This document shows, one piece after another, positions 1 to 64,000 of a stretch of DNA of 64,000 nucleotides. Positions within the stretch are counted from its first letter, which is position 1; every line of letters begins with the position of its first letter. Made by a program: the position numbers and the translations under genes. The notes below the pieces were generated by a model that did no database searches, was not told where the DNA came from, and worked only from the letters and a program-made list of their open reading frames with translations. The DNA is taken from positions 124,001 to 188,000 of the forward strand of contig NZ_FOFS01000002.1 in assembly GCF_900111015.1 (NCBI RefSeq). The letters run 5' to 3'. Origin of the DNA: Solimonas aquatica (GTDB lineage Bacteria; Pseudomonadota; Gammaproteobacteria; Nevskiales; Nevskiaceae).

Positions 1-72
1 GAGATTGGCGATGACGCGCACAAGTACGCCTGGGCCGAAGGCTTCCGCGAGCGTATGAAGAAGGCAAGCTGA
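1..72 (+). CDS. tmoA: Toluene-4-monooxygenase-type hydroxylase alpha subunit, C-terminal end only
   Basis: Only the last 23 codons are in the window; the frame opens at base 1 and ends at TGA 70-72. The fragment is too short to carry the diiron ligands. I assign it by position: the next five genes are homologues of tmoB, C, D, E and F, and in toluene monooxygenase operons the large diiron subunit gene (tmoA/touA/tbuA1) directly precedes tmoB. In that family the alpha subunit holds the carboxylate-bridged diiron centre that hydroxylates toluene or benzene. The identity is inferred from context, not from motifs in the fragment. Confidence 0.75.
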   Translation, partial: EIGDDAHKYAWAEGFRERMKKAS

Positions 73-94
73 ACTTTTTTGCGTCAGAGAGCAG

Positions 95-124
95 CCCCGG
101 GCCTCGCGCAGGCGCGGCCCGGGG
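95..124 (+). other. Intergenic hairpin between tmoA and tmoB
   Basis: A perfect 9-bp stem (CCCCGGGCC / GGCCCGGGG) encloses a 12-nt loop, 22 nt after the tmoA stop. No T run follows it, so it is not a standard intrinsic terminator. In this position it could stabilise the 3' end of the tmoA message or set stoichiometry between the hydroxylase and the downstream subunits; that role is inference. Confidence 0.6.
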
Positions 125-157
125 TCACAGCAGGAAATTTCTAGAGGAGATGCAAAC

Positions 158-418
158 GTGGCACTTTTTCCCTTGACGTCGAATTTCCAGGGCGACTTCG
201 TCCTGCAGCTGGTGGCGGTGGACAGTGAGAACACGATGGACGAAGTCGCCGCGGTGGCCGCCCATCACTCCGTGAATCGTCGTGTCGCGGCCAAGCCCGG
301 CCACATCCTGCGCGTGCGCCGTCAGGGCGCCAAGGAGTTTCTGCCCCGCACGCTGAAGGTCAGCGAGTCGGGCTTGAAGCCCATGGAAAGTGTGGATGTG
401 ATCTGGGAAGCGGCGTAG
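158..418 (+). CDS. tmoB: Toluene monooxygenase hydroxylase gamma subunit (TmoB-like)
   Basis: This 86-residue protein matches the size and opening (ALFPLTSNFQGDFVLQLVAVD) of the small TmoB/TouB/TbuU subunit. In the family it packs on the alpha/beta hydroxylase in an (alpha-beta-gamma)2 assembly and has no redox cofactor. The start is GTG at 158, preceded by AGAGGAGA about 8 nt upstream; the ATG at 150 is out of frame. It ends 25 nt before the Rieske ferredoxin gene. Order and size fit a tmoABCDEF operon, so I am confident of the family although substrate preference (toluene, benzene, xylene) cannot be told from this subunit. Confidence 0.9.
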   Translation: MALFPLTSNFQGDFVLQLVAVDSENTMDEVAAVAAHHSVNRRVAAKPGHILRVRRQGAKEFLPRTLKVSESGLKPMESVDVIWEAA

Positions 419-443
419 TCAAAGACAACGGGAAGTAATCGAC

Positions 444-779
444 ATGGCGTTCGAAAAGCTCTGCAAGATGGATGATCTCTGGGAAGGCGAGATGGAGGCC
501 TTCGAGGTCGGTGATCAGGAAATTCTGGTGGTGTGGCCCACCGACGGCGAGATCGTCGCCTTCCAGGCCGTGTGCCCGCATCAGGACATTCCGCTGGTGG
601 AAGGCAAGTTTGACGGCAAGAGCATCATCTGCCGCGCCCATCAGTGGGCCTTCGACTGCCGCACCGGCGCGGGCATCAACCCGTCCGACTGCCGCCTCGC
701 CAAGTATCCGGTGAAGGTCGAGGGTGAACACCTGATGGTGGACACCGCCGGCGTGCAGCCGCTGTTCGCACACACCTGA
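444..779 (+). CDS. tmoC: Rieske [2Fe-2S] ferredoxin of toluene monooxygenase (TmoC-like)
   Basis: A 111-residue cytoplasmic Rieske protein that carries electrons from the reductase (2262-3293) to the diiron hydroxylase. Both cluster-binding motifs are present: CPH at residues 44-46 and CRAH at 63-66, giving the two Cys and two His ligands. The length equals that of known TmoC-type ferredoxins. The start ATG 444 follows GGGAAG about 10 nt upstream. It lies between the gamma-subunit and effector genes, as in tmo, tou and tbu operons. Rieske ferredoxins distinguish these four-component toluene monooxygenases from phenol hydroxylases and soluble methane monooxygenase, which lack one. Confidence 0.95.
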   Translation: MAFEKLCKMDDLWEGEMEAFEVGDQEILVVWPTDGEIVAFQAVCPHQDIPLVEGKFDGKSIICRAHQWAFDCRTGAGINPSDCRLAKYPVKVEGEHLMVDTAGVQPLFAHT

Positions 780-850
780 TCCGCAGTCGAACGTCACAAG
801 ACCCAAGGCGGGCCCGCAGGGCGCGCCTTCACAAATGCAAGGTGAGCAAT

Positions 851-1159
851 ATGAGTGACATGGACAAGGCGCATCTCAACAACATGGTGGGCCCGATCAT
901 GCGCCAGGGCGCCCTGGCCAGGGCGGTGTTCGAAGCGGCCGAGGTCGACAATCCCGATCGCAAGATTCTGATGGAGGACAAGGTGGCCTATGTCCGCATC
1001 CAGACCGAAGACGAAATGATTCTGCGCCAGGAAACCATCGAAGAGATGCTGGGCAAGCCCTTCAAGCTCAATCAGCTGGAAGTGGACATGGCCTCGTTTG
1101 CCGGCCGCATCGAGACCAAGGCCGATCACGTCCGTTTTTATTTCGCCAAGCACCTCTGA
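851..1159 (+). CDS. tmoD: Toluene monooxygenase effector protein (TmoD/MmoB/DmpM family)
   Basis: This 102-residue protein belongs to the cofactor-less effector family that binds the hydroxylase and tunes substrate access and coupling. Features are the VGPIMRQG segment near the N-terminus, the central DNPDRKILMEDKVAYVRI block and a C-terminal FYFAKHL end. I start it at ATG 851, which has GGTGAG five bases upstream; an in-frame GTG at 842 would add three residues. It is placed 71 nt after tmoC and 28 nt before tmoE, the usual order. An effector is required for efficient turnover in this family, so its presence implies that the system is complete apart from the truncated first gene. Confidence 0.93.
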   Translation: MSDMDKAHLNNMVGPIMRQGALARAVFEAAEVDNPDRKILMEDKVAYVRIQTEDEMILRQETIEEMLGKPFKLNQLEVDMASFAGRIETKADHVRFYFAKHL

Positions 1160-1187
1160 ACAACACGGGGCGCACGAGGAGAAGATC

Positions 1188-2177
1188 ATGAGCAATACCG
1201 AAGTGCTGAAGCCGCTGAAGACCTGGAGCCATCTGGCCTCGCGTCGCCGCAAGCCCAGCGAGTACGAAATCGTTTCAACCAACCTGCACATCAGCACGCG
1301 TCCGGGCGCCGAGCCTTTCGAGCTCGACCCGAACGTGTTCATCAACCGCTGGTACAAGGAAAAGCGCGACGCCAGCCCGCTGAAGCATCCGGACTGGAAT
1401 GCCTTCCGCGATCCGGACGAGCTGATCTACCGCACCTACAACATGATGCAGGACGGTGCGGAAACCTATGTCATGGGGCTGTTCGACCAGTTCAACGAGC
1501 GCGAGCACGACAAGGGCCTGAGCCCGAACTGGGCCGGCACCCTGGCGCGTCTGTACACGCCGGGCCGTTATCTGTTCCACACCCTGCAGATGTGCTCGGC
1601 TTATCTCGCGCAGATGAGCCCGGCCAGCACCATCTCGATCTGCGCCGCGTTCCAGGGCGCCGACTCGCTGCGCTGGCTGAGCCACACCGCGTATCGCGCC
1701 AAGGAGCTGTCGCAGACCTTCCCGGACAAGGGCTTCGGCGCCAACGAGCGCAAGTACTGGGAAGAAGACGCCGCCTGGCAGGGCATGCGCGAGCTGATGG
1801 AGAAGGTGCTCACCGCCTATGACTGGGGCGAGTGCTTCGTGGCCCTGGAGCTGGTGGCCAAGCCGGCCATCGAAGAGGCCGTGCTGCGCAAGCTGGGTGA
1901 GGCCGCGCGCCACAACGGCGACACGCTGCTGGGTCTGGTGATCGATGCCGAACTCGCCGACGGCGTGCGTCATCGCCGCTGGGCTTCGGCGTTGGTGAAG
2001 CTGGCCTGCGATGCGCCGGGCAATGCCGAGGCGATCAAGGGCTGGATCGCGAAGTGGGAGCCGCTGGCCGACCGCGCCATCGACAGCTTCTGCGCCGCGC
2101 TGCCGGACGTCGCCGATGCCGCGGAGTCGGCCAAGCAGGCCACGCGCGCCTTCCGTCGGTCGCTGATCGGCCTGTAA
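1188..2177 (+). CDS. tmoE: Toluene monooxygenase hydroxylase beta subunit (TmoE-like)
   Basis: A 329-residue ferritin-fold subunit close to the usual 320-330 residues of TmoE/TouE/TbuA2. It pairs with the alpha subunit, and family beta subunits lack the diiron ligands. Recognisable family segments include the N-terminal LKPLKTWSHLASRRRKPSEYEIVSTNL, shown here only by its start LKPLKTWSHLA, and the WYKEKRDASPLKHPDWNAFRDP region near residues 60-85. The start at ATG 1188 follows GAGGAGAAG. Two hairpins separate it from the reductase gene, an unusually long gap within this operon. Confidence 0.92.
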   Translation: MSNTEVLKPLKTWSHLASRRRKPSEYEIVSTNLHISTRPGAEPFELDPNVFINRWYKEKRDASPLKHPDWNAFRDPDELIYRTYNMMQDGAETYVMGLFDQFNEREHDKGLSPNWAGTLARLYTPGRYLFHTLQMCSAYLAQMSPASTISICAAFQGADSLRWLSHTAYRAKELSQTFPDKGFGANERKYWEEDAAWQGMRELMEKVLTAYDWGECFVALELVAKPAIEEAVLRKLGEAARHNGDTLLGLVIDAELADGVRHRRWASALVKLACDAPGNAEAIKGWIAKWEPLADRAIDSFCAALPDVADAAESAKQATRAFRRSLIGL

Positions 2178-2201
2178 GGCGCTTTTTGCAGACGCTCGAG
2201 T

Positions 2202-2248
2202 GGCCCGGAACGGTCTAGGTTCCGGGCCCGCGCCGCTTCGAGGCGGCG
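2202..2248 (+). other. Two hairpins between the beta-subunit and reductase genes
   Basis: A perfect 10-bp stem (GGCCCGGAAC / GTTCCGGGCC, 2202-2228, 7-nt loop) is followed by a 6-bp stem (CGCCGC / GCGGCG, 2231-2248). Neither is followed by a T run. They occupy most of the 84-nt gap after tmoE and resemble mRNA-processing or attenuation structures more than terminators. The reductase gene that follows has no obvious ribosome binding site, so the structure may also affect its translation (inference). Confidence 0.55.
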
Positions 2249-2261
2249 TTCACGCAAACAC

Positions 2262-3293
2262 ATGGGCTCTATGAAGCAGTACAACATCGCCATCGAAGGC
2301 CTCGACAACGGCAGCTTCCAGCAGCAGGGCTGCGACACCGTGCTGCGCGCGGCGCTGCGCGCCGGCATCGGCTTTCCCTACGAGTGCAACTCCGGCGGCT
2401 GCGGCAGCTGCAAGTACGAAGTGGTGTCCGGCGAGGTGGAAAACCTCTGGCCGGAAGCGCCGGCCGTCACCGAGCGCGACCGCCGCAAGGGCCGGTTGCT
2501 GGCCTGCCAGTGCCGCGCGACGTCGGATCTGGTGATCCGCATGCGTCCGCAGCCGGAGGCAGTGCCGGTGATTGCGCCGCGGCGCATGCCGGCGCGGCTG
2601 CTGGAAGTGCGCGAGGTCACGCACGATCTCCGCGAGTTCCGCTTCGGCACCGAGACGCCGGCGAGCTTCCTGCCGGGCCAGTACGCGATGTTCGCGCTTC
2701 CCGGCGTGAGCTCGCCGCGCGCGTATTCGATGTCCAACACCGCCAGCGGTGGCCGCGAGTGGCATGTGCAGGTGCGCCGCGTGCCCAATGGCAAGGCCAC
2801 CGAGGTGCTGTTCGAGAAGCTGCGCCCGGGCGATGAGCTGGAGATCGACGGGCCTTACGGCCTGGCCTATCTGCGCGAAGACGCGCCGCGCGACATCGTC
2901 TGCGTGGCCGGCGGCTCGGGTCTGGCGCCGATGGTCTCGATTGCGCGGGGCGCCTCGCAGGCGGGCCTGCTCAAGGACCGTCATCTGCATTTCTTCTACG
3001 GCGCGCGTACCCCGCGCGACGTCTGCGGCGAAAGCTTCCTGCGCGAGCTGCCGGAGTTCGGCGAGCGTATCCACTACCATCCGGTGGTGTCGATGCCGGG
3101 TGAAGGCGAGAACGCCTGGCGCGGGGAAACCGGCTTCGTGCACGAGCTGTTGCGGCGGCGCATGGCCGAGCGCATGAGCGAGTGCGAGTTCTATTTCGCC
3201 GGTCCGCCGCCGATGACCAACGCGCTGCAGGAAATGCTGATGCTCGAACATCGCGTGCCCTTCGCGCAGATTCATTTCGACCGCTTCTTTTAA
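2262..3293 (+). CDS. tmoF: Toluene monooxygenase NADH oxidoreductase (TmoF-like)
   Basis: A 343-residue reductase that takes electrons from NADH through FAD and a plant-type [2Fe-2S] cluster to the Rieske ferredoxin. The N-terminal ferredoxin domain has ECNSGGCGSC with Cys42, 47 and 50, and Cys82 in ACQCR. The FAD domain shows RAYSMSN near residues 152-158 and the NAD domain GGSGLAPM near 215-222. A second ATG at 2271 (MKQYNIAIEG) is equally plausible, and neither start has a convincing ribosome site. It is the last monooxygenase component gene. Confidence 0.92.
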   Translation: MGSMKQYNIAIEGLDNGSFQQQGCDTVLRAALRAGIGFPYECNSGGCGSCKYEVVSGEVENLWPEAPAVTERDRRKGRLLACQCRATSDLVIRMRPQPEAVPVIAPRRMPARLLEVREVTHDLREFRFGTETPASFLPGQYAMFALPGVSSPRAYSMSNTASGGREWHVQVRRVPNGKATEVLFEKLRPGDELEIDGPYGLAYLREDAPRDIVCVAGGSGLAPMVSIARGASQAGLLKDRHLHFFYGARTPRDVCGESFLRELPEFGERIHYHPVVSMPGEGENAWRGETGFVHELLRRRMAERMSECEFYFAGPPPMTNALQEMLMLEHRVPFAQIHFDRFF

Positions 3294-3326
3294 AAACAGA
3301 ATCCTAAAAAGGGAGGAGATCAGCCG

Positions 3327-3932
3327 ATGAAGCTCTACTACACGCCGGGGGCCTGCTCGCTGTCGCCGCACATCGTGCTGCGCGAGGCCGGCCTGCGCTT
3401 CGAGATCGAGAAGGTCGATCTGCAGAGCAAGCGCACCGAGACCGGCGCGGACTTTCGCGCGGTCAATCCCTTCGGCTACATCCCGACGCTGGTGCTCGAC
3501 AACGGCGAGCAGCTCACCGAGGGCGTGGCCATCGTGCTGTATCTGGCCGACCAGGTGCCGGAGAAGAAGCTGGCGCCGGCGCCGGAATCGCGCGAGCGCT
3601 ATCGCATGATCCAGCAGCTCACTTTCATCGCCACCGAGCTGCACAAGGGCTATGCGCCGATGTTCAATCCCAAGTGCCCTGAAGAATGGCGCGTGGTGAT
3701 CAAGGACATTCTCGGCGGCCGTCTGACGCAGCTGGCCGCGAATCTGGGCGACAAGCCGTATCTGATGGGCGAGAGCTTCACGGTGGCGGATGCCTATCTG
3801 TTCACCGTGCTGTCCTGGAGCGGTTTCGTGGGCATCGATCTGAGCCGCTGGCCGGTGCTGCAAGCCTACTCGGCGCGCATCGCGCAACGTCCGGCGGTGC
3901 AGGCGGCGCTCAAGGCTGAAGGCCTGGGCTGA
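3327..3932 (+). CDS. Glutathione S-transferase, beta-class-like
   Basis: A 201-residue cytoplasmic protein with the bacterial GST opening KLYYTPGACSLSPHIVLREAGL (first part shown as KLYYTPGACSLSPH). It has a thioredoxin-like N-terminal domain to about residue 80 and an all-helical C-terminal domain. The start ATG 3327 has GGGAGGAGAT upstream. It lies 33 nt after the reductase gene and is probably in the same operon. GSTs are common in aromatic hydrocarbon clusters, where they may detoxify epoxides, quinones or ring-cleavage products; the exact substrate here cannot be inferred. Confidence 0.9.
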   Translation: MKLYYTPGACSLSPHIVLREAGLRFEIEKVDLQSKRTETGADFRAVNPFGYIPTLVLDNGEQLTEGVAIVLYLADQVPEKKLAPAPESRERYRMIQQLTFIATELHKGYAPMFNPKCPEEWRVVIKDILGGRLTQLAANLGDKPYLMGESFTVADAYLFTVLSWSGFVGIDLSRWPVLQAYSARIAQRPAVQAALKAEGLG

Positions 3933-3988
3933 TTGCCGTACCGGCGCCGCGCAGGCGGCAGCCGGCAGTACACGAGGAGAGAGCCGCC

Positions 3989-5050
3989 ATGAAGGCTGCC
4001 GTCTATTACGGTCCGCAGGACATCCGCTGCACTTCGGTGGCGGATCCGGTGCTGCGCGCCGATCACGAGATGCTGGTGAAGGTGAGCGCCACCTCGATCT
4101 GCGGTTCGGATCTGCATCTGTATCGCGGCGCCCTGGACCCCATCATGGCCAGGGGGCGTTCGCAGACCGGCCATGAGCTGATCGGCGAGGTGCTGGATAC
4201 CGGCCGCGCGGTGAGCCGCTTCAAGCGCGGCGACCGCGTCAGCATGGGCTACTCGGTGTCCTGCGGCGATTGCTACATGTGCCGTGCCGGACAGACCGCG
4301 CACTGCGAAACCACCGGCAAGGCCGTCTACGGTTTTGGTGTGCCCTTCGGAGACATGAACGGCACGCATGCCGAGGCACTGGTGATTCCGTACGCCGATC
4401 AGCATGCGGTGAAGGTGCCCCAGGGCATCTGTGACGAGGCGGCGGTGACGCTCAGCTGCAATCTGCCCACCGCGCTCATCGCCAATCGTCTGGCCGACAT
4501 CCAGCCGGGCGAGAGCGTGGCACTGATCGGCTGCGGGCCCACCGGCATGATGTGTCTGGACCTGGCCATGGCCAAGGGCGCGGCGCCGCTGGTGGCCTTC
4601 GAACCGCTGGCGGCGCGTCGCGCGCTGGTGCAGGCCAAGGGCGTCACCGTCATCGACAACAGCCAGGAAGGCTTCAAGGAGATGGCGCTGGCGCAGACCG
4701 GCGGGCGCGGCTTCGACAAGGTGATCGAAGTGGTCGGCCTGCCGGAGTCGCTGCAGCTGAGCCTGGATCTGGTGCGCCCGGGCGGCGTGGTCGCGGCTGT
4801 CGGCGTGTTCTGCGACAGCACCTTCAATCTCAATCTGGCCGATGTCTTTCTGCGCAACATCAGCCTGCACATGAATGGCTTTGCCAACGTCTATTCGTAC
4901 ATGCATGAGGCCATGCGTCTGCTCGAACGCGGCGTGCTGCGCCCCGAGCAGTACTTCACGCATCGCTATGCGCTGGACGATATCGACCAGGCTTTCGCCA
5001 CCTTCCACCACAAGGCCGAGCAGGCCATGAAGGTGCTGATCCGTCCCTGA
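3989..5050 (+). CDS. Zinc-dependent alcohol dehydrogenase (MDR family)
   Basis: A 353-residue medium-chain dehydrogenase. Catalytic zinc ligands are Cys38 (ICGSD) and His62-Glu63 (GHE). The structural zinc loop has Cys92, 95, 98 and 106. A nucleotide-binding motif GCGPTG lies near residues 178-183. It follows the GST gene by 56 nt with GAGGAGAG before the ATG. In this setting it may oxidise a benzylic alcohol or a cis-dihydrodiol-like product; similarity is also good to threonine/sorbitol-type dehydrogenases, so the substrate is open. Confidence 0.88.
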   Translation: MKAAVYYGPQDIRCTSVADPVLRADHEMLVKVSATSICGSDLHLYRGALDPIMARGRSQTGHELIGEVLDTGRAVSRFKRGDRVSMGYSVSCGDCYMCRAGQTAHCETTGKAVYGFGVPFGDMNGTHAEALVIPYADQHAVKVPQGICDEAAVTLSCNLPTALIANRLADIQPGESVALIGCGPTGMMCLDLAMAKGAAPLVAFEPLAARRALVQAKGVTVIDNSQEGFKEMALAQTGGRGFDKVIEVVGLPESLQLSLDLVRPGGVVAAVGVFCDSTFNLNLADVFLRNISLHMNGFANVYSYMHEAMRLLERGVLRPEQYFTHRYALDDIDQAFATFHHKAEQAMKVLIRP

Positions 5051-5070
5051 CGCCGCACCGAAGGAGAACC

Positions 5071-5946
5071 ATGTTGGACGTCGCACCTGGCCCGCAAGCT
5101 TCGCCTGCCGAATCCAGTCCCGAACTCGGGAAGTCCGTCCTCGCGGCCGGCCTCAAGACCAATCTGCACGATCTGGGCAGCGGTCACCCGGTGGTGCTCA
5201 TCCACGGCTCCGGCCCGGGCGTGAGCGCCTACGCCAACTGGCGGCTGTGCATGCCGGAACTGGCCAGGTCGTTCCGCGTGGTGGCGCCGGATCTGGTGGG
5301 CTTCGGTTTCACCGAAAGGCCGCAAGGCATCAGCTACACCATGGACGCCTGGGTGCAGCACCTGCTGGGCGTGCTGGATGCGCTGGGTATCGAGCGCGCG
5401 CATCTGGTCGGCAATTCCTTCGGCGGCGCCCTGGCGCTGGCGCTGGCCACCCGCCATCCGCAGCGCGTCGCGCGCCTGGTGCTGATGGGCAGCGTCGGGG
5501 TGCGCTTCAAGATCACGGCGGAGCTGGATGCGGTCTGGGGCTATGAGCCCTCGCTGCCGGCGATGCGCAAGCTGATCGGCATGTTCTCCGCCGACCGTCA
5601 CCACGCCGACGAAGAACTGGCGCGGCTGCGCTACGAGGCCAGCATCCGCCCCGGTTTTCAGGAATCGTATGCGGCGATGTTCCCGGCGCCGCGCCAGCGC
5701 TGGGTCGATGCCATGGCCAGTCCGGAAGAAGCGGTGCGGGCCCTGCCGCACGAGACGCTGATCATCCATGGTCGCGAGGACCGGGTGATTCCGCTGTCCA
5801 ATGCCTATCGTCTGCTGGAGCTGATTCCGCAGGCACAGATGCATGTGTTCGGTCGCTGCGGACACTGGACGCAGATCGAACAGGCGGCGCGCTTCAGCCG
5901 TCTGCTGCTGGATTTCTTCGGCGAGGCGCAGCCGGCAAAGACCTGA
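5071..5946 (+). CDS. Alpha/beta hydrolase, 2-hydroxymuconic semialdehyde hydrolase-like
   Basis: A 291-residue serine hydrolase of the meta-cleavage-product group (XylF/DmpD/TodF). The oxyanion segment HGSGPGVSAYANW (from His45) is typical of this group. The triad is Ser116 in GNSFGG, Asp237 in GREDRV and His265 in GCGH-like GRCGH. Such enzymes hydrolyse the C-C bond of ring-opened catechols. It starts 20 nt after the alcohol dehydrogenase with AAGGAGAAC upstream. No extradiol dioxygenase gene is in this window, so the ring-cleavage step must be encoded elsewhere, perhaps just to the left. Confidence 0.88.
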   Translation: MLDVAPGPQASPAESSPELGKSVLAAGLKTNLHDLGSGHPVVLIHGSGPGVSAYANWRLCMPELARSFRVVAPDLVGFGFTERPQGISYTMDAWVQHLLGVLDALGIERAHLVGNSFGGALALALATRHPQRVARLVLMGSVGVRFKITAELDAVWGYEPSLPAMRKLIGMFSADRHHADEELARLRYEASIRPGFQESYAAMFPAPRQRWVDAMASPEEAVRALPHETLIIHGREDRVIPLSNAYRLLELIPQAQMHVFGRCGHWTQIEQAARFSRLLLDFFGEAQPAKT

Positions 5947-5964
5947 GGCGCCACGGCGCTTTTT
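5947..5964 (+). terminator. Weak intrinsic terminator-like hairpin
   Basis: GCGCC / GGCGC with a 2-nt loop is followed directly by TTTTT, one nucleotide after the hydrolase stop. The stem is short, so read-through into the regulator gene 50 nt downstream is likely. In tbu-type systems the activator gene is known to be expressed partly by read-through from the monooxygenase promoter. Confidence 0.4.
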
Positions 5965-6012
5965 GCGCGCGACACCAGAACGATCACGAATTCGGGCATG
6001 GGATGAGAGGAC

Positions 6013-7800
6013 ATGAAACAGGAGATGCCGCTCAAGGGTTTGCAACGCGGCACCGGTGAGGCCTACGACCGGCTGCAGCGGGAGGATCTGCTCTCGCGCC
6101 TGCGCTTTGCGCCGGAAGCGGGCCACATCTGGCTCGACGGCAAGCGCATGTTCCTGCTGCACACCGGGGCTTTCGGCACGCTGCGTCAGGAGCTGATCGA
6201 AACGGTTGGCCCGGCCGAGGCGCGCGGCATTCTCACCCGCATGGGCTATCAGTCCGGCGCCCGCGATGCCGAGCTCGCCAAGAAGGTCCGCTCCGATCTC
6301 AGCTACTTCGAACGCTTCTGCGTCGGTCCGCAGCTGCACGCGCTGGAAGGCATCGTGCTGGTGGAGGCGGTGAAGGTGGAGGTCGATGTGGAGCGCGGCC
6401 ATCACTACGGCGAATTCGTCTGGCACGAATCGGTGGAAGACGAGGCGCACATCATGGCCTACGGAATCGGCACCGAGCCGGTGTGCTGGATGCAGATCGG
6501 CTACGCCAGCGGTTATGCCAGCGCCTTCATGGGCCGTTCCATTCTCTATCGCGAGGTGTCCTGCCGCGCCACCGGCGACTCCGCCTGCCGCATCATCGGC
6601 AAGCCGCTGGAGCAGTGGCAGGACGCCGAGGAAGACGTCTCCTATTTCCGCGCGCAGGGTTTCGTCAACCGCACCGTGGTCGACTTCGGCGCAACGCAGT
6701 CGCGCGAAGCGGCCACGCGCAACGAACGCGGTGCCGGCTCGCAGGGCCGGCACCGCGATGCGCGCATGCTGATCGGCGCTTCCGCCGGTTTCAACATCGT
6801 CTGTCACGCCATCAAGCGCGTGGCGCCCACCGACGCACCGGTGCTGATTCTCGGCGAGAGCGGTGTGGGCAAGGAGATGTTTGCCCGCGCCCTGCATGGC
6901 GAAAGCTCGCGCAGCGACAAGCCCTTCATCGCCGTCAACTGCGCGGCCATTCCCGAGCAGCTGATCGAATCGGAACTGTTCGGCGTGGAGAAGGGCGCGT
7001 TCACCGGCGCCGTCAGCAGTCGCCCGGGCCGCTTCGAGCGGGCCAATGGCGGCACGCTGTTTCTCGACGAGCTCGGCTGCCTGAGTCTGCCCGCGCAGAG
7101 CAAGCTGCTGCGCGCGGTGCAGGAAGGCGAGATCGAGCGGGTGGGCGACACCAAGCAGCGTCAGGTGGATGTGCGCATCATCGCCGCCACCAACGAAGAC
7201 CTGCGCGATGCGGTGGAGCGCAAGACCTTCCGCGAAGATCTGTTCTACCGGCTCAACGTCTATCCGGTGCAGATACCGCCGCTGCGCGAACGCACCGAAG
7301 ACATCTATCTGCTGATGGAATACTTCCTGGATCGTCTGACCAAGCGGCATCGCCGCGATGTCTCGGGCTTCACCGATCGCGCGATCGACGCCCTGCTCGC
7401 GCACGACTGGCCCGGCAACGTGCGCGAGCTGGAAAACGTGATCGAGCGTGCGGTGATTCTGGCCAGTGACGGCGGCTCCATCGACGTCTATCACCTGCCC
7501 GAGATCGTGGCGCGCAGCAAGCGTCGCGGCCTGATGAATCCTTCGATATCCGGACAGCTGGTCGATTGTGAGGAACTGCCGCTGCGCGAGTCGGCTGCCA
7601 ACACGGCGGCCATCACCGATCTCTCCGTCCGGGACAATCTGTCTGAGGAGGTGCCGGCGCCGGATCTGATCTTCGCTGCGCTGGAGCGCCATCGCGGCAA
7701 TCTGTCGGCGGCCGCCCGCGAGCTGGGGCTGACGCGCGCGCAGATCGCATACCGCGCGGAGAAGCTCGGCTACGCCGGACTGTTCCGCCGTCGCTCCTGA
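6013..7800 (+). CDS. Sigma-54-dependent activator, XylR/DmpR/TbuT family (copy 1)
   Basis: A 595-residue aromatic-responsive transcription activator. The XylR N-terminal sensory domain (about 20-110) and V4R domain (about 130-195) bind the effector. A linker follows, then an AAA+ domain with Walker A GESGVGKE near 281-288, the sigma-54 contact loop GAFTGA near 330 and Walker B GTLFLDE near 348-354. A Fis-type HTH closes the protein (about 552-595). The start ATG 6013 has GAGAGGAC before it. It lies downstream of the catabolic genes and upstream of a sigma-54 promoter at 8102. A paralogue of identical length lies at 18527-20314. Confidence 0.95.
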   Translation: MKQEMPLKGLQRGTGEAYDRLQREDLLSRLRFAPEAGHIWLDGKRMFLLHTGAFGTLRQELIETVGPAEARGILTRMGYQSGARDAELAKKVRSDLSYFERFCVGPQLHALEGIVLVEAVKVEVDVERGHHYGEFVWHESVEDEAHIMAYGIGTEPVCWMQIGYASGYASAFMGRSILYREVSCRATGDSACRIIGKPLEQWQDAEEDVSYFRAQGFVNRTVVDFGATQSREAATRNERGAGSQGRHRDARMLIGASAGFNIVCHAIKRVAPTDAPVLILGESGVGKEMFARALHGESSRSDKPFIAVNCAAIPEQLIESELFGVEKGAFTGAVSSRPGRFERANGGTLFLDELGCLSLPAQSKLLRAVQEGEIERVGDTKQRQVDVRIIAATNEDLRDAVERKTFREDLFYRLNVYPVQIPPLRERTEDIYLLMEYFLDRLTKRHRRDVSGFTDRAIDALLAHDWPGNVRELENVIERAVILASDGGSIDVYHLPEIVARSKRRGLMNPSISGQLVDCEELPLRESAANTAAITDLSVRDNLSEEVPAPDLIFAALERHRGNLSAAARELGLTRAQIAYRAEKLGYAGLFRRRS

Positions 7801-7827
7801 TCCACTAAACACCAAGGCCTTGTCCGC

Positions 7828-7860
7828 CAGCGGTGGCATGCCATGCGCGTGCGACCGCTG
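7828..7860 (+). terminator. Hairpin after activator copy 1
   Basis: CAGCGGT and ACCGCTG form a 7-bp stem around an inner GGCATGCC palindrome, 28 nt after the activator stop. No T run follows. It may mark the 3' end of the activator message, but the evidence is only the symmetry. Confidence 0.35.
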
Positions 7861-7876
7861 CGTGGCTTGCAGCGCT

Positions 7877-7987
7877 GAAATTTGCGGTGGTGAATGCGTG
7901 CTGTGAAAGGCAGCAGCAGGTTTGACATGAAATTTCGCAACGCAGCAGCGTGAAATTTCTCAAATATTCATCAATGCCAAATTTCAG
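7877..7987 (+). promoter_or_regulatory. Putative upstream activator sites (GAAATTTC repeats)
   Basis: Four copies of an AAATTTC-type motif lie in an AT-rich stretch: GAAATTTGC (7877), GAAATTTCGC (7929), GAAATTTCTC (7952) and CAAATTTCAG (7978). The middle two are flanked by TTTGA (7921) and TCAAA (7960-7964), giving an inverted TTTGA...GAAATTTC arrangement. They lie about 115-230 bp upstream of the -24/-12 promoter, the distance at which XylR/DmpR-family proteins usually bind. That these are the activator sites is inference. Confidence 0.5.
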
Positions 7988-8101
7988 ACACATAAAACTT
8001 TGAGATTTTTCTTGCGAAAAAATGCTGTGCTCAATGTCACAAAAAGATAATAAAGCGATAAAAAACATGAGCCTGTAGAAGTCTCATGGTGCGCTGCACA
8101 G

Positions 8102-8117
8102 TTGGCATGCTTATCGC
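8102..8117 (+). promoter_or_regulatory. Candidate sigma-54 (-24/-12) promoter
   Basis: TTGGCATGCTTATCGC has GG and GC separated by exactly 10 bases, as required, and the -24 half matches TGGCA fully. The -12 half is TCGC instead of TTGC. Transcription would begin near 8128, upstream of the DmpK-like gene. The divergence of the -12 element is compatible with an activator-dependent promoter. Neighbouring sigma-54 activator genes make the assignment credible. Confidence 0.6.
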
Positions 8118-8146
8118 TTTTTACACCCGGAGTCGCCGGAAAAACG

Positions 8147-8377
8147 GTGAACAGATCAAAAAAGGGGAGAGCCATCGAACAGCAAAGGCCAGATGCCGAA
8201 ACGGCAGTGGACGTAGCACGCAAGTTCGTGCGCGTCACAGGTCGGCGTCCGGACGGCTATGTCGAGTTTCAGTTCTCGATTCATCACCAGGAACTTTTTG
8301 TCGAGTTGATTCTGCCTGCCGCTGCGTTTGAAGACTTCTGCAGACGCAACGATGTGACGCTGTTGCAAGCGCACTGA
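8147..8377 (+). CDS. Orphan phenol hydroxylase assembly subunit, DmpK-like
   Basis: A small protein matching the DmpK/phenol hydroxylase P0 family: RKFVRVTGRRPDGYVEF is followed by ELFVELILPAAAFEDFC. In phenol hydroxylase operons dmpK is the first gene after the sigma-54 promoter, and its product helps to activate the apo-hydroxylase. Here it is alone: the genes that follow are transporters, not dmpL-P. I start it at GTG 8147 (76 residues); the frame is open from TTG 8102, but that codon lies in the promoter. AGGGGAGA at 8162-8170 precedes an ATC codon in frame, so the true start is uncertain. Confidence 0.75.
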   Translation: MNRSKKGRAIEQQRPDAETAVDVARKFVRVTGRRPDGYVEFQFSIHHQELFVELILPAAAFEDFCRRNDVTLLQAH

Positions 8378-8447
8378 AAAGCAGAACCGGCTTTACAGGT
8401 TCAAAAAAATCAAGTCGCGGGCTTCTTGTGAGGCCAGGAGCGACGGA

Positions 8448-8687
8448 ATGTGGAGGAGAAGATGTATTCAGCGATCCGCAAAGGGTTGGGGCTGTCGTTC
8501 ACACGGAAGCCCGCGTTGTTATCGTCATCGCCAAGTCCTGCTCTCCAGCAGCAGGCGCCGTCTTCAGTTGGATGTAATGACGGCAGGCAAAGCCTCGCGC
8601 ACGGCAAGCAGTTCCTGCGTGATCTCCAGTCCGCGGCAGTCGGCCGCCGCATTTAAATCAGCACTAGCCAAAGGCGTTCAGCACTAA
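8448..8687 (+). CDS. Unrecognised 79-residue frame coupled to the RND gene
   Basis: ATG 8448 has AGGAG seven bases upstream, and the TAA stop (8685-8687) overlaps the ATG of the RND transporter. The RND gene has no good ribosome site of its own, which suggests translational coupling. The product is rich in Arg, Ser and Cys at its start and resembles no family I know. A competing frame begins at ATG 8462 with GGAGGAG close before it and ends at 8656 (64 residues). One of these may be a leader peptide, or neither may be a functional protein. Confidence 0.35.
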   Translation: MWRRRCIQRSAKGWGCRSHGSPRCYRHRQVLLSSSRRRLQLDVMTAGKASRTASSSCVISSPRQSAAAFKSALAKGVQH

Positions 8688-11170
8688 TGGATACGTTCCG
8701 CTTTCGGATTGCTGCCTGGGTAGTCGGGCACCGCCGCTCTGTCGGCATCTTCTTCATCCTGCTCACGATGTTCTTCGCGGCGGGTCTGCCGCGTCTGGAC
8801 ATCCGCACGATCTTCCAGGATCTGCTGCCGACGGATGATCCCTTCGTACAGGCGTATCACGATCACCCGAATTTCGGCGATCCGCTGACCGTCACCATCA
8901 TGCTCAAGCGCACGGACGGCCAGAAGATCTACAACGCCGACACCTTGCAGAAGATCTGGAAGCTGACGCGTGACGTGGACCTGATTCCGGGCATCGACCA
9001 CGACCGCATCCTCTCGATCACCACGGAAAAGGCCACGTACGCCGAGGCCACCGCCGACGGTATCCAGATGCAGCCGCTGATGGGTAATGAAGTGCCCACG
9101 GATGCCAAGGATCTGGCCGAGCTGGAACGCAAGGTCGAACGCTCGCCCACGGCGCGCACCTATCTGGTGTCGGCGGACCAGACCGCCACGCTGCTGCGCC
9201 TGTCCTTCCGCGAGGATCTGCTGGACTACGGCAAGGTGTTCGCCGCGCTGGGCGATCTGACCCGCGCCGCCAGCGATGACAAGCATATGTTCCGTCTCGT
9301 CGGCCAGCCGATTCTCACCGGCTGGGTGTACAAGCTGCAGAAGCAGACGTACATGATCTTCGGCGTGACCCTGGTGCTGCTGGTCGCGGCCCTGGCCTTC
9401 TACATGCGCAACGTCACCGGCATCGTGGTGCCGGTGGTGTGCAGCGCGGTGGCCGCGGTCTGGGGCTTCGGCATGGTCGGCTGGATCCGCTCGCCCATCG
9501 AGCCGCTGCTGATGGTGGTGCCGCTGCTGCTGGTGGCGCGCTCCTTCTCGCACTGCATCCAGTACACCGAGCGCTATTACGAGATTTACGCGCATGTGCG
9601 CAATCGCGTGAAAGCCAGCGAGATCACCCTGGGCGTGATGATGGCGCCCAGCATCCTGGGCATCATGACCGACGTGATCGCGATCTTCGTGATCGGCGTG
9701 ACGCCGATTCCGGCGATGCGCCGCTTCGCGGTGTTCTGCGGCATGTGGGCGGTGTACCTGATTCCCACCGGTGTGATGCTGATTGCGATTCTGCTGTCGT
9801 ATCTGCCGGCGCCGCGCAACATCGACGCCATCGTCGGCGGCGAGCGCGAACGCGGCATCCACAAGCTGCAGAAGAATGCGCTGCGCGGCATGGCGGCCAT
9901 CACCTACGGCAAGCGGGCCCGCGTCACCACCCTGGTGATGGGCATCGTCACCGCGCTGGCCATCGCCTTTGGCATGCGCATCGAAATCGGCAATCCGGTG
10001 GAGGGCTCCAACCTGCTGTGGCAGAAGTCGGAGTTCAACACTGCCGTGCGCGACATCAATGACCACTTCCCGGGCGTCAACTCCCTGGAAATCATTCTGG
10101 AGTCCAAGGACCCGGGCAGCATGCAGGTGCGCGCGGCGCGGAGCCTGGAGGCCTATCAGCTGTCCAAGTCGATCCAGAAGGAAGCCGAGCGCGGCCCCTT
10201 GCCGGCGCGCGTGACGCGTTCCTTCGCCGACGTGGTGGACGAGGGCAACCGTCTGTATTCCGGTGGTCACCCGGCCTGGCTGTCGCTGGACCCGACCGAC
10301 CGCTCGATCAACGCGGCGGCCACCGCTGTGGCCTTCGGTCAGAACCCGCTGAACTTCGCGGACATGACCGACACGCATTACCAGCATTCCACGGTCTCGC
10401 TGTTCTATCGCGACAACAAGCAGGCGACGGTGGACGGTGCGCTGGAAACTGCGCGCAAGGCGGTGGCGGCGGTGGGCGTGGATCACAAGAACATCCGCAT
10501 CCGCCTGGCCTCGGGCACCATCGCGCTGCAGCAGGCGATGAACAGCGTCGTGGAGCGTTATCACTGGATTCTGGTCGGCTTGTGCTGCGCGGCGATCTTC
10601 CTGATCGCCACCTACGCCTACCGCTCGCCGGTGGCCGCGATCATCCTGCTGATTCCGACCCTGCTGTCGAACTTCTACCTGCTGTCCACCATGCACATGA
10701 TGGGCATCGGTCTGGACATCAACTCGGTGCTGGTGACGGTGCTGGGTGTGGGCGTGGGCATCGACTACGGCATCTATCTGCTGTCACGCATCTGCGAGGA
10801 ATACCACGCGCAGGGCAAGGACTGGGGCGCGGCCATCACCATGGCCATGACCACCACCGGCAAGGCGATCATGTTCACCGCCTCGATCATGCTGGTCGGC
10901 ATCCTGCCCTGGTACTTCCTGTCGGATCTGAAGTTCATGGCCGACATGGGTCTGCTGCTGGCCGCGATCATGCTGATCAACATGGTGCTGGCACTGGTGG
11001 TGCTGCCGCTGCTGGTCTGGCTGGTGAAGCCGAAGTTCGCCACCCGCACCGACCTGATCGTCGGCGAGGGCGTGGACCTGTCGCAGTTCACCGCACATGA
11101 CAACGAATCCCCCCAGCAGGCGCAGGCCGGCGGGAGCGTGGCGGACTCCGCCATGCTGCCGAGCAAGTAA
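8687..11170 (+). CDS. RND-superfamily transporter, MMPL type
   Basis: An 827-residue inner-membrane protein with the RND duplication. It has a TM helix near residues 18-35, a periplasmic loop to about 220, a TM bundle to about 385, another helix near 412-431, a second periplasmic loop to about 620 and a final TM bundle (about 625-790). GVGVGIDYGIYLL near 687-699 is the MMPL-type signature with the Asp-Tyr proton-relay pair. Relatives of this class move lipids and hydrophobic compounds and usually act with periplasmic carriers. The DUF1329, YCF48 and DUF1302 genes follow in the same orientation, so they probably form one trans-envelope system. Confidence 0.92.
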   Translation: MDTFRFRIAAWVVGHRRSVGIFFILLTMFFAAGLPRLDIRTIFQDLLPTDDPFVQAYHDHPNFGDPLTVTIMLKRTDGQKIYNADTLQKIWKLTRDVDLIPGIDHDRILSITTEKATYAEATADGIQMQPLMGNEVPTDAKDLAELERKVERSPTARTYLVSADQTATLLRLSFREDLLDYGKVFAALGDLTRAASDDKHMFRLVGQPILTGWVYKLQKQTYMIFGVTLVLLVAALAFYMRNVTGIVVPVVCSAVAAVWGFGMVGWIRSPIEPLLMVVPLLLVARSFSHCIQYTERYYEIYAHVRNRVKASEITLGVMMAPSILGIMTDVIAIFVIGVTPIPAMRRFAVFCGMWAVYLIPTGVMLIAILLSYLPAPRNIDAIVGGERERGIHKLQKNALRGMAAITYGKRARVTTLVMGIVTALAIAFGMRIEIGNPVEGSNLLWQKSEFNTAVRDINDHFPGVNSLEIILESKDPGSMQVRAARSLEAYQLSKSIQKEAERGPLPARVTRSFADVVDEGNRLYSGGHPAWLSLDPTDRSINAAATAVAFGQNPLNFADMTDTHYQHSTVSLFYRDNKQATVDGALETARKAVAAVGVDHKNIRIRLASGTIALQQAMNSVVERYHWILVGLCCAAIFLIATYAYRSPVAAIILLIPTLLSNFYLLSTMHMMGIGLDINSVLVTVLGVGVGIDYGIYLLSRICEEYHAQGKDWGAAITMAMTTTGKAIMFTASIMLVGILPWYFLSDLKFMADMGLLLAAIMLINMVLALVVLPLLVWLVKPKFATRTDLIVGEGVDLSQFTAHDNESPQQAQAGGSVADSAMLPSK

Positions 11171-11259
11171 GCAGGTGTTGTGCAACAGAATCCCGAACGA
11201 TTCGGAAAAGACGCGTTAACAGTGCGAGGCGCGAAAAGCGCCATCAGGAGGATTGTGAG

Positions 11260-12657
11260 ATGAGAATCAGAAAGTACGATTTCAACTACGGACGCCGCAA
11301 GATGATGGAGTCCGTGGCCTATGGTCTCGGCGCCGGCGTGCTGATGCCGTATGACAAGCTGCTGGCCAAGGAAATCGACGATATCGGCAAGGCCTATCCC
11401 GATGAGCTGCTGTCGGTGGAAGCGCAGTCCAAGGGCAAGGTGAAAGTCGGCGACTACATCACCAAGGACAACGTCGAGCACGTCAAGCACCTGCTCGATC
11501 CGGGCGTCTATGAGCAGATCACCGGCCCGGAAAACCGCAAGATCTACATCAAGGCACCGACCACCAATCCGCGCGACCTGGTCAGCGCCGCCTATTACGA
11601 AGCCACGGTGCAGGACGTCAAGAGCGGCCACGCCGGCAAGTTCGACGCCAACGGCAACGTGGTGGACGAGAACGGCAAGAAGTGGCAGGGCGGCCTGCCC
11701 TTCGTCAATCCGAAGTCGGGCCAGGAAGTCTGGGCCAATATGTGCCTGAACATCGGCCGCGCCGACAACGCCTGCTACGTGATCGAGCAGAAGGACTACG
11801 GCGCCAACGGCAAGCAGGAATACCACTACAACTTCCAGTGGGTGGAGCTCAACAGCACCGCGCGTACCGATCGCAAGGTGTTCAAGGGCATGGAGAACGA
11901 GCTGCGTCGTCAGAGCGTGTTCTTCGCTGCTTCGCCCGACGTGCGTGGCACCTCGTTCCTGAGCATCTGGGACTACGACATGCGCAAGATTCCGGAGCTC
12001 TACGGCTATCTGCCGGAGTTCCGTCGCGTGCGTCAGTTCCCCTCCAACCAGCGCTTCGAGCCCCTGGTTCCGGGCGCGGTGTGGTTCCTCTCCGATCCCT
12101 GGGCCGCCGGCGATCCCTTCCTCACCTGGGGCAACCACAAGATCGTCGAGCGCAAGCCGATGCTCGGCCCCTGGGCTTCGGACTTCTCGCGTCACGATGA
12201 CAACTGGGAACCGCCGCGGCAGAAGGACAACCCGAAGTTCTTCGACATTCCCTACGAGATGTCGCCGGAAGTGATCGTCACCAGCTGCGAACCGATCGGT
12301 TATCCGCGTTCGCCGGTGTCCAAGCGCGTGGCCTACGTCGATGCCCGCAACAGCATGGCGGCCAGCAACATCCGTTACGACCGTCAGGGCAAGCTGTGGT
12401 CGAACTTCGAAATGGCCCACGGCCAGTTCAAGGGCGGCGGCAAGGACGGCAAGCGCCTGATTCTCAGCGCCGACGGCAAGAATCCGGCCTGGTCCTGGAC
12501 CTACGTGCACATCTACGACTTCCAGAACCGCCGCATGTCGCTGTGCAACCACAGCAAGGGCGCCGCGGGTGTCGAGGCACGCTTCCAGGCCGATCCCGAG
12601 TGGCTGTTCAACACCTACTGCACGGCGCAGGCCCTGCAGGCACTCGGCCGCGCTTGA
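11260..12657 (+). CDS. DUF1329 family periplasmic/outer-membrane protein
   Basis: A 465-residue protein recognisable as DUF1329 by length, context and segments such as YHYNFQWVELN and the WAAGDPFLTWGNHK region. The N-terminus has a twin-Arg pair (YGRRKMMESVAYGLGAG), a Tat-like export signal rather than a classical Sec one. The start ATG 11260 has AGGAGG nine bases upstream. The molecular function is unknown; I recall DUF1329 being grouped with LolA/LolB-like lipid carriers, which would suit a shuttle between the RND pump and the DUF1302 protein. That role is inference. Confidence 0.88.
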   Translation: MRIRKYDFNYGRRKMMESVAYGLGAGVLMPYDKLLAKEIDDIGKAYPDELLSVEAQSKGKVKVGDYITKDNVEHVKHLLDPGVYEQITGPENRKIYIKAPTTNPRDLVSAAYYEATVQDVKSGHAGKFDANGNVVDENGKKWQGGLPFVNPKSGQEVWANMCLNIGRADNACYVIEQKDYGANGKQEYHYNFQWVELNSTARTDRKVFKGMENELRRQSVFFAASPDVRGTSFLSIWDYDMRKIPELYGYLPEFRRVRQFPSNQRFEPLVPGAVWFLSDPWAAGDPFLTWGNHKIVERKPMLGPWASDFSRHDDNWEPPRQKDNPKFFDIPYEMSPEVIVTSCEPIGYPRSPVSKRVAYVDARNSMAASNIRYDRQGKLWSNFEMAHGQFKGGGKDGKRLILSADGKNPAWSWTYVHIYDFQNRRMSLCNHSKGAAGVEARFQADPEWLFNTYCTAQALQALGRA

Positions 12658-12743
12658 TCGGCAAACGACTCGTGTAGTCGAGCGGCGGCGGCCATGGGAA
12701 ATGGCCGCCGCTCTTCCAAGGTTTCTTACCGGTGCTGTCAGCC

Positions 12744-13778
12744 ATGAAGACTTTTGCGCGCCTGAAAATCATGAAGCCGCTGGTTCTGTCGGCTCTGCTG
12801 GGCTTTATTTCCTCCGCTTTCGCCGATGTCGGCGGCAGCGAGGCCATCGTGCAGTTCACGCCGCATGACCGGCTCTACGCGGTCGCCTTCAACGGTGATT
12901 TCGGCGAGGCGGTGGGTGAGGGCGGTCTGGTTCTGCAGACCACCGACGGTGGCAAGACCTGGCGCCATGAGGTCAAGGCGCCGACGCAGCTGGCGATGTT
13001 CAGCGTCGCGATCAGCGGCGCGCGATCCATCGCCGTGGGTCAGCAGGGAATGATCCTGGTGCGCGACGGGCGCAAGCCCTGGCGCAGCATCACGCCGATC
13101 ACCGACCGTCGTCTGCTGCGGGTGAGCCTGAACAAGAGCGGGCTTGCCCTGGCGGTCGGCGCCTTCGGCACGGTGCTGAAATCCAGCGATTACGGCGAGA
13201 CCTGGACCGAGCTCAAGCCGGACTGGGTGACGCTTTACAAGACCGAAGAGACCAGCGACTTCGTCGCCGTGCGTGACGAGCCGACCATGTACACCGCCAA
13301 GGTGTTCGAGGACGGCTCCATGCTGCTCGGTGGCGAATACGGTCAGATCAATCGCTCCACCGACGGTGGCGCCACCTGGACGCCGGTGTACAAGGCGCCT
13401 GCCGCCGAGAACGCCACGACGCCGCCGACGCTGTTCGGCATGAACGTGCGGGATGACGGCACCGGCTACGCCTCCGGTCAGGACGGGCTGGTGGTGATGA
13501 CCAGCGACGCCGGCCAGACCTGGACGCGACTGGAGACGGGCACGCAGGCCAGCCTGTTCGATGTCGCCTCCACGCCGGACGGTCATGTGTTCGCGGTGGG
13601 CATGCGCAGCGGTCTGGTGAGCACCGACGCCGGCAAGACCTGGCAGTCGCTGGCTGCACTCGATCTGAGTCTCAACTGGTACAGCGGTCTGGCGCGCGCC
13701 AGCAGCATGCAGGGCGATTCCATCATCGCCGTCGGCCACAGCGGCCGCGTGCTGAGACTTGCCGCGCGCGGTAACTGA
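12744..13778 (+). CDS. YCF48-like beta-propeller protein, secreted
   Basis: A 344-residue protein with about seven BNR/YCF48 blades, visible as repeated TDGGKTW, SDYGETW, TDGGATW, SDAGQTW and TDAGKTW motifs, each followed by a G-x-x-G turn. A hydrophobic signal (KPLVLSALLGFISSAFA) precedes the mature part. I use ATG 12744; GTG 12732 and ATG 12771 are also possible. YCF48 proteins are assembly factors in photosystem II. Non-photosynthetic bacteria often carry one beside RND/DUF1329/DUF1302 genes, where it may chaperone or scaffold the envelope complex (inference). Confidence 0.88.
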   Translation: MKTFARLKIMKPLVLSALLGFISSAFADVGGSEAIVQFTPHDRLYAVAFNGDFGEAVGEGGLVLQTTDGGKTWRHEVKAPTQLAMFSVAISGARSIAVGQQGMILVRDGRKPWRSITPITDRRLLRVSLNKSGLALAVGAFGTVLKSSDYGETWTELKPDWVTLYKTEETSDFVAVRDEPTMYTAKVFEDGSMLLGGEYGQINRSTDGGATWTPVYKAPAAENATTPPTLFGMNVRDDGTGYASGQDGLVVMTSDAGQTWTRLETGTQASLFDVASTPDGHVFAVGMRSGLVSTDAGKTWQSLAALDLSLNWYSGLARASSMQGDSIIAVGHSGRVLRLAARGN

Positions 13779-13831
13779 AAGCAAGGCATTCCATTTAAAC
13801 AGTAACAAAGGGCACAGGGGAGAAGAGCAAT

Positions 13832-15988
13832 ATGCGTTCAGCTCATGCCATACGCCGCGCGATGGTCGCGGGCATGATCACGATGGCGGGTTCCAGCGCC
13901 GCCTGGGGTGATGAGGGAGAGGTCGGAGGTTTCTTCTCTGACCTGTTTGCGCGGACCACGTTCGTGGGCACCGTGCGCAGCGATACCGCGGTGCGCACCA
14001 CGGGTCTGCAGAACTTCTATGACCAGGGCAACATGCCCTATCAGCACACGGCGGTGCCGCGTCAGGCTTATCTGCCGCCTTCGCTGGGCAGCGCGCTGCT
14101 GGGCACACAGGTTCTGCCGGCCGCCACCAACTGGAACATTCCGATTCCCAACATCGGTCTGCACACCAATGACACGGTGCGTCGCGACACCTACATCAAG
14201 AGTGACGACGTCAAGGTCAACTACCAGGAACTGCGCTTCAGCGGTGAAATGAACATGGCGTTCACGGACAACCTGCGCTTCAACGTGCAGGCGCGCGCCG
14301 TGTTCGATCCGGACATCTCCAACCAGTTCGATGCCCGCAGCCTGATCAACACCCAGGGCGGCATTCCCGGCGGCGGCGCGGATCGCTATGCCGATACCGG
14401 CAGGCCGAACTACTTCGAGGCCAGGGGCCGCAACGGTCGCAACCTCAATCCGACCGAGTTCGCCGGCCGCAAGTACATGGTCGACTTCCCGACCGCGCTG
14501 CTGGAGTACAAGCACGACGCCTTCAACCTGCGTCTGGGCATCCAGCAGATTGCCTGGGGTCAGGCGATCTTCTTCCAGACCTTCGACGTGCCCAACGGTC
14601 TGGACTTCCGTCGCCACCTGGTGCTCGATCGCGCCATCGAAGAGTTCTCCGACAAGCGCGTGCCGGCACTGGCCCTGCGCGGCGCCTGGCAGGCGACCGA
14701 CGAGATGCTGATCGACAGCTACATCTCCAAGTTCCAGCCTTCGATCATTCCCAACCCCAACACGCCGTTCAACGTCGCGCCGGCGCAGTTCTACAAGCCG
14801 CTCGACAACTATTTCACCGGCGGCTACAACAACAAGCTCAACTTCGGCATCCGCATGAAGTCGGACTACGGCAACTGGGGCTACTCGGCGATGGCGGCCA
14901 GCCGCTACAACCCGCTGGGCGTGTTCAGCTGGTCCGAGAGCGGCATCAACCGTGGCCTGCATGGCACCAACGCCGACGGCAGCACCTGGGGCAACAGCCT
15001 CGGCACGCTGGTGCAGACGGCCTATGCCGCCAAGGCGCCGGTGGGCGGCACGCTGTGCCCGGTGTACAACCCGACCACCTGCCGCATGTATGACAGCCTG
15101 GGCGAGGCGCTCTCGCACACGCCGCTGACCATCGCGCCGGCCGGCGTGTACAGCAACAAGGAGTGGTTCACCTCCGCCGGCCTGATCCGCCTGGACGCCG
15201 TGAAGATGCTCAACACGGTGATTCAGGAGTATCCGGCGCTGCGTGACGTGTACGCCTCCGAAGTGTCGGGCATCGAAGAGGCGAGCAATCTGCTCAACAC
15301 CTTCTTCGCGGCCTCCGACGGCAGTATCCGCGGCACCATCCAGCGCGACTACTATCGCGAGTCGGTGTTCGGCCTGGGCGGCAGCTACGTGATGGAGACC
15401 GAGGATCCGGGTTCGTTCTGGAACCAGTTCATCATCAACGCCGAAGCGCAGTACACGCCCAACCGTCGCCTCACCGGCACCGATCTGGGCCATGGTGGCG
15501 AGAAGACCAATGAGTACATCCTCACACTGGTCGGCGAGAAGTGGTTCCGCTACACCGAGTCCTTCCCGGCGGCGTACCTGGCCTTCGAGTTCCAGCATCG
15601 CAGCGCCACCGACCTGGTGGGTCTGAACCTGAATGGCTACGGCGGTCTGATGCGCAGCCAGCCGGTGGAAGATCCCATCGGTCTGCAGGGCAATGACTAC
15701 TCGCATCTGAAGGTGGCCAAGGGCATCTCCTCGGCGGACTACCTGGCTTTCGCCGGCTTCCAGCCCTGGCCGAACCGCAAGTACGTGTTCGAGTGGGCGG
15801 TGCTGTGGGATGTGCGCGGTGGTGTGCTGGCGCAGCCGCTGGTCAAGTGGAACCCCGGCCACAACGTCAGCGTCGACTTCTTCTACAACTACCTGAACGG
15901 CCATCTGTACGGCAACGAAGGCAACAACCTGATCCGCGTCATCGATTGGGCTGATGAGTTCAACATCCGTATCGGCTATCAGTTCTGA
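13832..15988 (+). CDS. DUF1302 family outer-membrane protein
   Basis: A 718-residue protein with a signal peptide ending near AWGDEG and the aromatic- and Asn-rich alternating pattern of a large beta-barrel. The C-terminus ends in FNIRIGYQF, with the terminal Phe typical of barrels folded by BAM. Family segments include the IQQIAWGQAIFFQTFDV region near residues 233-250. The start ATG 13832 is preceded by GGGGAGAAG. It is the last gene before a strong terminator, so it probably ends the RND-DUF1329-YCF48-DUF1302 transcript. The substrate is unknown; the family recurs in clusters for hydrophobic compounds such as steroids. Confidence 0.88.
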   Translation: MRSAHAIRRAMVAGMITMAGSSAAWGDEGEVGGFFSDLFARTTFVGTVRSDTAVRTTGLQNFYDQGNMPYQHTAVPRQAYLPPSLGSALLGTQVLPAATNWNIPIPNIGLHTNDTVRRDTYIKSDDVKVNYQELRFSGEMNMAFTDNLRFNVQARAVFDPDISNQFDARSLINTQGGIPGGGADRYADTGRPNYFEARGRNGRNLNPTEFAGRKYMVDFPTALLEYKHDAFNLRLGIQQIAWGQAIFFQTFDVPNGLDFRRHLVLDRAIEEFSDKRVPALALRGAWQATDEMLIDSYISKFQPSIIPNPNTPFNVAPAQFYKPLDNYFTGGYNNKLNFGIRMKSDYGNWGYSAMAASRYNPLGVFSWSESGINRGLHGTNADGSTWGNSLGTLVQTAYAAKAPVGGTLCPVYNPTTCRMYDSLGEALSHTPLTIAPAGVYSNKEWFTSAGLIRLDAVKMLNTVIQEYPALRDVYASEVSGIEEASNLLNTFFAASDGSIRGTIQRDYYRESVFGLGGSYVMETEDPGSFWNQFIINAEAQYTPNRRLTGTDLGHGGEKTNEYILTLVGEKWFRYTESFPAAYLAFEFQHRSATDLVGLNLNGYGGLMRSQPVEDPIGLQGNDYSHLKVAKGISSADYLAFAGFQPWPNRKYVFEWAVLWDVRGGVLAQPLVKWNPGHNVSVDFFYNYLNGHLYGNEGNNLIRVIDWADEFNIRIGYQF

Positions 15989-16076
15989 AGAACCGGAGCC
16001 GCTGCGCCTGCGGGCGCAGCGGCCCCCCAGGAACTGCCAGCCCAGCGCTATTACTCCCTCAGCTGGCTGGCATGTC

Positions 16077-16115
16077 GCCCGGCGGCACACGGATGTTGCC
16101 GTCGGGCATTTTTTT
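16077..16115 (+). terminator. Strong intrinsic terminator after the DUF1302 gene
   Basis: GCCCGGCGGCA pairs with TTGCCGTCGGGC (one G-T pair) around a short loop and is followed by ATTTTTTT. It lies about 90 nt after the DUF1302 stop and divides the RND operon from the following barrel gene. A second GC-rich hairpin without a T run (CCGCTGCGCC / GGCGCAGCGG) lies just after the stop codon. Confidence 0.85.
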
Positions 16116-16227
16116 GATTGCATCCAATGCAACCGTGAGCCTGCGAAGAAACGCTCCGGTCTGGTGGTCGGCCGCTGTCGCGCCGACTCGTATGGCACGT
16201 CTTGAGTGAAGTGGCGATAGCTTCAAA

Positions 16228-17433
16228 ATGAAGATGAAAAGATCATTGTTGCGTTCTCTGGTGACCGGCGCTCTGGTGCTGGGTGGCTTCTCGGCGCAGG
16301 CCGACGAAGGGCAGGCGTTCGACGATCGCTACTACCTCGCGCCCATGGGGGCAGTGGCGGTGCCGCGTGCCAGCCGCAGCGATGACCAGGCCTATGGCGG
16401 CGCATTGGCCATCGGCAAATCACTGGCCCCGCATCTGGCGGTGGAACTGCTGGGCAACTATCTGCGCTATCAGGGCAAGACCGTCAGCGTGCCCGCCAGC
16501 AGCCCTTGCGGTCTGCTCACACCCTGTCCCGATCAGGTGAGCCGCCTGCCCGGCAAGAGTGTCTGGCTGGGTGGCATCGGCGCCAACTACTATCTGTTCC
16601 GCGACAACGCGGGACTGTTCCTGCACGCCAACCTCCAGGGCGGCGAGAATCTCACTTACAACCTCGGCCTGGGTCTGGATCAGCCGCTGTTCAAGGGCTC
16701 GGGCTATCTGCGCGTGGAAGCGCTCTATCACCGCCAGGCGCGCAACGAAACCGAGCCGCTGCTGCAGGTGGGCCTGCGCATTCCGTTCGGCGCCGCGCCG
16801 GCCCTGGCGCCCGCTGCCGAAGCCGAAGTTGCGGTGGTGCCGGTGGCACAGGACAACGCGGTGGAAACCACCGCTGATGCGGAAACCGCGGCGCCGCCCG
16901 CGCCTGGCGACATCAGCGCCGCCGAGCCCGCCGCCGCCGAACCGAGCCCGGCGGCCGACAGCGCCGCTGTGCCGCCGCCGGCTGCGCCCGCGCCTGCGGT
17001 TACCAAGAAGCCCGCGAAGAAGCGGCGCAAGAAGCCGGCCGCGCCGCCCGCTGCGCCTGCGCCCGCGCCGGTCGTGGTGCCGCCGCCGGCGGCAGCCGCG
17101 CCCGCTCCGCTGCCGCCGCCACCGCCGGTTGCGCCACCGGTCGCCGATGACAAGGAGGACAGTGCCGCGCCGACCGAACCGGCGCCTGCGCCGCTGGGTG
17201 CTACGCGTGCCGCGAACCAGGACGCAACGCCCAGCCGCCCAGCCGCGCGGGAGCGCTCCGGCAACCTGCCCAGCGATGGCTCGGTGCCGACCGAACCGGC
17301 GCCCGCTCCTCCGGGTGGTGCAGGCAGCGCCGCGCCGCAGGCATCCTCTGCAACGGCCGCCAACGTCCGCGCGGAAACGATGGATGACGGCTCGGTGGCC
17401 ACCGAGCCCGCGCCGGCGCCGCCCAAGCCTTGA
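16228..17433 (+). CDS. OmpA-like beta-barrel protein with Pro/Ala-rich tail
   Basis: A 401-residue protein. A signal peptide (to about FSAQA, residue 25) leads into an eight-stranded OmpA-like barrel to about residue 190 (ending VGLRIPFG). Instead of an OmpA peptidoglycan-binding domain it carries a 210-residue low-complexity tail of Ala and Pro. The tail has a basic patch KKPAKKRRKKP near 260-270 and three EPAPAP-type repeats near 316, 355 and 392. Such a tail could span the periplasm. It has its own promoter region after the terminator at 16077-16115. I do not recognise the family beyond the barrel. Confidence 0.7.
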   Translation: MKMKRSLLRSLVTGALVLGGFSAQADEGQAFDDRYYLAPMGAVAVPRASRSDDQAYGGALAIGKSLAPHLAVELLGNYLRYQGKTVSVPASSPCGLLTPCPDQVSRLPGKSVWLGGIGANYYLFRDNAGLFLHANLQGGENLTYNLGLGLDQPLFKGSGYLRVEALYHRQARNETEPLLQVGLRIPFGAAPALAPAAEAEVAVVPVAQDNAVETTADAETAAPPAPGDISAAEPAAAEPSPAADSAAVPPPAAPAPAVTKKPAKKRRKKPAAPPAAPAPAPVVVPPPAAAAPAPLPPPPPVAPPVADDKEDSAAPTEPAPAPLGATRAANQDATPSRPAARERSGNLPSDGSVPTEPAPAPPGGAGSAAPQASSATAANVRAETMDDGSVATEPAPAPPKP

Positions 17434-17527
17434 GGCGCTGAACGCGGGCGGGCGGCTGCAGACCGGCCTTGCAGGTGTCGCGATGTTTGATTGATTGGAG
17501 AGGCGCTGATCATCAAGGAGCATCACC

Positions 17528-18496
17528 ATGAGCAAAGGCAGCACCCGCCCGCCGCGCCGTTTCGCGGTGCGCCAGCAGGCGCGAGGTTTTCTGCTCTGCT
17601 GCGCGCTGCTCCGGGCCTGGCCTGCGCTGGCGGATGACACCTTTCTGGATCAGGCCGCCGAGCGCGGCATCGTCGTCGAGAGTGCGGTCGAAGTCTGGAA
17701 TCAGGAAGGCGCCGCATGGCCGCGCTGGAATGCGCATGATCCCCACAGCCGGCTCAGGCCCGACTATCGCGACTGGCGCGATTTCATGCGTGACTATGGC
17801 GAACCCGGTCATGCCCAGGGTGCGCTCGATTTCGTGCACGTCGTCAATCGTGGCATGGGCGCGCTGGCGAAGTTCGTGTACCTGCTGGAGCAGGTGCCGG
17901 TCTCGAGCCTGAGACGCGACGAGCAGCTGGCCTACTGGCTGAATCTGCACAATGCCCGCGCCGTGGAGCTGACCGCAGCCTCGCTGCGCACGATCTCCGA
18001 AGACGACGAGACCACGCGCGAGCTGGTGCTGGGCGAAAAATGGCGGGAGAAGTCGCTGACGGTGGAGGGCGAGGCGCTGTCGCTGGTCGATATCGAACGG
18101 CGCATCGTGATGCGGCAGTGGCCGGACCCGCGCGTGCAATACGGCCTGTACATGCCGGCGATGGGCGCGCCCGGCGTGCCGCAAACGGCTTTCACCGGCG
18201 CCACGGTCTGGAAACGCCTGGGCGAGCGCGCGCATGACTTCATCAACTCGCGGCGTGCCACCGAATTCTACGAGGGGCAGCTCTACGTTTCGGCGCTGTA
18301 CTTCTGGGACCAGGGCCTGTTTCCCAACGATGCCGCGGTGATCGCGCATCTGCGCGCCTACGCCGATGCGCCGCTGAAAAGCCGTCTGGCCAAGGTGCGC
18401 AAAGTGAGCGCCACCTATTTCAACTGGCGCATCAATTCCTTCAACAGCGGCTACGACCGCCACCAGGATCGCCTGGGCGGCGGCAGTCCGCTGTAA
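17528..18496 (+). CDS. DUF547 domain protein, secreted
   Basis: A 322-residue protein with a signal peptide (hydrophobic FLLCCALLRAWPALA) and the DUF547 core around WLNLHNARAVELT, residues 137-149. The start ATG 17528 has AAGGAG eight bases upstream. It follows the barrel gene by 94 nt on the same strand. DUF547 proteins are common periplasmic or membrane-associated proteins of unknown activity; a papain-like fold has been suggested but I see no basis to assign a reaction. Its place suggests it belongs to the envelope module. Confidence 0.85.
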   Translation: MSKGSTRPPRRFAVRQQARGFLLCCALLRAWPALADDTFLDQAAERGIVVESAVEVWNQEGAAWPRWNAHDPHSRLRPDYRDWRDFMRDYGEPGHAQGALDFVHVVNRGMGALAKFVYLLEQVPVSSLRRDEQLAYWLNLHNARAVELTAASLRTISEDDETTRELVLGEKWREKSLTVEGEALSLVDIERRIVMRQWPDPRVQYGLYMPAMGAPGVPQTAFTGATVWKRLGERAHDFINSRRATEFYEGQLYVSALYFWDQGLFPNDAAVIAHLRAYADAPLKSRLAKVRKVSATYFNWRINSFNSGYDRHQDRLGGGSPL

Positions 18497-18510
18497 GCGC
18501 GGACTGCCGC
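18480..18510. terminator. Hairpin between convergent DUF547 and activator genes
   Basis: A perfect 12-bp stem (GCGGCAGTCCGC / GCGGACTGCCGC) with a 7-nt loop spans the DUF547 stop codon and lies 17 nt from the end of activator copy 2 on the other strand. There is no T run. The position between convergent genes fits a bidirectional terminator or 3' stabiliser. Confidence 0.5.
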
Positions 18511-18526
18511 TGCGCTCAGCGCTGCT

Positions 18527-20314
18527 TCACGAGCGCCGCCGGAACAGGTCCGCCAGACCGAGCTTGTTGGCGCGATATGCCAGCTGCGCACGGGTGATGC
18601 CCAGCTCGTGCGCGGCGGCCGAGAGATTGCCGCGATGCCGCTCGATGGCCATCCGGATCGCGTCCGACTGCTGCTGCGTGTCCAGCCAGGCCGAGTCATC
18701 GGCACTCTTGTGCAGCGGCTCGTCTTCCGGCTCCGCAGGCACGTGCGCCGCCGGCTCCGGGGTCTCGGGCGTGTGCGTCGTGGCGCAGGCCTTGGCCGCG
18801 CGCGCCGGCATTTTCTGCGTGTGCAGCTCAGGCAGGTGACAGGCGTCCACCGGGCTGCCGTCCTGCGCCAGAATCACCGCACGCTCGATGACGTTTTCCA
18901 GCTCGCGGACATTGCCCGGCCAGCTGTGCGAGAGCAGCAGATCGATGGCGCGGTCGGTGAAGCCGGGAACGTTGCGTCGATGACGCAGGCACATGCGCTC
19001 CAGGAAATAACTCATCAGCAGCGAGACGTCTTCCTGGCGCTCGCGCAGCGGCGGAATCTGCACCGGGTAGACATTGAGGCGGTAGTAGAGATCCTCGCGG
19101 AAGCGCTTCTGCGCCACGGCTGCGCGCAGATCTTCATTGGTGGCGGCGATGATGCGCACATCCACCATGCGCAGGCGGCTGTCGCCCACGCGTTCGATCT
19201 CGCCTTCCTGCACGGCGCGCAGCAGCTTGCTCTGCGCCGGCAGGCTCAGGCAGCCCAGCTCGTCCAGGAACAGCGTGCCGCCATTGGCACGTTCGAAGCG
19301 CCCGGGCCGGCTGCTGATGGCGCCGGTGAAGGCGCCCTTCTCCACGCCGAACAGCTCGGCTTCGATCAGCTGCTCGGGAATCGCCGCGCAGTTGACCGCC
19401 ACGAAAGGCTTGTCGGCGCGCGAGCTTTCGCCGTGCAGGGCGCGGGCGAACATCTCCTTGCCCACGCCGCTTTCGCCCAGAATCAGCACCGGCGCATCGG
19501 TCGGTGCCACGCGCTTGATGGTGTGGCAGACAATGTTGAAACCCGGCGAGGCGCCCACCAGCGCGCGTGACTGCGTGCGGCGGCTGCCGGTGGAGGTATC
19601 AATTTTCAAGGCGGTCTGCGCCACCACGTTCTTCTTGCTGCCGTAGTCCACCACCGGCTTGGCGACGAAGGACTGTGCGCGCAGGAACTGCAGATCCTCC
19701 TCGGCGTCCGCCCATTCCTCGGCCGGCTTGCCGACGATGCGGCAGGCGGCAAAGCCCTGTGCCTTGCATTCGACTTCGCGATACAGGATGGCGCGACCCA
19801 TGAAGGCACTGGCATAGCCGCAGGCGTAGCCGATCTGCATCCAGCACACCGCTTCCGGCCCCACGCCGTAAGCGGCGACATGGGCTTCGGCTTCGATGGA
19901 TTCGCGCCACAGGAATTCGCCGTAGTGATGGCCGCGCTCCACGTCGATCTCGACGCGCACCGGCTCCACCGTGACGATGCCTTCCAGCGCATGCAGCTGC
20001 GGGCCCACCGCATAGCGCTCGAAATAAGTCATGTCGGCGCGGATTTTCTTGGCCAGCTCGGCGTCGCGGCTGCCGGACAGATAACCCATGCGGGTGAAGA
20101 TGCCGCGCGCCGAGGCCAGGCCGATGGTCTCGATGATCTCCTGCCGCAGTGTCCCGAAGGCGTCGGTATGCAGCAGGAACATGCGCTTGGTATCGAGCCA
20201 GATATGGCCCGACTCCGGCGCAAACCGCAGTCTCGACAGCAGGTCTTCCCGCTCCAGCTTGTGAAACGCTTCCCCTTGCGGAGCTCCGCTGACTGCGGAG
20301 AATGAACTTTTCAT
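18527..20314 (-). CDS. Sigma-54-dependent activator, XylR/DmpR/TbuT family (copy 2)
   Basis: A 595-residue paralogue of the protein at 6013-7800 with the same architecture: XylR_N, V4R, AAA+ (GESGVGKE, GAFTGA, GTLFLDELG) and a Fis-type HTH ending RANKLGLADLFRRRS. I start it at ATG 20314 because AGGAGGGAGAAG stands directly before it; the upstream in-frame extension to 20449 has no such site. Differences from copy 1 lie mainly in the first 15 residues and in the linker before the HTH. It converges on the envelope module, so either activator could drive the promoter at 8102. Confidence 0.94.
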   Translation of the reverse strand: MKSSFSAVSGAPQGEAFHKLEREDLLSRLRFAPESGHIWLDTKRMFLLHTDAFGTLRQEIIETIGLASARGIFTRMGYLSGSRDAELAKKIRADMTYFERYAVGPQLHALEGIVTVEPVRVEIDVERGHHYGEFLWRESIEAEAHVAAYGVGPEAVCWMQIGYACGYASAFMGRAILYREVECKAQGFAACRIVGKPAEEWADAEEDLQFLRAQSFVAKPVVDYGSKKNVVAQTALKIDTSTGSRRTQSRALVGASPGFNIVCHTIKRVAPTDAPVLILGESGVGKEMFARALHGESSRADKPFVAVNCAAIPEQLIEAELFGVEKGAFTGAISSRPGRFERANGGTLFLDELGCLSLPAQSKLLRAVQEGEIERVGDSRLRMVDVRIIAATNEDLRAAVAQKRFREDLYYRLNVYPVQIPPLRERQEDVSLLMSYFLERMCLRHRRNVPGFTDRAIDLLLSHSWPGNVRELENVIERAVILAQDGSPVDACHLPELHTQKMPARAAKACATTHTPETPEPAAHVPAEPEDEPLHKSADDSAWLDTQQQSDAIRMAIERHRGNLSAAAHELGITRAQLAYRANKLGLADLFRRRS

Positions 20315-20441
20315 CTTCTCCCTCCTGCGTGCCTGCCATTCCGTGGCAGACATCGTTTTTGTGTCAGCAAACTTCGGCGTCGGGTCTGCCGTTGCCGGCC
20401 GCCGGTGCTGCTCGTTTTTATTGACGAAGTAACCCGAGCCG

Positions 20442-20470
20442 AATATCAAACTTTTACGTTAAATTTTCAA
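20442..20470 (-). promoter_or_regulatory. Candidate sigma-70 promoter for activator copy 2
   Basis: On the minus strand TTGAAA (20470-20465) and GATATT (20447-20442) are separated by 17 bases. They match the -35 well and the -10 moderately. The site lies about 130 nt upstream of the start at 20314 in an AT-rich patch of an otherwise GC-rich region. The remaining bases between 20471 and 20770 hold no gene that I can support. Confidence 0.4.
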
Positions 20471-20770
20471 CCCTATTTTGGGGCGGGGAATACGGTAGGG
20501 GGCGTGGTGTCGGGTAAGGCCTGACAGGATTGGTCTCGTCGTCTGTGCCGGAAATTCCGCTTGACGGCCGAACGCCGTCGCAGCCGGGTGCGCAGCTTTC
20601 GGATTTCAGAGGCTTGCGGCGAGGCGTGCGCAGGGCCCGCAGCCGGCTGGCGCGGCGAAAATGAGGCAGCCGGTGTTGTGGCGGTCCGGCAGCTGCCCCG
20701 CAGGGAGGCGGACCGCGAGGGGCTGTGTCGCGGGCGGACCTCTTGCAGGCCCGCCCGGATCATCAGCGGA

Positions 20771-21217
20771 TCAGGCCGTTTCGCCGTCCAGCGCCGCCAG
20801 CCGTGCCACGGCCTCGCGCTTGCCCAGGGAACGGATCGCCGCAAGCTTCTGCACCTGAGCCTGACGCGGCGTGGCCTTCTGCGCTTCCCACTTGTAGACG
20901 GACTGGCCGCTGGCGCCGATCAGGCGGCCAAAATCCTCGGCGCTCAGATCCAGGCGCGCGCGCAGCGAGCGCAGCCCCTTGGCGGAAAAGCGGGTCTTCT
21001 CGGAGGTGGCCGGGGCTTCATCACTGCCTTTGCCAGGTTTGACGCCGCGCCGCAGCTGTTTGAGCTCGCGCTCCAGTGCGCCGAGTTTCTGCTTCAGAGC
21101 CGAGATTTCCTTCTTCTGCGATTTGTGATTGGCCAGCAGCGGAGACAGATGCTGGCGAATCGCCTTGCGCGACAGGCGGGCGATCTCGGTTTTGAAGACG
21201 GCGGCGATATTGGTCAT
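20771..21217 (-). CDS. Small coiled-coil/HTH (XRE-like) protein
   Basis: A 148-residue protein. Residues 1-60 are charged and helical, with a likely coiled coil (SQKKEISALKQKLGALEREL). Residues 78-125 form a lambda-repressor-like HTH (LRSLRARLDLSAEDFGRLIG, then SGQSVYKWE). I start it at ATG 21217, which has AGGAA seven bases upstream; the open frame continues to 21283 but lacks a site there. It is probably a DNA-binding regulator of unknown target. It stands alone between activator copy 2 and the acyl-CoA ligase operon. Confidence 0.75.
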   Translation of the reverse strand: MTNIAAVFKTEIARLSRKAIRQHLSPLLANHKSQKKEISALKQKLGALERELKQLRRGVKPGKGSDEAPATSEKTRFSAKGLRSLRARLDLSAEDFGRLIGASGQSVYKWEAQKATPRQAQVQKLAAIRSLGKREAVARLAALDGETA

Positions 21218-21619
21218 GCGGGGTTCCTGAACCAATGCTTTGACTGATGGGCGGGGCGCAACGCCTGGGCATTGTATGTCCATTTTTGTCTTTCACGCTG
21301 CCGCCGGCCCGGGGGTGCCATCGTCCCCAAGGCTGCCGTAAACACCATCACCTTGAGGCTGCACGATGCCGCCGTGCGCTTCAGGCGGCCTCGTGCCCGC
21401 CGCCTTGCCAGGGGCCTGCAGCGGTGGGCGCGAGGCCAGAGCGCTTGCGCGTGCGACAGATTGCATGGGTTTGATCCGAGGCAGAGCTTGTTGACGCGCA
21501 AGCGTCACAGTCGTTTGTGCCCGTCAGGAGATTGTTTCCACCGCGATCGAACGCGCGGAACTGCCATGCCCTTGCCAAGCGAAAGGCAAAGGACGGCGAT
21601 AAGCTTTTGCATCGCCCTG
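21218..21619. other. Intergenic region, no supported gene
   Basis: About 400 bases lie between the HTH gene and the end of the ligase gene. I see a perfect 6-bp hairpin at 21492-21507 (TGACGC / GCGTCA) and a weaker one just after the ligase stop (GGCGAT / ATCGCC, 21595-21616). Open frames here on either strand are only continuations of frames antisense to real genes. The HTH gene promoter should lie near 21230-21300, but I cannot place it. Confidence 0.5.
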
Positions 21620-23134
21620 CTAGAGGTTTTCGAACAACTCGCGCAGCGCCCGGCGATCGATTTTCAGGGAGGGGTTGCGCGGCAGCTGCGTCACGAAGCG
21701 CCAGTGCACGGGCAGGTGCGTGGCCAGCAGCAGACGGCGCAGATGGCTTTCCAGTTCGGCAATTCCGGGCTCGGGCGCGTCCGCCTTGAGACGCAGCGCC
21801 GCCGCCGGCACCTGCCCCAGGCGCGCATCGCTGACGCCCACCACCGCCGCTTCGGCGATGGCCTCGTGCTGCAGCAGCGCGCGCTCGATGGTTTCCGGCA
21901 GCAGCTTGAAGCCGCCGCGCATGATTGCGCCGTCGGCGCGGCCGCGCAGGAACAGAAAACCGTCTTCATCGATGACGCCCAGATCCGAGGTGCGGATCCA
22001 TTCCGGCGGCAGGCGCGGCGAAATCACTTCCAGCAGGCCTTCCTGTCCCGGCGGCAGGGGTGCGTCGGTCTGGGCATCGACGATGCGCAGGCTGGCGCCG
22101 GGCAGCGGCCGGCCCACGCTGCCGAACTTCGCCTCGCCCCATTGCGCGTGCAGCTCGGCGCTCATCGCGCAGACGGGGCCTGCGAATTCGGTGGCGCCGT
22201 AGGACAGCAGCACGGCGATGCCGTATTGCTGCTCGAAGCGGCGCTGCAGCGCTGGGTCCAGCGGCGCGGCGCCGGTGCCGAAGTAACGCATCGGTCCCAG
22301 TTCCTCGCGCGGCGGTTGCGCGTCGAGAATCATCTGGATCACGGCCGGCGGACCGCCGCCCATCGTCGGCTGATACTCGCGCACGTACGCACGCCAGGCG
22401 TCCAGGGAAAAACGTTCCAGCAGCAGCGCGCGCTGGCCACGCAGCAGCGCCGGCAGCATGGCGTAAATGCCGGTGATATTGCCGATGGGGAAGAACAGCA
22501 GCGCGGGAGCTTCCTGCGCGATCTGCGCTTCACGCTCCGGCGCCAGGCGCGGCGCGACGTGGTGCCGTGCCAGCAATTCCTGCGAAACCGCAAAGGGCTT
22601 GGGCGCGCCGGTGGTGCCGCTGGTATGAATCTGGATCTGCGGCGGCAGCGGGTCCTGCGCAGGGCAGGGCGGACAGCGTTCGAAGCCGGGGAGCGCCAGC
22701 GCGTCCATGTTCTCCATGGCGATGGCCGCGGCGCCCTGTTCTTGCAGCACCGCACGCACTGCCGCGCTGAAATCGCGTGCGGCGGCCATCACCACCGGCG
22801 AGCCGAAGCGCTGCAGATCACGCGCCATGCCCTCGCCGGACTGGAAGCTGTAGATCATGCGCACGCTGCGGCCGCTGGCGATCAGGCCCAGCAGCGCCGC
22901 CACCGCCTCCGGCTGATTGCGCGCGATCAGGCTCACCGGCGCTTGAGGCGGCGCGCCGCTGGCGCGCAGCAGGGCGTCGATGCGCAGCGTCAGGCGCCGC
23001 AGCTCGCTCCAGTCGTGCCAGTGGTTTTCGAAGCATAGGGCCGCGCGCTGCGCAGGACGCGCCAGCGCGGTGCGCGCCATCTGCGCCAGCGTCATGCCGG
23101 GCTGCACGGCGCCGTCGAGGGTCGGAGTGCTCAT
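21620..23134 (-). CDS. AMP-forming acyl-CoA ligase (ANL superfamily)
   Basis: A 504-residue adenylate-forming enzyme. The P-loop is HTSGTTGAPK near 170-180. The aromatic/A5 motif is YGATEF. The hinge region is TSDLGVIDEDGFLFLRGRADGAIMRGG, shown here by its core TSDLG, and the catalytic-lysine region is NPSLKIDRRAL near the C-terminus. It activates a carboxylic acid with ATP and CoA. It lies 78 nt downstream of a second ligase and behind an aldehyde dehydrogenase, so alcohol/aldehyde-derived acids are the likely substrates. The chain or ring specificity cannot be read from the sequence. Confidence 0.9.
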   Translation of the reverse strand: MSTPTLDGAVQPGMTLAQMARTALARPAQRAALCFENHWHDWSELRRLTLRIDALLRASGAPPQAPVSLIARNQPEAVAALLGLIASGRSVRMIYSFQSGEGMARDLQRFGSPVVMAAARDFSAAVRAVLQEQGAAAIAMENMDALALPGFERCPPCPAQDPLPPQIQIHTSGTTGAPKPFAVSQELLARHHVAPRLAPEREAQIAQEAPALLFFPIGNITGIYAMLPALLRGQRALLLERFSLDAWRAYVREYQPTMGGGPPAVIQMILDAQPPREELGPMRYFGTGAAPLDPALQRRFEQQYGIAVLLSYGATEFAGPVCAMSAELHAQWGEAKFGSVGRPLPGASLRIVDAQTDAPLPPGQEGLLEVISPRLPPEWIRTSDLGVIDEDGFLFLRGRADGAIMRGGFKLLPETIERALLQHEAIAEAAVVGVSDARLGQVPAAALRLKADAPEPGIAELESHLRRLLLATHLPVHWRFVTQLPRNPSLKIDRRALRELFENL

Positions 23135-23212
23135 GCCGGCGATTGTAGCCGGCGGCAGGGACGTTCCTGACGAGGCGAAAGGGCGGGTATGCCCTTTTGC
23201 CTGCCGTTCCCG

Positions 23213-24769
23213 CTAGGCCACGGCGCGTGCGCGGTCCTGCCAGAACGGCGCACGCAGCTCGGTCTTGAGAATCTTGCCGGCGCCGGACAGCGGCAGGGCC
23301 TCGCGCAGTTCCAGGCTGCGCGGGCACTTGTAGCCGGCGATGTGCTCGCGGCAGAAGGCGTAGAGCGCTTCCTGCGTCAGCGTCGCGCCGCTCTTGAGCA
23401 CCACGGCGGCGTGCACCTTCTCGCCCATTTCCTCGCAGGGAATGCCGATCACCGCGCAGGCCGCCACCGCCGGATGGCGGGCGATGGCGTTCTCCACTTC
23501 CACGGAGTAGATGTTCTCGCCGCCGGAGATGATCATGTCCTTGAGCCGGTCGACGATGAACACATAACCGTGCGGGTCCATGTAGCCCATGTCGCCGGTG
23601 TGCATCCAGCCGCCGCGCAAGGCCTGCGCGCTGGCCTCTGCCTTGTTGAGATAGCCGCTCATGAGATTGGGGCCGCGCGCGATGATCTCGCCGACCTGGC
23701 CGCGCGGCAGCTCGCGGTCCTGATCGTCGACGATGCGGATCTGCACATGCAGGGCGGCGCGTCCGCCGGAAGCCAGGCGACCCGGCTGGCGATGCTCCGG
23801 ACGATGCTGCGCAAACGGCAGCACGGTCATCACCGCCGCCGTTTCGGTCATGCCGTAGACCTGCATCAGGCTGGCCGAGGGCAGGGCCTGCATGGCGCGG
23901 TCCAGCACCGCCTCGGAAGCCGGCGAGGCGCCGTACATCACGCGCTGCACGCTGCGGGTGTCACGGCGCACGGTGTCGGGATGATCGACCAGCATCTGGA
24001 TCATGGTCGGCACCAGCAGCAGATCGCTGATGCGCTCCTGCTCGATCAGGTCCAGCACCGTTTCCGGCTTGAAGGCCGGCAGCATCACATGCCGGCCGCC
24101 GCGCAGCAGCAGGCAGGTGGTCAGCATCATGTCGGCGAGATGGAACATCGGCGCCGCGTGCAGGCCCACCGCGCCGTCCGGCAGCGCGCCTTCGCCCAGC
24201 AGCGCCAGCGCCGAGCTGCACACGGCGCGATGCGTGAGCATCACGCCCTTGGGCGCGCCGGTGGTGCCGCCGGTGTAGAAAATGCCCAGCAGGGCGTCGC
24301 CGCCGGCTTCGGCATCGGCAATCGGCGCGTGTTGCGCAATCAGATCCTCGTGGCGATGCCCGCCGAATGGCGGCGATGCCTCCCCCATCATCACCACGGT
24401 GCGCAGATACATGGCGCCGTCGAGCAGGGCTTCGACCTGCGGCGCGAAGTGATCATCGATGAACAGCGCGACGCACTCGCTGTCCTGCAGCGAGTAGATG
24501 ATCTCGGCATTGCTCCAGCGGAAATTGGCGGGGTTGACCACCGCGCCCAGCCAGGCGATCGCCAGATACGCTTCCAGATAGCGGTCGGAGTTCAGCGCCA
24601 GGATCGCCACGCGGTCGCCTTCACGCACGCCGCGCGCCGCAAGCCCGGCGGCCAGGCGCGCGACACGATCCGCCAGCTGCGCGAAGCTCTGCCGGCGTCC
24701 CTGGCAGACCGTGGCGATGGCATCGGGCTGTTGCTGCACCGCGCGGTGCAAACCCTGGGTGAACTGCAT
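23213..24769 (-). CDS. AMP-forming acyl-CoA synthetase (fatty-acid/aromatic type)
   Basis: A 518-residue ANL enzyme with FYTGGTTGAPKG (P-loop), YGMTET (A5), HTGDMGYMD (A7), VDRLKDMIISGGENIYSVEVE (A8, core GGENIYSVEVE) and the C-terminal lysine in GAGKILKTEL. I start it at ATG 24769, which has GGAGAAG upstream; the frame is open to 24841. Closest in style to medium/long-chain or feruloyl-type CoA synthetases. It sits between the aldehyde dehydrogenase and the other ligase in a three-gene minus-strand operon. Confidence 0.92.
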   Translation of the reverse strand: MQFTQGLHRAVQQQPDAIATVCQGRRQSFAQLADRVARLAAGLAARGVREGDRVAILALNSDRYLEAYLAIAWLGAVVNPANFRWSNAEIIYSLQDSECVALFIDDHFAPQVEALLDGAMYLRTVVMMGEASPPFGGHRHEDLIAQHAPIADAEAGGDALLGIFYTGGTTGAPKGVMLTHRAVCSSALALLGEGALPDGAVGLHAAPMFHLADMMLTTCLLLRGGRHVMLPAFKPETVLDLIEQERISDLLLVPTMIQMLVDHPDTVRRDTRSVQRVMYGASPASEAVLDRAMQALPSASLMQVYGMTETAAVMTVLPFAQHRPEHRQPGRLASGGRAALHVQIRIVDDQDRELPRGQVGEIIARGPNLMSGYLNKAEASAQALRGGWMHTGDMGYMDPHGYVFIVDRLKDMIISGGENIYSVEVENAIARHPAVAACAVIGIPCEEMGEKVHAAVVLKSGATLTQEALYAFCREHIAGYKCPRSLELREALPLSGAGKILKTELRAPFWQDRARAVA

Positions 24770-24850
24770 ACCGCTTCTCCGTCTTGTTATACAAAGCCCT
24801 GGCCGCGCGCCCGGCTGAGGCCGGGCGCGCGGGATGCGCATGCTACGCGA

Positions 24851-26332
24851 TCAGGCGATGTTCATGATCACCGACTTGGTTTCGAGATAGTGCGCGAACA
24901 CGTCCTCGCCGTTCTCACGGCCCCAGCCGGATTGCTTGAAGCCGCCGAAAGGCATGGCCGGATCGGGCGCCAGCTGCGTGTTCACCCACACCGTGCCCGC
25001 CTGGATCCTGCGTGCCAGCTGATGCGCCTTGGCCAGATCGCGCGTGTAGACATGCGCGCCCAGACCGTATTCGCTGTCATTGGCGTACGCCGCGAGTTCG
25101 TCGATCTCATCGTAGGGCGTGGCGGTGAGCACCGGGCCGAACACCTCTTCGCGATAGGCCGGATTCTCCCGATCACTGGTGACCAGGATCGTCGGCTCCA
25201 CGAAGTAACCCTGACTGCCGGCGCGCTTGCCGCCGGAGTGCACGGCGGCGCCGGCCTTGATGCCGGCTTCCACCTTGCCCAGCACGCTGTCGAGCTGGCG
25301 CTGACTGACCACCGGGCCCAGCAGCGTGTCGGGTGACAGGCCGGGGCCGATCTTGAAGCTCGCGCCCACGGCGGCGATGCCGTCCAGCACCTGATCGAAA
25401 ATCTTGCGCGGTGCGAACAGGCGCGTGCCGGCAAAGCAGATCTGTCCGGAGTTCACGAACACCGCCTGCGCGGCGCCGGGAATGGCGGTTTCCAGATTGG
25501 CGTCGGGCAGAATCACGGTGGGCGACTTGCCGCCCAGCTCCAGGGTCACGCGCTTGAGATCGCCGGCGACGCTGGCGGCGATGCGCTTGCCCACGGCGGT
25601 GGAACCGGTGAAGGAGATCTTGGCGATGCCGGGATGATCGACAATCGCCTGGCCGGTGCTGCCATCACCCAGCACCACATTGACCACACCCTTGGGAAAG
25701 CCGGCCTGTTCGATCAGCTCGGCCAGACGCAGCAAGGAATACGGCGTCTGCTCGGCGGGCTTGATCACCACCGTGCAGCCGGCGGCCAGCGCCGGTGCCA
25801 GCTTCCACACCGCCAGCACCAGCGGGAAATTCCAGGGCACGATGGCGCCGACCACACCCACCGGCTCGCGGATCGTGTAGGCATGCGTGCTGCCATTGGC
25901 CTGCAGCGCCGGGTTGAGCGCGCGTCCGGCGAGCTTGGACGGCCAGCCCGCGAAATAGCGCACCCATTGCGCGGACAGCGGCACGTCCAGGGTGCTGGAG
26001 AAGGCGATGGGCTTGCCGTTGTCCAGCGATTCGATGGCGGCCAGCTCGCTGGCATGCTCATCCATCAAGGCCGCGAGACGATGCAGCAGGGCCTCGCGGC
26101 CCATCGGCGGCAGATTGGCCCAGGCCGGGTCCTGCAGCGCGGCGCGCGCGGCGCGCACCGCGGCGTCCACCGCTGCCGGCGTGCTGCGGGGAATGCTGCC
26201 CAGCAGCGCTTCGCTGGCCGGGTCGCGCACTTCGATGCGCGCGGCGGCAGCATCGTCCTGCCACTGTCCGCCGATGTAATTGAGTCCGCGCGGCAGCTTG
26301 ATGCTGGCCGAATGGCTTTGCGGTGCGTTCAT
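24851..26332 (-). CDS. NAD(P)-dependent aldehyde dehydrogenase
   Basis: A 493-residue ALDH. It shows PWNFPLVLAVWKLAPAL, the catalytic Glu in ELGGKSP (about 265) and the catalytic Cys in NSGQICFAGTR (about 298), with the NAD-binding FTGSTAVGK near 240. It starts at ATG 26332, with AGAGGAGAGAGAAG directly upstream. It would convert an aldehyde into the acid that the two downstream ligases activate. A CCAAAGGTTTGG palindrome at 26411-26422 in its upstream region could be an operator, but nothing more supports that. Confidence 0.93.
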   Translation of the reverse strand: MNAPQSHSASIKLPRGLNYIGGQWQDDAAAARIEVRDPASEALLGSIPRSTPAAVDAAVRAARAALQDPAWANLPPMGREALLHRLAALMDEHASELAAIESLDNGKPIAFSSTLDVPLSAQWVRYFAGWPSKLAGRALNPALQANGSTHAYTIREPVGVVGAIVPWNFPLVLAVWKLAPALAAGCTVVIKPAEQTPYSLLRLAELIEQAGFPKGVVNVVLGDGSTGQAIVDHPGIAKISFTGSTAVGKRIAASVAGDLKRVTLELGGKSPTVILPDANLETAIPGAAQAVFVNSGQICFAGTRLFAPRKIFDQVLDGIAAVGASFKIGPGLSPDTLLGPVVSQRQLDSVLGKVEAGIKAGAAVHSGGKRAGSQGYFVEPTILVTSDRENPAYREEVFGPVLTATPYDEIDELAAYANDSEYGLGAHVYTRDLAKAHQLARRIQAGTVWVNTQLAPDPAMPFGGFKQSGWGRENGEDVFAHYLETKSVIMNIA

Positions 26333-26478
26333 CTTCTCTCTCCTCTGTACGAATGGGCCGCCAGGATGTCCGCGCGCAGCCTGCGGCATGTCCCCCGTGG
26401 CAAAGCCCAACCAAAGGTTTGGCCGTCGCGCTCGCGCAGCGGGCGCAATGCCGGTTCGAGCCAGAAACGGGAATCACC

Positions 26479-27435
26479 ATGCGCGGCAGGGGATGGGTTT
26501 TGCTGGGAGCGGCCTTGCTGGCGATGCCGGCGTGCGCTGCGCCGTACCAGTTTCGCGAGCTGAGCATCGAAGTCTGGGCCGAGGGGCAGCAGCAATGGCG
26601 CAATGAGCCGCAATGGGCCAGCGCCAGCCTGCGGCATCACTATCGCTACAGCATCAGCCTGCGCTCGCCCGGCAAGCTGGAAGGCGCGAGCCTGCTCGAC
26701 CCCGATCCGCGGCGGCGCATCGCGCTGCGTGCCGAATATCTGCGCCGCAACGGTCTGGCCCAGCTCAAGGCCGCCGGCTTCGACACCGAGGCGCCCGATC
26801 TGGCGGCGCGCGTGGCGCAGCGCCAGGAGCAGCAGAGCGCGGCCTGTCAGGACGAGCCCGACTGCCTGATGCGCATCAGCCTGCAGTACAGCACGCTGCT
26901 GGCCATCGCCCAGCAGCCCGACAACAGCCAGCTGTTCGCCGGTCCGCCGCGCTATCTGTTCTTCTTCGGCTATCCGGGCTGTCGCAACCAGGTGCAGGCG
27001 CAGGCCGAGCTGCATCTGCGCGGCGAGGCCACGCGCACGCAGGCGCGTGGCCAGCTCAAGCCCTATGTGGTCGAGGTCCAGGGACAGTCCTCGGGTTCGG
27101 CGCAGGAGCAGGCCAGACTCTGCGAGCAGTTCACGGTGGTGCTGGACACCCAGACACAGCGCCTGAGCGTGGACAACGTCTATCTGCCCGCCGCCTGGGG
27201 GCAGACCCATCGCGAGCTGTACGGACATGCCGATGACAGCCTGCACGAAGTGCCGATCGTCCCCGGCCTGCAGGGCTGGGCGCAGCAGCAGCTGCGTGAG
27301 GCGCCGCTGTCCGGCGAGCGCAGCGAGACCTTGCCGCTGACGCTGCCGCCGGATGGCGACGGCAGCCTGCTCGGGCGCTGGCAGGGGCAAGGGCGGTTTC
27401 GCCTGCGCTGGTCTTTTGTTGCGTCCGGCAACTGA
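26479..27435 (+). CDS. Secreted protein of unknown function
   Basis: A 318-residue protein starting at ATG 26479 with a clear signal peptide (GWVLLGAALLAMPACA). The mature part is Gln- and Arg-rich with four Cys residues. Residues 120-175 have CQDEPDCLMR and PRYLFFFGYPGC. I do not recognise a family. It lies alone between the divergent aldehyde dehydrogenase and the acyl-CoA dehydrogenase on its own strand; the intervals are too long to argue for an operon. It is probably a periplasmic protein. Confidence 0.7.
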   Translation: MRGRGWVLLGAALLAMPACAAPYQFRELSIEVWAEGQQQWRNEPQWASASLRHHYRYSISLRSPGKLEGASLLDPDPRRRIALRAEYLRRNGLAQLKAAGFDTEAPDLAARVAQRQEQQSAACQDEPDCLMRISLQYSTLLAIAQQPDNSQLFAGPPRYLFFFGYPGCRNQVQAQAELHLRGEATRTQARGQLKPYVVEVQGQSSGSAQEQARLCEQFTVVLDTQTQRLSVDNVYLPAAWGQTHRELYGHADDSLHEVPIVPGLQGWAQQQLREAPLSGERSETLPLTLPPDGDGSLLGRWQGQGRFRLRWSFVASGN

Positions 27436-27514
27436 GCCCGGAAGAAAGTTCGGTACGCGGCAGCTGGTGCAGCCCTAGCGTCGGGCACACACATTCATAC
27501 GGGGGAGCATGACG

Positions 27515-28738
27515 ATGTCCGAAACACCACGCCGCCGCGCCGACACGCTCAGCAGTGATCTGCTGCTGCCGCAGGAAACGCTGCGCATCCGCAAGCTGGT
27601 GCGCGAGTTTGCGCAGGACGTGCTGCGTCCGGTCGCGCATCGGCTCAACACCACGCCGGAAGCCAAGGAAAACTTTCCGCGCGAGCAGTTCGCGGCCATG
27701 GCGCGCGCCGGCATCTATCGCATTCCTTATCCGGCCGATGTCGGCGGCATGGGCCTGGAGTTTCCGACGCTGGCGACGATGACCGCCGCCGAGGAACTGG
27801 GCTATTACTCGCCGAGCTTTGCTTCGGCGCTGTTCGACGGTCAGGCGATTCTGGTCGGCCGCACCCTGCAGAATGCGCCGGCAGCGATCCGCGCGCGCTA
27901 TCTGCCGATGCTGGTGCGCGGTGAGTTCGTCGGCTGCTTCGCCACCAGCGAGCCGGAAGCCAGCACGGATCTGTCGGTGGCTTCGATGATGACGGTGGCC
28001 GAAAAAGTGGATGGCGGCTGGCGCGTCAGCGGCGTGAAGCGTTGGATCACCAATTCACCGGTGGGCGATTACATGGCGGTGCTCTGCCGCACCGGTGATC
28101 GCCTCAACATGCTGTGGCTGGACATGCACGCGCCGGGCGTGAGCGTGTCGGCGCCGGATCTGAAGATGGGCAATCACGTGCAGCTCACCGCCGATGTCAC
28201 GCTGCGCGAGGTGTTCGTGCCGCAGGAGAATCTGCTGGGCGCCGAAGGTGCGGGACTGCGCGCCGCCATCGGCTCGCTGGTGCAGGGCCGCATGGGCATC
28301 GCCGCCATCGGTGTGGCGATGGCGCAGGCGGCTTTTGATTTCTCCGCCGACTACATGGAGAAGCGCAAGGTCTTCGGCCAGGAACTGGCGCGCTTCCAGC
28401 ACTGGCAGTTCCGTTATGCCGAGCACGCGCTGCAGATCGAGATGGCGCGCAATCTCTACCAGAAGGCGGCGCTGCGCCTGGACCGCGAAGGCAATGCCGA
28501 TATCGAAGCGGCGATGGCCAAGATCGCCGGCAGCCGGCTGGCCTGCGAGGTGGCGCGCGATGCGATTCAGGTGTGCGGCGCCTACGGCTTCGTGCGCACG
28601 CTGTCGGGGCCGGGGCAGAACTTCCCGCTGGAGTCGATCTATCGCGATGCCAAGATCGGCGAGATCTACGAAGGCGCCAACGAGATTCAGAACTGGGTGA
28701 TTGCGCGGCACATCTTCGGCCGCGAGATGACTGGCTAA
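27515..28738 (+). CDS. Acyl-CoA dehydrogenase
   Basis: A 407-residue flavoprotein of the acyl-CoA dehydrogenase family with N-terminal helical, middle beta and C-terminal helical domains. Visible motifs are CFATSEPEASTDL near 148-160, WITNSPVGDYM near 183-193 and the C-terminal signature QVCGAYGFVR ... IYRDAKIGEIYEGANEIQ near 350-395, where the E of YEGANEIQ is the usual catalytic base in many members. I start it at ATG 27515, seven bases after GGGGGAG; ATG 27509 is too close to that site. It introduces the alpha-beta double bond into an acyl-CoA, which suits the two ligases nearby. Confidence 0.92.
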   Translation: MSETPRRRADTLSSDLLLPQETLRIRKLVREFAQDVLRPVAHRLNTTPEAKENFPREQFAAMARAGIYRIPYPADVGGMGLEFPTLATMTAAEELGYYSPSFASALFDGQAILVGRTLQNAPAAIRARYLPMLVRGEFVGCFATSEPEASTDLSVASMMTVAEKVDGGWRVSGVKRWITNSPVGDYMAVLCRTGDRLNMLWLDMHAPGVSVSAPDLKMGNHVQLTADVTLREVFVPQENLLGAEGAGLRAAIGSLVQGRMGIAAIGVAMAQAAFDFSADYMEKRKVFGQELARFQHWQFRYAEHALQIEMARNLYQKAALRLDREGNADIEAAMAKIAGSRLACEVARDAIQVCGAYGFVRTLSGPGQNFPLESIYRDAKIGEIYEGANEIQNWVIARHIFGREMTG

Positions 28739-28772
28739 AGACCCGGCAGGCGCCAGCAACAAACTGCAGGCC

Positions 28773-28813
28773 GTGGGGCGGGCAGGGCGCGATGGCGCCG
28801 TGACCCGCCCCAC
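28773..28813. terminator. Bidirectional hairpin between convergent genes
   Basis: A perfect 10-bp stem (GTGGGGCGGG / CCCGCCCCAC) encloses a 21-nt loop, 34 nt after the acyl-CoA dehydrogenase stop and 28 nt from the gpmA stop. It lacks a T run. It is the only structure between the two convergent genes. Confidence 0.55.
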
Positions 28814-28841
28814 AGGCGGGAGGCCTGCTCGATGCGAACGA

Positions 28842-29591
28842 TCAGCGCGACTTGCCCTGATTCGCCACGGCCTCGGCCGCCTTCTTCGCGGCTTCGGCAT
28901 CGCCCAGATAGCGATACGACTTCACGCGCAGGTCTTCGTGCAGCTCGAACAGCAGCGGAATGCCGGTGGGAATGTTCAGTTCCAGAATTTCGCTGTCGGA
29001 GATGTTGTTGAGGTACTTGTACAGCGCGCGCAGGGAATTGCCGTGCGCGGTCACCAGCACCGTCTGACCGGCCTTGAGCTGCGGCGCGATGGCGTCGTGC
29101 CAGTAGGGCAGCACGCGCACCAGGGTGGTGGCCAGTGATTCCGTGGCCGGCAGCGCGTTCTCGTCGAGCTTGGCGTAGCGGCGGTCGAACTTCGGATGAC
29201 CGCCATCATGATCGCCCATCGGCGGCGGCGGGATGTCGTAGCTGCGGCGCCAGATCTTCACCTGCGCCTCGCCGTGCTTGGCGGCGGTCTCGGCCTTGTC
29301 CAGGCCCTGCAGGGCGCCGTAGTGACGCTCGTTCAGGCGCCAGCTCTTGGCCACCGGAATCCACATCTGGTCCATCTCGTCCAGCGCGGTGTACAGGGTA
29401 CGGATCGCGCGCTTGAGCACGGAGGTGTGGGCGCAGTCGAACAGCAGGCCTTCGTCGCGCATCAGCTGGCCGGCGGCCTGCGCTTCCTTGCGTCCGGCTT
29501 CGGTGATGTCCACGTCCACCCAGCCGGTGAAGCGGTTGTCGAGATTCCACTGGCTCTGGCCGTGGCGCAGCAGCACGAGTTTGCGGGTCAC
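28842..29591 (-). CDS. gpmA: 2,3-bisphosphoglycerate-dependent phosphoglycerate mutase
   Basis: A 249-residue glycolytic enzyme interconverting 3- and 2-phosphoglycerate. The catalytic His10 is in [12 protein letters not shown]. Substrate-binding segments include [11 protein letters not shown] and [10 protein letters not shown], and the second His lies in [14 protein letters not shown] use GTG 29591 (family start MTRKLV) with GGGAG ten bases upstream; a TTG at 29612 extends the frame but is unlikely. Length equals the standard 249-250 residues. It follows the carbonic anhydrase gene on the same strand across an intrinsic terminator. Confidence 0.95.
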
Positions 29592-29609
29592 TTCTTGGAT
29601 ACTCCCAAA

Positions 29610-29639
29610 CAAAAAAATACGCCGCGACAGGCTGCGGCG
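29610..29639 (-). terminator. Intrinsic terminator between carbonic anhydrase and gpmA genes
   Basis: On the minus strand CGCCGC / GCGGCG with an 8-nt loop is followed by TATTTTTTT. It lies 10 nt after the carbonic anhydrase stop and just upstream of the gpmA ribosome site, so gpmA needs its own promoter or is expressed by read-through. Confidence 0.7.
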
Positions 29640-29648
29640 CGCAGCATT

Positions 29649-30185
29649 TTAGCCGGCTTCGCCCTGCAGATAGTGGTTTTTGATCTTCACGTAATGCGCG
29701 GCCGAGTATCGGAAATGCGCGATTTCGGATTCGCTCAGACGCCGCGCCTGCGTGGCCGGTGCGCCACGATAGAGCCAGCCGCTTTCCAGGCGCTTGCCGG
29801 GCGGCACGGTGCTGCCGGCGGCCAGCAGCACCTCGTCCTCGATCACCGCGCGGTCGAGCACGATGCTGCCCATGCCGATCAGGCAGCGGTCGCCAACGGT
29901 GCAGGCGTGCAGGATCACGCCGTGGCCGATGGTGACGTCCTCGCCGATCAGCAGCGGCACGCCGCCGGGCGAGTAGGGGCCGTCATGCGTCACGTGCAGC
30001 ACCGCATTGTCCTGCACATTCGTGCGTGCGCCGATTTCGATGCGATGCACATCGCCGCGCACGCTGGCGAAGGGCCAGACCGAAGCGTCCTCGCCCAGAC
30101 GCACCGCGCCGATCACCGCCGCCTGCGGGTCCACGTACACACCCGCCGCCAGCTGCGGCTGTGTGCCGAGATAGGCGCGGATCAC
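29649..30185 (-). CDS. Gamma-class carbonic anhydrase family protein (YrdA-like)
   Basis: A 178-residue left-handed beta-helix protein made of hexapeptide repeats. The metal-binding histidines are seen in NAVLHVTHDG and IGHGVILHA. The start is GTG 30185, whose GTGA overlaps the TGA stop of the upstream hydrolase, so translation is probably coupled. Family members bind zinc or iron; many YrdA-type proteins have little measured carbonic anhydrase activity, so the enzymatic role is not certain. Confidence 0.92.
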   Translation of the reverse strand: MIRAYLGTQPQLAAGVYVDPQAAVIGAVRLGEDASVWPFASVRGDVHRIEIGARTNVQDNAVLHVTHDGPYSPGGVPLLIGEDVTIGHGVILHACTVGDRCLIGMGSIVLDRAVIEDEVLLAAGSTVPPGKRLESGWLYRGAPATQARRLSESEIAHFRYSAAHYVKIKNHYLQGEAG

Positions 30186-31213
30186 GGATTGACCGGGGCG
30201 ATGGGCCGCGGCGGCTGCGTGCCATCGACGATGGGCTGCGGGGTGCCGATGCCTTCCTCCGGAATGGTGGTCGGCGCCAGCTGGATCTCTTCCACCTGCA
30301 GGGGTACGGCATTGATGCTGTTGTCGCGGGCATTGGCGCTGGCGGCGGCAGCGGCGCGGCGCTTGATGAAGTCTTCCACCTGATCCAGTACGTCGGAGCG
30401 GCCGCGCAGCACGGAGGCGAAGGAGCCGATGATCAGCTCGTGCGAGAGCTTGGGATAGAGCAGGGTTTCCACCGGGCCGCCGGCGCGCGATACCGCCTGC
30501 GCCAGTTTCTTGGTGTTGGCCACATCCACGATCTCGTCGTTTTCACCGTGCACCAGGAACAGCGGCGGATTCTGGCCGTCCACGAAGAAAATCGGCTGGG
30601 TATAGGGAAAGCGTTCCACCGGCCCGAACAGATCGCGCAGATCCGGCGCGGTGATGGGCAGGAAGTCGTAAGGACCGGCCAGGCCGATCATGCCGGTGAG
30701 CCAGCTGCGCGAGCCGCCCACCGCTTTCAGATATTCCTCGTTCAGGGCCAGCATCGCAGCGATGTGCGCGCCCGAGGAATGGCCCATCACGAACAGCTTC
30801 TGCGGATTGCCGCCGTACTGCGCGGCGTTGTCGTGCGCCCACTTCACGGCATTGGCGCCGTCCTTGATGAAGTCCGGGAAGTGCACGCGCGGATACAGGC
30901 GGTAATTGGCCAGAATCGTGACGAAGCCGCGCGAAGCCAGGGCCTGGCCCACGAACTTGTATTCGGACTTGTCGCCCTTCTCCCAGCGGCCGCCGAAGAA
31001 GAACACCACCACGGGTGCGTTCTTGGCGTCACTGGGGCTGTAGATGTCCACATTGAGCTTGTTGGCGCGGTCATAGGGCACGTCCTGGCTCAGGGTGTAG
31101 CCCTGGTCGGTGGTCAGCGCGCTCAGGCCGCCGGCGGTGCAGCCGCCGAGCAGAAGCAGGGCTGCGGCCAGAAGGCCGCCCAGAAGGGCTTGCAGGGGCA
31201 GTCTCAGCATCAT
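30182..31213 (-). CDS. Lipoprotein alpha/beta hydrolase (carboxylesterase-like)
   Basis: A 343-residue protein with a lipoprotein signal (lipobox LLGGC at about residues 22-26). A BD-FAE/HSL-like hydrolase domain follows, with VVFFFGGRW as the oxyanion segment, GHSSGAH as the nucleophile elbow near 145-151, the acid in VHGENDEIVD near 220-229 and His in LSHELIIGS near 252. The C-terminal 45 residues form a Pro-rich tail. Its stop overlaps the carbonic anhydrase start. It is probably anchored to the inner or outer membrane and hydrolyses an ester of unknown nature. Confidence 0.87.
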   Translation of the reverse strand: MMLRLPLQALLGGLLAAALLLLGGCTAGGLSALTTDQGYTLSQDVPYDRANKLNVDIYSPSDAKNAPVVVFFFGGRWEKGDKSEYKFVGQALASRGFVTILANYRLYPRVHFPDFIKDGANAVKWAHDNAAQYGGNPQKLFVMGHSSGAHIAAMLALNEEYLKAVGGSRSWLTGMIGLAGPYDFLPITAPDLRDLFGPVERFPYTQPIFFVDGQNPPLFLVHGENDEIVDVANTKKLAQAVSRAGGPVETLLYPKLSHELIIGSFASVLRGRSDVLDQVEDFIKRRAAAAASANARDNSINAVPLQVEEIQLAPTTIPEEGIGTPQPIVDGTQPPRPIAPVNP

Positions 31214-31460
31214 TTTTTCCAGAAAAAACGTTGTCTTGGGTGATGAATCGGCGCCAGCGCCGCCTATTCTACGGTGCCCGCGCCCTCAGGGATGCCCTTA
31301 CAGACCCCGATCCGATCCTCGGGGTTCGCTGAAAAAACCGGCGCCAGGCTGTGGAAAAGCGGGGAAATTTCGCGGCATTTCAAATTTCTGGATGGCCGGT
31401 CCTCGTAACACCGCTAGGGCGCCCCCACAATAACCGTCCCCCCGGTCCATCCTGAGAGCC

Positions 31461-33524
31461 ATGTCCAACCCTTTGCTGCGTGACGCGCTGCGCCAGCCGC
31501 TGCCCGCTTTCGACGCCATTGCCCCCGAACACGCCGAGGCGGCGCTGGACGCCGTGCTGGCGCAGAACCGCGCCGAGCTGGCCGCGCTGCTGGCCAGCGG
31601 CGGACCCTACACCTGGGAAAACCTGATCGAACCGCTGGAAGAGATGTCCGACCGCGTGCAGCGCGCCTGGGGGCCGGTCTCGCATCTGTTCAGCGTCCGC
31701 TCCACGCCGGACTGGCGCAAGGCCTATAACGCCTGCCTGCCCAAGCTCACCGAGTACGGGGTGGAGGTCTCGCAGTCCGAGCCGCTGTTCAAGGCCTACG
31801 AGGCGCTGGCGGCTTCGCCGGCGTATCAGCAGTACGACGCCGCCAAGCGCAAGGTGATCAGCGATGCGCTGCGTGACTTCCGCCTCGCCGGCATCGCCCT
31901 GCCACCGGAACAGAAGGCGCGCTACAAGGACATCTCCCTGCGCCTGTCCGAACTGCAGACCAAGTTCGAAGAGCATCTGATGGATGCCATCCAGGCCTGG
32001 GGCAAGCAGGTGAAGGATGAGGCCGAACTCGCGGGCATGACCGATTCCGCGCGCCAGGCCGCGAAGCAGAAGGCGCAGGCCAAGAACCTGGACGGCTTCT
32101 GGCTCACCCTGGATTTCCCCAGCTACGACGCGGTGATCAGCTACGCCGACAACCGCGCGCTGCGCCGCGAGCTGTACGAGGCCTATGCCACGCGCGCCTC
32201 GGATCGCGGCCCGCAGGCCGGACAGTTCGACAACGGCGCGCTGATGGAGGAAATCCTGGCGCTGCGTCACGAGCTGGCGCTGCTGCTGGGCTTTGCCAAC
32301 TACGCCGAGCTGTCGCTGGCCACCAAGATGGCGGAGTCGCCCGACGAGGTGGAGCAGTTCCTGGTGGATCTGGCGCGGCGCGCCAAGCCGCGCGCGCAGC
32401 AGGATCTCGACGAGCTCGCCGCCTACGCCAAGACCCGCGACGGCCTCGCGGACTTCGCGCCCTGGGACGCGGCCTATTACGCCGAGAAACTGCGCGAGGA
32501 AAAGCTGGGCCTGTCCGACGAGGAGCTCAAGCCTTATTTCGCCTTCGATGCCGTGGTGCGCGGCATGTTCGATCTGGTGCAGCGGCTCTATGGCGTGCGC
32601 ATCGAGAAGGTCGGGCACATCGCGGTCTGGCATCCCGATGTCAGCACCTATGTGCTCAAGGACGGCGAGAACCTGCCCTTCGGCATGTTCTATCTGGACC
32701 CCTACGCGCGTGACGAGAAGCGCTCCGGCGCCTGGATGGACGAGTGCGTGAACCGCCGTCGTACCGCGCAAGGCTTGCAGCAGCCGGTGGCTTATCTCAC
32801 CTGCAACTTCACGCCGCCGCTGCCGGGCGCGCCGGCGCTGATGACGCATGATGAAGTGCTGACCCTGTTCCATGAATTCGGCCACGGCCTGCACCATCTG
32901 CTCACGCGCGTGGAAGAGGCCTCGGTGGCCGGCATCCATGGCGTGGCCTGGGATGCGGTGGAACTGCCCAGCCAGTTCATGGAGAACTGGTGTTATGACC
33001 CGGCCACGCTGCGCGGCTTCGCCAGACACTGGCAGAGCGGCGAGGCGATGCCGGAAGAACTGCTGGCCAAGCTGCGCGCCTCGCGCAGCTTCCATGCCGG
33101 TCTGGGCACGGTGCGCCAGCTGGAGTTCGCGCTGTTCGATCTGCGCCTGCATCGCGACTACGATCCGGCGAAGAAGAGCGAGCACGGCGAGCGCGTGCTG
33201 ACGCTGCTGGAGCAAGTGCGCGATGAAGTGGCGGTGATGAAGCCGCCGGCCTTCAATCGCATGCCCTGGAGCTTCTCGCACATCTTCGCCGGCGGTTATG
33301 CGGCAGGCTATTACAGCTACAAATGGGCCGAGGTGCTCTCGGCCGATGCGTTTGCCGCGTTCGAGGAAAGCCAGTTCGATCCGGAAGTGGGCCTGCGTTT
33401 CCGCGACACCATTCTGGCGCAGGGCGGCTCGCGTGAAGCCATGGAGCTGTTCGTGGAATTCCGCGGCCGCAAGCCCAGCGTCGAGCCGCTGCTGCGGCAG
33501 AGCGGACTGCAGGAAAGCGCCTGA
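31461..33524 (+). CDS. prlC: Oligopeptidase A (M3 family)
   Basis: A 687-residue cytoplasmic zinc metallopeptidase that degrades signal peptides and short peptides. The zinc motif HEFGH lies near residue 471 (LFHEFGHGLHHLL), with the third ligand Glu in the following VELPSQFMENW segment. Length matches prlC (about 680). It is divergent from the lipoprotein hydrolase and has a 250-base upstream region without other genes. Confidence 0.95.
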   Translation: MSNPLLRDALRQPLPAFDAIAPEHAEAALDAVLAQNRAELAALLASGGPYTWENLIEPLEEMSDRVQRAWGPVSHLFSVRSTPDWRKAYNACLPKLTEYGVEVSQSEPLFKAYEALAASPAYQQYDAAKRKVISDALRDFRLAGIALPPEQKARYKDISLRLSELQTKFEEHLMDAIQAWGKQVKDEAELAGMTDSARQAAKQKAQAKNLDGFWLTLDFPSYDAVISYADNRALRRELYEAYATRASDRGPQAGQFDNGALMEEILALRHELALLLGFANYAELSLATKMAESPDEVEQFLVDLARRAKPRAQQDLDELAAYAKTRDGLADFAPWDAAYYAEKLREEKLGLSDEELKPYFAFDAVVRGMFDLVQRLYGVRIEKVGHIAVWHPDVSTYVLKDGENLPFGMFYLDPYARDEKRSGAWMDECVNRRRTAQGLQQPVAYLTCNFTPPLPGAPALMTHDEVLTLFHEFGHGLHHLLTRVEEASVAGIHGVAWDAVELPSQFMENWCYDPATLRGFARHWQSGEAMPEELLAKLRASRSFHAGLGTVRQLEFALFDLRLHRDYDPAKKSEHGERVLTLLEQVRDEVAVMKPPAFNRMPWSFSHIFAGGYAAGYYSYKWAEVLSADAFAAFEESQFDPEVGLRFRDTILAQGGSREAMELFVEFRGRKPSVEPLLRQSGLQESA

Positions 33525-33605
33525 GCAGGCCTGCTTTGAACCGGTAGGCCGCATCGCCATCGCGCCTTGCGGCCTACAATGGCGCTTCCGCTTTCGTTCC
33601 AGACC

Positions 33606-34217
33606 ATGTCCCAGAAGACGACTCGCGCGCGCGGCGCTGCCACCGAACAGGCCATTCTCCAGGCCACGCTCGAGCTTCTGCATGAAGGCGGTTATTCCGC
33701 GCTGACCATTGACCGGGTGGCGGCGCGTGCGCGCGCCAGCAAGACCACCATCTACCGGCGCTGGAAGACCAAGGAACATCTGGTGCTGGCGGTGCTGCAG
33801 CTGCTGCCGATGCCGATGCCGGAGCGCAGCAGTGGCAGCCTGCAAACCGATCTGATCGAGCTGTTCCGGCAGTTCGCCCGCATCATGGCGGACTCGCCCT
33901 TGCGCGGCGTGCTGCCGATGCTGGTGGCGGAATGCGCGAACAATCCCGCGCTTTCACATCTGCTGGTGCCCGTCAACGAACGGCGCCGGGCGCCGCTGCG
34001 CAAGCTCGTCGAACTGGCCATCGAACGCGGCGAACTGGCGACGCATACCGATGTGGAACTGCTGCTGGATGTCATCCAGGGCGCGATTGCCATCCGCATG
34101 TATTTTTTGCTCGACAAACTCGACGAGCGCTGGATCCGGGGCCTGGTGCAGCTCTTGATGGAGGGCCTGCGCGGTCCGCCGCAGACCAGGGTCAAGGCCC
34201 GCAAGCGGACGGGTTGA
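33606..34217 (+). CDS. TetR-family regulator
   Basis: A 203-residue repressor-type protein. The N-terminal HTH (ALTIDRVAARARASKTTIYRRW, core ASKTTIYRRW) is intact, and the ligand-binding part resembles the TetR_C_11/AcrR group. I start it at ATG 33606; upstream in-frame ATGs at 33567 and 33579 exist. It lies 82 nt after prlC and 65 nt before an SDR gene on the same strand. The palindrome at 34256-34268 is a likely binding site, so it probably controls the SDR and perhaps the TonB receptor that follows. Confidence 0.88.
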   Translation: MSQKTTRARGAATEQAILQATLELLHEGGYSALTIDRVAARARASKTTIYRRWKTKEHLVLAVLQLLPMPMPERSSGSLQTDLIELFRQFARIMADSPLRGVLPMLVAECANNPALSHLLVPVNERRRAPLRKLVELAIERGELATHTDVELLLDVIQGAIAIRMYFLLDKLDERWIRGLVQLLMEGLRGPPQTRVKARKRTG

Positions 34218-34255
34218 AACGACGCAGTCCTCGTCCGTTTGCACGAAGCTGATGT

Positions 34256-34268
34256 GTACGAAACGTAC
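34256..34268. promoter_or_regulatory. Candidate TetR operator before the SDR gene
   Basis: GTACG-AAA-CGTAC is a 5-bp perfect palindrome 14 nt before the SDR start and 38 nt after the TetR gene. It is short, so the assignment rests mostly on position. Confidence 0.35.
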
Positions 34269-34282
34269 CGTATCATCCGGCC

Positions 34283-35197
34283 ATGGGCGGAAAACACATT
34301 CTGATCACGGGTGGCGCCAGTGGCCTGGGCCTGGGCTGCGCCGAGCGGTTTCGCGAGCTGGGCTATCACCTCACGATTGCCGATCTGAATCAGCAGGCGG
34401 CGCAAGCTGCGCTGGCAGCGCTGGACAAACGCGGCGATGCGCAGGCCTGGCTGCGTGCCGAAACAGTGGACCTGTCCGATCCGCAAAGCATCGCGGCTCT
34501 GGTGCGGCGCCTGCTGGCGCGCGGCGAGCCCATCGACGTGCTGGTCAACAATGCCGGCATCTATCCGCCTTCGAACCGCCGCGAAACGGCCGAGGGTCGT
34601 GAGCTGAGCTTCGCCATCGCGCATCTGGGGCATTTCCGCCTCAGTCACGGGCTCTGGCCGCTGCTGCGGCGGGCGCCGGCGGCCAAGCTCATCACCATCT
34701 CCAGTCTGGTGCAGCGCTCGGCGCGCCTGCAGCTGGACGATCTGGATTTTCGCCAGCGCTACGAACCGATACTGGCCTACCAGCAGGCCAAGCTGGCCTG
34801 CCTGCTGTTCGCGGTCGAGTTGCAGCGTCGCCTGGCCGAGGTGAACAGCCCGATCCAGAGCTATGCCGCGCATCCGGGCGTGTGCCGCACACAGCTGGGC
34901 AGCAATCGCCCGCTGGGTCCGCAAGACAGCGCCTGGCAGCGTTTCGCCAGCGCCATGCTGCGCCTGGGGCAGCGTCACATCGGACAGTCACCGCAGACCG
35001 GTGCCGAGCCGGTGGTGCAGATCGCCAGTACCGCGCGCTTTGCGCCGGGCAGCTTCGTCGGGCCGCGCTGGCTGTTCGAAAGCTGCGGGCCCATCGGGGT
35101 TTCACCGCTGGGCGCGGCGGCCCGTGATGAAGGTCTGGCGCGTGCGCTGTGGACACGCAGCGAGGAACTCACCGGCTTGCGCTGGCGCTTCGACTAG
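34283..35197 (+). CDS. Short-chain dehydrogenase/reductase
   Basis: A 304-residue SDR of the retinol-dehydrogenase-like type. The cofactor motif is TGGASGLGLG at 9-18, followed by NNAGIYPP near 90-97. The catalytic Ser lies in ISSLVQRSA and Tyr-Lys in YQQAKLA near 169-175. The adenine-pocket Asp in IADLNQQAAQ suggests NAD preference. It starts at ATG 34283 in the interval after the TetR gene; a TonB-dependent receptor follows 63 nt downstream. The substrate is unknown; an imported hydrophobic compound is plausible from the neighbourhood. Confidence 0.9.
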   Translation: MGGKHILITGGASGLGLGCAERFRELGYHLTIADLNQQAAQAALAALDKRGDAQAWLRAETVDLSDPQSIAALVRRLLARGEPIDVLVNNAGIYPPSNRRETAEGRELSFAIAHLGHFRLSHGLWPLLRRAPAAKLITISSLVQRSARLQLDDLDFRQRYEPILAYQQAKLACLLFAVELQRRLAEVNSPIQSYAAHPGVCRTQLGSNRPLGPQDSAWQRFASAMLRLGQRHIGQSPQTGAEPVVQIASTARFAPGSFVGPRWLFESCGPIGVSPLGAAARDEGLARALWTRSEELTGLRWRFD

Positions 35198-35260
35198 CGG
35201 CGGCACTTGGGATCGGGCCGCAGTGCGGGGCGCGGCGCATAAGACAAAAAAGGGGGAGAT

Positions 35261-37795
35261 ATGGGCAAGCAGCATGGCTGGCTGGCGCTCGTGCTATGCC
35301 TGCCGGCGAGCTGGACGCTGGCGCAGGAGGGCGCGCTGGACACCATCGTCGTGCCGCAGGCGCCGCCGCCGCTGCCCGCGCAGGCGGCAAGCACCGCGCA
35401 GGCGCGCAGCACACTGGAAGAGGTTCTGGTGACCGCACAGCGACGCGTGGCTTCGGTGCAGGAAACGCCGATCTCGCTGGAAGCCTTCGATGCCGACAAG
35501 CTGGCGCAGCGTGGCATCCAGGGCGTGCAGGATCTGGGCGCCAATGTGCCGGGCATGGTCATCGAGCCGCATCCTCTGTCCAGCAGCACCTTGCGCATCA
35601 CCATCCGTGGCGTCGGCGTCACCGACTCGCAGGTCACGCAGGATCCCGCCGTGGGCATTTATCTGGATGGCGTGTATCTGGCGCGCTCGGCGGGACTGGC
35701 GCTGGAGCTGGCGGATCTGGAACGCGTGGAAGTGCTGCGCGGGCCGCAGGGCGCGCTGTACGGGCGCAACACCACGGGCGGCGCCGTGAACCTGTTGACG
35801 CGCCGGCCTTCGCTGGCGGCCTTCGACATGCAGCAGCAGCTGACGGCGGCCTCGCGCGAGCACTGGAACGGCAAGACCAGCTTCAATGTGCCCTTGACGG
35901 ACGATCTCGCGGTCAAGCTCTCGGGCCTGCTCAGCCATCAGAACGGCTTTGTCGAGAACACGGGGCCTGGCGGTGATTTTGGCGATCGCCGCGAATGGGC
36001 CGCGCGCCTGGATGCGCGCTGGCTGCCGATGGAGACGATGAGCGTGGATTACGCCTTCGATCTCACCGATCTGCGCTACTACAACTATCTGTTCCAGGGC
36101 GTGACGCCTTCCAACACGCCGCACGGTCTGGCGGACTACTTCAAGCCTTATGCGCAATCACAGTCGGTTTACGCCTCGCGGCGGCTGGCCCAGCTGGCCA
36201 CCGGCGCGCCCTATGAGCCCTCGCAGTCGCGTTCGCTGGGTCATACGCTGGTGCTCGGCGATGAGCTCGCCGAGGATCTGAGCCTCAAGTACATCGGCGC
36301 CTATCGCCGCCTGCGCGATGACCAGTACGCGGACCTGGGCGGCGGGGCCGGCTCCACGGGCTTTCGCGTCGATACCAATGCCTACGATGGGCCTGCCGGC
36401 GTGCTCGCGGGTGGCGGTGCCCCCACGCCGCTGGTGAAGCCGCGCACCTTCCAGCATCAGTGGTCACAGGAGTTGCAGCTCAGCGGCAAGCTGTTCGACT
36501 CGCTGGAGTTCATCCTCGGCGCCTACCAGTTCTCGGAGCGGGGCGGCGAGCAGGGTGGTCCCACCCATCACATCTTCAACACCAGGCTCGATCCTTCTCA
36601 GCTCAATGTCCTGCTGGACGCTGCGCCGGATCTGCGCGAGCTGCTGCGTGATGCGGTGCTGCCAGGTCTGGCGGCGTTCTGGGATTACGACATCGGCATC
36701 GACAACACAGCCACCGCGCTGTTCGGCCAGTTCAGCTGGACGCCGCCGGCCTTCGCGGAGCGCCTGCATCTGACCCTGGGTCTGCGTCAGTCCTGGGATC
36801 AGCGCCAGGCCGAGAAGAGCTTCGTGCAGACCGAGTACATCGAGGCGCAGCTGGCCGGCGCGGGTCTGGGCGCGGTGCCGATCCCGGCCTTCGTGCTGCG
36901 CGGTACGGATCGTTTCGATCAGGTGCGTGCCTCGCGCAGTGATCGCAATTTCTCGCCCTCGCTCAATCTGCAGTACGAGCTGGCGCGCAGCGCCACGGCC
37001 TACATCTCCTATGCCACCGCCTACAAGAGCGGCGGCTTCAACACGCGCGATCCGCAGATTTCCGGCGCCTCCGGGCCGGCATCCGATGGCACGGATTACG
37101 GCTTTGGCTTCGTGGAAGGCTTCAAGCCGGAACGTGTGCGCTCGATCGAACTGGGGTTGAAAAGTGAATGGCTGCAGCGGCGGCTGCGCGGCAATCTGGC
37201 GACGTTCTACACCCAGTACCGCGACATGCAGACCAACTTCATGATCCCGGGCACCATCTCCGACACCAAGTCGCGCAATGCCGGCCGCGCGCGCCTGTAT
37301 GGCGCCGAGCTGGATGGTGCCTTCGTGCTCAGGCCCGGCCTGATCGTGTCCTTGCAGTACGCTTATCTCAATGCCCGTGTGCAGCAGGTCATCGACCTGG
37401 AGGGCAACAACGTCGCCTCGCTGTATCCCTTCATCGCCGCGCCGCGCAGCTCGCTGGTGGCCTCGCTGGACTGGACCTTCCTGCAGAATCGCTGGGCCAG
37501 CTGGCGCGCCTATCTCAATTACCAGTACAGCGGCTGGCGCCAGGGTTTCGTGATCACCGAGGACAAGCGCGGACTCACCGCCATCGACGGCTATGGACTG
37601 ATCAATGCGCGCCTGGCCGCCAGCGAGATTCCGGTGACTGCGCGCAGCCAGCTGGAAGTATCGCTCTGGGGACGCAATCTGGCCGACAAGCAGTACCCGC
37701 TGACGGCGGTCGACAATCTGCCGCAGGCCGATCGCGCGGTGGTCTGGGGCGAGCCGCGCGCCCTGGGTCTTGAACTCACATACCGCTACCGTTGA
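35261..37795 (+). CDS. TonB-dependent outer-membrane receptor
   Basis: An 844-residue receptor with a signal peptide (LVLCLPASWTLAQ), a TonB-box-like LEEVLVTAQRR near residues 49-59, a plug domain (VYLARSAG, LRGPQGALYGRNTTGGAVN near 160-178) and a 22-strand barrel ending in LELTYRYR. The start ATG 35261 has GGGGGAGAT upstream. The style (QRR after the TonB box, IRGVG, GRNTTGG) is that of the large sphingomonad-like receptor group with broad organic substrates rather than classical siderophore receptors. It probably belongs with the TetR and SDR genes upstream. Confidence 0.93.
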   Translation: MGKQHGWLALVLCLPASWTLAQEGALDTIVVPQAPPPLPAQAASTAQARSTLEEVLVTAQRRVASVQETPISLEAFDADKLAQRGIQGVQDLGANVPGMVIEPHPLSSSTLRITIRGVGVTDSQVTQDPAVGIYLDGVYLARSAGLALELADLERVEVLRGPQGALYGRNTTGGAVNLLTRRPSLAAFDMQQQLTAASREHWNGKTSFNVPLTDDLAVKLSGLLSHQNGFVENTGPGGDFGDRREWAARLDARWLPMETMSVDYAFDLTDLRYYNYLFQGVTPSNTPHGLADYFKPYAQSQSVYASRRLAQLATGAPYEPSQSRSLGHTLVLGDELAEDLSLKYIGAYRRLRDDQYADLGGGAGSTGFRVDTNAYDGPAGVLAGGGAPTPLVKPRTFQHQWSQELQLSGKLFDSLEFILGAYQFSERGGEQGGPTHHIFNTRLDPSQLNVLLDAAPDLRELLRDAVLPGLAAFWDYDIGIDNTATALFGQFSWTPPAFAERLHLTLGLRQSWDQRQAEKSFVQTEYIEAQLAGAGLGAVPIPAFVLRGTDRFDQVRASRSDRNFSPSLNLQYELARSATAYISYATAYKSGGFNTRDPQISGASGPASDGTDYGFGFVEGFKPERVRSIELGLKSEWLQRRLRGNLATFYTQYRDMQTNFMIPGTISDTKSRNAGRARLYGAELDGAFVLRPGLIVSLQYAYLNARVQQVIDLEGNNVASLYPFIAAPRSSLVASLDWTFLQNRWASWRAYLNYQYSGWRQGFVITEDKRGLTAIDGYGLINARLAASEIPVTARSQLEVSLWGRNLADKQYPLTAVDNLPQADRAVVWGEPRALGLELTYRYR

Positions 37796-37809
37796 AAGGC
37801 GCGCCGGGC

Positions 37810-38259
37810 ATGCGTACGCGGGCGCTGCTGCTGGCCATGCTGCTGAGCCTGCCGGGGCTGGGTGCTGCACAGGATCGCGATGCCGCGCTGGGCCGCTGGC
37901 TGGCGTACGAACCGAGCGATGGCAGCACCACACTGGTGGAGCTGTATCGCGTCGGCGATACCCTGGAAGGCCGTGTGCTGAGCATGACGGACGCGCAGCG
38001 CCAGCCCTTGCTGCGGCATTGCACGCGCTGCCCCGGCACGCTGCGCGGCGAGCCCCTGGTCGGCATGCGCTTTCTCTGGGGCTTGCGTCAGCAGGATGGC
38101 CAATGGCTGGGCGGCGAGGTGATGGATCTGCGCGAAGGCCTGACCCAGGGCCTGCGCGCGGAAGCCGAAATCCGCGTCGAGGGCGATCACCTGCGGCTGC
38201 GCGCCTTCCGCGGCCTGCGTGCGCTGGGGCAGACGCGGGTCTGGAGGCGCGCGCCCTGA
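37810..38259 (+). CDS. DUF2147-like secreted protein
   Basis: A 149-residue protein with signal peptide RTRALLLAMLLSLPGLGAAQ and a small lipocalin-like domain of the DUF2147 type, seen in ALGRWLAYEPSDGSTTLVEL and GGEVMDLREG. It carries a C-x2-C pair (HCTRCPG, near residues 75-81). The start is ATG 37810; a TTG at 37792 extends the frame across the receptor stop. It is 15 nt after the TonB receptor gene and likely cotranscribed. The function is unknown. Confidence 0.75.
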   Translation: MRTRALLLAMLLSLPGLGAAQDRDAALGRWLAYEPSDGSTTLVELYRVGDTLEGRVLSMTDAQRQPLLRHCTRCPGTLRGEPLVGMRFLWGLRQQDGQWLGGEVMDLREGLTQGLRAEAEIRVEGDHLRLRAFRGLRALGQTRVWRRAP

Positions 38260-38331
38260 GCGGCGCGGCGCTCGGCGGTTTGCCTTGCCGGCTCGGGCTG
38301 CCAGAAGATAAGCGCCCTTCTTCGAACCTGA

Positions 38332-39114
38332 ATGTCCGCGACGATGCGTATCGCCACCTGGAACGTCAATTCCCTTAACGTGCGTCTGCCGCATCTGCTG
38401 GATTGGCTCGCGGCCAGCCCCGTGGACCTGCTGGGCATACAGGAAACCAAGCTCACCGACGACAAGTTTCCGTTCGCGGCGCTGGCAGCGGCGGGTTATC
38501 AGGCCGTGCACAGCGGGCAGAAGACCTATAACGGCGTGGCGCTGCTGGCGCGCGGCGTGATCGAAGATGTCTCGCGCGACATGCCCGGCTTTGCCGACGA
38601 GCAGAAGCGCGTGATTGCCGGCACCGTCAACGGCGTGCGCTATGTGAACGTGTACGTGGTCAACGGTCAGGCCGTGGGCAGCGAGAAGTACGCCTACAAG
38701 CTGCGCTTCCTGGAGGCGCTGCAGCGCTATCTCGCCGAAGAGCTGCAGCGCTATCCGAATCTGGTGGTGGGCGGCGACTACAACATCGCGCCCACCGCCG
38801 AGGACACGCATGATCCGGAGGTCTGGGAAGGCGGCATTCTCTGCTCGGAGCCGGAGCGCGAAGGCTTTCGCAAGCTGCTGGCGCTGGGCCTGCAGGATGG
38901 TTTCCGCCTGTTCCCGCAGGAAGCGAAAACCTTCACCTGGTGGGATTACCGGCAGGCGGCGTTTCGCCGCAACATGGGTCTGCGCATCGACCATCTGCTG
39001 CTGTCCGCGCCGCTGGCTGCACGCGCCAGGAGCGCGCTGGTGGACAAGGCGCCGCGCAAGCTGGAGCGGCCTTCCGATCACGCGCCGCTGGTGATCGAGC
39101 TGGCGCCGGTCTGA
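38332..39114 (+). CDS. xthA: Exodeoxyribonuclease III
   Basis: A 260-residue AP endonuclease/3'-5' exonuclease of base excision repair. Motifs are MRIATWNVNSLNVR, the metal-binding Glu in GIQETKL, GDYNIAPTAEDTHDP and the C-terminal catalytic SDHAPLVIEL. ATG 38344 (MRIATW) is the family-like start, 12 bases after the ATG 38332 used here; no ribosome site separates them. It ends 7 nt before a palindromic repeat element. Confidence 0.94.
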   Translation: MSATMRIATWNVNSLNVRLPHLLDWLAASPVDLLGIQETKLTDDKFPFAALAAAGYQAVHSGQKTYNGVALLARGVIEDVSRDMPGFADEQKRVIAGTVNGVRYVNVYVVNGQAVGSEKYAYKLRFLEALQRYLAEELQRYPNLVVGGDYNIAPTAEDTHDPEVWEGGILCSEPEREGFRKLLALGLQDGFRLFPQEAKTFTWWDYRQAAFRRNMGLRIDHLLLSAPLAARARSALVDKAPRKLERPSDHAPLVIELAPV

Positions 39115-39121
39115 GCTGCGC

Positions 39122-39284
39122 TAGTGGTCTGTTGCATGCTAGGCGGCACCTATAAAACCGATGGATTTTGGTTCGTGGCAAGGCGCAAACCACAGCAATA
39201 GCACCGCTATTGCGAGGGTTTGCAACGCCGCCACGGGCCAAAAGACGCGGTTTTATGGGTCGCTTAGCGTGCAACAGACCACTA
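39122..39284. repeat. Nested palindromic element, MITE-like
   Basis: The ends are a perfect 15-bp inverted repeat, TAGTGGTCTGTTGCA and TGCAACAGACCACTA. Similarity between the two arms continues inward with scattered mismatches for about 70 bases to a central GCAATAGC / GCTATTGC stem. The 163-bp unit can fold into one long hairpin and encodes nothing. Its last three bases (CTA) form the TAG stop of the minus-strand hydrolase gene. The TA at each end would suit an IS630/mariner-type target duplication (inference). Confidence 0.75.
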
Positions 39285-40826
39285 AGGCACGCCGCTCTGC
39301 TGCGCGGCCAGAATGATCAGCTGCAGATCCTCGCTGAGCAGGAAGCCCTGGTTCACGGCGTCCTGCCCGGCGGCGGTGACGGCCGCGACATAGGCATCGT
39401 GGTCGGCGTACAGGCTCTGCAGCGTCGCCGTGTCCAGCAGCTGCGTCAGGCCGTAGAGAAAGCAGATGCTGCTGTCGCTCATCACGCTGCTGTTCTCGCC
39501 GGACAGCACGGCGGTGGGCGCGTCCAGATAGGGACTGCGGATGCCGCCCAGGGCATTGCCATGCGCATCGCGCAGAATCGCATCGCCTGCGGCGTTGACT
39601 GACAGGCGCGGTGCGGAGGGCGGCGCCTTGCCTTCGGCAAGCCAGGTGTTGAGCGCGTGGATCGCGGCATTGGCGATGAAATGATGCTGCGGCGCGCTGT
39701 TGATCGGCTCCGGGCAGCTGCTGAAAGGGGTGTTCTTGCGGGTCTCGTAGACCGTGGCGGCGGAGCCGTCACCGGTGTCGCTGAAACCGTCCTTGGAAAT
39801 GTAAGTGTCGGCGTGCGCGGCGCCCGCGATTTCCCACAGGCGGAACTGGCTGTGATCGCTCTGGCGGCTGTGGTAGGCGTCCAGCATCAGCAGATCGGTT
39901 TCGGTCTGCTGGTTGAGCAGCGGCCGGCCGAGGTCGGTGCGAAAGCGCACCACCTGCGGCGTGTTGATCACGCTCTGCGGCGCCTGCGACAAGGGCGCCG
40001 AGGCGCCGCCGAAATCCGCGACATAACCCAGGCGGCTGTCCACGAAGTAGCCGTCGAACAGCGTGGTGCGAGGACCGAAGGCATTCACGAAGGTGGTCAG
40101 GCGCGCCGCCGACTGCGATTGTCCGGCCGCGATCACCCGCGCGATCTGCAGCTCGCCCAGTGGCGCGAGATCCTGCGGATGGCGGATGGCCTGCGCCGCC
40201 TGCGCGTAGATGTCGTAGGAAAAACTGTCGCCAGGATGCGAGAGGCTGGCGTAGCGCAGGGGATTGATCAGCTTCAGCGAGATGGCGATGGGTAGCGGCG
40301 TGCCCAGCGGCGGGGTGCCGCCCTCGACGCCGATCTGCTGCGCGGAGATGCCCACCCAGGCGTAGCCACGACGCAGCAGTTCGGTGTGCATCGTCACCCA
40401 CTCGGCGGCGGTATCGACGCCGCCGGTGACGTTGAGCCATTCCACGATCACCGTGCCGTTGAACATCGCCGGATCAACCGGGCGATACACCAGCATGCGG
40501 GTCTTGTAGTCGGCGCTGTCGGCAACGGAGACCTGCCAGCGGCCGTCCTGATCCAGGGCCGCGTCGTTGACGTAGGAATGCGCGACGCCGGAATAGAAGT
40601 ATTCCTGCTCCTGGTAGTTGAAGGGCGTGAAGGAAAACGTGGTGCCGGCGACGAAAGGCTTGCCGATGTTCGGCGCCGCCGCCACGCTGGGATTGGCATA
40701 CAGCAGCAGCGATTGTGCCGGCACGCTGCCTTCGGGCGCCGTGCTGCTGCCGCAGGCCGCCAGATACAAGGGCAGCGCAAGGCCGAGCGCCGGCCGCAGC
40801 GCCGCGCAAATGCATGGCCTGAACAT
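39282..40826 (-). CDS. Lipoprotein of the large alpha/beta hydrolase domain family
   Basis: A 514-residue protein starting at ATG 40826 with GGGAGG six bases upstream. The signal peptide ends at lipobox LYLAAC. The body matches the alpha/beta hydrolase-domain family often found in oligotrophic and hydrocarbon-degrading bacteria. It has VIVEWLNVTGG near 120-130, a Ser nucleophile in AAGQSQSAARL near 250 and an acid/His region around WEIAGAAHADTY near 350. The stop codon is supplied by the end of the palindromic element at 39122-39284, so the natural C-terminus may have been altered by an insertion. Confidence 0.8.
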   Translation of the reverse strand: MFRPCICAALRPALGLALPLYLAACGSSTAPEGSVPAQSLLLYANPSVAAAPNIGKPFVAGTTFSFTPFNYQEQEYFYSGVAHSYVNDAALDQDGRWQVSVADSADYKTRMLVYRPVDPAMFNGTVIVEWLNVTGGVDTAAEWVTMHTELLRRGYAWVGISAQQIGVEGGTPPLGTPLPIAISLKLINPLRYASLSHPGDSFSYDIYAQAAQAIRHPQDLAPLGELQIARVIAAGQSQSAARLTTFVNAFGPRTTLFDGYFVDSRLGYVADFGGASAPLSQAPQSVINTPQVVRFRTDLGRPLLNQQTETDLLMLDAYHSRQSDHSQFRLWEIAGAAHADTYISKDGFSDTGDGSAATVYETRKNTPFSSCPEPINSAPQHHFIANAAIHALNTWLAEGKAPPSAPRLSVNAAGDAILRDAHGNALGGIRSPYLDAPTAVLSGENSSVMSDSSICFLYGLTQLLDTATLQSLYADHDAYVAAVTAAGQDAVNQGFLLSEDLQLIILAAQQSGVP

Positions 40827-40958
40827 GATCCTCCCTTCACTTCCAGATGCGGTCTGATCGTCAGTCGCGATCAGTGTTTTTTCGTCTGGCAAGGATCATA
40901 GAAGCGCGGCGAGGCGCTGTCCTGCTTATTGCACTGGTTGAATGTGATGCCGAACCCG

Positions 40959-40993
40959 CCATGCTCCTTCCCCTTGCCGGGGAAGGAGCATGG
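40959..40993. terminator. Perfect 15-bp hairpin after the ZnuD-like receptor
   Basis: CCATGCTCCTTCCCC and GGGGAAGGAGCATGG pair perfectly around a 5-nt loop, 8 nt beyond the receptor stop on the minus strand. There is no T run on that strand. It probably ends or stabilises the receptor message. Confidence 0.6.
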
Positions 40994-41000
40994 AACTGGC

Positions 41001-43109
41001 TCAGATCGTCAGCCGGATGCCGACATAGACCGAGCGGCCCGGCGCCGGCACCGCGTCCTTGATGAAGGACGTGGCGCGGCGGATGTCATCGTTCAGCAGA
41101 TTGGTGCCGCGCAGATAGGCGCTGGCCTTGGCCCCGTCGGCGGCGTTGAAGAAGTTCCAGCTCAGATCGGCGGTGAGCAGCTTGTAGCCGGCGGTGGGCG
41201 TTTCCAGCGCTGCGGTGTCGTTCTGCCGGTTCACGCGCTGGTATTCGCTGCTGGCCGTGATGCTGCGCCAGCTGCCGTCCAGGCCGACGCCATAACGCAG
41301 CGGCGGAATGCGCGGCAGGTTCTGGCCGCCGCTGAGCTCGGCGCGCACTGCGTCGGCCAGCAGATGCGTGTTCAAGCGCAGCGGGCCCTGCGCGATGAGC
41401 GCGTAGTTGAGCTGTGCCTCGAAGCCGTAGAGCTTGGCGTCGGCCTGGCGATAGTCCACCAGCAGATCCTCGCCGGCAGGATTGAACGTGCCGTCACCAT
41501 CCACGCGATCGGCAATGCCGTCGCTGCCGCCCGTGCCGCTGCCATCGGCGTTCAGACCCTGATCCACCTCGGCCAGATACAGGTAGTTCTTGAAGCGCGT
41601 GTAGTAAACGCTGCCGTTGAAGGTCCAGCGGCCCTGGTGATGGTCGAAACCCAGTTCCGCGCCATTGGAGATTTCCTTGTCGGCATCGACATTGCCGCGT
41701 TCGAAGGTGGCGGTGGCGCCGTGCGGGCCGAAGGCATAGAGCTCCTCGGGCACCGGCGAGCGTTCGGCGTGCGTGGCGTAGAGCTTCAGGTGCGAGTCTT
41801 CGCCGAGATTGAAGATGGAGCCCGCCGAGGCCGAGACCGGCGTGAAGCTGCGGGACAGATAATTGCCCTGCGGCGAATTGGTGTCGCGCTCCACGCGCGC
41901 GCCGAACTCCAGCTTGCCGAGGCTGTAGGGCTTCTCTTCGATGACAAAGACGCCGAGCTGACGGCTGATCACCGGCGGCACATAGGCTTCCTCGCCCTGC
42001 GCCTCGAAGTTGCGCCAGTTGCCATGCAGGCCGAACACGCCGCGCATGCCGGCCAGTGGTTCATGCACCGCCTCCAGACGCGCCTGGTACTGCAGGTTGT
42101 GGAACACGGTGCCGGGTTCGTGCGCGGCTTCGAACTCGGTGTGGTTGTAGTTGGAGCTGCCGGCGCGCAGTCGCAGCGAGTCGATGCCGGGCAGCGGCTT
42201 GTTGAGGATGCCCTGCAGATCGAAGCGCGTCTGGTGCATCAGGATGAAGGCGCTTTCCTCCACGGGCAGGCCGTACTGCGTGACGAAGCGGCTGCCGGCG
42301 ATGTTCAGCACATTGCCCTGGTCGATGTACGAGTAGGACCCGGCACCGGAGTAGGCGCGCAGCTGGCTGTTGTTGAGCTTCTCATGACTGCCGCTGCCGT
42401 CAACGCCCGCATAGCCCGGGATGTGATAGTCCTCGGCCTCGCGCCAGCCGAAGTCGGTATGCAGCATGTGCGGCCCCTGGCCGTAATTGAGTTCGGCGCT
42501 GCTGGAGCCTTCGTTGCCGTTGCTGCCGTAGACGCTGTCGATGGCGCCATGCAGGCCTTCCTCCACCGCCAGCGGCAGGCGGCCGTTGTCCACGTTCACC
42601 ACACCGCCGGAGGCGCTGTTGCCGTAGAGCAGGGTGGCCGGGCCTTTGAGGATTTCGATCTGTCGCGCCTGCGCCGGGGCGATGGTGACGTTGTGGTCGG
42701 GCGACAGGTCCGAGACATCCATCGCGCTCATGCCGTTCTCCAGCATCTCCACGCGTGGGCCGGCCAGGCCACGGATCACCGGGCGACCGGCGCCCGCGCC
42801 GAAGTCGGTGCTGGCGACGCCGGGTTCGGATTCCAGCGTGGCGCCGATGTTGCCGCGAATCTTGCGCTCCAGTTCCTCGCCGCTGATGACCGATACCGGC
42901 TGCACCAGCTCATCGGCGGTGCGGCCCAGGGGGCTGGCGGTGACAATCACTTCGGGGATCGCGGCATCGCCCTGCGCCTCGCCGGTGTCCGCAAGCGCAG
43001 CGAAAGGGAAACTGGCGGCAAGCAGGCTCAGCAAGCTGGGCGAGCGGGTGGCGAGAGCTTTGGCCAAGGGCCGGGAGCGCGCCCAGGCGGCGCGCGCAAA
43101 CGTGTTCAT
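41001..43109 (-). CDS. TonB-dependent receptor, ZnuD-like
   Basis: A 702-residue outer-membrane receptor. A signal peptide ends near FPFAALA. The plug domain has EVIVTASPLGRT as TonB box and DVSDLSPDHNVTIAP with ILKGPATLLYGNSASGGVVNV, a pattern typical of ZnuD-type zinc (or haem) receptors. The barrel has FGPHGATATFERGN and ends VYVGIRLTI. It starts at ATG 43109 with GAGGAAG upstream. The DUF2946-like small gene upstream supports a metal-related role. No Zur box is obvious in the 83-nt gap, so zinc specificity is inference. Confidence 0.85.
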   Translation of the reverse strand: MNTFARAAWARSRPLAKALATRSPSLLSLLAASFPFAALADTGEAQGDAAIPEVIVTASPLGRTADELVQPVSVISGEELERKIRGNIGATLESEPGVASTDFGAGAGRPVIRGLAGPRVEMLENGMSAMDVSDLSPDHNVTIAPAQARQIEILKGPATLLYGNSASGGVVNVDNGRLPLAVEEGLHGAIDSVYGSNGNEGSSSAELNYGQGPHMLHTDFGWREAEDYHIPGYAGVDGSGSHEKLNNSQLRAYSGAGSYSYIDQGNVLNIAGSRFVTQYGLPVEESAFILMHQTRFDLQGILNKPLPGIDSLRLRAGSSNYNHTEFEAAHEPGTVFHNLQYQARLEAVHEPLAGMRGVFGLHGNWRNFEAQGEEAYVPPVISRQLGVFVIEEKPYSLGKLEFGARVERDTNSPQGNYLSRSFTPVSASAGSIFNLGEDSHLKLYATHAERSPVPEELYAFGPHGATATFERGNVDADKEISNGAELGFDHHQGRWTFNGSVYYTRFKNYLYLAEVDQGLNADGSGTGGSDGIADRVDGDGTFNPAGEDLLVDYRQADAKLYGFEAQLNYALIAQGPLRLNTHLLADAVRAELSGGQNLPRIPPLRYGVGLDGSWRSITASSEYQRVNRQNDTAALETPTAGYKLLTADLSWNFFNAADGAKASAYLRGTNLLNDDIRRATSFIKDAVPAPGRSVYVGIRLTI

Positions 43110-43192
43110 GAAAACTTCCTCATCTGGCAATCAGGATGCGACGCGGCCTGCAGGGGGCAGGCGCGTCCGGGTCACAGCGGAGCTGGGTGCTG

Positions 43193-43477
43193 TCAGCTGT
43201 GCGCGGGCGGACCGCGGGCCTGATAGACCTGATGGACTGCGGAGGATGAAGGAAGTGCGGCGGGAACGTCCGGCGCTTCCTGGCGCAGGGCCAGCAGCGG
43301 CAGCTGCGGCGCGGCGCTCAGCGTACCGCTACCCAGCTGCTGCGCATGGACGCAGAGCGAGCAGGCCGGATCGTCGGCGAGTGCCGGATGCTGCAGGCCA
43401 TGCGCGAACACCAGCCACTGACCCAGCATCAGGGCCAGGGCGAGCAGCCAGGGGCGGTGGCGCAAGCGACGCAGCAT
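43193..43477 (-). CDS. Small DUF2946-like membrane/periplasmic protein
   Basis: A 94-residue protein with an N-terminal membrane segment (WLLALALMLGQWLVFAHGLQH). A His/Cys-rich stretch DDPACSLCVHAQQL and the C-terminal ARGPP motif shared by DUF2946-type proteins follow; the same ending occurs in the protein at 52160-52546. The Cys pair and His residues suggest metal binding. I use ATG 43477; GTG 43483 is also possible. It is upstream of the ZnuD-like receptor on the same strand. Confidence 0.65.
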   Translation of the reverse strand: MLRRLRHRPWLLALALMLGQWLVFAHGLQHPALADDPACSLCVHAQQLGSGTLSAAPQLPLLALRQEAPDVPAALPSSSAVHQVYQARGPPAHS

Positions 43478-43490
43478 CAGCACATTCTAG

Positions 43491-43674
43491 GGCCTGTTAA
43501 CGCGATGGCAATCGCTGCGATGGAGATCGTTTTGCCGCAGGGCAAGGCGGCAGACGCGCCGCTTGGTGACTCCAGGCCAGCGGCTGCCAACGCCGCTCTG
43601 CGGCCCCAGTAGTCCACGTGGGGCCCCGCCCCATCCGGCAGCAACGCGGCGATTGTCCATAGCGTTAACAGGCC
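43491..43674. repeat. Palindromic element with GGCCTGTTAACGC ends
   Basis: The left end GGCCTGTTAACGC and the right end GCGTTAACAGGCC are exact inverses. The match continues imperfectly for another 20 bases (ATGGcAATCGCtGCG versus ATGGACAATCGCcGCG). The 184-bp interior has a GGGGCC-type central palindrome (GTCCACGTGGGGCC). It encodes nothing and lies between two minus-strand genes. It differs in sequence from the element at 39122-39284 but has the same design. Confidence 0.65.
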
Positions 43675-43717
43675 GCAGCCTGAGCCCTGCCGCCGCGGGC
43701 GCAGGGGAAAACCCGGA

Positions 43718-44194
43718 TCAGTCGAGAAACTGTGGCGCGATCTGCCGCAGCCGCGCGATGGCGTCCTCGGCGTCCTGTCCGAACCAGGCCTGCGCCGAGC
43801 CGAGCATGAAGTGATAGCCCCAGGCGTCCATGTCGGCGAAGCAGCGCGCACGCGAGTAGCCCGCGATGCGCTCGGCCAGCAGGCATTGCAGATAACACAC
43901 GGCGTTTTCCTCGATGTCATCGCCCCCCGCATCGGTATGTAGCTGCGCACGTCGGCCCTGATCCGCGCACAGCCAGTGGCAACCCTCGTGCAGAGCCGAA
44001 TGCACCGGCGTATCGCCGCGCAGGTACAGCCGGTTGCCGATCAGCCCGGCCTCGCATTCGCCCCAGTAGCTGCCGGGAATATTTTCACCGGCCGCCACTT
44101 CGACCACCTGCAGGCCCAAGGGTTCGTAAAGCGCGCGCAAGGCGCTCAGGCCCAGTTCCTCGCAGCGGGTGACGGAAGGTTCGACGGTGTTCAT
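43718..44194 (-). CDS. Conserved protein with HExxH (HEGCH) motif
   Basis: A 158-residue soluble protein with no signal peptide. ALHEGCHW gives His69, Glu70 and His73, a zincin-type HExxH motif. DDIEENAVCYL (Glu95/Glu96) follows at a distance suitable for a third ligand. It has several Cys residues and an aromatic C-terminal half (DMDAWGYHF). I do not recognise a named family. It may be a small zinc metalloprotein or peptidase. It is divergent from the DUF4010 gene. Confidence 0.75.
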   Translation of the reverse strand: MNTVEPSVTRCEELGLSALRALYEPLGLQVVEVAAGENIPGSYWGECEAGLIGNRLYLRGDTPVHSALHEGCHWLCADQGRRAQLHTDAGGDDIEENAVCYLQCLLAERIAGYSRARCFADMDAWGYHFMLGSAQAWFGQDAEDAIARLRQIAPQFLD

Positions 44195-44308
44195 GCGCGC
44201 ATGATTGTAGAGCGCCGCCGGTCGGCGGACTGACCGGCGTCAATCCGCTGCCTCTTGCGCGCACGCAGGCGCGGTGCCAGCGTGTCGCATCGTTCCGCCG
44301 CCACGCGC

Positions 44309-45577
44309 ATGCCCACCGACAGCCTCGCCGAATTCCGCAGCTTCGCGCCGTTTCTCACCAGCCTGGGCCTGGGGCTGGTGATGGGCCTGGAGCGCGAGCG
44401 CCGTCCGGCGGCGCGCGCCGGCCTGCGCACGTTTGCGCTCACCGCGCTGATGGGCACGGCCTGCGCCCTGCTGGCACAGCGCAGCGGCGCGAGCTGGCTG
44501 CTGCCGGTGGCCTGGCTGTCGGTGGCGCTGATGATGATCGCGTCCGACCGTCAGAATCCGATGCCGCATGCCGAGCCGGACACCACCAGTACCGTGGCGC
44601 TGCTCCTGTGCTTCGCCTACGGCGCCCTGCTCTGGTACGGCTACACCCTGCCGGTGGTGGCGCTGTCGCTGCTGACCACGGCACTGCTCTACTTCAAGAC
44701 CGAGTTGCACGCGATGGCGCATATCACGCGCCAGGAAATGGTCTCGCTGCTGCAGTTCGCCACCATCAGCTTCGTGATTCTGCCGGTGCTGCCGGATCGC
44801 GGTTACGGGCCTTACGAGGCGCTCAATCCCTATCGCATCTGGTTGATGGTGGTGCTGATCGCCGGCATCAGCCTGGCCGGCTATGTGGCGCTGCGCCTGC
44901 TCGGGCAGCGGCGTCTGCCGGTGCTGCTGGGCCTGCTGGGCGGACTGGTGTCGAGCACCGCCACCACGCTGGTGTATTCCCGCAAGGCGCACGGACAGCC
45001 GCAGCTGGCCTCGGCGGCCACGCAGGTGATTGTCACCGCCAATCTGGTGCTGCTGCTGCGTGTCTGCGCGATCACGGGCGTGGTGGCGCCGGCCCTGCTG
45101 CCGGCCCTGCTGCTGATGCTGGGGCCGGCCTGGCTGATCGCCTCCGCATTGCTGCTGCTGCGCCTTCGGGGCAGCGCCTCGGCGATCGGCGATGGCGAGA
45201 GCCTGAGCATGCGCAATCCGCTGGAGATGGGCGCGGCCCTGAGCTTCGGGCTCATGTACGGTGCGGCGCTGCTGATCACCGCCTGGCTGCACGATCTGGC
45301 CGGCGCGCGCGGCGTCTACGCGATTGCGCCGGTGCTGGGCCTCACCGATGTCGATGCCGCCACGCTGTCGACCCTGCGCCTGTTCAACGGCGCCGAGATG
45401 AGCGCCGCACAGGCCACCACCACGCTGTTGCTGGCGGTGGGCGCCAACATGCTGTTCAAGGGCGGCATCGCGCTGGTGGTGGGCGGCGGCCAGCTGGGCT
45501 GGCGCGTGGTGCGCGCCTTCGCCGTGGTGTCTGCCGGCATGGTGCTCGGTCTGCTGCTGGTGCGCGGTTATCTTTGA
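44309..45577 (+). CDS. DUF4010/MgtC-like membrane protein
   Basis: A 422-residue inner-membrane protein with about 11-12 hydrophobic segments. The N-terminal part resembles MgtC/SapB (GLGLVMGLERERR near residues 16-28, RTFALTALMG), and the C-terminal part is DUF4010 (GLVSSTATTLVYSRKA near 217-232, VLGLTDVDAATLS near 345). I start it at ATG 44309. The function is unknown; MgtC relatives affect magnesium homeostasis and membrane potential. Confidence 0.85.
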   Translation: MPTDSLAEFRSFAPFLTSLGLGLVMGLERERRPAARAGLRTFALTALMGTACALLAQRSGASWLLPVAWLSVALMMIASDRQNPMPHAEPDTTSTVALLLCFAYGALLWYGYTLPVVALSLLTTALLYFKTELHAMAHITRQEMVSLLQFATISFVILPVLPDRGYGPYEALNPYRIWLMVVLIAGISLAGYVALRLLGQRRLPVLLGLLGGLVSSTATTLVYSRKAHGQPQLASAATQVIVTANLVLLLRVCAITGVVAPALLPALLLMLGPAWLIASALLLLRLRGSASAIGDGESLSMRNPLEMGAALSFGLMYGAALLITAWLHDLAGARGVYAIAPVLGLTDVDAATLSTLRLFNGAEMSAAQATTTLLLAVGANMLFKGGIALVVGGGQLGWRVVRAFAVVSAGMVLGLLLVRGYL

Positions 45578-45584
45578 CAGCTTG

Positions 45585-45735
45585 CTGAAAAACGCCATCC
45601 CTGGCGTTTTTCAGGTCGCTACGCAAAAGCGTGGTTTTACTGCGCTCCCGGCAGTCCAGCGCTGGTGCGCTGGATTGCCGTTGGCACCTCCCTGTGCCAA
45701 GCACGGCGTGCCGAAAACTTCGTTTTCAGCACGCC
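45585..45735. repeat. Cluster of four hairpins between convergent genes
   Basis: In order: a perfect 13-bp stem CTGAAAAACGCCA / TGGCGTTTTTCAG (45585-45614); CGGCAGTCCAGCG / CGCTGGATTGCCG with one mismatch (about 45651-45682); TTGGCAC / GTGCCAA (about 45681-45700); and GGCGTGCCGAAAAC / GTTTTCAGCACGCC with one mismatch (45705-45735). GCTGAAAA occurs in opposite orientation at the two ends. The cluster lies between the DUF4010 and PPK2 genes and probably terminates both; its nested design also suggests a small repeat element. Confidence 0.6.
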
Positions 45736-45736
45736 G

Positions 45737-46516
45737 CTAAGGCGCCAGCCAGCGGCCTTCGATCAGCGCATTCTGGAACGGCCGCAGCACACGCGGATCG
45801 GCCTTGAGCTTGCTGCCGTGCGCGCGGCGCAGCAGTTCACGGATCAGGTTCAGCCGCGCCTGACGCTTGTCGTCGGCGCGCAGCAGCAGCCAGGGACTGT
45901 GCGCCTGATGCGTGGCCAGCAGCATGCGATCACGCGCGCGGCTGTAATCGCGCCAGTGCTTCTGCGCCGCCGCGTCCACCGGGCTGATCTTCCACTGCTT
46001 GAGCGGGTCCTTGCGCCGCGACTCCAGGCGCCGCGCCTGTTCCTGCCGGCTGATGTCCAGGTAGAACTTGTACAGCTCGATGCCGGATTCCACCAGCATG
46101 CGCTCGAACACCGGCGCACTGGCCAGAAAGTTGCGGCACTCGGCCTTGCTGCAATAGCCCATCACCGGCTCGACGCCGGCGCGGTTGTACCAGCTGCGGT
46201 TGAACAGCACGATCTCGCCCGCCGCCGGCAGATGCGGCGCGAAGCGCTGGAAATACCACTGCGTCTGTTCGCGATCACTGGGTTTGCCCAGCGCCACCAC
46301 GCGCACTTCGCGCGGGCTTAAGTGCTCGACGATGCGCTTGATGCTGCCGTCCTTGCCGGCCGCGTCACGGCCTTCGAAGATCAGCAGCAGCTTGCGGCCC
46401 TGCCGGATCACCTCGCGCTGCAGGCCCACCAGTTCGATCTGCAGATGATGCAGCGCGCTTTCGTAGTCATGATGATCCAGTGTGGGCGGGACGTCCCTGG
46501 AATCCGGGTGGCTCAT
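45737..46516 (-). CDS. ppk2: Polyphosphate kinase 2 family protein
   Basis: A 259-residue PPK2 that transfers phosphate between polyphosphate and nucleoside phosphates. Walker A is GRDAAGKDG near residues 49-57. Walker B/lid segments are FNRSWYNRAGVEPVMGY and ESRRKDPLKQWKISP. I start it at ATG 46516 (MSHPDSRDV). A single PPK2 domain is present. The class (NDP- or NMP-phosphorylating) is not clear from motifs I can judge by eye. It converges with the DUF4010 gene. Confidence 0.92.
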   Translation of the reverse strand: MSHPDSRDVPPTLDHHDYESALHHLQIELVGLQREVIRQGRKLLLIFEGRDAAGKDGSIKRIVEHLSPREVRVVALGKPSDREQTQWYFQRFAPHLPAAGEIVLFNRSWYNRAGVEPVMGYCSKAECRNFLASAPVFERMLVESGIELYKFYLDISRQEQARRLESRRKDPLKQWKISPVDAAAQKHWRDYSRARDRMLLATHQAHSPWLLLRADDKRQARLNLIRELLRRAHGSKLKADPRVLRPFQNALIEGRWLAP

Positions 46517-46582
46517 GCAGGCATCCGACGGCAAGCGGGGCGGACACAATAGCCGCTTTGGCCTGGGGTGGCTCTCGGCTTG

Positions 46583-47170
46583 TTACCGCCCGGGCGCCTG
46601 AACCGGCGCAATCAGCTGCGCAATGGCCGCACGCAGACGCGCGCGGCTCAGGCCCAGCGCCCGCAGTTCACCGTCAGCGGCGGCGTCGGCCAGGCGCTCG
46701 ATCTGCAGCAGTCGGATCAGCAGCGGCGCAGTCTGCGCGGCGGGCAGGCCGTAGAGTGCGCGGATGCGCGCCACCTGACGGCGGCGGCTGTCCTCGCGCG
46801 CCTGCGCCACGCTGGCATCGCTGACCGTGAGCTGGCGCAGGCTGTGGCGGAAGCGGCGGTGCGTCTGATGATGGCGGATGATCGCCTCGGCCAGACGCGC
46901 CGGTGCGGCCTGTGCCGCCACCAGTTTCGTCAGCAGCTGCATTTCCTGCTCTTCCCAGTCGCGATACACGGCGATGAAGATCGCGGTCTTGTCGGCATAC
47001 CAGCGATAAAAAGTCTGCGGCGCGTAGCCGGCGCGCCGGGCGATGCGGTTGCTGTCGGTGCCGGAAAAACCGGCCTCGGCAAACTCCGCCATCGCTGCCT
47101 GCAGCAGTCGCGCGGCGGTGTCGGCGCTTGCCTGGCCGCGTGAGCCGGCAGCGTGTTTTTTTTCAGTCAT
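46583..47170 (-). CDS. TetR-family regulator
   Basis: A 195-residue protein with an N-terminal HTH (TDSNRIARRAGYAPQTFYRWY, core GYAPQTFYRWY). It starts at ATG 47170 and is divergent from an alpha/beta hydrolase gene. The palindrome at 47201-47218 between them is the probable operator, so it likely represses its own gene and the hydrolase. The ligand is unknown. Confidence 0.9.
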   Translation of the reverse strand: MTEKKHAAGSRGQASADTAARLLQAAMAEFAEAGFSGTDSNRIARRAGYAPQTFYRWYADKTAIFIAVYRDWEEQEMQLLTKLVAAQAAPARLAEAIIRHHQTHRRFRHSLRQLTVSDASVAQAREDSRRRQVARIRALYGLPAAQTAPLLIRLLQIERLADAAADGELRALGLSRARLRAAIAQLIAPVQAPGR

Positions 47171-47200
47171 GCGGGGCTTCGTCGCCAGGCTTGATGAGGA

Positions 47201-47218
47201 TGTGATAGAAATATCACA
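47201..47218. promoter_or_regulatory. Palindromic operator in a divergent promoter
   Basis: TGTGATA-GAAA-TATCACA is a perfect 7-bp inverted repeat midway in the 70-bp gap between the TetR gene and the hydrolase gene. Symmetry, size and position all fit a TetR-type operator. Confidence 0.6.
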
Positions 47219-47240
47219 AACCGGGATCGGGAGGCGGAAC

Positions 47241-48125
47241 ATGAGCAAGCGCGGCAGTGTGGGGGTGCAGGGCGAGCTGGTGTCGCTGCCCCGGGCGGGT
47301 CTGCGTCTGGCGGTGTCGCGCGAAGGGCAGGGTCCGGCGCTGGTCTGCCTGCACGCCATCGGACACGGTGGCGGTGATTTTTCGCTGTTGTCTGCGGCGC
47401 TGCGCGGACAGTGCGAACTGATCCGGATCGACTGGCCCGGCCAGGGCAGCTCGCCGCCGGATCAGGAGCCGGCCAGCGCCGGGCGCTACGCCGCGCTGCT
47501 GGATGAGCTGCTGGAGGTGCTGCACATCGAAAACCCGGTGTTGCTGGGCAATTCCATCGGCGGTGCGGTGGCCCTGCTGACCGCCGCGCGCCGCCCGCTG
47601 CGCGCGCTGGTGCTCTGTGACGCCGGCGGCCTGGTGCCGGTATCGGCCTTCGTGCGCGTGGTGGTGGCCTTGTTCGTGCGCTTCTTCGCGGCAGGCGCGC
47701 GTGGCGCGCCCTGGTTTGCGCGCGCCTTCGCCTGGTACTACCGCTATCTGGTGCTGCCGCAGCCGGCTGCCGCCGCCCAGCGCGAGCGCATCATCGCCAG
47801 CGCTTATGAAATCGCGCCGATCCTGCATCAGGCCTGGCAGAGCTTCGCCCGGCCCGAGGCCGATCTGCGCGCGCTGGCCGCGAGCCTGGAGCTGCCGATC
47901 TGGTGTGCCTGGTCAGGCAGCGACCGTGTGATTCCGCTCTGGATGTGCCGGCCGGCGATCGCCCGGATGCGCCGTGCCCGCCTGAGTGTGTTCAAGGGCG
48001 GGCACAGCGCATTTCTGGAACAGCCGGACGAATTTCTGCGCGAGCTGCGGATCTTTCTCGCGCAGCTGACGCCGGCTCAGGCCGGCAGTGCGGTCTCGCC
48101 GCGTCCGGCCGCCAGCGCCGGATAG
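47241..48125 (+). CDS. Alpha/beta hydrolase
   Basis: A 294-residue hydrolase with the HAIGHGGGDF oxyanion segment near residue 38, the nucleophile Ser in GNSIGGAV near 103-110, Asp in WSGSDRVIP near 231 and His in GGHSAFLE near 258. The start ATG 47241 is preceded by GGGAGG. A divergent TetR gene with operator suggests that it responds to a small molecule, perhaps an ester. Its 3' end overlaps the 3' end of the old yellow enzyme gene on the other strand by 49 bp. Confidence 0.9.
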   Translation: MSKRGSVGVQGELVSLPRAGLRLAVSREGQGPALVCLHAIGHGGGDFSLLSAALRGQCELIRIDWPGQGSSPPDQEPASAGRYAALLDELLEVLHIENPVLLGNSIGGAVALLTAARRPLRALVLCDAGGLVPVSAFVRVVVALFVRFFAAGARGAPWFARAFAWYYRYLVLPQPAAAAQRERIIASAYEIAPILHQAWQSFARPEADLRALAASLELPIWCAWSGSDRVIPLWMCRPAIARMRRARLSVFKGGHSAFLEQPDEFLRELRIFLAQLTPAQAGSAVSPRPAASAG

Positions 48126-49174
48126 TCGTTGTAGCCGCGCGCACCCGGCGTGTAGAGCAGGTCGAAGTCGGGCGCGGCCAGCGGCGCCTGCTGTGCATAG
48201 CGCGTCACCAGATCCGGGTTGGCGATGAAGGGCTTGGCGTAGGCGATGGCATCGGCCCCGCCCTGGGCGAGCGCGGCATTGCCGCTGGCCAGATCGAAAC
48301 CGCCGTTGAGAATCAGCGTGCCCCGGTAGTAGCGGCGCGCGATCTGGGCCAGCTCGATCTCCGCCGGCAGATCATGACGCTCGTGGCGCAGCTCGAAGAA
48401 GGCCAGATGACGCTGCTGGATCTGCTCGGCGATATAGCGCGTGAGCGTCTTCGGATCGGAGTCCTGGATGTCGTTGAAGGCCACCAGCGGCGAGATGCGC
48501 AGGCCGACGCGAGCGGCGCCGAACACCGCAATGGCCTCGTCGATCACTTCCAGCAGCAGGCGTGCGCGATTGACCAGCGGCCCGCCGTAGTCATCCTGAC
48601 GGTCGTTGACGCTGTCGCGCAGGAACTGATCGAGCAGATAGCCGTGCGCGCCATGCACTTCGACGGCATCGAAGCCGGCGGCCTTGGCGTTTTCAAAGCC
48701 ACGGCGAAAATCCGCAATCACGCCCGGGATCTCGTCCAGGCGCAGGCGACGCGGCGCCTCGTAGGGCAGCATGCCTTGCGGCGTGGCGATCTCGCCGGCG
48801 ATGGCGCGATCCGTGGACGACACCGGCTGCACGCCGCCGTTGAGCACGCTGTGCGCGGCGCGGCCCGGATGCCAGAGCTGCAGCGCGATCAGGCCGCCGG
48901 CCGCGTGCACGGCGTCCACCACGCGGCGATAGCCCTCGACTTGCGCGGGGCCGAAGATGCCGGGCTCGTTGACGAAGGCGCTGGCATCGGCGCTGACCAT
49001 GGTTGCTTCGGCAATCAGCAAGCCCGCGCTGGCGCGCTGCGCGTAGTGCTCGGCCATCAGGGCGCCGGCGACATGGCCGGGCTCGGCACGGGCGCGCGTC
49101 ATCGGCGCCATGATGATGCGGTTCTTCAGTTGCAATGCGCCGATCTGCAGCGGCGAAAACAGCGTGGGTTTCAT
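48077..49174 (-). CDS. Old yellow enzyme (NADH:flavin oxidoreductase, NemA-like)
   Basis: A 365-residue FMN enzyme. It has SPLQIGALQLKNRIIMAPMTRARA, the catalytic His pair in HGAHGYLLDQF near 178-188, LQLWHPGRAAH near 97-107 and DDYGGPLVNRARLL, ending with FMN-phosphate binding around GGADAIAYAKPFIANPDLV. It starts at ATG 49174 with AGGAG upstream. Such enzymes reduce activated C=C bonds, nitro groups and quinones. It is last in a three-gene operon controlled by the TetR gene at 49992. Confidence 0.95.
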   Translation of the reverse strand: MKPTLFSPLQIGALQLKNRIIMAPMTRARAEPGHVAGALMAEHYAQRASAGLLIAEATMVSADASAFVNEPGIFGPAQVEGYRRVVDAVHAAGGLIALQLWHPGRAAHSVLNGGVQPVSSTDRAIAGEIATPQGMLPYEAPRRLRLDEIPGVIADFRRGFENAKAAGFDAVEVHGAHGYLLDQFLRDSVNDRQDDYGGPLVNRARLLLEVIDEAIAVFGAARVGLRISPLVAFNDIQDSDPKTLTRYIAEQIQQRHLAFFELRHERHDLPAEIELAQIARRYYRGTLILNGGFDLASGNAALAQGGADAIAYAKPFIANPDLVTRYAQQAPLAAPDFDLLYTPGARGYNDYPALAAGRGETALPA

Positions 49175-49194
49175 GAAGGACTCCTGGGGGTGGA

Positions 49195-49539
49195 TCAGGC
49201 GGAAACGGCGAGATGCGGCGTCACGAAGGCGGCGAGCCGGGCTTTGGGCGCGGCGCCCACGTGGCTTGCCGCCGGCGCGCCATCCTTGAACAGAATCAGG
49301 GTCGGGATGCTGCGCACGCCGTAGGCAGCAGCGGTCTGCGGATTGTCGTCGACATTGAGCTTGACGATCTTCAGGCGGCCGCCCTGCTCGGCGGCGAGCT
49401 GTTCCAGCACCGGCGCCACCATGCGGCAGGGGCCGCACCATTCGGCCCAGAAGTCCACCAGCACCGGCTGGCTGTTGCTGGCGGTACGCACTTGCTGTGC
49501 AAAGTCCTGATCACTGACAGCGGTGATGAGCTGGCTCAT
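49195..49539 (-). CDS. trxA: Thioredoxin
   Basis: A 114-residue thioredoxin with active site [10 protein letters not shown] (Cys35-Gly-Pro-Cys38) and cis-Pro in RSIPTLILF. It is cytoplasmic, with no signal. It is 20 nt upstream of the old yellow enzyme gene and 28 nt downstream of the SDR fragment, so the three form an operon. In TetR/NemR-type operons such partners respond to electrophiles and redox stress (inference). It is one thioredoxin of probably several in the genome. Confidence 0.93.
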
Positions 49540-49567
49540 GGTTGAATCTCCAGGCTGGGGGGACGGT

Positions 49568-49858
49568 TCAGGCGGCGACGGCGCCAGCCTCGTCGATCAC
49601 GAGGTCGAGCCGGCCATGACGCTTCAGAATCTGGGCCCGCGCCAGGCGCAGGCTGTCGGCATCGCGCGCGGGCAGGTGCAGGGCCTCGGCGCTCAGGCCC
49701 TCCAGCTGCAGCCGCAGGGCGGCATCGACGGCGCGGGCCCAGTCGCTGGCCGCCAGCACCACATGCGCGCCCTGGCTTGCCAGCCGGCGTGCCTGCGCCT
49801 GGGGCGCGGTCTGTTGGGCGTCCAGCACCAGCACGACCCGGCTTGCGTTATCGTTCAT
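49568..49858 (-). CDS. SDR-like N-terminal half with degenerate cofactor motifs
   Basis: A 96-residue protein that follows the first half of a short-chain dehydrogenase: beta1 ([19 protein letters not shown]), then [13 protein letters not shown], ending [13 protein letters not shown]. The TGxxxGxG loop is replaced by [13 protein letters not shown] by IDEAG, and the Ser-Tyr-Lys half is missing. The frame is intact with a GGGAG site before ATG 49858, and it is the first gene of the operon with trxA and the old yellow enzyme. It may be a truncated pseudoenzyme or a repurposed domain. Confidence 0.65.
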
Positions 49859-49914
49859 CGTCGGCTCCCGAGGCCGGCACGGCGCGAACACTGCGCCGGC
49901 GGATGGTTTATGAT

Positions 49915-49956
49915 GTTACCGACTGGTAACAGTGCGAAACGTTACCGGTCGGTAAC
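49915..49956. promoter_or_regulatory. Two tandem TetR operators
   Basis: GTTACC-GACT-GGTAAC (49915-49930) and GTTACC-GGTC-GGTAAC (49941-49956) are perfect 6-bp inverted repeats with centres 26 bp apart. They lie in the 133-bp gap between the divergent SDR-fragment and TetR genes. Duplicate sites of identical half-sites strongly suggest cooperative binding by the adjacent TetR protein. Confidence 0.8.
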
Positions 49957-49991
49957 TTAAACGTCAAGCGAGTGTTTTTCCTCAAGCGAGC

Positions 49992-50609
49992 ATGAGCAAG
50001 AAGCTGCCAGACGAAGCCCCGGGTGCCGCACCGCGCGTGCGCGACCGCATCTTCCAGACCGCGCGCGAGCTGTTTTACCGGCAGGGCATCCGCGCCGTGG
50101 GCGTGGACGCCATCGCCTGCGAGGCCGGCACCAACAAGATGAGCTTCTATCGCAGCTTCGCCTCCAAGGACGAGCTGGTGGCCGAGTGCCTGCGCGCGCA
50201 GGTGGGCGAGTTCTGGCTGCGCTGGGATGCGATGCTGGCACCGCATGCCGGCGATGCCCGTGCCCAGATCGAGGCGGTGTTCGCCAGCGCCGCCGCCAAG
50301 AGCTGCAGCGAAAACGACTGCGGCTGCCCGCTGAGCAATGCCGCCGTGGAGCTGCGTGAGGCCGAGCATCCGGGTCACGAGGTGATCCGTGAGTACAAGC
50401 GCGAGCTGCGCCGGCGCCTGCGCGAGCTGGCGCGTGAAACCGGCGCGGCGGACTGGCAGGTGTTGGGCGACGGACTGCTGCTCCTGCTGGAAGGCAGCAA
50501 CAGCACGCGCCTGACCTTCGGCGGGCGCGGCAGCCCGCTGTCCAGCGCGCCGGAACTGGTGCGTGCGCTGCTGGCCGTCTACGCGCCGGCCGGTCGCCGC
50601 AAGCGCTAG
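49992..50609 (+). CDS. TetR-family regulator
   Basis: A 205-residue protein with HTH VGVDAIACEAGTNKMSFYRSF (core GTNKMSFYRSF). Cys residues in SCSENDCGCPL near residues 101-111 could sense electrophiles or metals. It starts at ATG 49992. It is divergent from the SDR fragment-trxA-old yellow enzyme operon with two operators between them, so it should repress that operon and itself. An M20 peptidase gene follows after 12 nt and may be coexpressed. Confidence 0.92.
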   Translation: MSKKLPDEAPGAAPRVRDRIFQTARELFYRQGIRAVGVDAIACEAGTNKMSFYRSFASKDELVAECLRAQVGEFWLRWDAMLAPHAGDARAQIEAVFASAAAKSCSENDCGCPLSNAAVELREAEHPGHEVIREYKRELRRRLRELARETGAADWQVLGDGLLLLLEGSNSTRLTFGGRGSPLSSAPELVRALLAVYAPAGRRKR

Positions 50610-50621
50610 CGGACGGCTCTG

Positions 50622-52094
50622 ATGCGCCTGCGCCGCCTGTTGCAAGCCGTGCTGCTTGCGCTGTTGCTGCTGGGCGCGGTGCTGGCCTGGAACCTGTGGC
50701 GCCTGCCGCTGCCCGTGGCCAGATCAAGCGCGGCGCCGCCGCTGGTTCTCGACGAGCAGGCGCTGGCCCAGAGACTGGCGCAGGCGATCCGCATCGCCAC
50801 CGTTTCGGAAGGCGATGCCCCCGGGCATCTGCAGTCCGCACGCTTCGCCGAGCTGCAGGCGCTGCTCCGGCGGCTGTACCCGCGGGTGCATGCACAGCTC
50901 AAGCTCGAAACCATCGGCGGCAGCCTGCTCTATACCTGGCCGGGCCGCGATGCCCAGGCCCGGCCGGCGCTGCTGGCCGCGCATCTGGATGTGGTGCCGG
51001 CGGACGAGGACAGCCTGTCGCGCTGGACGCATGCGCCGTTCTCGGGCGAGATCGCCGACGGCTACATCTGGGGACGCGGCACGCTCGACGACAAATCCAG
51101 CGCCCTGGCCTGGCTGGAGGCCGCCGAGCTTCTGCTGGCGCAGGACTTCGTGCCGGCGCAGACCCTGTACTTCGCCTTCGGTCACGATGAGGAGATCGAC
51201 GGCAGCCAGGGTGCGCAGCGCATCGCCGCGCTGCTGCGCGCGCGCGGCCTGCGGCTGGAATACGTGCTCGATGAAGGCGGCGTGATCGGCGAGGGTCTGA
51301 TTCCCGGTGTGCAGCGGCCGGTGGCGACCATCATGACCGCCGAAAAGGGCTATGCCACGTTTCGCCTGAGCACGCGCGGCGAGGGCGGGCATTCCTCGAT
51401 GCCGCCGGCGCAGACTGCCGTCACGCAGCTGATTGCGGCGCTGGCGCGTCTGCAGCAGGCTCCGCTGCCGGCGCGCCTGACGCCGCCGGTGGAAGGTCTG
51501 CTGCTGGGCATCGCCGCCGAGCAGCCGCTGCCGGCGCGGCTGGCGATTGCCAACCGCTGGCTGCTGGGCCCCTTGCTGCTGCGGCAGCTGCAGCAATCGC
51601 CGGTCAGCAATGCGCTGGTGCGCAGCACGCTGAGCACGACCGTGCTGCAGGCCGGCACCCAGGACAACGTCATTCCGGCGCAGGCGCAGGCCCTGGTCAA
51701 TGCGCGACTGCTGCCGGGCGAGCGCATCGCCGATGTGCAGGCGCATATCCGCCGCGCGATTGCCGATGAGGGGGTGCGCATCGAGCTGCTGCCCGGCGCC
51801 AGCGAGGCCTCGGCGCACGCCTCGGCCGGCGATTCGCCGGCCTACGCGCGCATCGCCGCCGCGGTGCGGCAGGTGTTTCCCGATGCGCTGGTCGCCACCG
51901 GCCTGCTGGTGGGCGCCACCGATGCGCGGCACTACGAAGCCCTGGCGGACAACCGCTACAACTTCATGCCGGCGCGCTTCGGCCCCGAGGATCTGGAGCG
52001 CATGCACGGCATCGACGAGCGCATCGCCATCAAGGCCTATGCCGACATGGTGCGCTACGACCTGGCCCTGTTGCGCGCGCCGCTGTGGCCCTGA
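50622..52094 (+). CDS. M20-family metallopeptidase (carboxypeptidase PM20D1-like)
   Basis: A 490-residue protein with an N-terminal membrane anchor (LLQAVLLALLLLGAVLAW). A zinc exopeptidase domain follows: LLAAHLDVVPADE (metal His/Asp, near 115-127), WGRGTLDDKSSA near 149-160 (bridging Asp), GHDEEIDG near 187-194 (catalytic Glu-Glu) and a C-terminal His in MHGIDERI. The dimerisation-domain His lies in GEGGHSSMPP. It probably faces the periplasm and hydrolyses N-acyl amino acids or dipeptides. It follows the TetR gene closely. Confidence 0.92.
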   Translation: MRLRRLLQAVLLALLLLGAVLAWNLWRLPLPVARSSAAPPLVLDEQALAQRLAQAIRIATVSEGDAPGHLQSARFAELQALLRRLYPRVHAQLKLETIGGSLLYTWPGRDAQARPALLAAHLDVVPADEDSLSRWTHAPFSGEIADGYIWGRGTLDDKSSALAWLEAAELLLAQDFVPAQTLYFAFGHDEEIDGSQGAQRIAALLRARGLRLEYVLDEGGVIGEGLIPGVQRPVATIMTAEKGYATFRLSTRGEGGHSSMPPAQTAVTQLIAALARLQQAPLPARLTPPVEGLLLGIAAEQPLPARLAIANRWLLGPLLLRQLQQSPVSNALVRSTLSTTVLQAGTQDNVIPAQAQALVNARLLPGERIADVQAHIRRAIADEGVRIELLPGASEASAHASAGDSPAYARIAAAVRQVFPDALVATGLLVGATDARHYEALADNRYNFMPARFGPEDLERMHGIDERIAIKAYADMVRYDLALLRAPLWP

Positions 52095-52159
52095 GCGGCG
52101 CAGGACAGCTTGTCCCAGGTCATGGCTACGGCGGCGTGCGCCGCCATAATCGCAGCCTC

Positions 52160-52546
52160 ATGAACCGCCGCCGCCACCGTCCACTCGCTTGCAGCCTGGC
52201 CCTTCTGGCCTGGCTCGCGCAGCTCCTGCTGCCGATGGCGCATGCGGCGGCGATGACGGCCGCCGGCAATCCCTGGTGCGGCACGCCCTCGGCGCAGTTG
52301 CAGGCGCAGCTGCGCGAGTTGCCCGACGCCTTGCGCGCCGCGCAGCAGGATGGCGCGACGCAGGGCCAGCTGGCGCAATGCCTGGATTGCTGCGCGGCGC
52401 TCAGTGCCCAGGCCATGCCGCCGCCGGCCACCACCGTGCTGCTGCGCGCCGCCGGTCTGGAGGCGCCCGCACCCTTGCCGCTGCTGGCGCCACGCCAGAG
52501 TCGCGTCACCTCACCGCCCGCACGCGGGCCACCCTCGTACGCCTGA
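52160..52546 (+). CDS. DUF2946 family protein
   Basis: A 128-residue protein with an N-terminal signal/TM (LACSLALLAWLAQLLLPMAHAA). It has Cys residues at WCGTPS and CLDCCAALS and the C-terminal ARGPPSYA motif shared with the small protein at 43193-43477. It starts at ATG 52160. The CxxCC stretch suggests metal binding. It is followed by a PCu(A)C copper chaperone gene, which supports a copper-related role. Confidence 0.75.
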   Translation: MNRRRHRPLACSLALLAWLAQLLLPMAHAAAMTAAGNPWCGTPSAQLQAQLRELPDALRAAQQDGATQGQLAQCLDCCAALSAQAMPPPATTVLLRAAGLEAPAPLPLLAPRQSRVTSPPARGPPSYA

Positions 52547-52642
52547 AAGCCGCGTTCTGATTGATCGGCGCTGTGGCCTGCTGGCCGCGCGCCGGTCCGG
52601 CCTTGTGTCCGGTTCACGCCGGATCCATTCGGAGTACTCCTC

Positions 52643-53125
52643 ATGAAGCTTCTGCAGTTATTGCGGCGCAGGCCCTGGGCGCTGCCGCCGCTGCTGACCC
52701 TGATTTTCTTCATCGGCGTGGTGGCGCATGTGCGCGCCGAGGTGCGCCAGGTGGCCAGCGTGCGCGCCAGCGAGGCCTGGGTGCGCAGCACGCCGCCGGG
52801 CGCCAGCGCCGGCGCCGCCTATGTGACCCTGCATAACGAATCCAGCCAGCCGCTGCTGGTCACGCAGGTGCGCAGCGATGTCTCCGGCATCGCGCAGCTG
52901 CATGAGATGAGCCTGGACGGCGGCGTGATGCGCATGCGTCATCTGAGTTCCGGCCTGCGCCTGAAGCCCGGCGCGACCGTGAAGCTGGAGCCCGGCGGCC
53001 TGCACGTGATGCTGATGGATCTGAAACAGCCGCTGCGCGCCGGGCAGAGCGTGCTGCTGCATTTCAGCCTCTCCGACGGCCGCGAGCTGAGCATCGTCGC
53101 GCCGGTGCGCGATGCCCAGCCTTGA
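52643..53125 (+). CDS. PCu(A)C periplasmic copper chaperone
   Basis: A 160-residue protein with a signal/anchor (LTLIFFIGVVAHVRA). The DUF461/PCu(A)C domain keeps the copper ligands in HEMSLDGGVMRM (His-x-Met ... Met) and PGGLHVMLM near residues 113-121. It carries Cu(I) to the CuA site of cytochrome oxidase in known cases. The start ATG 52643 has GGAG upstream. It belongs with the DUF2946 gene and two tiny membrane ORFs. Confidence 0.9.
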   Translation: MKLLQLLRRRPWALPPLLTLIFFIGVVAHVRAEVRQVASVRASEAWVRSTPPGASAGAAYVTLHNESSQPLLVTQVRSDVSGIAQLHEMSLDGGVMRMRHLSSGLRLKPGATVKLEPGGLHVMLMDLKQPLRAGQSVLLHFSLSDGRELSIVAPVRDAQP

Positions 53126-53135
53126 GGTGCGCGCC

Positions 53136-53294
53136 ATGAATCACGGCAAAGCGCTGTCGGCGCCCTTGTTCATGCGCGGTCTGTACTGGCTGTCCTGGCT
53201 CAATCTGCTGGGCGCCGCCGTGCTGCTCGCGGCTGTGTTCAGCTTCGGTGCCGACTGGCCGCAGGCCCTGGAACAGCTCTGGGAGGCGCTGTGA
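53136..53294 (+). CDS. Small membrane protein (52 residues)
   Basis: One hydrophobic helix (LYWLSWLNLLGAAVLLAAVFSFG) is framed by short polar ends. I start it at ATG 53136, with GAGGTG seven bases upstream, rather than ATG 53112 inside the PCu(A)C gene end. No family is recognised. It lies 10 nt after the copper chaperone gene and its stop overlaps a further short frame. Confidence 0.55.
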   Translation: MNHGKALSAPLFMRGLYWLSWLNLLGAAVLLAAVFSFGADWPQALEQLWEAL

Positions 53295-53455
53295 TCGGCG
53301 CCTTGCTGCATGCCTTTGCGCGCTGGCCGCGGCGTGCCCGTCACGCCGCGATCTGGCTGGCGCTGCTGCTGCTGTTCTCGCAGCTGCTGCGCGCCGCCGA
53401 GCCGCCGGCGCCATCACCGCCAATACACTGGCTGACTCTTTCGCCAGGCGGCTAG
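53291..53455 (+). CDS. Tiny ORF overlapping the previous stop (54 residues)
   Basis: GTG 53291 overlaps the preceding TGA (GTGA), a common arrangement for coupled genes. The product has one hydrophobic helix (IWLALLLLFSQLLRAA) and a Pro-rich end (PPAPSPPIHWLTLSPGG). There is no recognisable family, so it may or may not be expressed. Confidence 0.35.
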   Translation: MIGALLHAFARWPRRARHAAIWLALLLLFSQLLRAAEPPAPSPPIHWLTLSPGG

Positions 53456-53508
53456 GCGCGGCCGGCAAAATGCAGTGTCCGTGCGCGTAGCGGCTAAGCT
53501 ATGCGGGT

Positions 53509-54858
<1,350 letters not shown>

Positions 54859-54948
54859 GCGTATCGATGCGAAGGGGCTCCGGAGGCCAGGCCGCAAGCG
54901 GGCCGTGCGCCCTTGGCTTGGCCCGAATCTCCACACGTTCTGTGTGAT

Positions 54949-54978
54949 GTGCATAGAAAACCGGCAAAATCTATACAC
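54949..54978. promoter_or_regulatory. Inverted repeat before the Fic remnant
   Basis: GTGCATAGA and TCTATACAC form a 9-bp inverted repeat with one mismatch around an AAA-CCGGC-AAAA core, just ahead of the decayed Fic gene. Intact Fic genes with a C-terminal winged helix are often preceded by a similar TGTATAGA-type palindrome, to my knowledge, so this may be the old auto-operator. Confidence 0.5.
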
Positions 54979-54991
54979 GTCGCCGGCCTGA

Positions 54992-55285
54992 AGGTCAGGG
55001 CAGGACATCAAGGCCCTGCTGCTGGACTACAAGCACCGCATTCGCGACCGGCATCGTTTCTACAGCCAGGACCGCATCAACAATCTGTTCTCGTTCCCTC
55101 ATACCAAGATCGAGTTCATCCAGAATGATCTCAAGGTCTCGCGGTTGACCGCGACGCGCTATCTCGATGCGCTGGCGGCAGACGGACTGCTGCCCAAGCG
55201 CAAGCTCGGGCGCAGCAACCACTACATCAACGAACCCCTGTTCCGCATTCTCACCGGAGAGGCGCCGCCTGCGGGCGAATCATGA
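54992..55285 (+). pseudogene. Remnant of a Fic family gene (C-terminal winged helix only)
   Basis: A frame open from just after TGA 54989 to TGA 55283 reads DIKALLLDYKHRIRDRHRFY, then TKIEFIQNDLKVSRLTATRY and LGRSNHYINEPLFRILTG. That is the C-terminal helical and winged-helix part of Fic/DOC proteins. The catalytic HPFxxGNGR domain is absent, and no ATG, GTG or TTG precedes the conserved part. It looks like the 3' end of a deleted gene that keeps its operator-like palindrome at 54949-54978. Confidence 0.75.
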
Positions 55286-55298
55286 AAGGACCAGCGTG

Positions 55299-56201
55299 AT
55301 GAGAGTCGGCATTGATTTGGGCGGCACGAAGATCGAAGGCGTGGTCATGGACGCGCAGTCGCAGCTGCTGGCGCGCGAGCGTATCGCCACGCCGGCTGGC
55401 GATTACCCGGGCACGCTGCAGGCGATCTGCGCGCTGGTGCAGAAGCTGGAGCAGTGTGTGCAGGCGACGGACTTGCCCGTGGGCATCGGCACGCCCGGCG
55501 CGCCGGCACCATCCGGCCTGATGCACAACTGCAATTCCACTTGCCTCAATGGGCAGCCGCTGCTGGCCGATCTCGAATCACGACTCGGCGCACGCGTGCG
55601 CATGGCCAATGACGCTGACTGCATGGCGCTGTCGGAAGCGCGTGATGGCGCGGCGGCCGGTGCCGACAATGTGTTCGGTGTGATTCTGGGCACCGGGGTC
55701 GGCGGTGGCATCGTGCTGCGCGGTGAACTGCTGCGCGGCGCCAATGGCATCGCCGGTGAGTGGGGACACAATCCGCTGCCCTGGCCGCAGGCTGACGAGC
55801 TTCCCGGGCGCGACTGCTATTGCGGCAAACGAGGCTGCATCGAAACCTGGCTGTCCGGACCGGGGCTCGCCGCCGATCATGCGCGGCACAGCGGCAGGTC
55901 GCTGCGCGGCGAGCAGATCGTCGCAGCCGCCCAGGCTGCTGATGTGCAGGCCGAGGCCACGCTGCAGCGCTACGAGCAGCGCCTGGCGCGCGCGCTGGGC
56001 AGCGTGATCAATCTGATTGATCCTCAGGTGATCGTGCTGGGCGGCGGCCTGTCGCGGCTGGCGCGGCTTTATGAAAACGTGCCGAAGCTGCTGCCGCAAT
56101 GGGTGTTCAGCACCGCGGCGCTGCGCACGCGCCTGGTTGCTGCACAGCATGGTGATGCCAGCGGTGTGCGCGGCGCGGCCTGGTTGTGGCCGGCACGCTG
56201 A
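55299..56201 (+). CDS. ROK family sugar kinase (fructokinase-like)
   Basis: A 300-residue kinase starting MRVGIDLGGTKIEG (ATP/phosphate motif) with AGGA eight bases upstream. The ROK zinc motif is GHNPLPWPQ followed by CYCGKRGCIETWLSG, with His and three Cys. MANDADCMALSE holds the catalytic Asp region, and GTGVGGGIV the second phosphate loop. It is closest in style to Mak/NagK-type fructokinases. It starts 14 nt after the Fic remnant; the sugar substrate is not certain. Confidence 0.92.
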   Translation: MRVGIDLGGTKIEGVVMDAQSQLLARERIATPAGDYPGTLQAICALVQKLEQCVQATDLPVGIGTPGAPAPSGLMHNCNSTCLNGQPLLADLESRLGARVRMANDADCMALSEARDGAAAGADNVFGVILGTGVGGGIVLRGELLRGANGIAGEWGHNPLPWPQADELPGRDCYCGKRGCIETWLSGPGLAADHARHSGRSLRGEQIVAAAQAADVQAEATLQRYEQRLARALGSVINLIDPQVIVLGGGLSRLARLYENVPKLLPQWVFSTAALRTRLVAAQHGDASGVRGAAWLWPAR

Positions 56202-56208
56202 GTGCGGC

Positions 56209-56568
56209 TCAAAGCGGCATGTCGCGCCGCTCGCCGTAGGCCAGAAAGCCTTTCACCAGGCGATAGATCCACCACACCCAAAGCCCGAACAGCAGCGGGA
56301 AGCCGATGCCGATCACGCACAGCAGGCCGAACACGAAACCGAGGATCAGGGTCCACCAGAAGGTGCTGATCAGATAACGATGATGGCTGCGGATGTAATG
56401 GTTCTGCGTTTCGCCGGCCTTGATGTAGCTGATCACCACGCTGATGATCGAAGCGGAAAACGCGGTGAAGGGCGAGATCGCCTGCAGGATGTAGGCGATC
56501 AGCAGGGTGTTGCGCTCGGCATCGCTGGCCAGGGGGCCGTCGCCGCTGCGGGTGTCGACGATGTCCAT
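56209..56568 (-). CDS. DUF4870-like membrane protein
   Basis: A 119-residue protein with about three TM helices (LLIAYILQAISPFTAFSASIISVVISYIK, then the segment STFWWTLILGFVFGLLCVIG, then FPLLFGLWVWWIYRLVKGF). It fits the DUF4870 family by pattern. It is 57 bases from the ppa terminator and convergent with the ROK kinase gene. The function is unknown. Confidence 0.75.
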   Translation of the reverse strand: MDIVDTRSGDGPLASDAERNTLLIAYILQAISPFTAFSASIISVVISYIKAGETQNHYIRSHHRYLISTFWWTLILGFVFGLLCVIGIGFPLLFGLWVWWIYRLVKGFLAYGERRDMPL

Positions 56569-56625
56569 GTGCGCTGTACTCCGGATTCCATGACGATGCA
56601 GGCAGTATGCCCGCGCCGCCGGACA

Positions 56626-56655
56626 ACAAAAAAGCCGGATGCTTGCGCATCCGGC
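56626..56655 (-). terminator. Intrinsic terminator of the ppa gene
   Basis: On the minus strand GCCGGATGC / GCATCCGGC forms a perfect 9-bp stem with a 4-nt loop, followed by TTTTTT. It lies 26 nt after the ppa stop. Confidence 0.9.
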
Positions 56656-56681
56656 CTTGGTTCAGCCGAGGCTGCGGCGGA

Positions 56682-57212
56682 TCAGCCCTTGTAGGCCTTG
56701 ATGCCGTTGGCAATCTCTTCGCGGGCGGCGGCGGCGTCGCGCCAGCCGGCCACCTTCACCCACTTGCCCTTCTCGAGATCCTTGTAGTGCTCGTAGAAGT
56801 GCTGGATTTCGTTCTTCAGGCGCGCCGGCACGTCGGCCAGGTCCTTGAGATCGTCGTAGTAGTTGTTGCTGACCTTGTCGGTCGGCACGGCCAGCAGCTT
56901 GGCGTCGCTGCCCTTCTCGTCGGTGGTGTCGAGCACCGCCACGGCGCGGCACTTGATGATGGAGCCCGGCACGATCGGGTGCGGGGTGAGCACCAGCACG
57001 TCCACCGGATCGCCGTCGCCGCCCAGGGTCTTGGGCACGAAGCCGTAGTTGGCGGGGTAGCTCATGGCCACGTTCATGAAGCGGTCGACCATCAGCAGGC
57101 CGGTTTCCTTGTCCACTTCATATTTGACCGGCGGGCCGTAGGCCGCGATTTCAATGACGACGTAAAACTCGTCCGGCGCCTTCTCGCCCGGACCGACGGC
57201 TTCAAGACCCAT
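56682..57212 (-). CDS. ppa: Inorganic pyrophosphatase
   Basis: A 176-residue soluble family I pyrophosphatase. The signature [11 protein letters not shown] near residues 63-73 carries three metal-binding Asp. [16 protein letters not shown] and [10 protein letters not shown] are conserved. I start it at ATG 57212 ([16 protein letters not shown]), as in the family; the longer open frame is not supported. It is divergent from adk. Confidence 0.95.
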
Positions 57213-57462
57213 ATCAGTGCACTCTTTAAGTTGGCTGAGGAAATGTTCGAACCGCGTCTGGCAAGCTGAAAAGCCGCGCTGCGGGCCGCTTAGTGTACAG
57301 GGCAAGCCGGCGCCGGCCCAAGCCGACAGCGTCTTAGCGGCGTGACAGACTTTTGTCATTGACGGCCCCGACGGCCAGCGGTTACCGTTTCGCCCCCCGC
57401 GTCCGTCCTTTGGTTCCGCACGGCGGTGCGGCTGGCATCCGAACGCATTGGGTCACGAGAAC

Positions 57463-58026
57463 ATGAGAATCGTATTGCTGGGCGCGCCCGGCTCTGGCAA
57501 GGGTACGCAGGCCAAAAACCTGATCGCGCACTACGGCATTCCGCAGATTTCCACGGGCGATGCGCTGCGCGCGGCGGTCAAGGCCGGCACCGAGCTGGGC
57601 AAGAAGGCCAAGGCGGTGATGGAAGCCGGCCAGCTGGTGGCCAATGAGATCGTGATCGGCATCGTCGAGGAGCGCCTGGCGCAGCCCGACGCGCAGAAGG
57701 GCTTCATTCTCGACGGCTTCCCGCGCAACACCGCGCAGGCCCAGGTACTGGACGAGATGCTCAAGCGCATCGGCCGCGGTGGCATCGACAAGGCCGTGCA
57801 TCTGCATGTGACCGACGAGGAAATCGTGCGCCGCCTGCTGGAGCGCGCGCGCATCGAAGGTCGCGCCGACGACACCGAGCCGGTGATCCGCAAGCGCATC
57901 GAGGTCTACAACGCCGAAACCCATCCGCTGCTGGACTACTACCAGAAGCAGAACAAGCTCACGACCGTGGAAGGCGTGGGCAGCCTGGTCGAGATTTTCC
58001 AGCGCATTCTCGGCGCGCTGAAGTAA
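57463..58026 (+). CDS. adk: Adenylate kinase, short type
   Basis: A 187-residue enzyme interconverting AMP, ADP and ATP. P-loop GAPGSGKGT at 7-15, AMP-binding ISTGDALRA near 29-37 and GFILDGFPRN near 80-89. The LID is short (RARIEGRADDTEPVIRKR) and lacks the zinc or extended LID of the 214-residue E. coli type. It starts at ATG 57463; the region between it and ppa holds their two promoters, which I cannot place. Confidence 0.95.
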   Translation: MRIVLLGAPGSGKGTQAKNLIAHYGIPQISTGDALRAAVKAGTELGKKAKAVMEAGQLVANEIVIGIVEERLAQPDAQKGFILDGFPRNTAQAQVLDEMLKRIGRGGIDKAVHLHVTDEEIVRRLLERARIEGRADDTEPVIRKRIEVYNAETHPLLDYYQKQNKLTTVEGVGSLVEIFQRILGALK

Positions 58027-58044
58027 GCGGGCGCCTTGCCGCAG

Positions 58045-58074
58045 GGCGGGTTGGCGCGCAGCGCATAACCCGCC
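58045..58074. terminator. Hairpin between convergent adk and rnd genes
   Basis: GGCGGGTT and AACCCGCC form a perfect 8-bp stem around a 14-nt loop, 18 nt after the adk stop. A second GC-rich inverted repeat (GGGTGGC / GCCACCC) lies nearer to rnd. There is no T run. Confidence 0.45.
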
Positions 58075-58137
58075 TCTGGCCTGCAGGCCCGGGTGGCTTG
58101 CGCGGCGCCGCCGCCTGGCCACCCTGCGGGGCCGCCG

Positions 58138-59223
58138 TCAAAGCAGCTTCAGCAGCTCCGCGCCGCAGTTCTCGCGGCGCCATCCCATCAGTACCGGCAC
58201 CTGCGCCTGCGCGCCTTCGCGCAGCACGGCCAGCAGCTGCGCGCGTGAGGCCAGATAACCCGCCGGCAGCTGCAGCTCGGTGGCGCGCGCCTGCACGAAG
58301 TTCTGCAGCTGCTTGAGCTGCTGCTTCTGATCGCTGCTGAGTTCTTCATCCACCGCGTAGCGGCGCACTTCCAGCTCGCGCGCCAGCGCCACCTGCTCCA
58401 GCAGCGCAGCGCCGTGGCGTTCCAGGGTTTTCGGCGGCAGCACATTGAGCGCGGCCAGCTGCGCCTGGGAATCCGGGCGGCGTTCGGCGATGCGGTACAC
58501 GGCATCGTCTTCCAGTATCCATTTGCGCGGACGGTCGCGTTGCTGGGCCAGGGTCTCGCGCCAGGCGGCGAGCGCCACGGCCACGGTCTGCGCCTCGGGC
58601 CTGATCCGGGACAGGCCACGCAGGCGCTGCCAGGCGTCTTCGGGGCGCGTGACATAGCCCTCGGCCTCGCTCAGGCGCGCGCAGTCCTCGGCCAGCCAGC
58701 CCAGGCGGCCGGCGCTGTGCAGTTCGTCCTGCAGGGCCGGATAGATCTGCGCCAGATGCTCGACGTCGGCGGCCGCGTAGGCGAGTTCCGCCTCGCGCAG
58801 AGGGCGGCGCGCCCAGTCGGTGCGCGACAGGCTCTTGTCCAGCACGATGCCCAGGCGTTTTTCGATCAGGCCGGCGTAGCCGATCTGATCGCCGATGCCC
58901 AGCAGCGTGGCGGCGATCTGGCTGTCGAACAGCGGCTTGGGACAGCTGCCGCGCAGCTTCACCAGGATTTCCAGATCCTGCGAGGCGGCGTGCAGCACTT
59001 TCACGCAATCGGCGGCGTAGAGGCGGTCGAGCAGGGCGGAGAAGTCGAAGGCCAGGGTGTCGATGCACAGCGAATGCGCACCGTCGCCGATCTGGATCAG
59101 GCAGAGCTTGGGGTAGTAGGTATCGACCCGTACGAACTCGGTGTCGACGCTCAGCCAGCGGCATTGCGCCCAGCGCTCCAGGTGCGGCGCGAGCGCCTCG
59201 GGGGATTGAATCAGGGCCGTCAT
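58138..59223 (-). CDS. rnd: Ribonuclease D
   Basis: A 361-residue 3'-5' exoribonuclease for tRNA and stable RNA maturation. DEDD motifs are SVDTEFVRVD near 25-34, LHAASQDLEIL near 79-89 and YAAADVEHLAQIY near 149-161. HRDC-type helices follow (WRETLAQQRDRPRKWILEDD and beyond). It starts at ATG 59223 and is divergent from the membrane-protein gene at 59289. Confidence 0.94.
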   Translation of the reverse strand: MTALIQSPEALAPHLERWAQCRWLSVDTEFVRVDTYYPKLCLIQIGDGAHSLCIDTLAFDFSALLDRLYAADCVKVLHAASQDLEILVKLRGSCPKPLFDSQIAATLLGIGDQIGYAGLIEKRLGIVLDKSLSRTDWARRPLREAELAYAAADVEHLAQIYPALQDELHSAGRLGWLAEDCARLSEAEGYVTRPEDAWQRLRGLSRIRPEAQTVAVALAAWRETLAQQRDRPRKWILEDDAVYRIAERRPDSQAQLAALNVLPPKTLERHGAALLEQVALARELEVRRYAVDEELSSDQKQQLKQLQNFVQARATELQLPAGYLASRAQLLAVLREGAQAQVPVLMGWRRENCGAELLKLL

Positions 59224-59288
59224 GAGTGTTGTTCTTGGACAGGCTCTAGAATACCGGCCCGACTCCTCTGCCGGCCAGCCACCGCCTC

Positions 59289-59873
59289 ATGCTCTCTTCG
59301 TTTCTCGTCACCAGCCTGCGCATCCTGACGTTCCGCGCGGGCCCGCAGGATCTGCCTTACGAACCACGCCTGAGTGCGCCGCTGGCGTTGCTCGCCGCGC
59401 TGGCCAATGTGCTGATGCTGGTGCAGGTGCTGCCGCTGGGCGCGGCGATTCTGCTGGCCCTGGGCATGGTGGCCGGCATGGCCTTGATCACCCAGGCCAT
59501 CCTGCGCACGCGCAAGCTGGAGGCGCGCTTTCACCAGACCTTTGCCGCGCTGGTCACCACCACGGCGCTGATCACCTTCGCCCTGGTGCCCTTGTTTGCG
59601 CAGCTGGCGCCGGCGATGCGCGAGATCAGCGCCAATCCCGCGCTGCTGGAGCAGCCGGACAAGCTGCACCTGCCGCAGACCGTGGTGTTCCTGATGAACC
59701 TGCTGAATCTGTGGAATTTCGCGGTCAGCGCCTCGATCTTCCGCTATGCCGCCAACGTGGGCATGGGGCTGGGACTGGTGCTGGCACTGGTGGCGGCGCT
59801 GACCCTGCTGATGTTCGTGGCCATGCTCAGCATGTTTGCCGGCGCCCTGCTCGGCGGCGCGGCTGCCGCCTGA
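59289..59873 (+). CDS. YIP1-like multi-spanning membrane protein
   Basis: A 194-residue protein with about five hydrophobic segments (LALLAALANVLMLVQVL, then AAILLALGMVAGMALIT, TTTALITFALVPLFAQL, VVFLMNLLNLWNFAVSA and LGLVLALVAALTLLMFVAM). It ends six nt before mpl, so the two are probably cotranscribed. The YIP1/YIPF assignment is by pattern only and the function is unknown. Confidence 0.7.
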   Translation: MLSSFLVTSLRILTFRAGPQDLPYEPRLSAPLALLAALANVLMLVQVLPLGAAILLALGMVAGMALITQAILRTRKLEARFHQTFAALVTTTALITFALVPLFAQLAPAMREISANPALLEQPDKLHLPQTVVFLMNLLNLWNFAVSASIFRYAANVGMGLGLVLALVAALTLLMFVAMLSMFAGALLGGAAAA

Positions 59874-59879
59874 AGCGCC

Positions 59880-61220
59880 ATGCACATCCACATCCTGGGC
59901 ATCTGCGGCACCTTCATGGCCGGCATCGCCGCGATTGCGCGCGAGGCCGGGCATACCGTCACCGGTTCCGATGCCAATGCCTGGCCGCCGATGTCCACGC
60001 AGCTGGAAGCGCTCGGCATCCAGCTGATGCAGGGCTACGAGCCGGAGCACCTGCAGCCGGCGCCGGACATGGTGGTGGTGGGCAACGTGGTGACGCGCGG
60101 CAATGCCGCGATGGAATACGTGCTCAACGCCGGCCTGCCGTATACCTCCGGCCCGCAGTGGCTCGCGGAAAACGTGCTGCACCAGCGCCATGTGCTGGCC
60201 GTGGCCGGCACCCATGGCAAGACCACCACCACCTCGCTGCTGGCCTGGCTGCTGGAGCACGCGGGTCTGGCGCCGGGCTTTCTGGTCGGCGGCGTGCCGC
60301 AGAACTTCGGCATTTCCGCGCGCCTCGGGTCTTCGAAATATTTCGTGATCGAGGCCGACGAATACGACACCGCGTTCTTCGACAAGCGCAGCAAGTTCGT
60401 GCACTACCGCCCGCGCACGCTCATCCTCAACAATCTCGAATACGACCACGCCGACATCTTCCCGGACCTCGCCGCCATCGAGCGCCAGTTCCATCATCTG
60501 CTGCGCACCGTGCCGGGGCAGGGGCGCATCGTGGTCAATGGCGGCGACGCGGCGCTGGCGCGGGTGCTGGCGCAGGGCTGCTGGAGCGAGGTGCTGCGCT
60601 TCGATGATGCCACCGGCTGGCAGGCGCAGGGCGAAATGCAGGATTTCGAAGTGCTGCGTGCCGGTGAAACGCTGGGGCGGGTGCAGTCACCCTTGTCGGG
60701 GCTGCACAACCGCGCCAACACCCTCGCGGCGTTTGCCGCGGCCGATCATCTCGGCGTGCCGCTGGCGACGCTGCGTGAGGGCCTGATGCAGTTTCGCAGC
60801 GTCAAGCGCCGCCTGGAGAAGATCGGCGAGGTGCGCGGCGTGACGGTCTACGACGACTTCGCGCATCACCCGACCGCGATTGCGGTGACCGTGGACGCGC
60901 TCAAGCGTCAGGGCGCGGGGCGCATCCTCGCGGTGCTGGAGCCGCGTTCCAACACCATGCGCCTGGGCACGCATGCGCAGGAACTGGCCGACAGCCTGCG
61001 CCAGGCCGATCTGTGCTTCGTCTACGCGCGACCGGATCTGAAATGGGACGCGGGCGCAGCGCTGGGCGCGGTCGGCGATCGTTTGCATCTGCACGGCGAG
61101 CTCGAAGCATTGATCGCCGACATTGCCGGCAGCGCGCGCGCGGGTGATCGCGTGCTGCTGATGTCCAACGGTGATTTCGGCGGCATTCATCGCAAGCTTA
61201 TTGAACGTTTAAAGAGTTAA
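59880..61220 (+). CDS. mpl: UDP-N-acetylmuramate:L-alanyl-gamma-D-glutamyl-meso-diaminopimelate ligase
   Basis: A 446-residue Mur ligase used in murein tripeptide recycling. It starts HIHILGICGTFMAGIAAIAREAG, P-loop AGTHGKTTTT near 109-118, then EADEYDTAFFDKRSKF near 157-172 and LEPRSNTMRLG near 355-365. Length matches Mpl (about 450). It is the second gene after the YIP1-like protein. Confidence 0.95.
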   Translation: MHIHILGICGTFMAGIAAIAREAGHTVTGSDANAWPPMSTQLEALGIQLMQGYEPEHLQPAPDMVVVGNVVTRGNAAMEYVLNAGLPYTSGPQWLAENVLHQRHVLAVAGTHGKTTTTSLLAWLLEHAGLAPGFLVGGVPQNFGISARLGSSKYFVIEADEYDTAFFDKRSKFVHYRPRTLILNNLEYDHADIFPDLAAIERQFHHLLRTVPGQGRIVVNGGDAALARVLAQGCWSEVLRFDDATGWQAQGEMQDFEVLRAGETLGRVQSPLSGLHNRANTLAAFAAADHLGVPLATLREGLMQFRSVKRRLEKIGEVRGVTVYDDFAHHPTAIAVTVDALKRQGAGRILAVLEPRSNTMRLGTHAQELADSLRQADLCFVYARPDLKWDAGAALGAVGDRLHLHGELEALIADIAGSARAGDRVLLMSNGDFGGIHRKLIERLKS

Positions 61221-61229
61221 ACTAGCGCC

Positions 61230-61313
61230 GACGGGGCGAGCCCTGCGGCCACAGGCAGCCACGCGGCACCCCCAAGCGCCCGACTGCTCAACAAGACAGC
61301 GGCTCGCTCCGTC
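61230..61313 (+). other. Long-range inverted repeat between mpl and spoT
   Basis: GACGGGGCGAGCC (61230-61242) and GGCTCGCTCCGTC (61301-61313) pair over 13 bp with one mismatch across a 58-nt GC-rich loop, then TTCATTTT follows. It may be an mpl terminator, a spoT leader structure or a small RNA; I cannot choose from the sequence. Confidence 0.4.
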
Positions 61314-61371
61314 TTCATTTTCCTCCGCAGCGCCCTTGGCGGCGCTCGCATCCCGCCCCTATATTGGTGGC

Positions 61372-63537
61372 ATGGAACAGCTCACGGTCATCCAGCGTCT
61401 CGGACACGCGCTGCGCACGCAGCGCGCCGAGCGCGAATTCGGCATGGACGCGCTGGCGCGCATGCTGGAAGGCTATCTGCCGGAGGACCAGATCGCGCAG
61501 GTGCGCCGCGCCGCCGAGTTCGCCAAGAACATGCACGAGGGCCAGCGCCGCTCCTCGGGCGAGCCCTACGTCTATCACCCGCTGGCGGTGGCGCGCATCC
61601 TGGCCGAGATGCGCCTGGATCACACCACGCTGATCGCGGCGATACTCCACGACGTCATCGAGGACACAGGCATTTCGCGCGAGCAGCTGGCGCGCGAATT
61701 CGGCGAGGACGTGGCGGCGCTGGTGGATGGCGTCAGCAAGATCGGCAAGATGGAAGGCCGCACCCGCGCCGAGATGCAGGCGGAGAGCTTCCGCAAGCTG
61801 CTGCTGGCCATGACCCAGGATCTGCGCGTGATTCTGGTCAAGCTGGCGGACCGGCTGCACAACATGCGCACCCTGGGCGCGATGGCCGCCGACAAGCGTC
61901 GCCGCATCGCCCGCGAGACCCTGGAAATCTACGCGCCCATCGCCCAGCGCCTGGGCATCTACTTCATCCGCACCGAGCTGGAAGACCTGGCTTTCGCCAA
62001 TCTCTACCCGCGCCGCTACTCGGTGCTGATGCAGTCGATCAAGGCGCAGCTGGGCGACACCCGCAAGCTGATCCGCGAAGTGGAGCAGCAGCTGTCCAGC
62101 GCGCTGCGCGACGAGGGCATCGGCGCCAGCGTGGTGGGCCGGCAGAAGAATCTCTACGGCATCTACCAGAAGATGCGCCGCAAGAAGATGAAGCTGCTCA
62201 AGGTCACCGATCTGCTCGGCTTTCGCGTGATCGTCGGCAAGGTGGACGACTGTTACCGCTGTCTGGGCATCGTGCACCATGTCTACAAGCCGGTGCCGGG
62301 CGAGTTCAGCGACTACATCGCCAACTCCAAGTCCAACGGCTATCAGTCCCTGCACACCTCCTGCATCGGCCCCAGCGGCCACAAGATCGAGGTGCAGATC
62401 CGCACCCGCGACATGCACCACGTCGCCGAGAGCGGCATCGCCGCGCACTGGCAGTACAAGCTGGGCGAGCGTGACAGCCAGGGCGCACCGCAGGCGCGCG
62501 CCCGCGAATGGGTGCGCGGCCTGCTCGACGAGTTCGGGGACACCAGCGCCGTGGACTTCGTCGAGAACGTCAAGGTGGACCTGTTCCCCGACGAGGTCTA
62601 CGTGTTCACGCCGCGCGGCGAAATCCGCCGCCTGCCGCGTGGCGCCACGCCGGTGGACTTCGCCTATGCCGTGCACTCGGAACTGGGCGATCACTGCGTG
62701 GCGGCGCGCGTGGATGGTCAGCTGGAGCCGCTCAACAGCCTGCTCAAGCACGGCCAGACCGTGGAAATCATCACCGCGCGCCATGCCCGCCCCAATGCCG
62801 CCTGGCTGAATTTCGTGAAGACCGCCAAGGCCCGCGCCTCGGTGCGCAGCTATCTGCGCACGCAGCGCGAGGACGAAGCGGTGCGCCTGGGCCGGCGCCT
62901 GCTGGAAATCGCGCTGCGCGAGCTGCATGTGCCGGCCACGGTGCTCAAGGACGAGGAGCGGCTGGCGCCGGTGCTCAAGGCGCATCAGCTGGCCGATGTC
63001 GAAGAACTGTTTGCCGCCATCGGCGCGGGCGAGCGTCTGGCGGCGCTGGTGGCGCGGCATTTCCTGCCCGAGGGCACGGCGGCGCAGGCCGAGACTGGCG
63101 CCGCCGCGCCGCTGGCCATCGAGGGCACCGAAGGTCTGGTGCTGGACTATGCGCACTGCTGTTATCCGCTGCCGGGTGATGAGATCCGGGGGCATGTCAG
63201 CGTCGGGCGCGGCATCGTCGTGCATCGTCTGGATTGCAAGCACGCCAAGGCGCGGCCGCAGGACTGGGTGCCGCTGTCCTGGTCGGAGCGTGTGGAAGGC
63301 GATTTCCTCACCGAGATCCGTCTCAAGGTGATGCGCAAGCGCGGCATGCTGGCCAAGATCACCGCCGAAATCGCCGCCGCCGAGAGCTCCATCGAAAACC
63401 TGCAGATGCCGGATCGTGCCGGCAGCGAGGCCGTGGAAGTGCGCGTGCTGCTCACCGCGCGCAGCCGCATGCATCTGGCGCGGGTGTTGCGGCGTCTGCG
63501 GCGTGTCGATGGCGTGGAGCGTGTGCTGCGCGTCTAA
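61372..63537 (+). CDS. spoT: Bifunctional (p)ppGpp synthetase/hydrolase
   Basis: A 721-residue RelA/SpoT-family protein. The hydrolase domain is intact (HPLAVARILAEM, HDVIEDTG near residue 93 and VKLADRLHNMRTL). The synthetase domain is near 235-345 (DLLGFRVIVGKVDDCYRCLG, NGYQSLHT). It continues with TGS near 405-465 (VYVFTPRGEIRRLPRGATPVDFAYAVH) and a C-terminal ACT domain. The intact HD motif marks it as SpoT-like and not RelA. I start it at ATG 61372 (MEQLTVIQRL), not the TTG upstream. Confidence 0.94.
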   Translation: MEQLTVIQRLGHALRTQRAEREFGMDALARMLEGYLPEDQIAQVRRAAEFAKNMHEGQRRSSGEPYVYHPLAVARILAEMRLDHTTLIAAILHDVIEDTGISREQLAREFGEDVAALVDGVSKIGKMEGRTRAEMQAESFRKLLLAMTQDLRVILVKLADRLHNMRTLGAMAADKRRRIARETLEIYAPIAQRLGIYFIRTELEDLAFANLYPRRYSVLMQSIKAQLGDTRKLIREVEQQLSSALRDEGIGASVVGRQKNLYGIYQKMRRKKMKLLKVTDLLGFRVIVGKVDDCYRCLGIVHHVYKPVPGEFSDYIANSKSNGYQSLHTSCIGPSGHKIEVQIRTRDMHHVAESGIAAHWQYKLGERDSQGAPQARAREWVRGLLDEFGDTSAVDFVENVKVDLFPDEVYVFTPRGEIRRLPRGATPVDFAYAVHSELGDHCVAARVDGQLEPLNSLLKHGQTVEIITARHARPNAAWLNFVKTAKARASVRSYLRTQREDEAVRLGRRLLEIALRELHVPATVLKDEERLAPVLKAHQLADVEELFAAIGAGERLAALVARHFLPEGTAAQAETGAAAPLAIEGTEGLVLDYAHCCYPLPGDEIRGHVSVGRGIVVHRLDCKHAKARPQDWVPLSWSERVEGDFLTEIRLKVMRKRGMLAKITAEIAAAESSIENLQMPDRAGSEAVEVRVLLTARSRMHLARVLRRLRRVDGVERVLRV

Positions 63538-64000
63538 AAGCGCTGCGCACCCAGCTGCAATAAATCGTGGGGCGGCTTGGGCGCGTGAGCGCTGTAAGCC
63601 GCCATTCTGTTTGCCTGGTTGATCGCTCGCGATTGGGCCTTGGTTTCGTGCGCCCTTCGGCGCCCGAGGTACTTCTCTTTGCTCGTGCAAAGAGAAGTAC
63701 CCAAGAGAAAGCACACCCTACGCCTCGCATCCGTCGCCGCTGACGCGGCGCCGGCAGCCTGCGCTGCTCCGCGTGCTCGGGGCCGTTGCAGACACGCCAT
63801 CCATGGCGCGGCTGCAACTGAGCCGAACTTCCTGTTCGGCTCTCCCACTGCGCTCGCTACGCTGCTCGGTGCGAGGCAAAGGGGTTGAAAAGCAAAGCCA
63901 CGGCGACAGCAAAGCGACTCTCATCGCTCAAAGCTGCTGTGGCTTTTGACCTTGGGGTCCCCGTCTCTGGCGCTGAGCTGTGCGGCGAGCGCAGGGGAGA
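63538..64000. repeat. Non-coding tail with a perfect 14-bp hairpin; likely dispersed repeat
   Basis: No convincing gene follows spoT. GTACTTCTCTTTGC and GCAAAGAGAAGTAC (63669-63700) form a perfect 14-bp stem with a 4-nt loop, followed by CCAAGAGAAAGCACACC. I recall similar blocks as intergenic repeats in xanthomonad-like genomes. The open frames over this stretch, on both strands, are rich in Arg, Ser and Ala and look like chance frames. Confidence 0.55.

Follow-up and report, generated by a model that had tools for sequence, protein, structure and literature searches.

Several gene sets have been described that combine an RND-type transporter with DUF1329, YCF48-like and DUF1302 proteins. 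AmeABCD of Castellaniella defragrans comprises these four families, with DUF1302, DUF1329, a YCF48/COG4447 protein and an HAE3-type RND in one hydrocarbon-catabolism cassette, and has been read as an exporter (PMC6394551). In P. putida, PP_0765/PP_0766/PP_2018/PP_2019 encode a DUF1302 protein, a DUF1329 protein, a periplasmic protein and an RND-type transporter, which are functionally linked, are required for growth on Tween 20 and have predicted contacts (PMC10866462). The same families appear in operons of the predicted AphR/AphS/AphT regulons, where the regulator predicted for one of the genomes is of XylR/DmpR type (PMC6449761), and a "nanopod" cluster of Ca. Anaerobenzenivorax with porin-like, DUF1329, YCF48 and MMPL proteins has been proposed to transport benzene (PMC13101534). 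DUF1302 and DUF1329 proteins have also been reported in nanopods, with their genes adjoining within a phenanthrene cluster (PMC3110197), and a sigma-54 activator, DUF1302 and DUF1329 have been placed near a phenol hydroxylase (PMC7012976). Because the four-gene kind and its tie to aromatics are already in print, as the available portions of these reports show (PMC6394551, PMC10866462, PMC6449761, PMC13101534), the set described below is not a new system.

The locus lies in a window of 64,000 nucleotides of Solimonas aquatica DNA, by which we mean the whole stretch that was analysed. The relevant features are as follows.

444..3293, + strand: end of a T4MO-type monooxygenase operon (Rieske ferredoxin, effector-like subunit, hydroxylase beta, reductase)
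6013..7800, + strand: XylR/DmpR-type V4R sigma-54 activator (XylR_N 1.9e-37, V4R 2.7e-14, Sigma54_activat 2.6e-71)
7877..7987, no strand assigned: candidate enhancer, four GAAATTT/AAATTTC sites at 7877, 7929, 7952 and 7979
8102..8118, + strand: sigma-54 promoter element TTGGCATGCTTATCGCT, pattern score 0.94
8147..8377, + strand: dmpK-like phenol hydroxylase leader, 76 aa with an assumed GTG start (PF06099, E 7.8e-24)
8687..11170, + strand: RND/MMPL permease, 827 aa (Pfam MMPL 4.5e-21, 75.6 bits)
11260..12657, + strand: DUF1329 of class P1, beside the RND (152.6 bits; YGRRKMM at residues 10-16)
12732..13778, + strand: YCF48-like beta-propeller, 348 aa (Pfam PSII_BNR 4.6e-18, 65.9 bits)
13832..15988, + strand: DUF1302 outer-membrane barrel, 718 aa (71.9 bits; C-terminal YQF)
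15998..16023, + strand: hairpin after DUF1302, 11-bp stem, no T run
18527..20182, - strand: second XylR/DmpR-type V4R activator, 70% identical to the activator at 6013..7800

The four consecutive open reading frames proposed by a sequence-only reading of this DNA each scored above the curated Pfam cut-off of their family. As in an AmeABCD-type set, the DUF1302, DUF1329, YCF48 and RND genes adjoin on one strand, here with gaps of 53-89 bp, and a hydrocarbon catabolic locus is linked to them, as seen from the adjoining T4MO-type operon and the co-occurrence across the clade described below. The YCF48 gene has a possible alternative start at an ATG at 12744. AmeABCD differs in that its gene order is reversed, with DUF1302 first, one DUF1329 is described there whereas the window lineage has two classes, and its substrates are monoterpenes rather than aromatics (PMC6394551). 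The P. putida genes form two separate pairs, PP_0765/PP_0766 and PP_2018/PP_2019, and relate to Tween 20 (PMC10866462). The AphR/AphS/AphT operons belong to Betaproteobacteria and rest on regulatory prediction only, with no dmpK leader, two-carrier or Tat feature mentioned in the available part of that report (PMC6449761), and the benzene degrader Ca. Anaerobenzenivorax is a strict anaerobe (PMC13101534). In the text available from the open-licence PMC papers examined, we met no mention of a clade bound to T4MO, of two classes of carrier, of the Tat motif or of the dmpK promoter.

Two open frames near the set are without a Pfam match: a 64-aa frame between dmpK and the RND gene (8462-8653, +) and a 401-aa proline/alanine-rich protein 3' of DUF1302 (16228-17433, +). 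A 343-aa protein, also unmatched, occupies the position equivalent to the latter in Solimonas soli (L097:14750-15781).

Relatives of the set were surveyed with seven paralogous RNDs as queries and one genome per species, which yielded 217 relatives, of which the best 80 were kept; locus composition was counted on the 43 of these in which the sequence flanking the RND extends for 9 kb or more in both directions. All four families were present together in 29 of the 43 loci, so the co-occurrence in other genomes on which the sequence-only reading had been staked does exist. DUF1329 proteins occupy two position classes, P1 before YCF48 and P2 after DUF1302: P1, YCF48, DUF1302 and P2 were all found in 16 loci, P2 was missing from 12 and P1 from one, five were partial, and nine, all of one clade, contained an RND alone. 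In a FastTree phylogeny of 104 DUF1329 proteins, a branch with a support of 100 splits all 47 P1 members from 29 of the 32 P2 members, and the three exceptions in the P2 position are distant cassettes of the window genome (L013, L014 and L017). The set had been described as having four parts; the four families do stand together, but the full set in this lineage has five, owing to the second DUF1329. The window cassette holds P1, while the P2 of the genome (C16:96408-97793) lies in the same island, approximately 35 kb upstream, with 87% identity to the P2 within the S. soli cassette. In genomes G045 and G068, no P2 occurs in the 20 kb around the cassette, and P2-like genes of 76-79% identity are found elsewhere in the genome.

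In L025 of the window genome the P2-type DUF1329 (16410-17881, -) runs over two reading frames in an otherwise complete cassette and is probably a broken gene. Methylibium petroleiphilum plasmid RPME01 (L028) carries two oppositely oriented cassettes that are separated by extra DUF1329 genes; an alkane 1-monooxygenase and a LuxR-type regulator are close by. A separate clade contains 25 RNDs of the same subfamily with no partner gene nearby (L045, L057, L063, L066, L067, L073, L099, L103, L109 and 16 more); the nine loci whose flanks both reach 9 kb or more are all partnerless, the other 16 lie near contig ends, and no neighbour is common to more than seven of the 25. The RNDs of two records titled Klebsiella pneumoniae (L069 and L077, both MAGs) group with gammaproteobacterial MAGs from a lake and other samples, and these titles look wrong. 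Fusions among RND, DUF1329, YCF48, DUF1302, SDIMO alpha and V4R proteins, sought as proof of contact, were absent from the collected loci.

We then consider the catabolic surroundings. The T4MO-type genes in the window were identified by a Rieske match (6.7e-20), PF02332 for 1188-2177 (4.5e-70) and Fer2/FAD/NAD domains for 2271-3293, with a weak match for the effector-like subunit; the gene for the alpha subunit (L020:8591, 1.3e-74) is located immediately ahead of the window, and a glutathione transferase, an alcohol dehydrogenase and an HsaD/BphD-like hydrolase follow 3' of the operon. The region C16:74-140 kb, which further contains another T4MO alpha subunit, two sets of phenol hydroxylase genes and ring-cleavage-type families, is an aromatic-degradation island. 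Within it, L019 and L020 (C16:94-124 kb) account for the second T4MO alpha and both phenol hydroxylase sets, and they also encode two additional V4R activators.

The link to the monooxygenase is shared across the clade of the window RND, which comprises S. soli L097, L031, L032 and L036 (SH-aLRT 100 in a quick tree of 99 RNDs). All four of these RNDs are beside T4MO-type genes, as is that of L062, nearby in the tree; SDIMO matches also occur in L047, which is elsewhere in the tree, and in L039 one such match is approximately 12 kb away. Eight of the 58 family genomes encode a complete RND of the window type, at 75% identity or more, and all eight have a T4MO alpha subunit (at least 70% identity) on the same contig, 0.7-22 kb from the RND and colinear or divergent with it. 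As T4MO alpha at this identity occurs in 10 of the 58 genomes, with 57-59% only in two more, the co-occurrence has a Fisher p of 2.3e-8, or 2.0e-7 if G067, which lacks T4MO and has only part of an RND at the end of a contig, is counted; by genus it is 3/3 versus 2/9 (p 0.045). In G047 a distance of 3.7 kb separates the T4MO from an RND of 63% identity; in G046 the T4MO adjoins a partial DUF1329 gene at the end of a contig. In G061 (L129) and G015 (L133), phenol hydroxylase genes and a V4R activator adjoin the cassette. The tie of the trans-envelope set to aromatic catabolism, which had been read from the window, is thus supported by the joint occurrence of the four families and by the co-occurrence of the clade with the T4MO-type monooxygenase. 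The RND clade of the window travels with T4MO-type genes, whereas the sigma-54 control appears to be a local feature.

The two activators that flank the set were confirmed as XylR/DmpR-type proteins, each with XylR_N, V4R, Sigma54_activat and HTH_8 domains, and the one at 6013..7800 is directly upstream of the sigma-54 promoter. That promoter, also postulated earlier, is real by pattern: TTGGCATGCTTATCGCT has the top score in the window under hand-assigned scoring weights. Its score was matched in two of 500 shuffles of 7801-8686 and in none of 300 shuffles of the 900 bases 5' of the RND. The core pattern TTGGCATGNNTATCGC was drawn from two sites, that of the window and the one that precedes a phenol hydroxylase operon in L019 (C16:110846). 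Across the 4.43 Mb genome it matches exactly nowhere else and with one mismatch in four places, against none for the reversed control. The first gene behind the promoter is not the RND but the dmpK-like leader, which is absent from the sequence-only reading. Its core domain is whole (profile 2-56 of 57), with a C-terminal tail shorter than that of the L019 dmpK. dmpK normally opens phenol hydroxylase operons, as is the case in L030.

The GAAATTT/AAATTTC sites, approximately 115-225 bp 5' of the promoter, form a candidate enhancer and lie at roughly the distance from the promoter at which XylR-type activators bind (PMC6449761). None of 1000 shuffles of 7801-8101 equalled their six overlapping matches, a figure to be read with the motif having been picked after sight of the sequence. 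An XylR-type enhancer was considered as a shared regulator site and rejected, as none (TTGATC..GATCAA or the 16-base form) precedes the window promoter in a search for at least 9 of 12 arm bases, with a consensus drawn in part from PMC6449761. A perfect XylR-type site, TTGATCTGGATCAA, is present at L019:16757, at the sister phenol hydroxylase promoter. At the other end of the set, where a strong terminator had been claimed, the hairpin is strong (-37.8 kcal/mol for 81 nt, z -3.1, two of 200 shuffles as good), but it has no T run and a terminator scan found none.

Conservation of the sigma-54 promoter was examined in the 900 bases before the RND of eight relatives (L097, L031, L032, L036, L062, L129, L133 and L130). 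None has a site comparable to that of the window; the best, in L097, is marginal (10 of 300 shuffles as good), and a convincing site is found in the window alone. The proposed sigma-54 coupling is therefore not conserved over the 900 bases examined in these relatives. Because a comparable site is missing before their RNDs, the wiring looks like local promoter capture, most simply explained if the genes for the transporter were brought behind a phenol hydroxylase promoter and its dmpK leader. An independent sigma-54 coupling is present in the dmp cluster of P. veronii T1 plasmid NZ_CP142043.1, where a V4R activator is flanked by two sigma-54 sites with high scores: the first precedes dmpKLMNOP, and the second is 297 bp before YCF48-RND-DUF1302-DUF1329. 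Its RND is approximately 30% identical to that of the window, its DUF1329 start is without the Tat motif, and its RND and DUF1302 are each in two open frames.

The protein models bear on what the set may do. The hydropathy profile of the RND has 20 peaks, merged by eye to 12 transmembrane segments, with two large periplasmic loops, in keeping with its MMPL match. MmpL3 has an Asp-Tyr proton relay in both TM4 and TM10; the window RND has SHxxQ in TM4 and DY in TM10 alone, with H289 and D693 each kept in 99 of 100 aligned RNDs, including that of the window, and its TM4 thus indicates a relay that is not MmpL3-like. Folds were compared with VIA-align. The P1 DUF1329 was modelled with a LolA fold, as a LolA-like carrier, and DUF1302 as an OprD/Occ-like barrel, whose sequence gave DUF1302 only in Pfam and no PDB sequence match to E 1. 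The YCF48 propeller has five Asp-box repeats and, by eye, a Sec-type signal. The carrier and channel folds, together with a proton-driven permease, support the passage of hydrophobic molecules between the two membranes, and the set is likely a proton-driven trans-envelope carrier for hydrophobic aromatics. FadL-family TodX/TbuX provide outer-membrane entry of aromatics in monooxygenase clusters, a comparable place beside monooxygenase genes filled by another family than DUF1302, which models like OprD/Occ; no FadL was among the 50 structural matches listed for DUF1302. The suggestion that the set stands in place of a FadL-type porin fits, because the whole genome has one FadL-type gene (PF03349), on another contig, against 15 DUF1302 matches.

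In the mechanism we propose, DUF1302 would serve as the outer-membrane channel, and in the periplasm the oily molecule would be bound by the two LolA-like DUF1329 proteins, of which P2 would work close to the barrel and P1 close to the RND; the P1 fold and the two classes were observed, and the sides are suggested by gene order. The YCF48 propeller may act as a scaffold that holds the carriers together, and the RND would hand the molecule between carrier and inner membrane, presumably powered by protons through the single TM10 Asp-Tyr pair. In the window genome, this set now sits behind a phenol-type sigma-54 promoter with its dmpK leader. By analogy with NPC1, an RND-like protein that receives cholesterol from the soluble carrier NPC2, we would prefer inward delivery to efflux. 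Our tentative view, with chances close to but short of even, is that an AmeABCD-like system carries hydrophobic aromatics inward for the adjoining toluene/phenol pathway.

The best structural matches of the DUF1302 barrel include OpdK with vanillate, a BenF-like porin and AlgE. OpdK and the BenF-like porin are uptake channels, which agrees with inward transport, whereas AlgE is an exporter and fits an efflux or tolerance pump, in which the RND would take toluene or phenol from the inner membrane and P1 and P2 would carry it out via DUF1302, the pump being induced with the pathway since the substrate and its intermediates are toxic. RND, MmpL and LolA systems usually run outward, which also counts for efflux. 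The AmeABCD data point the same way (PMC6394551), as does the regulon study, in which a possible role against toxic aromatics and solvent stress is given for the four genes (PMC6449761). The evidence on direction thus sets tolerance data, on limonene, against growth data: the P. putida relatives are required on Tween 20 (PMC10866462), and a Delftia DUF1329 mutant is impaired on phenanthrene, as recounted in PMC13101534. The acetate rescue of C. defragrans at low limonene is also compatible with failed uptake, and separate sets beside different catabolic genes suit uptake at least equally. On balance we regard efflux as possible but somewhat doubtful. Whether such RND/DUF1329/DUF1302 sets import or export bears on bioremediation and solvent tolerance, and the present locus is a tractable case, with one clade tied to one monooxygenase and a candidate inducible promoter.

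The best NCBIfam match of the RND is HAE3 TIGR00921 (117.9 bits against a cut-off of 351.9), and it is weakly similar to HpnN (1e-11), MmpL3 (8.9e-11) and BstA (1.3e-6), all below cut-offs. HpnN moves hopanoids and BstA sterols; this similarity and the LolA-like carriers raise the idea of envelope homeostasis, in which the set would move membrane lipids rather than substrate to repair or stiffen the outer membrane on solvents. The window genome encodes seven RNDs of the close type, and the paralogues have different neighbours: a Rieske dioxygenase alpha subunit (L018), a hydantoinase and acyl-CoA dehydrogenase (L021), beta-oxidation genes (L022), a LuxR/MalT regulator with a gamma-glutamyltranspeptidase and alcohol dehydrogenase (L023), an AMP-ligase and hydrolase (L024), and a LuxR/MalT regulator with an epoxide hydrolase (L025). 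These differing neighbours and the co-travel with one monooxygenase indicate substrate specificity and argue against lipid homeostasis, to which we give little credence.

The N-termini of the DUF1329 carriers share a further feature. Window-type members start with a pattern close to Y[SG]RRx[FLM][LM], a conserved twin-arginine motif in which R12 is kept in 43 and R13 in all of 44 aligned members. By regular expression, a Tat motif was found in 43 of 47 P1, 38 of 41 P2-side and five of 16 other sequences, and the Methylibium DUF1329s have it. In six of the seven P1/P2 misses the expression found no core anchor, and one is without RR; nine of the 11 other misses are without the anchor, and eight of those 16 sequences are distant DUF1329s of the window genome. 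Curated Tat models gave no match on eight distant DUF1329s of this genome. TIGR01409 (E up to 1) matched 11 of the 44 members (best E 0.0012) but not the window protein, and Pfam TAT_signal matched two; with curated models of this type, the P2 of the window genome reached E 0.22, below cut-off, and the S. soli P2 gave nothing. RR is absent at the start of the P. veronii DUF1329, and the start of the EbN1 protein shows it without the remaining motif. TatC is encoded in the window genome. Judged by these N-termini, both carriers seem to be exported already folded, as Tat export implies folding in the cytoplasm; none of the open-licence PMC papers searched names DUF1329 together with twin-arginine.

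A more specific version of the transport model, which we consider unlikely, is that the DUF1329 pair folds in the cytoplasm, leaves via Tat, possibly loaded with ligand, and then forms an ordered relay, P1 at an RND with a half-rewired proton relay and P2 at the barrel, the whole being duplicated once per catabolic pathway. If true, this Tat-exported two-carrier relay would be a LolA/LolB-like relay for hydrocarbons instead of lipoproteins. The two carriers, the Tat motif and the TM4/TM10 residues offer handles on direction and mechanism.

The window genome has 24 DUF1329 matches, some of them pieces of one gene. An unusual copy number was considered and dismissed: because sampled family genomes carry from 3 to at least 26 matches, the number is a habit of the lineage. 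Of the two long DUF1329 frames scanned with Pfam, L015 is not a fusion, and L011:3822-6371 (-), in the window's own genome, encodes an 850-aa protein that joins TPR repeats to a DUF1329 domain.
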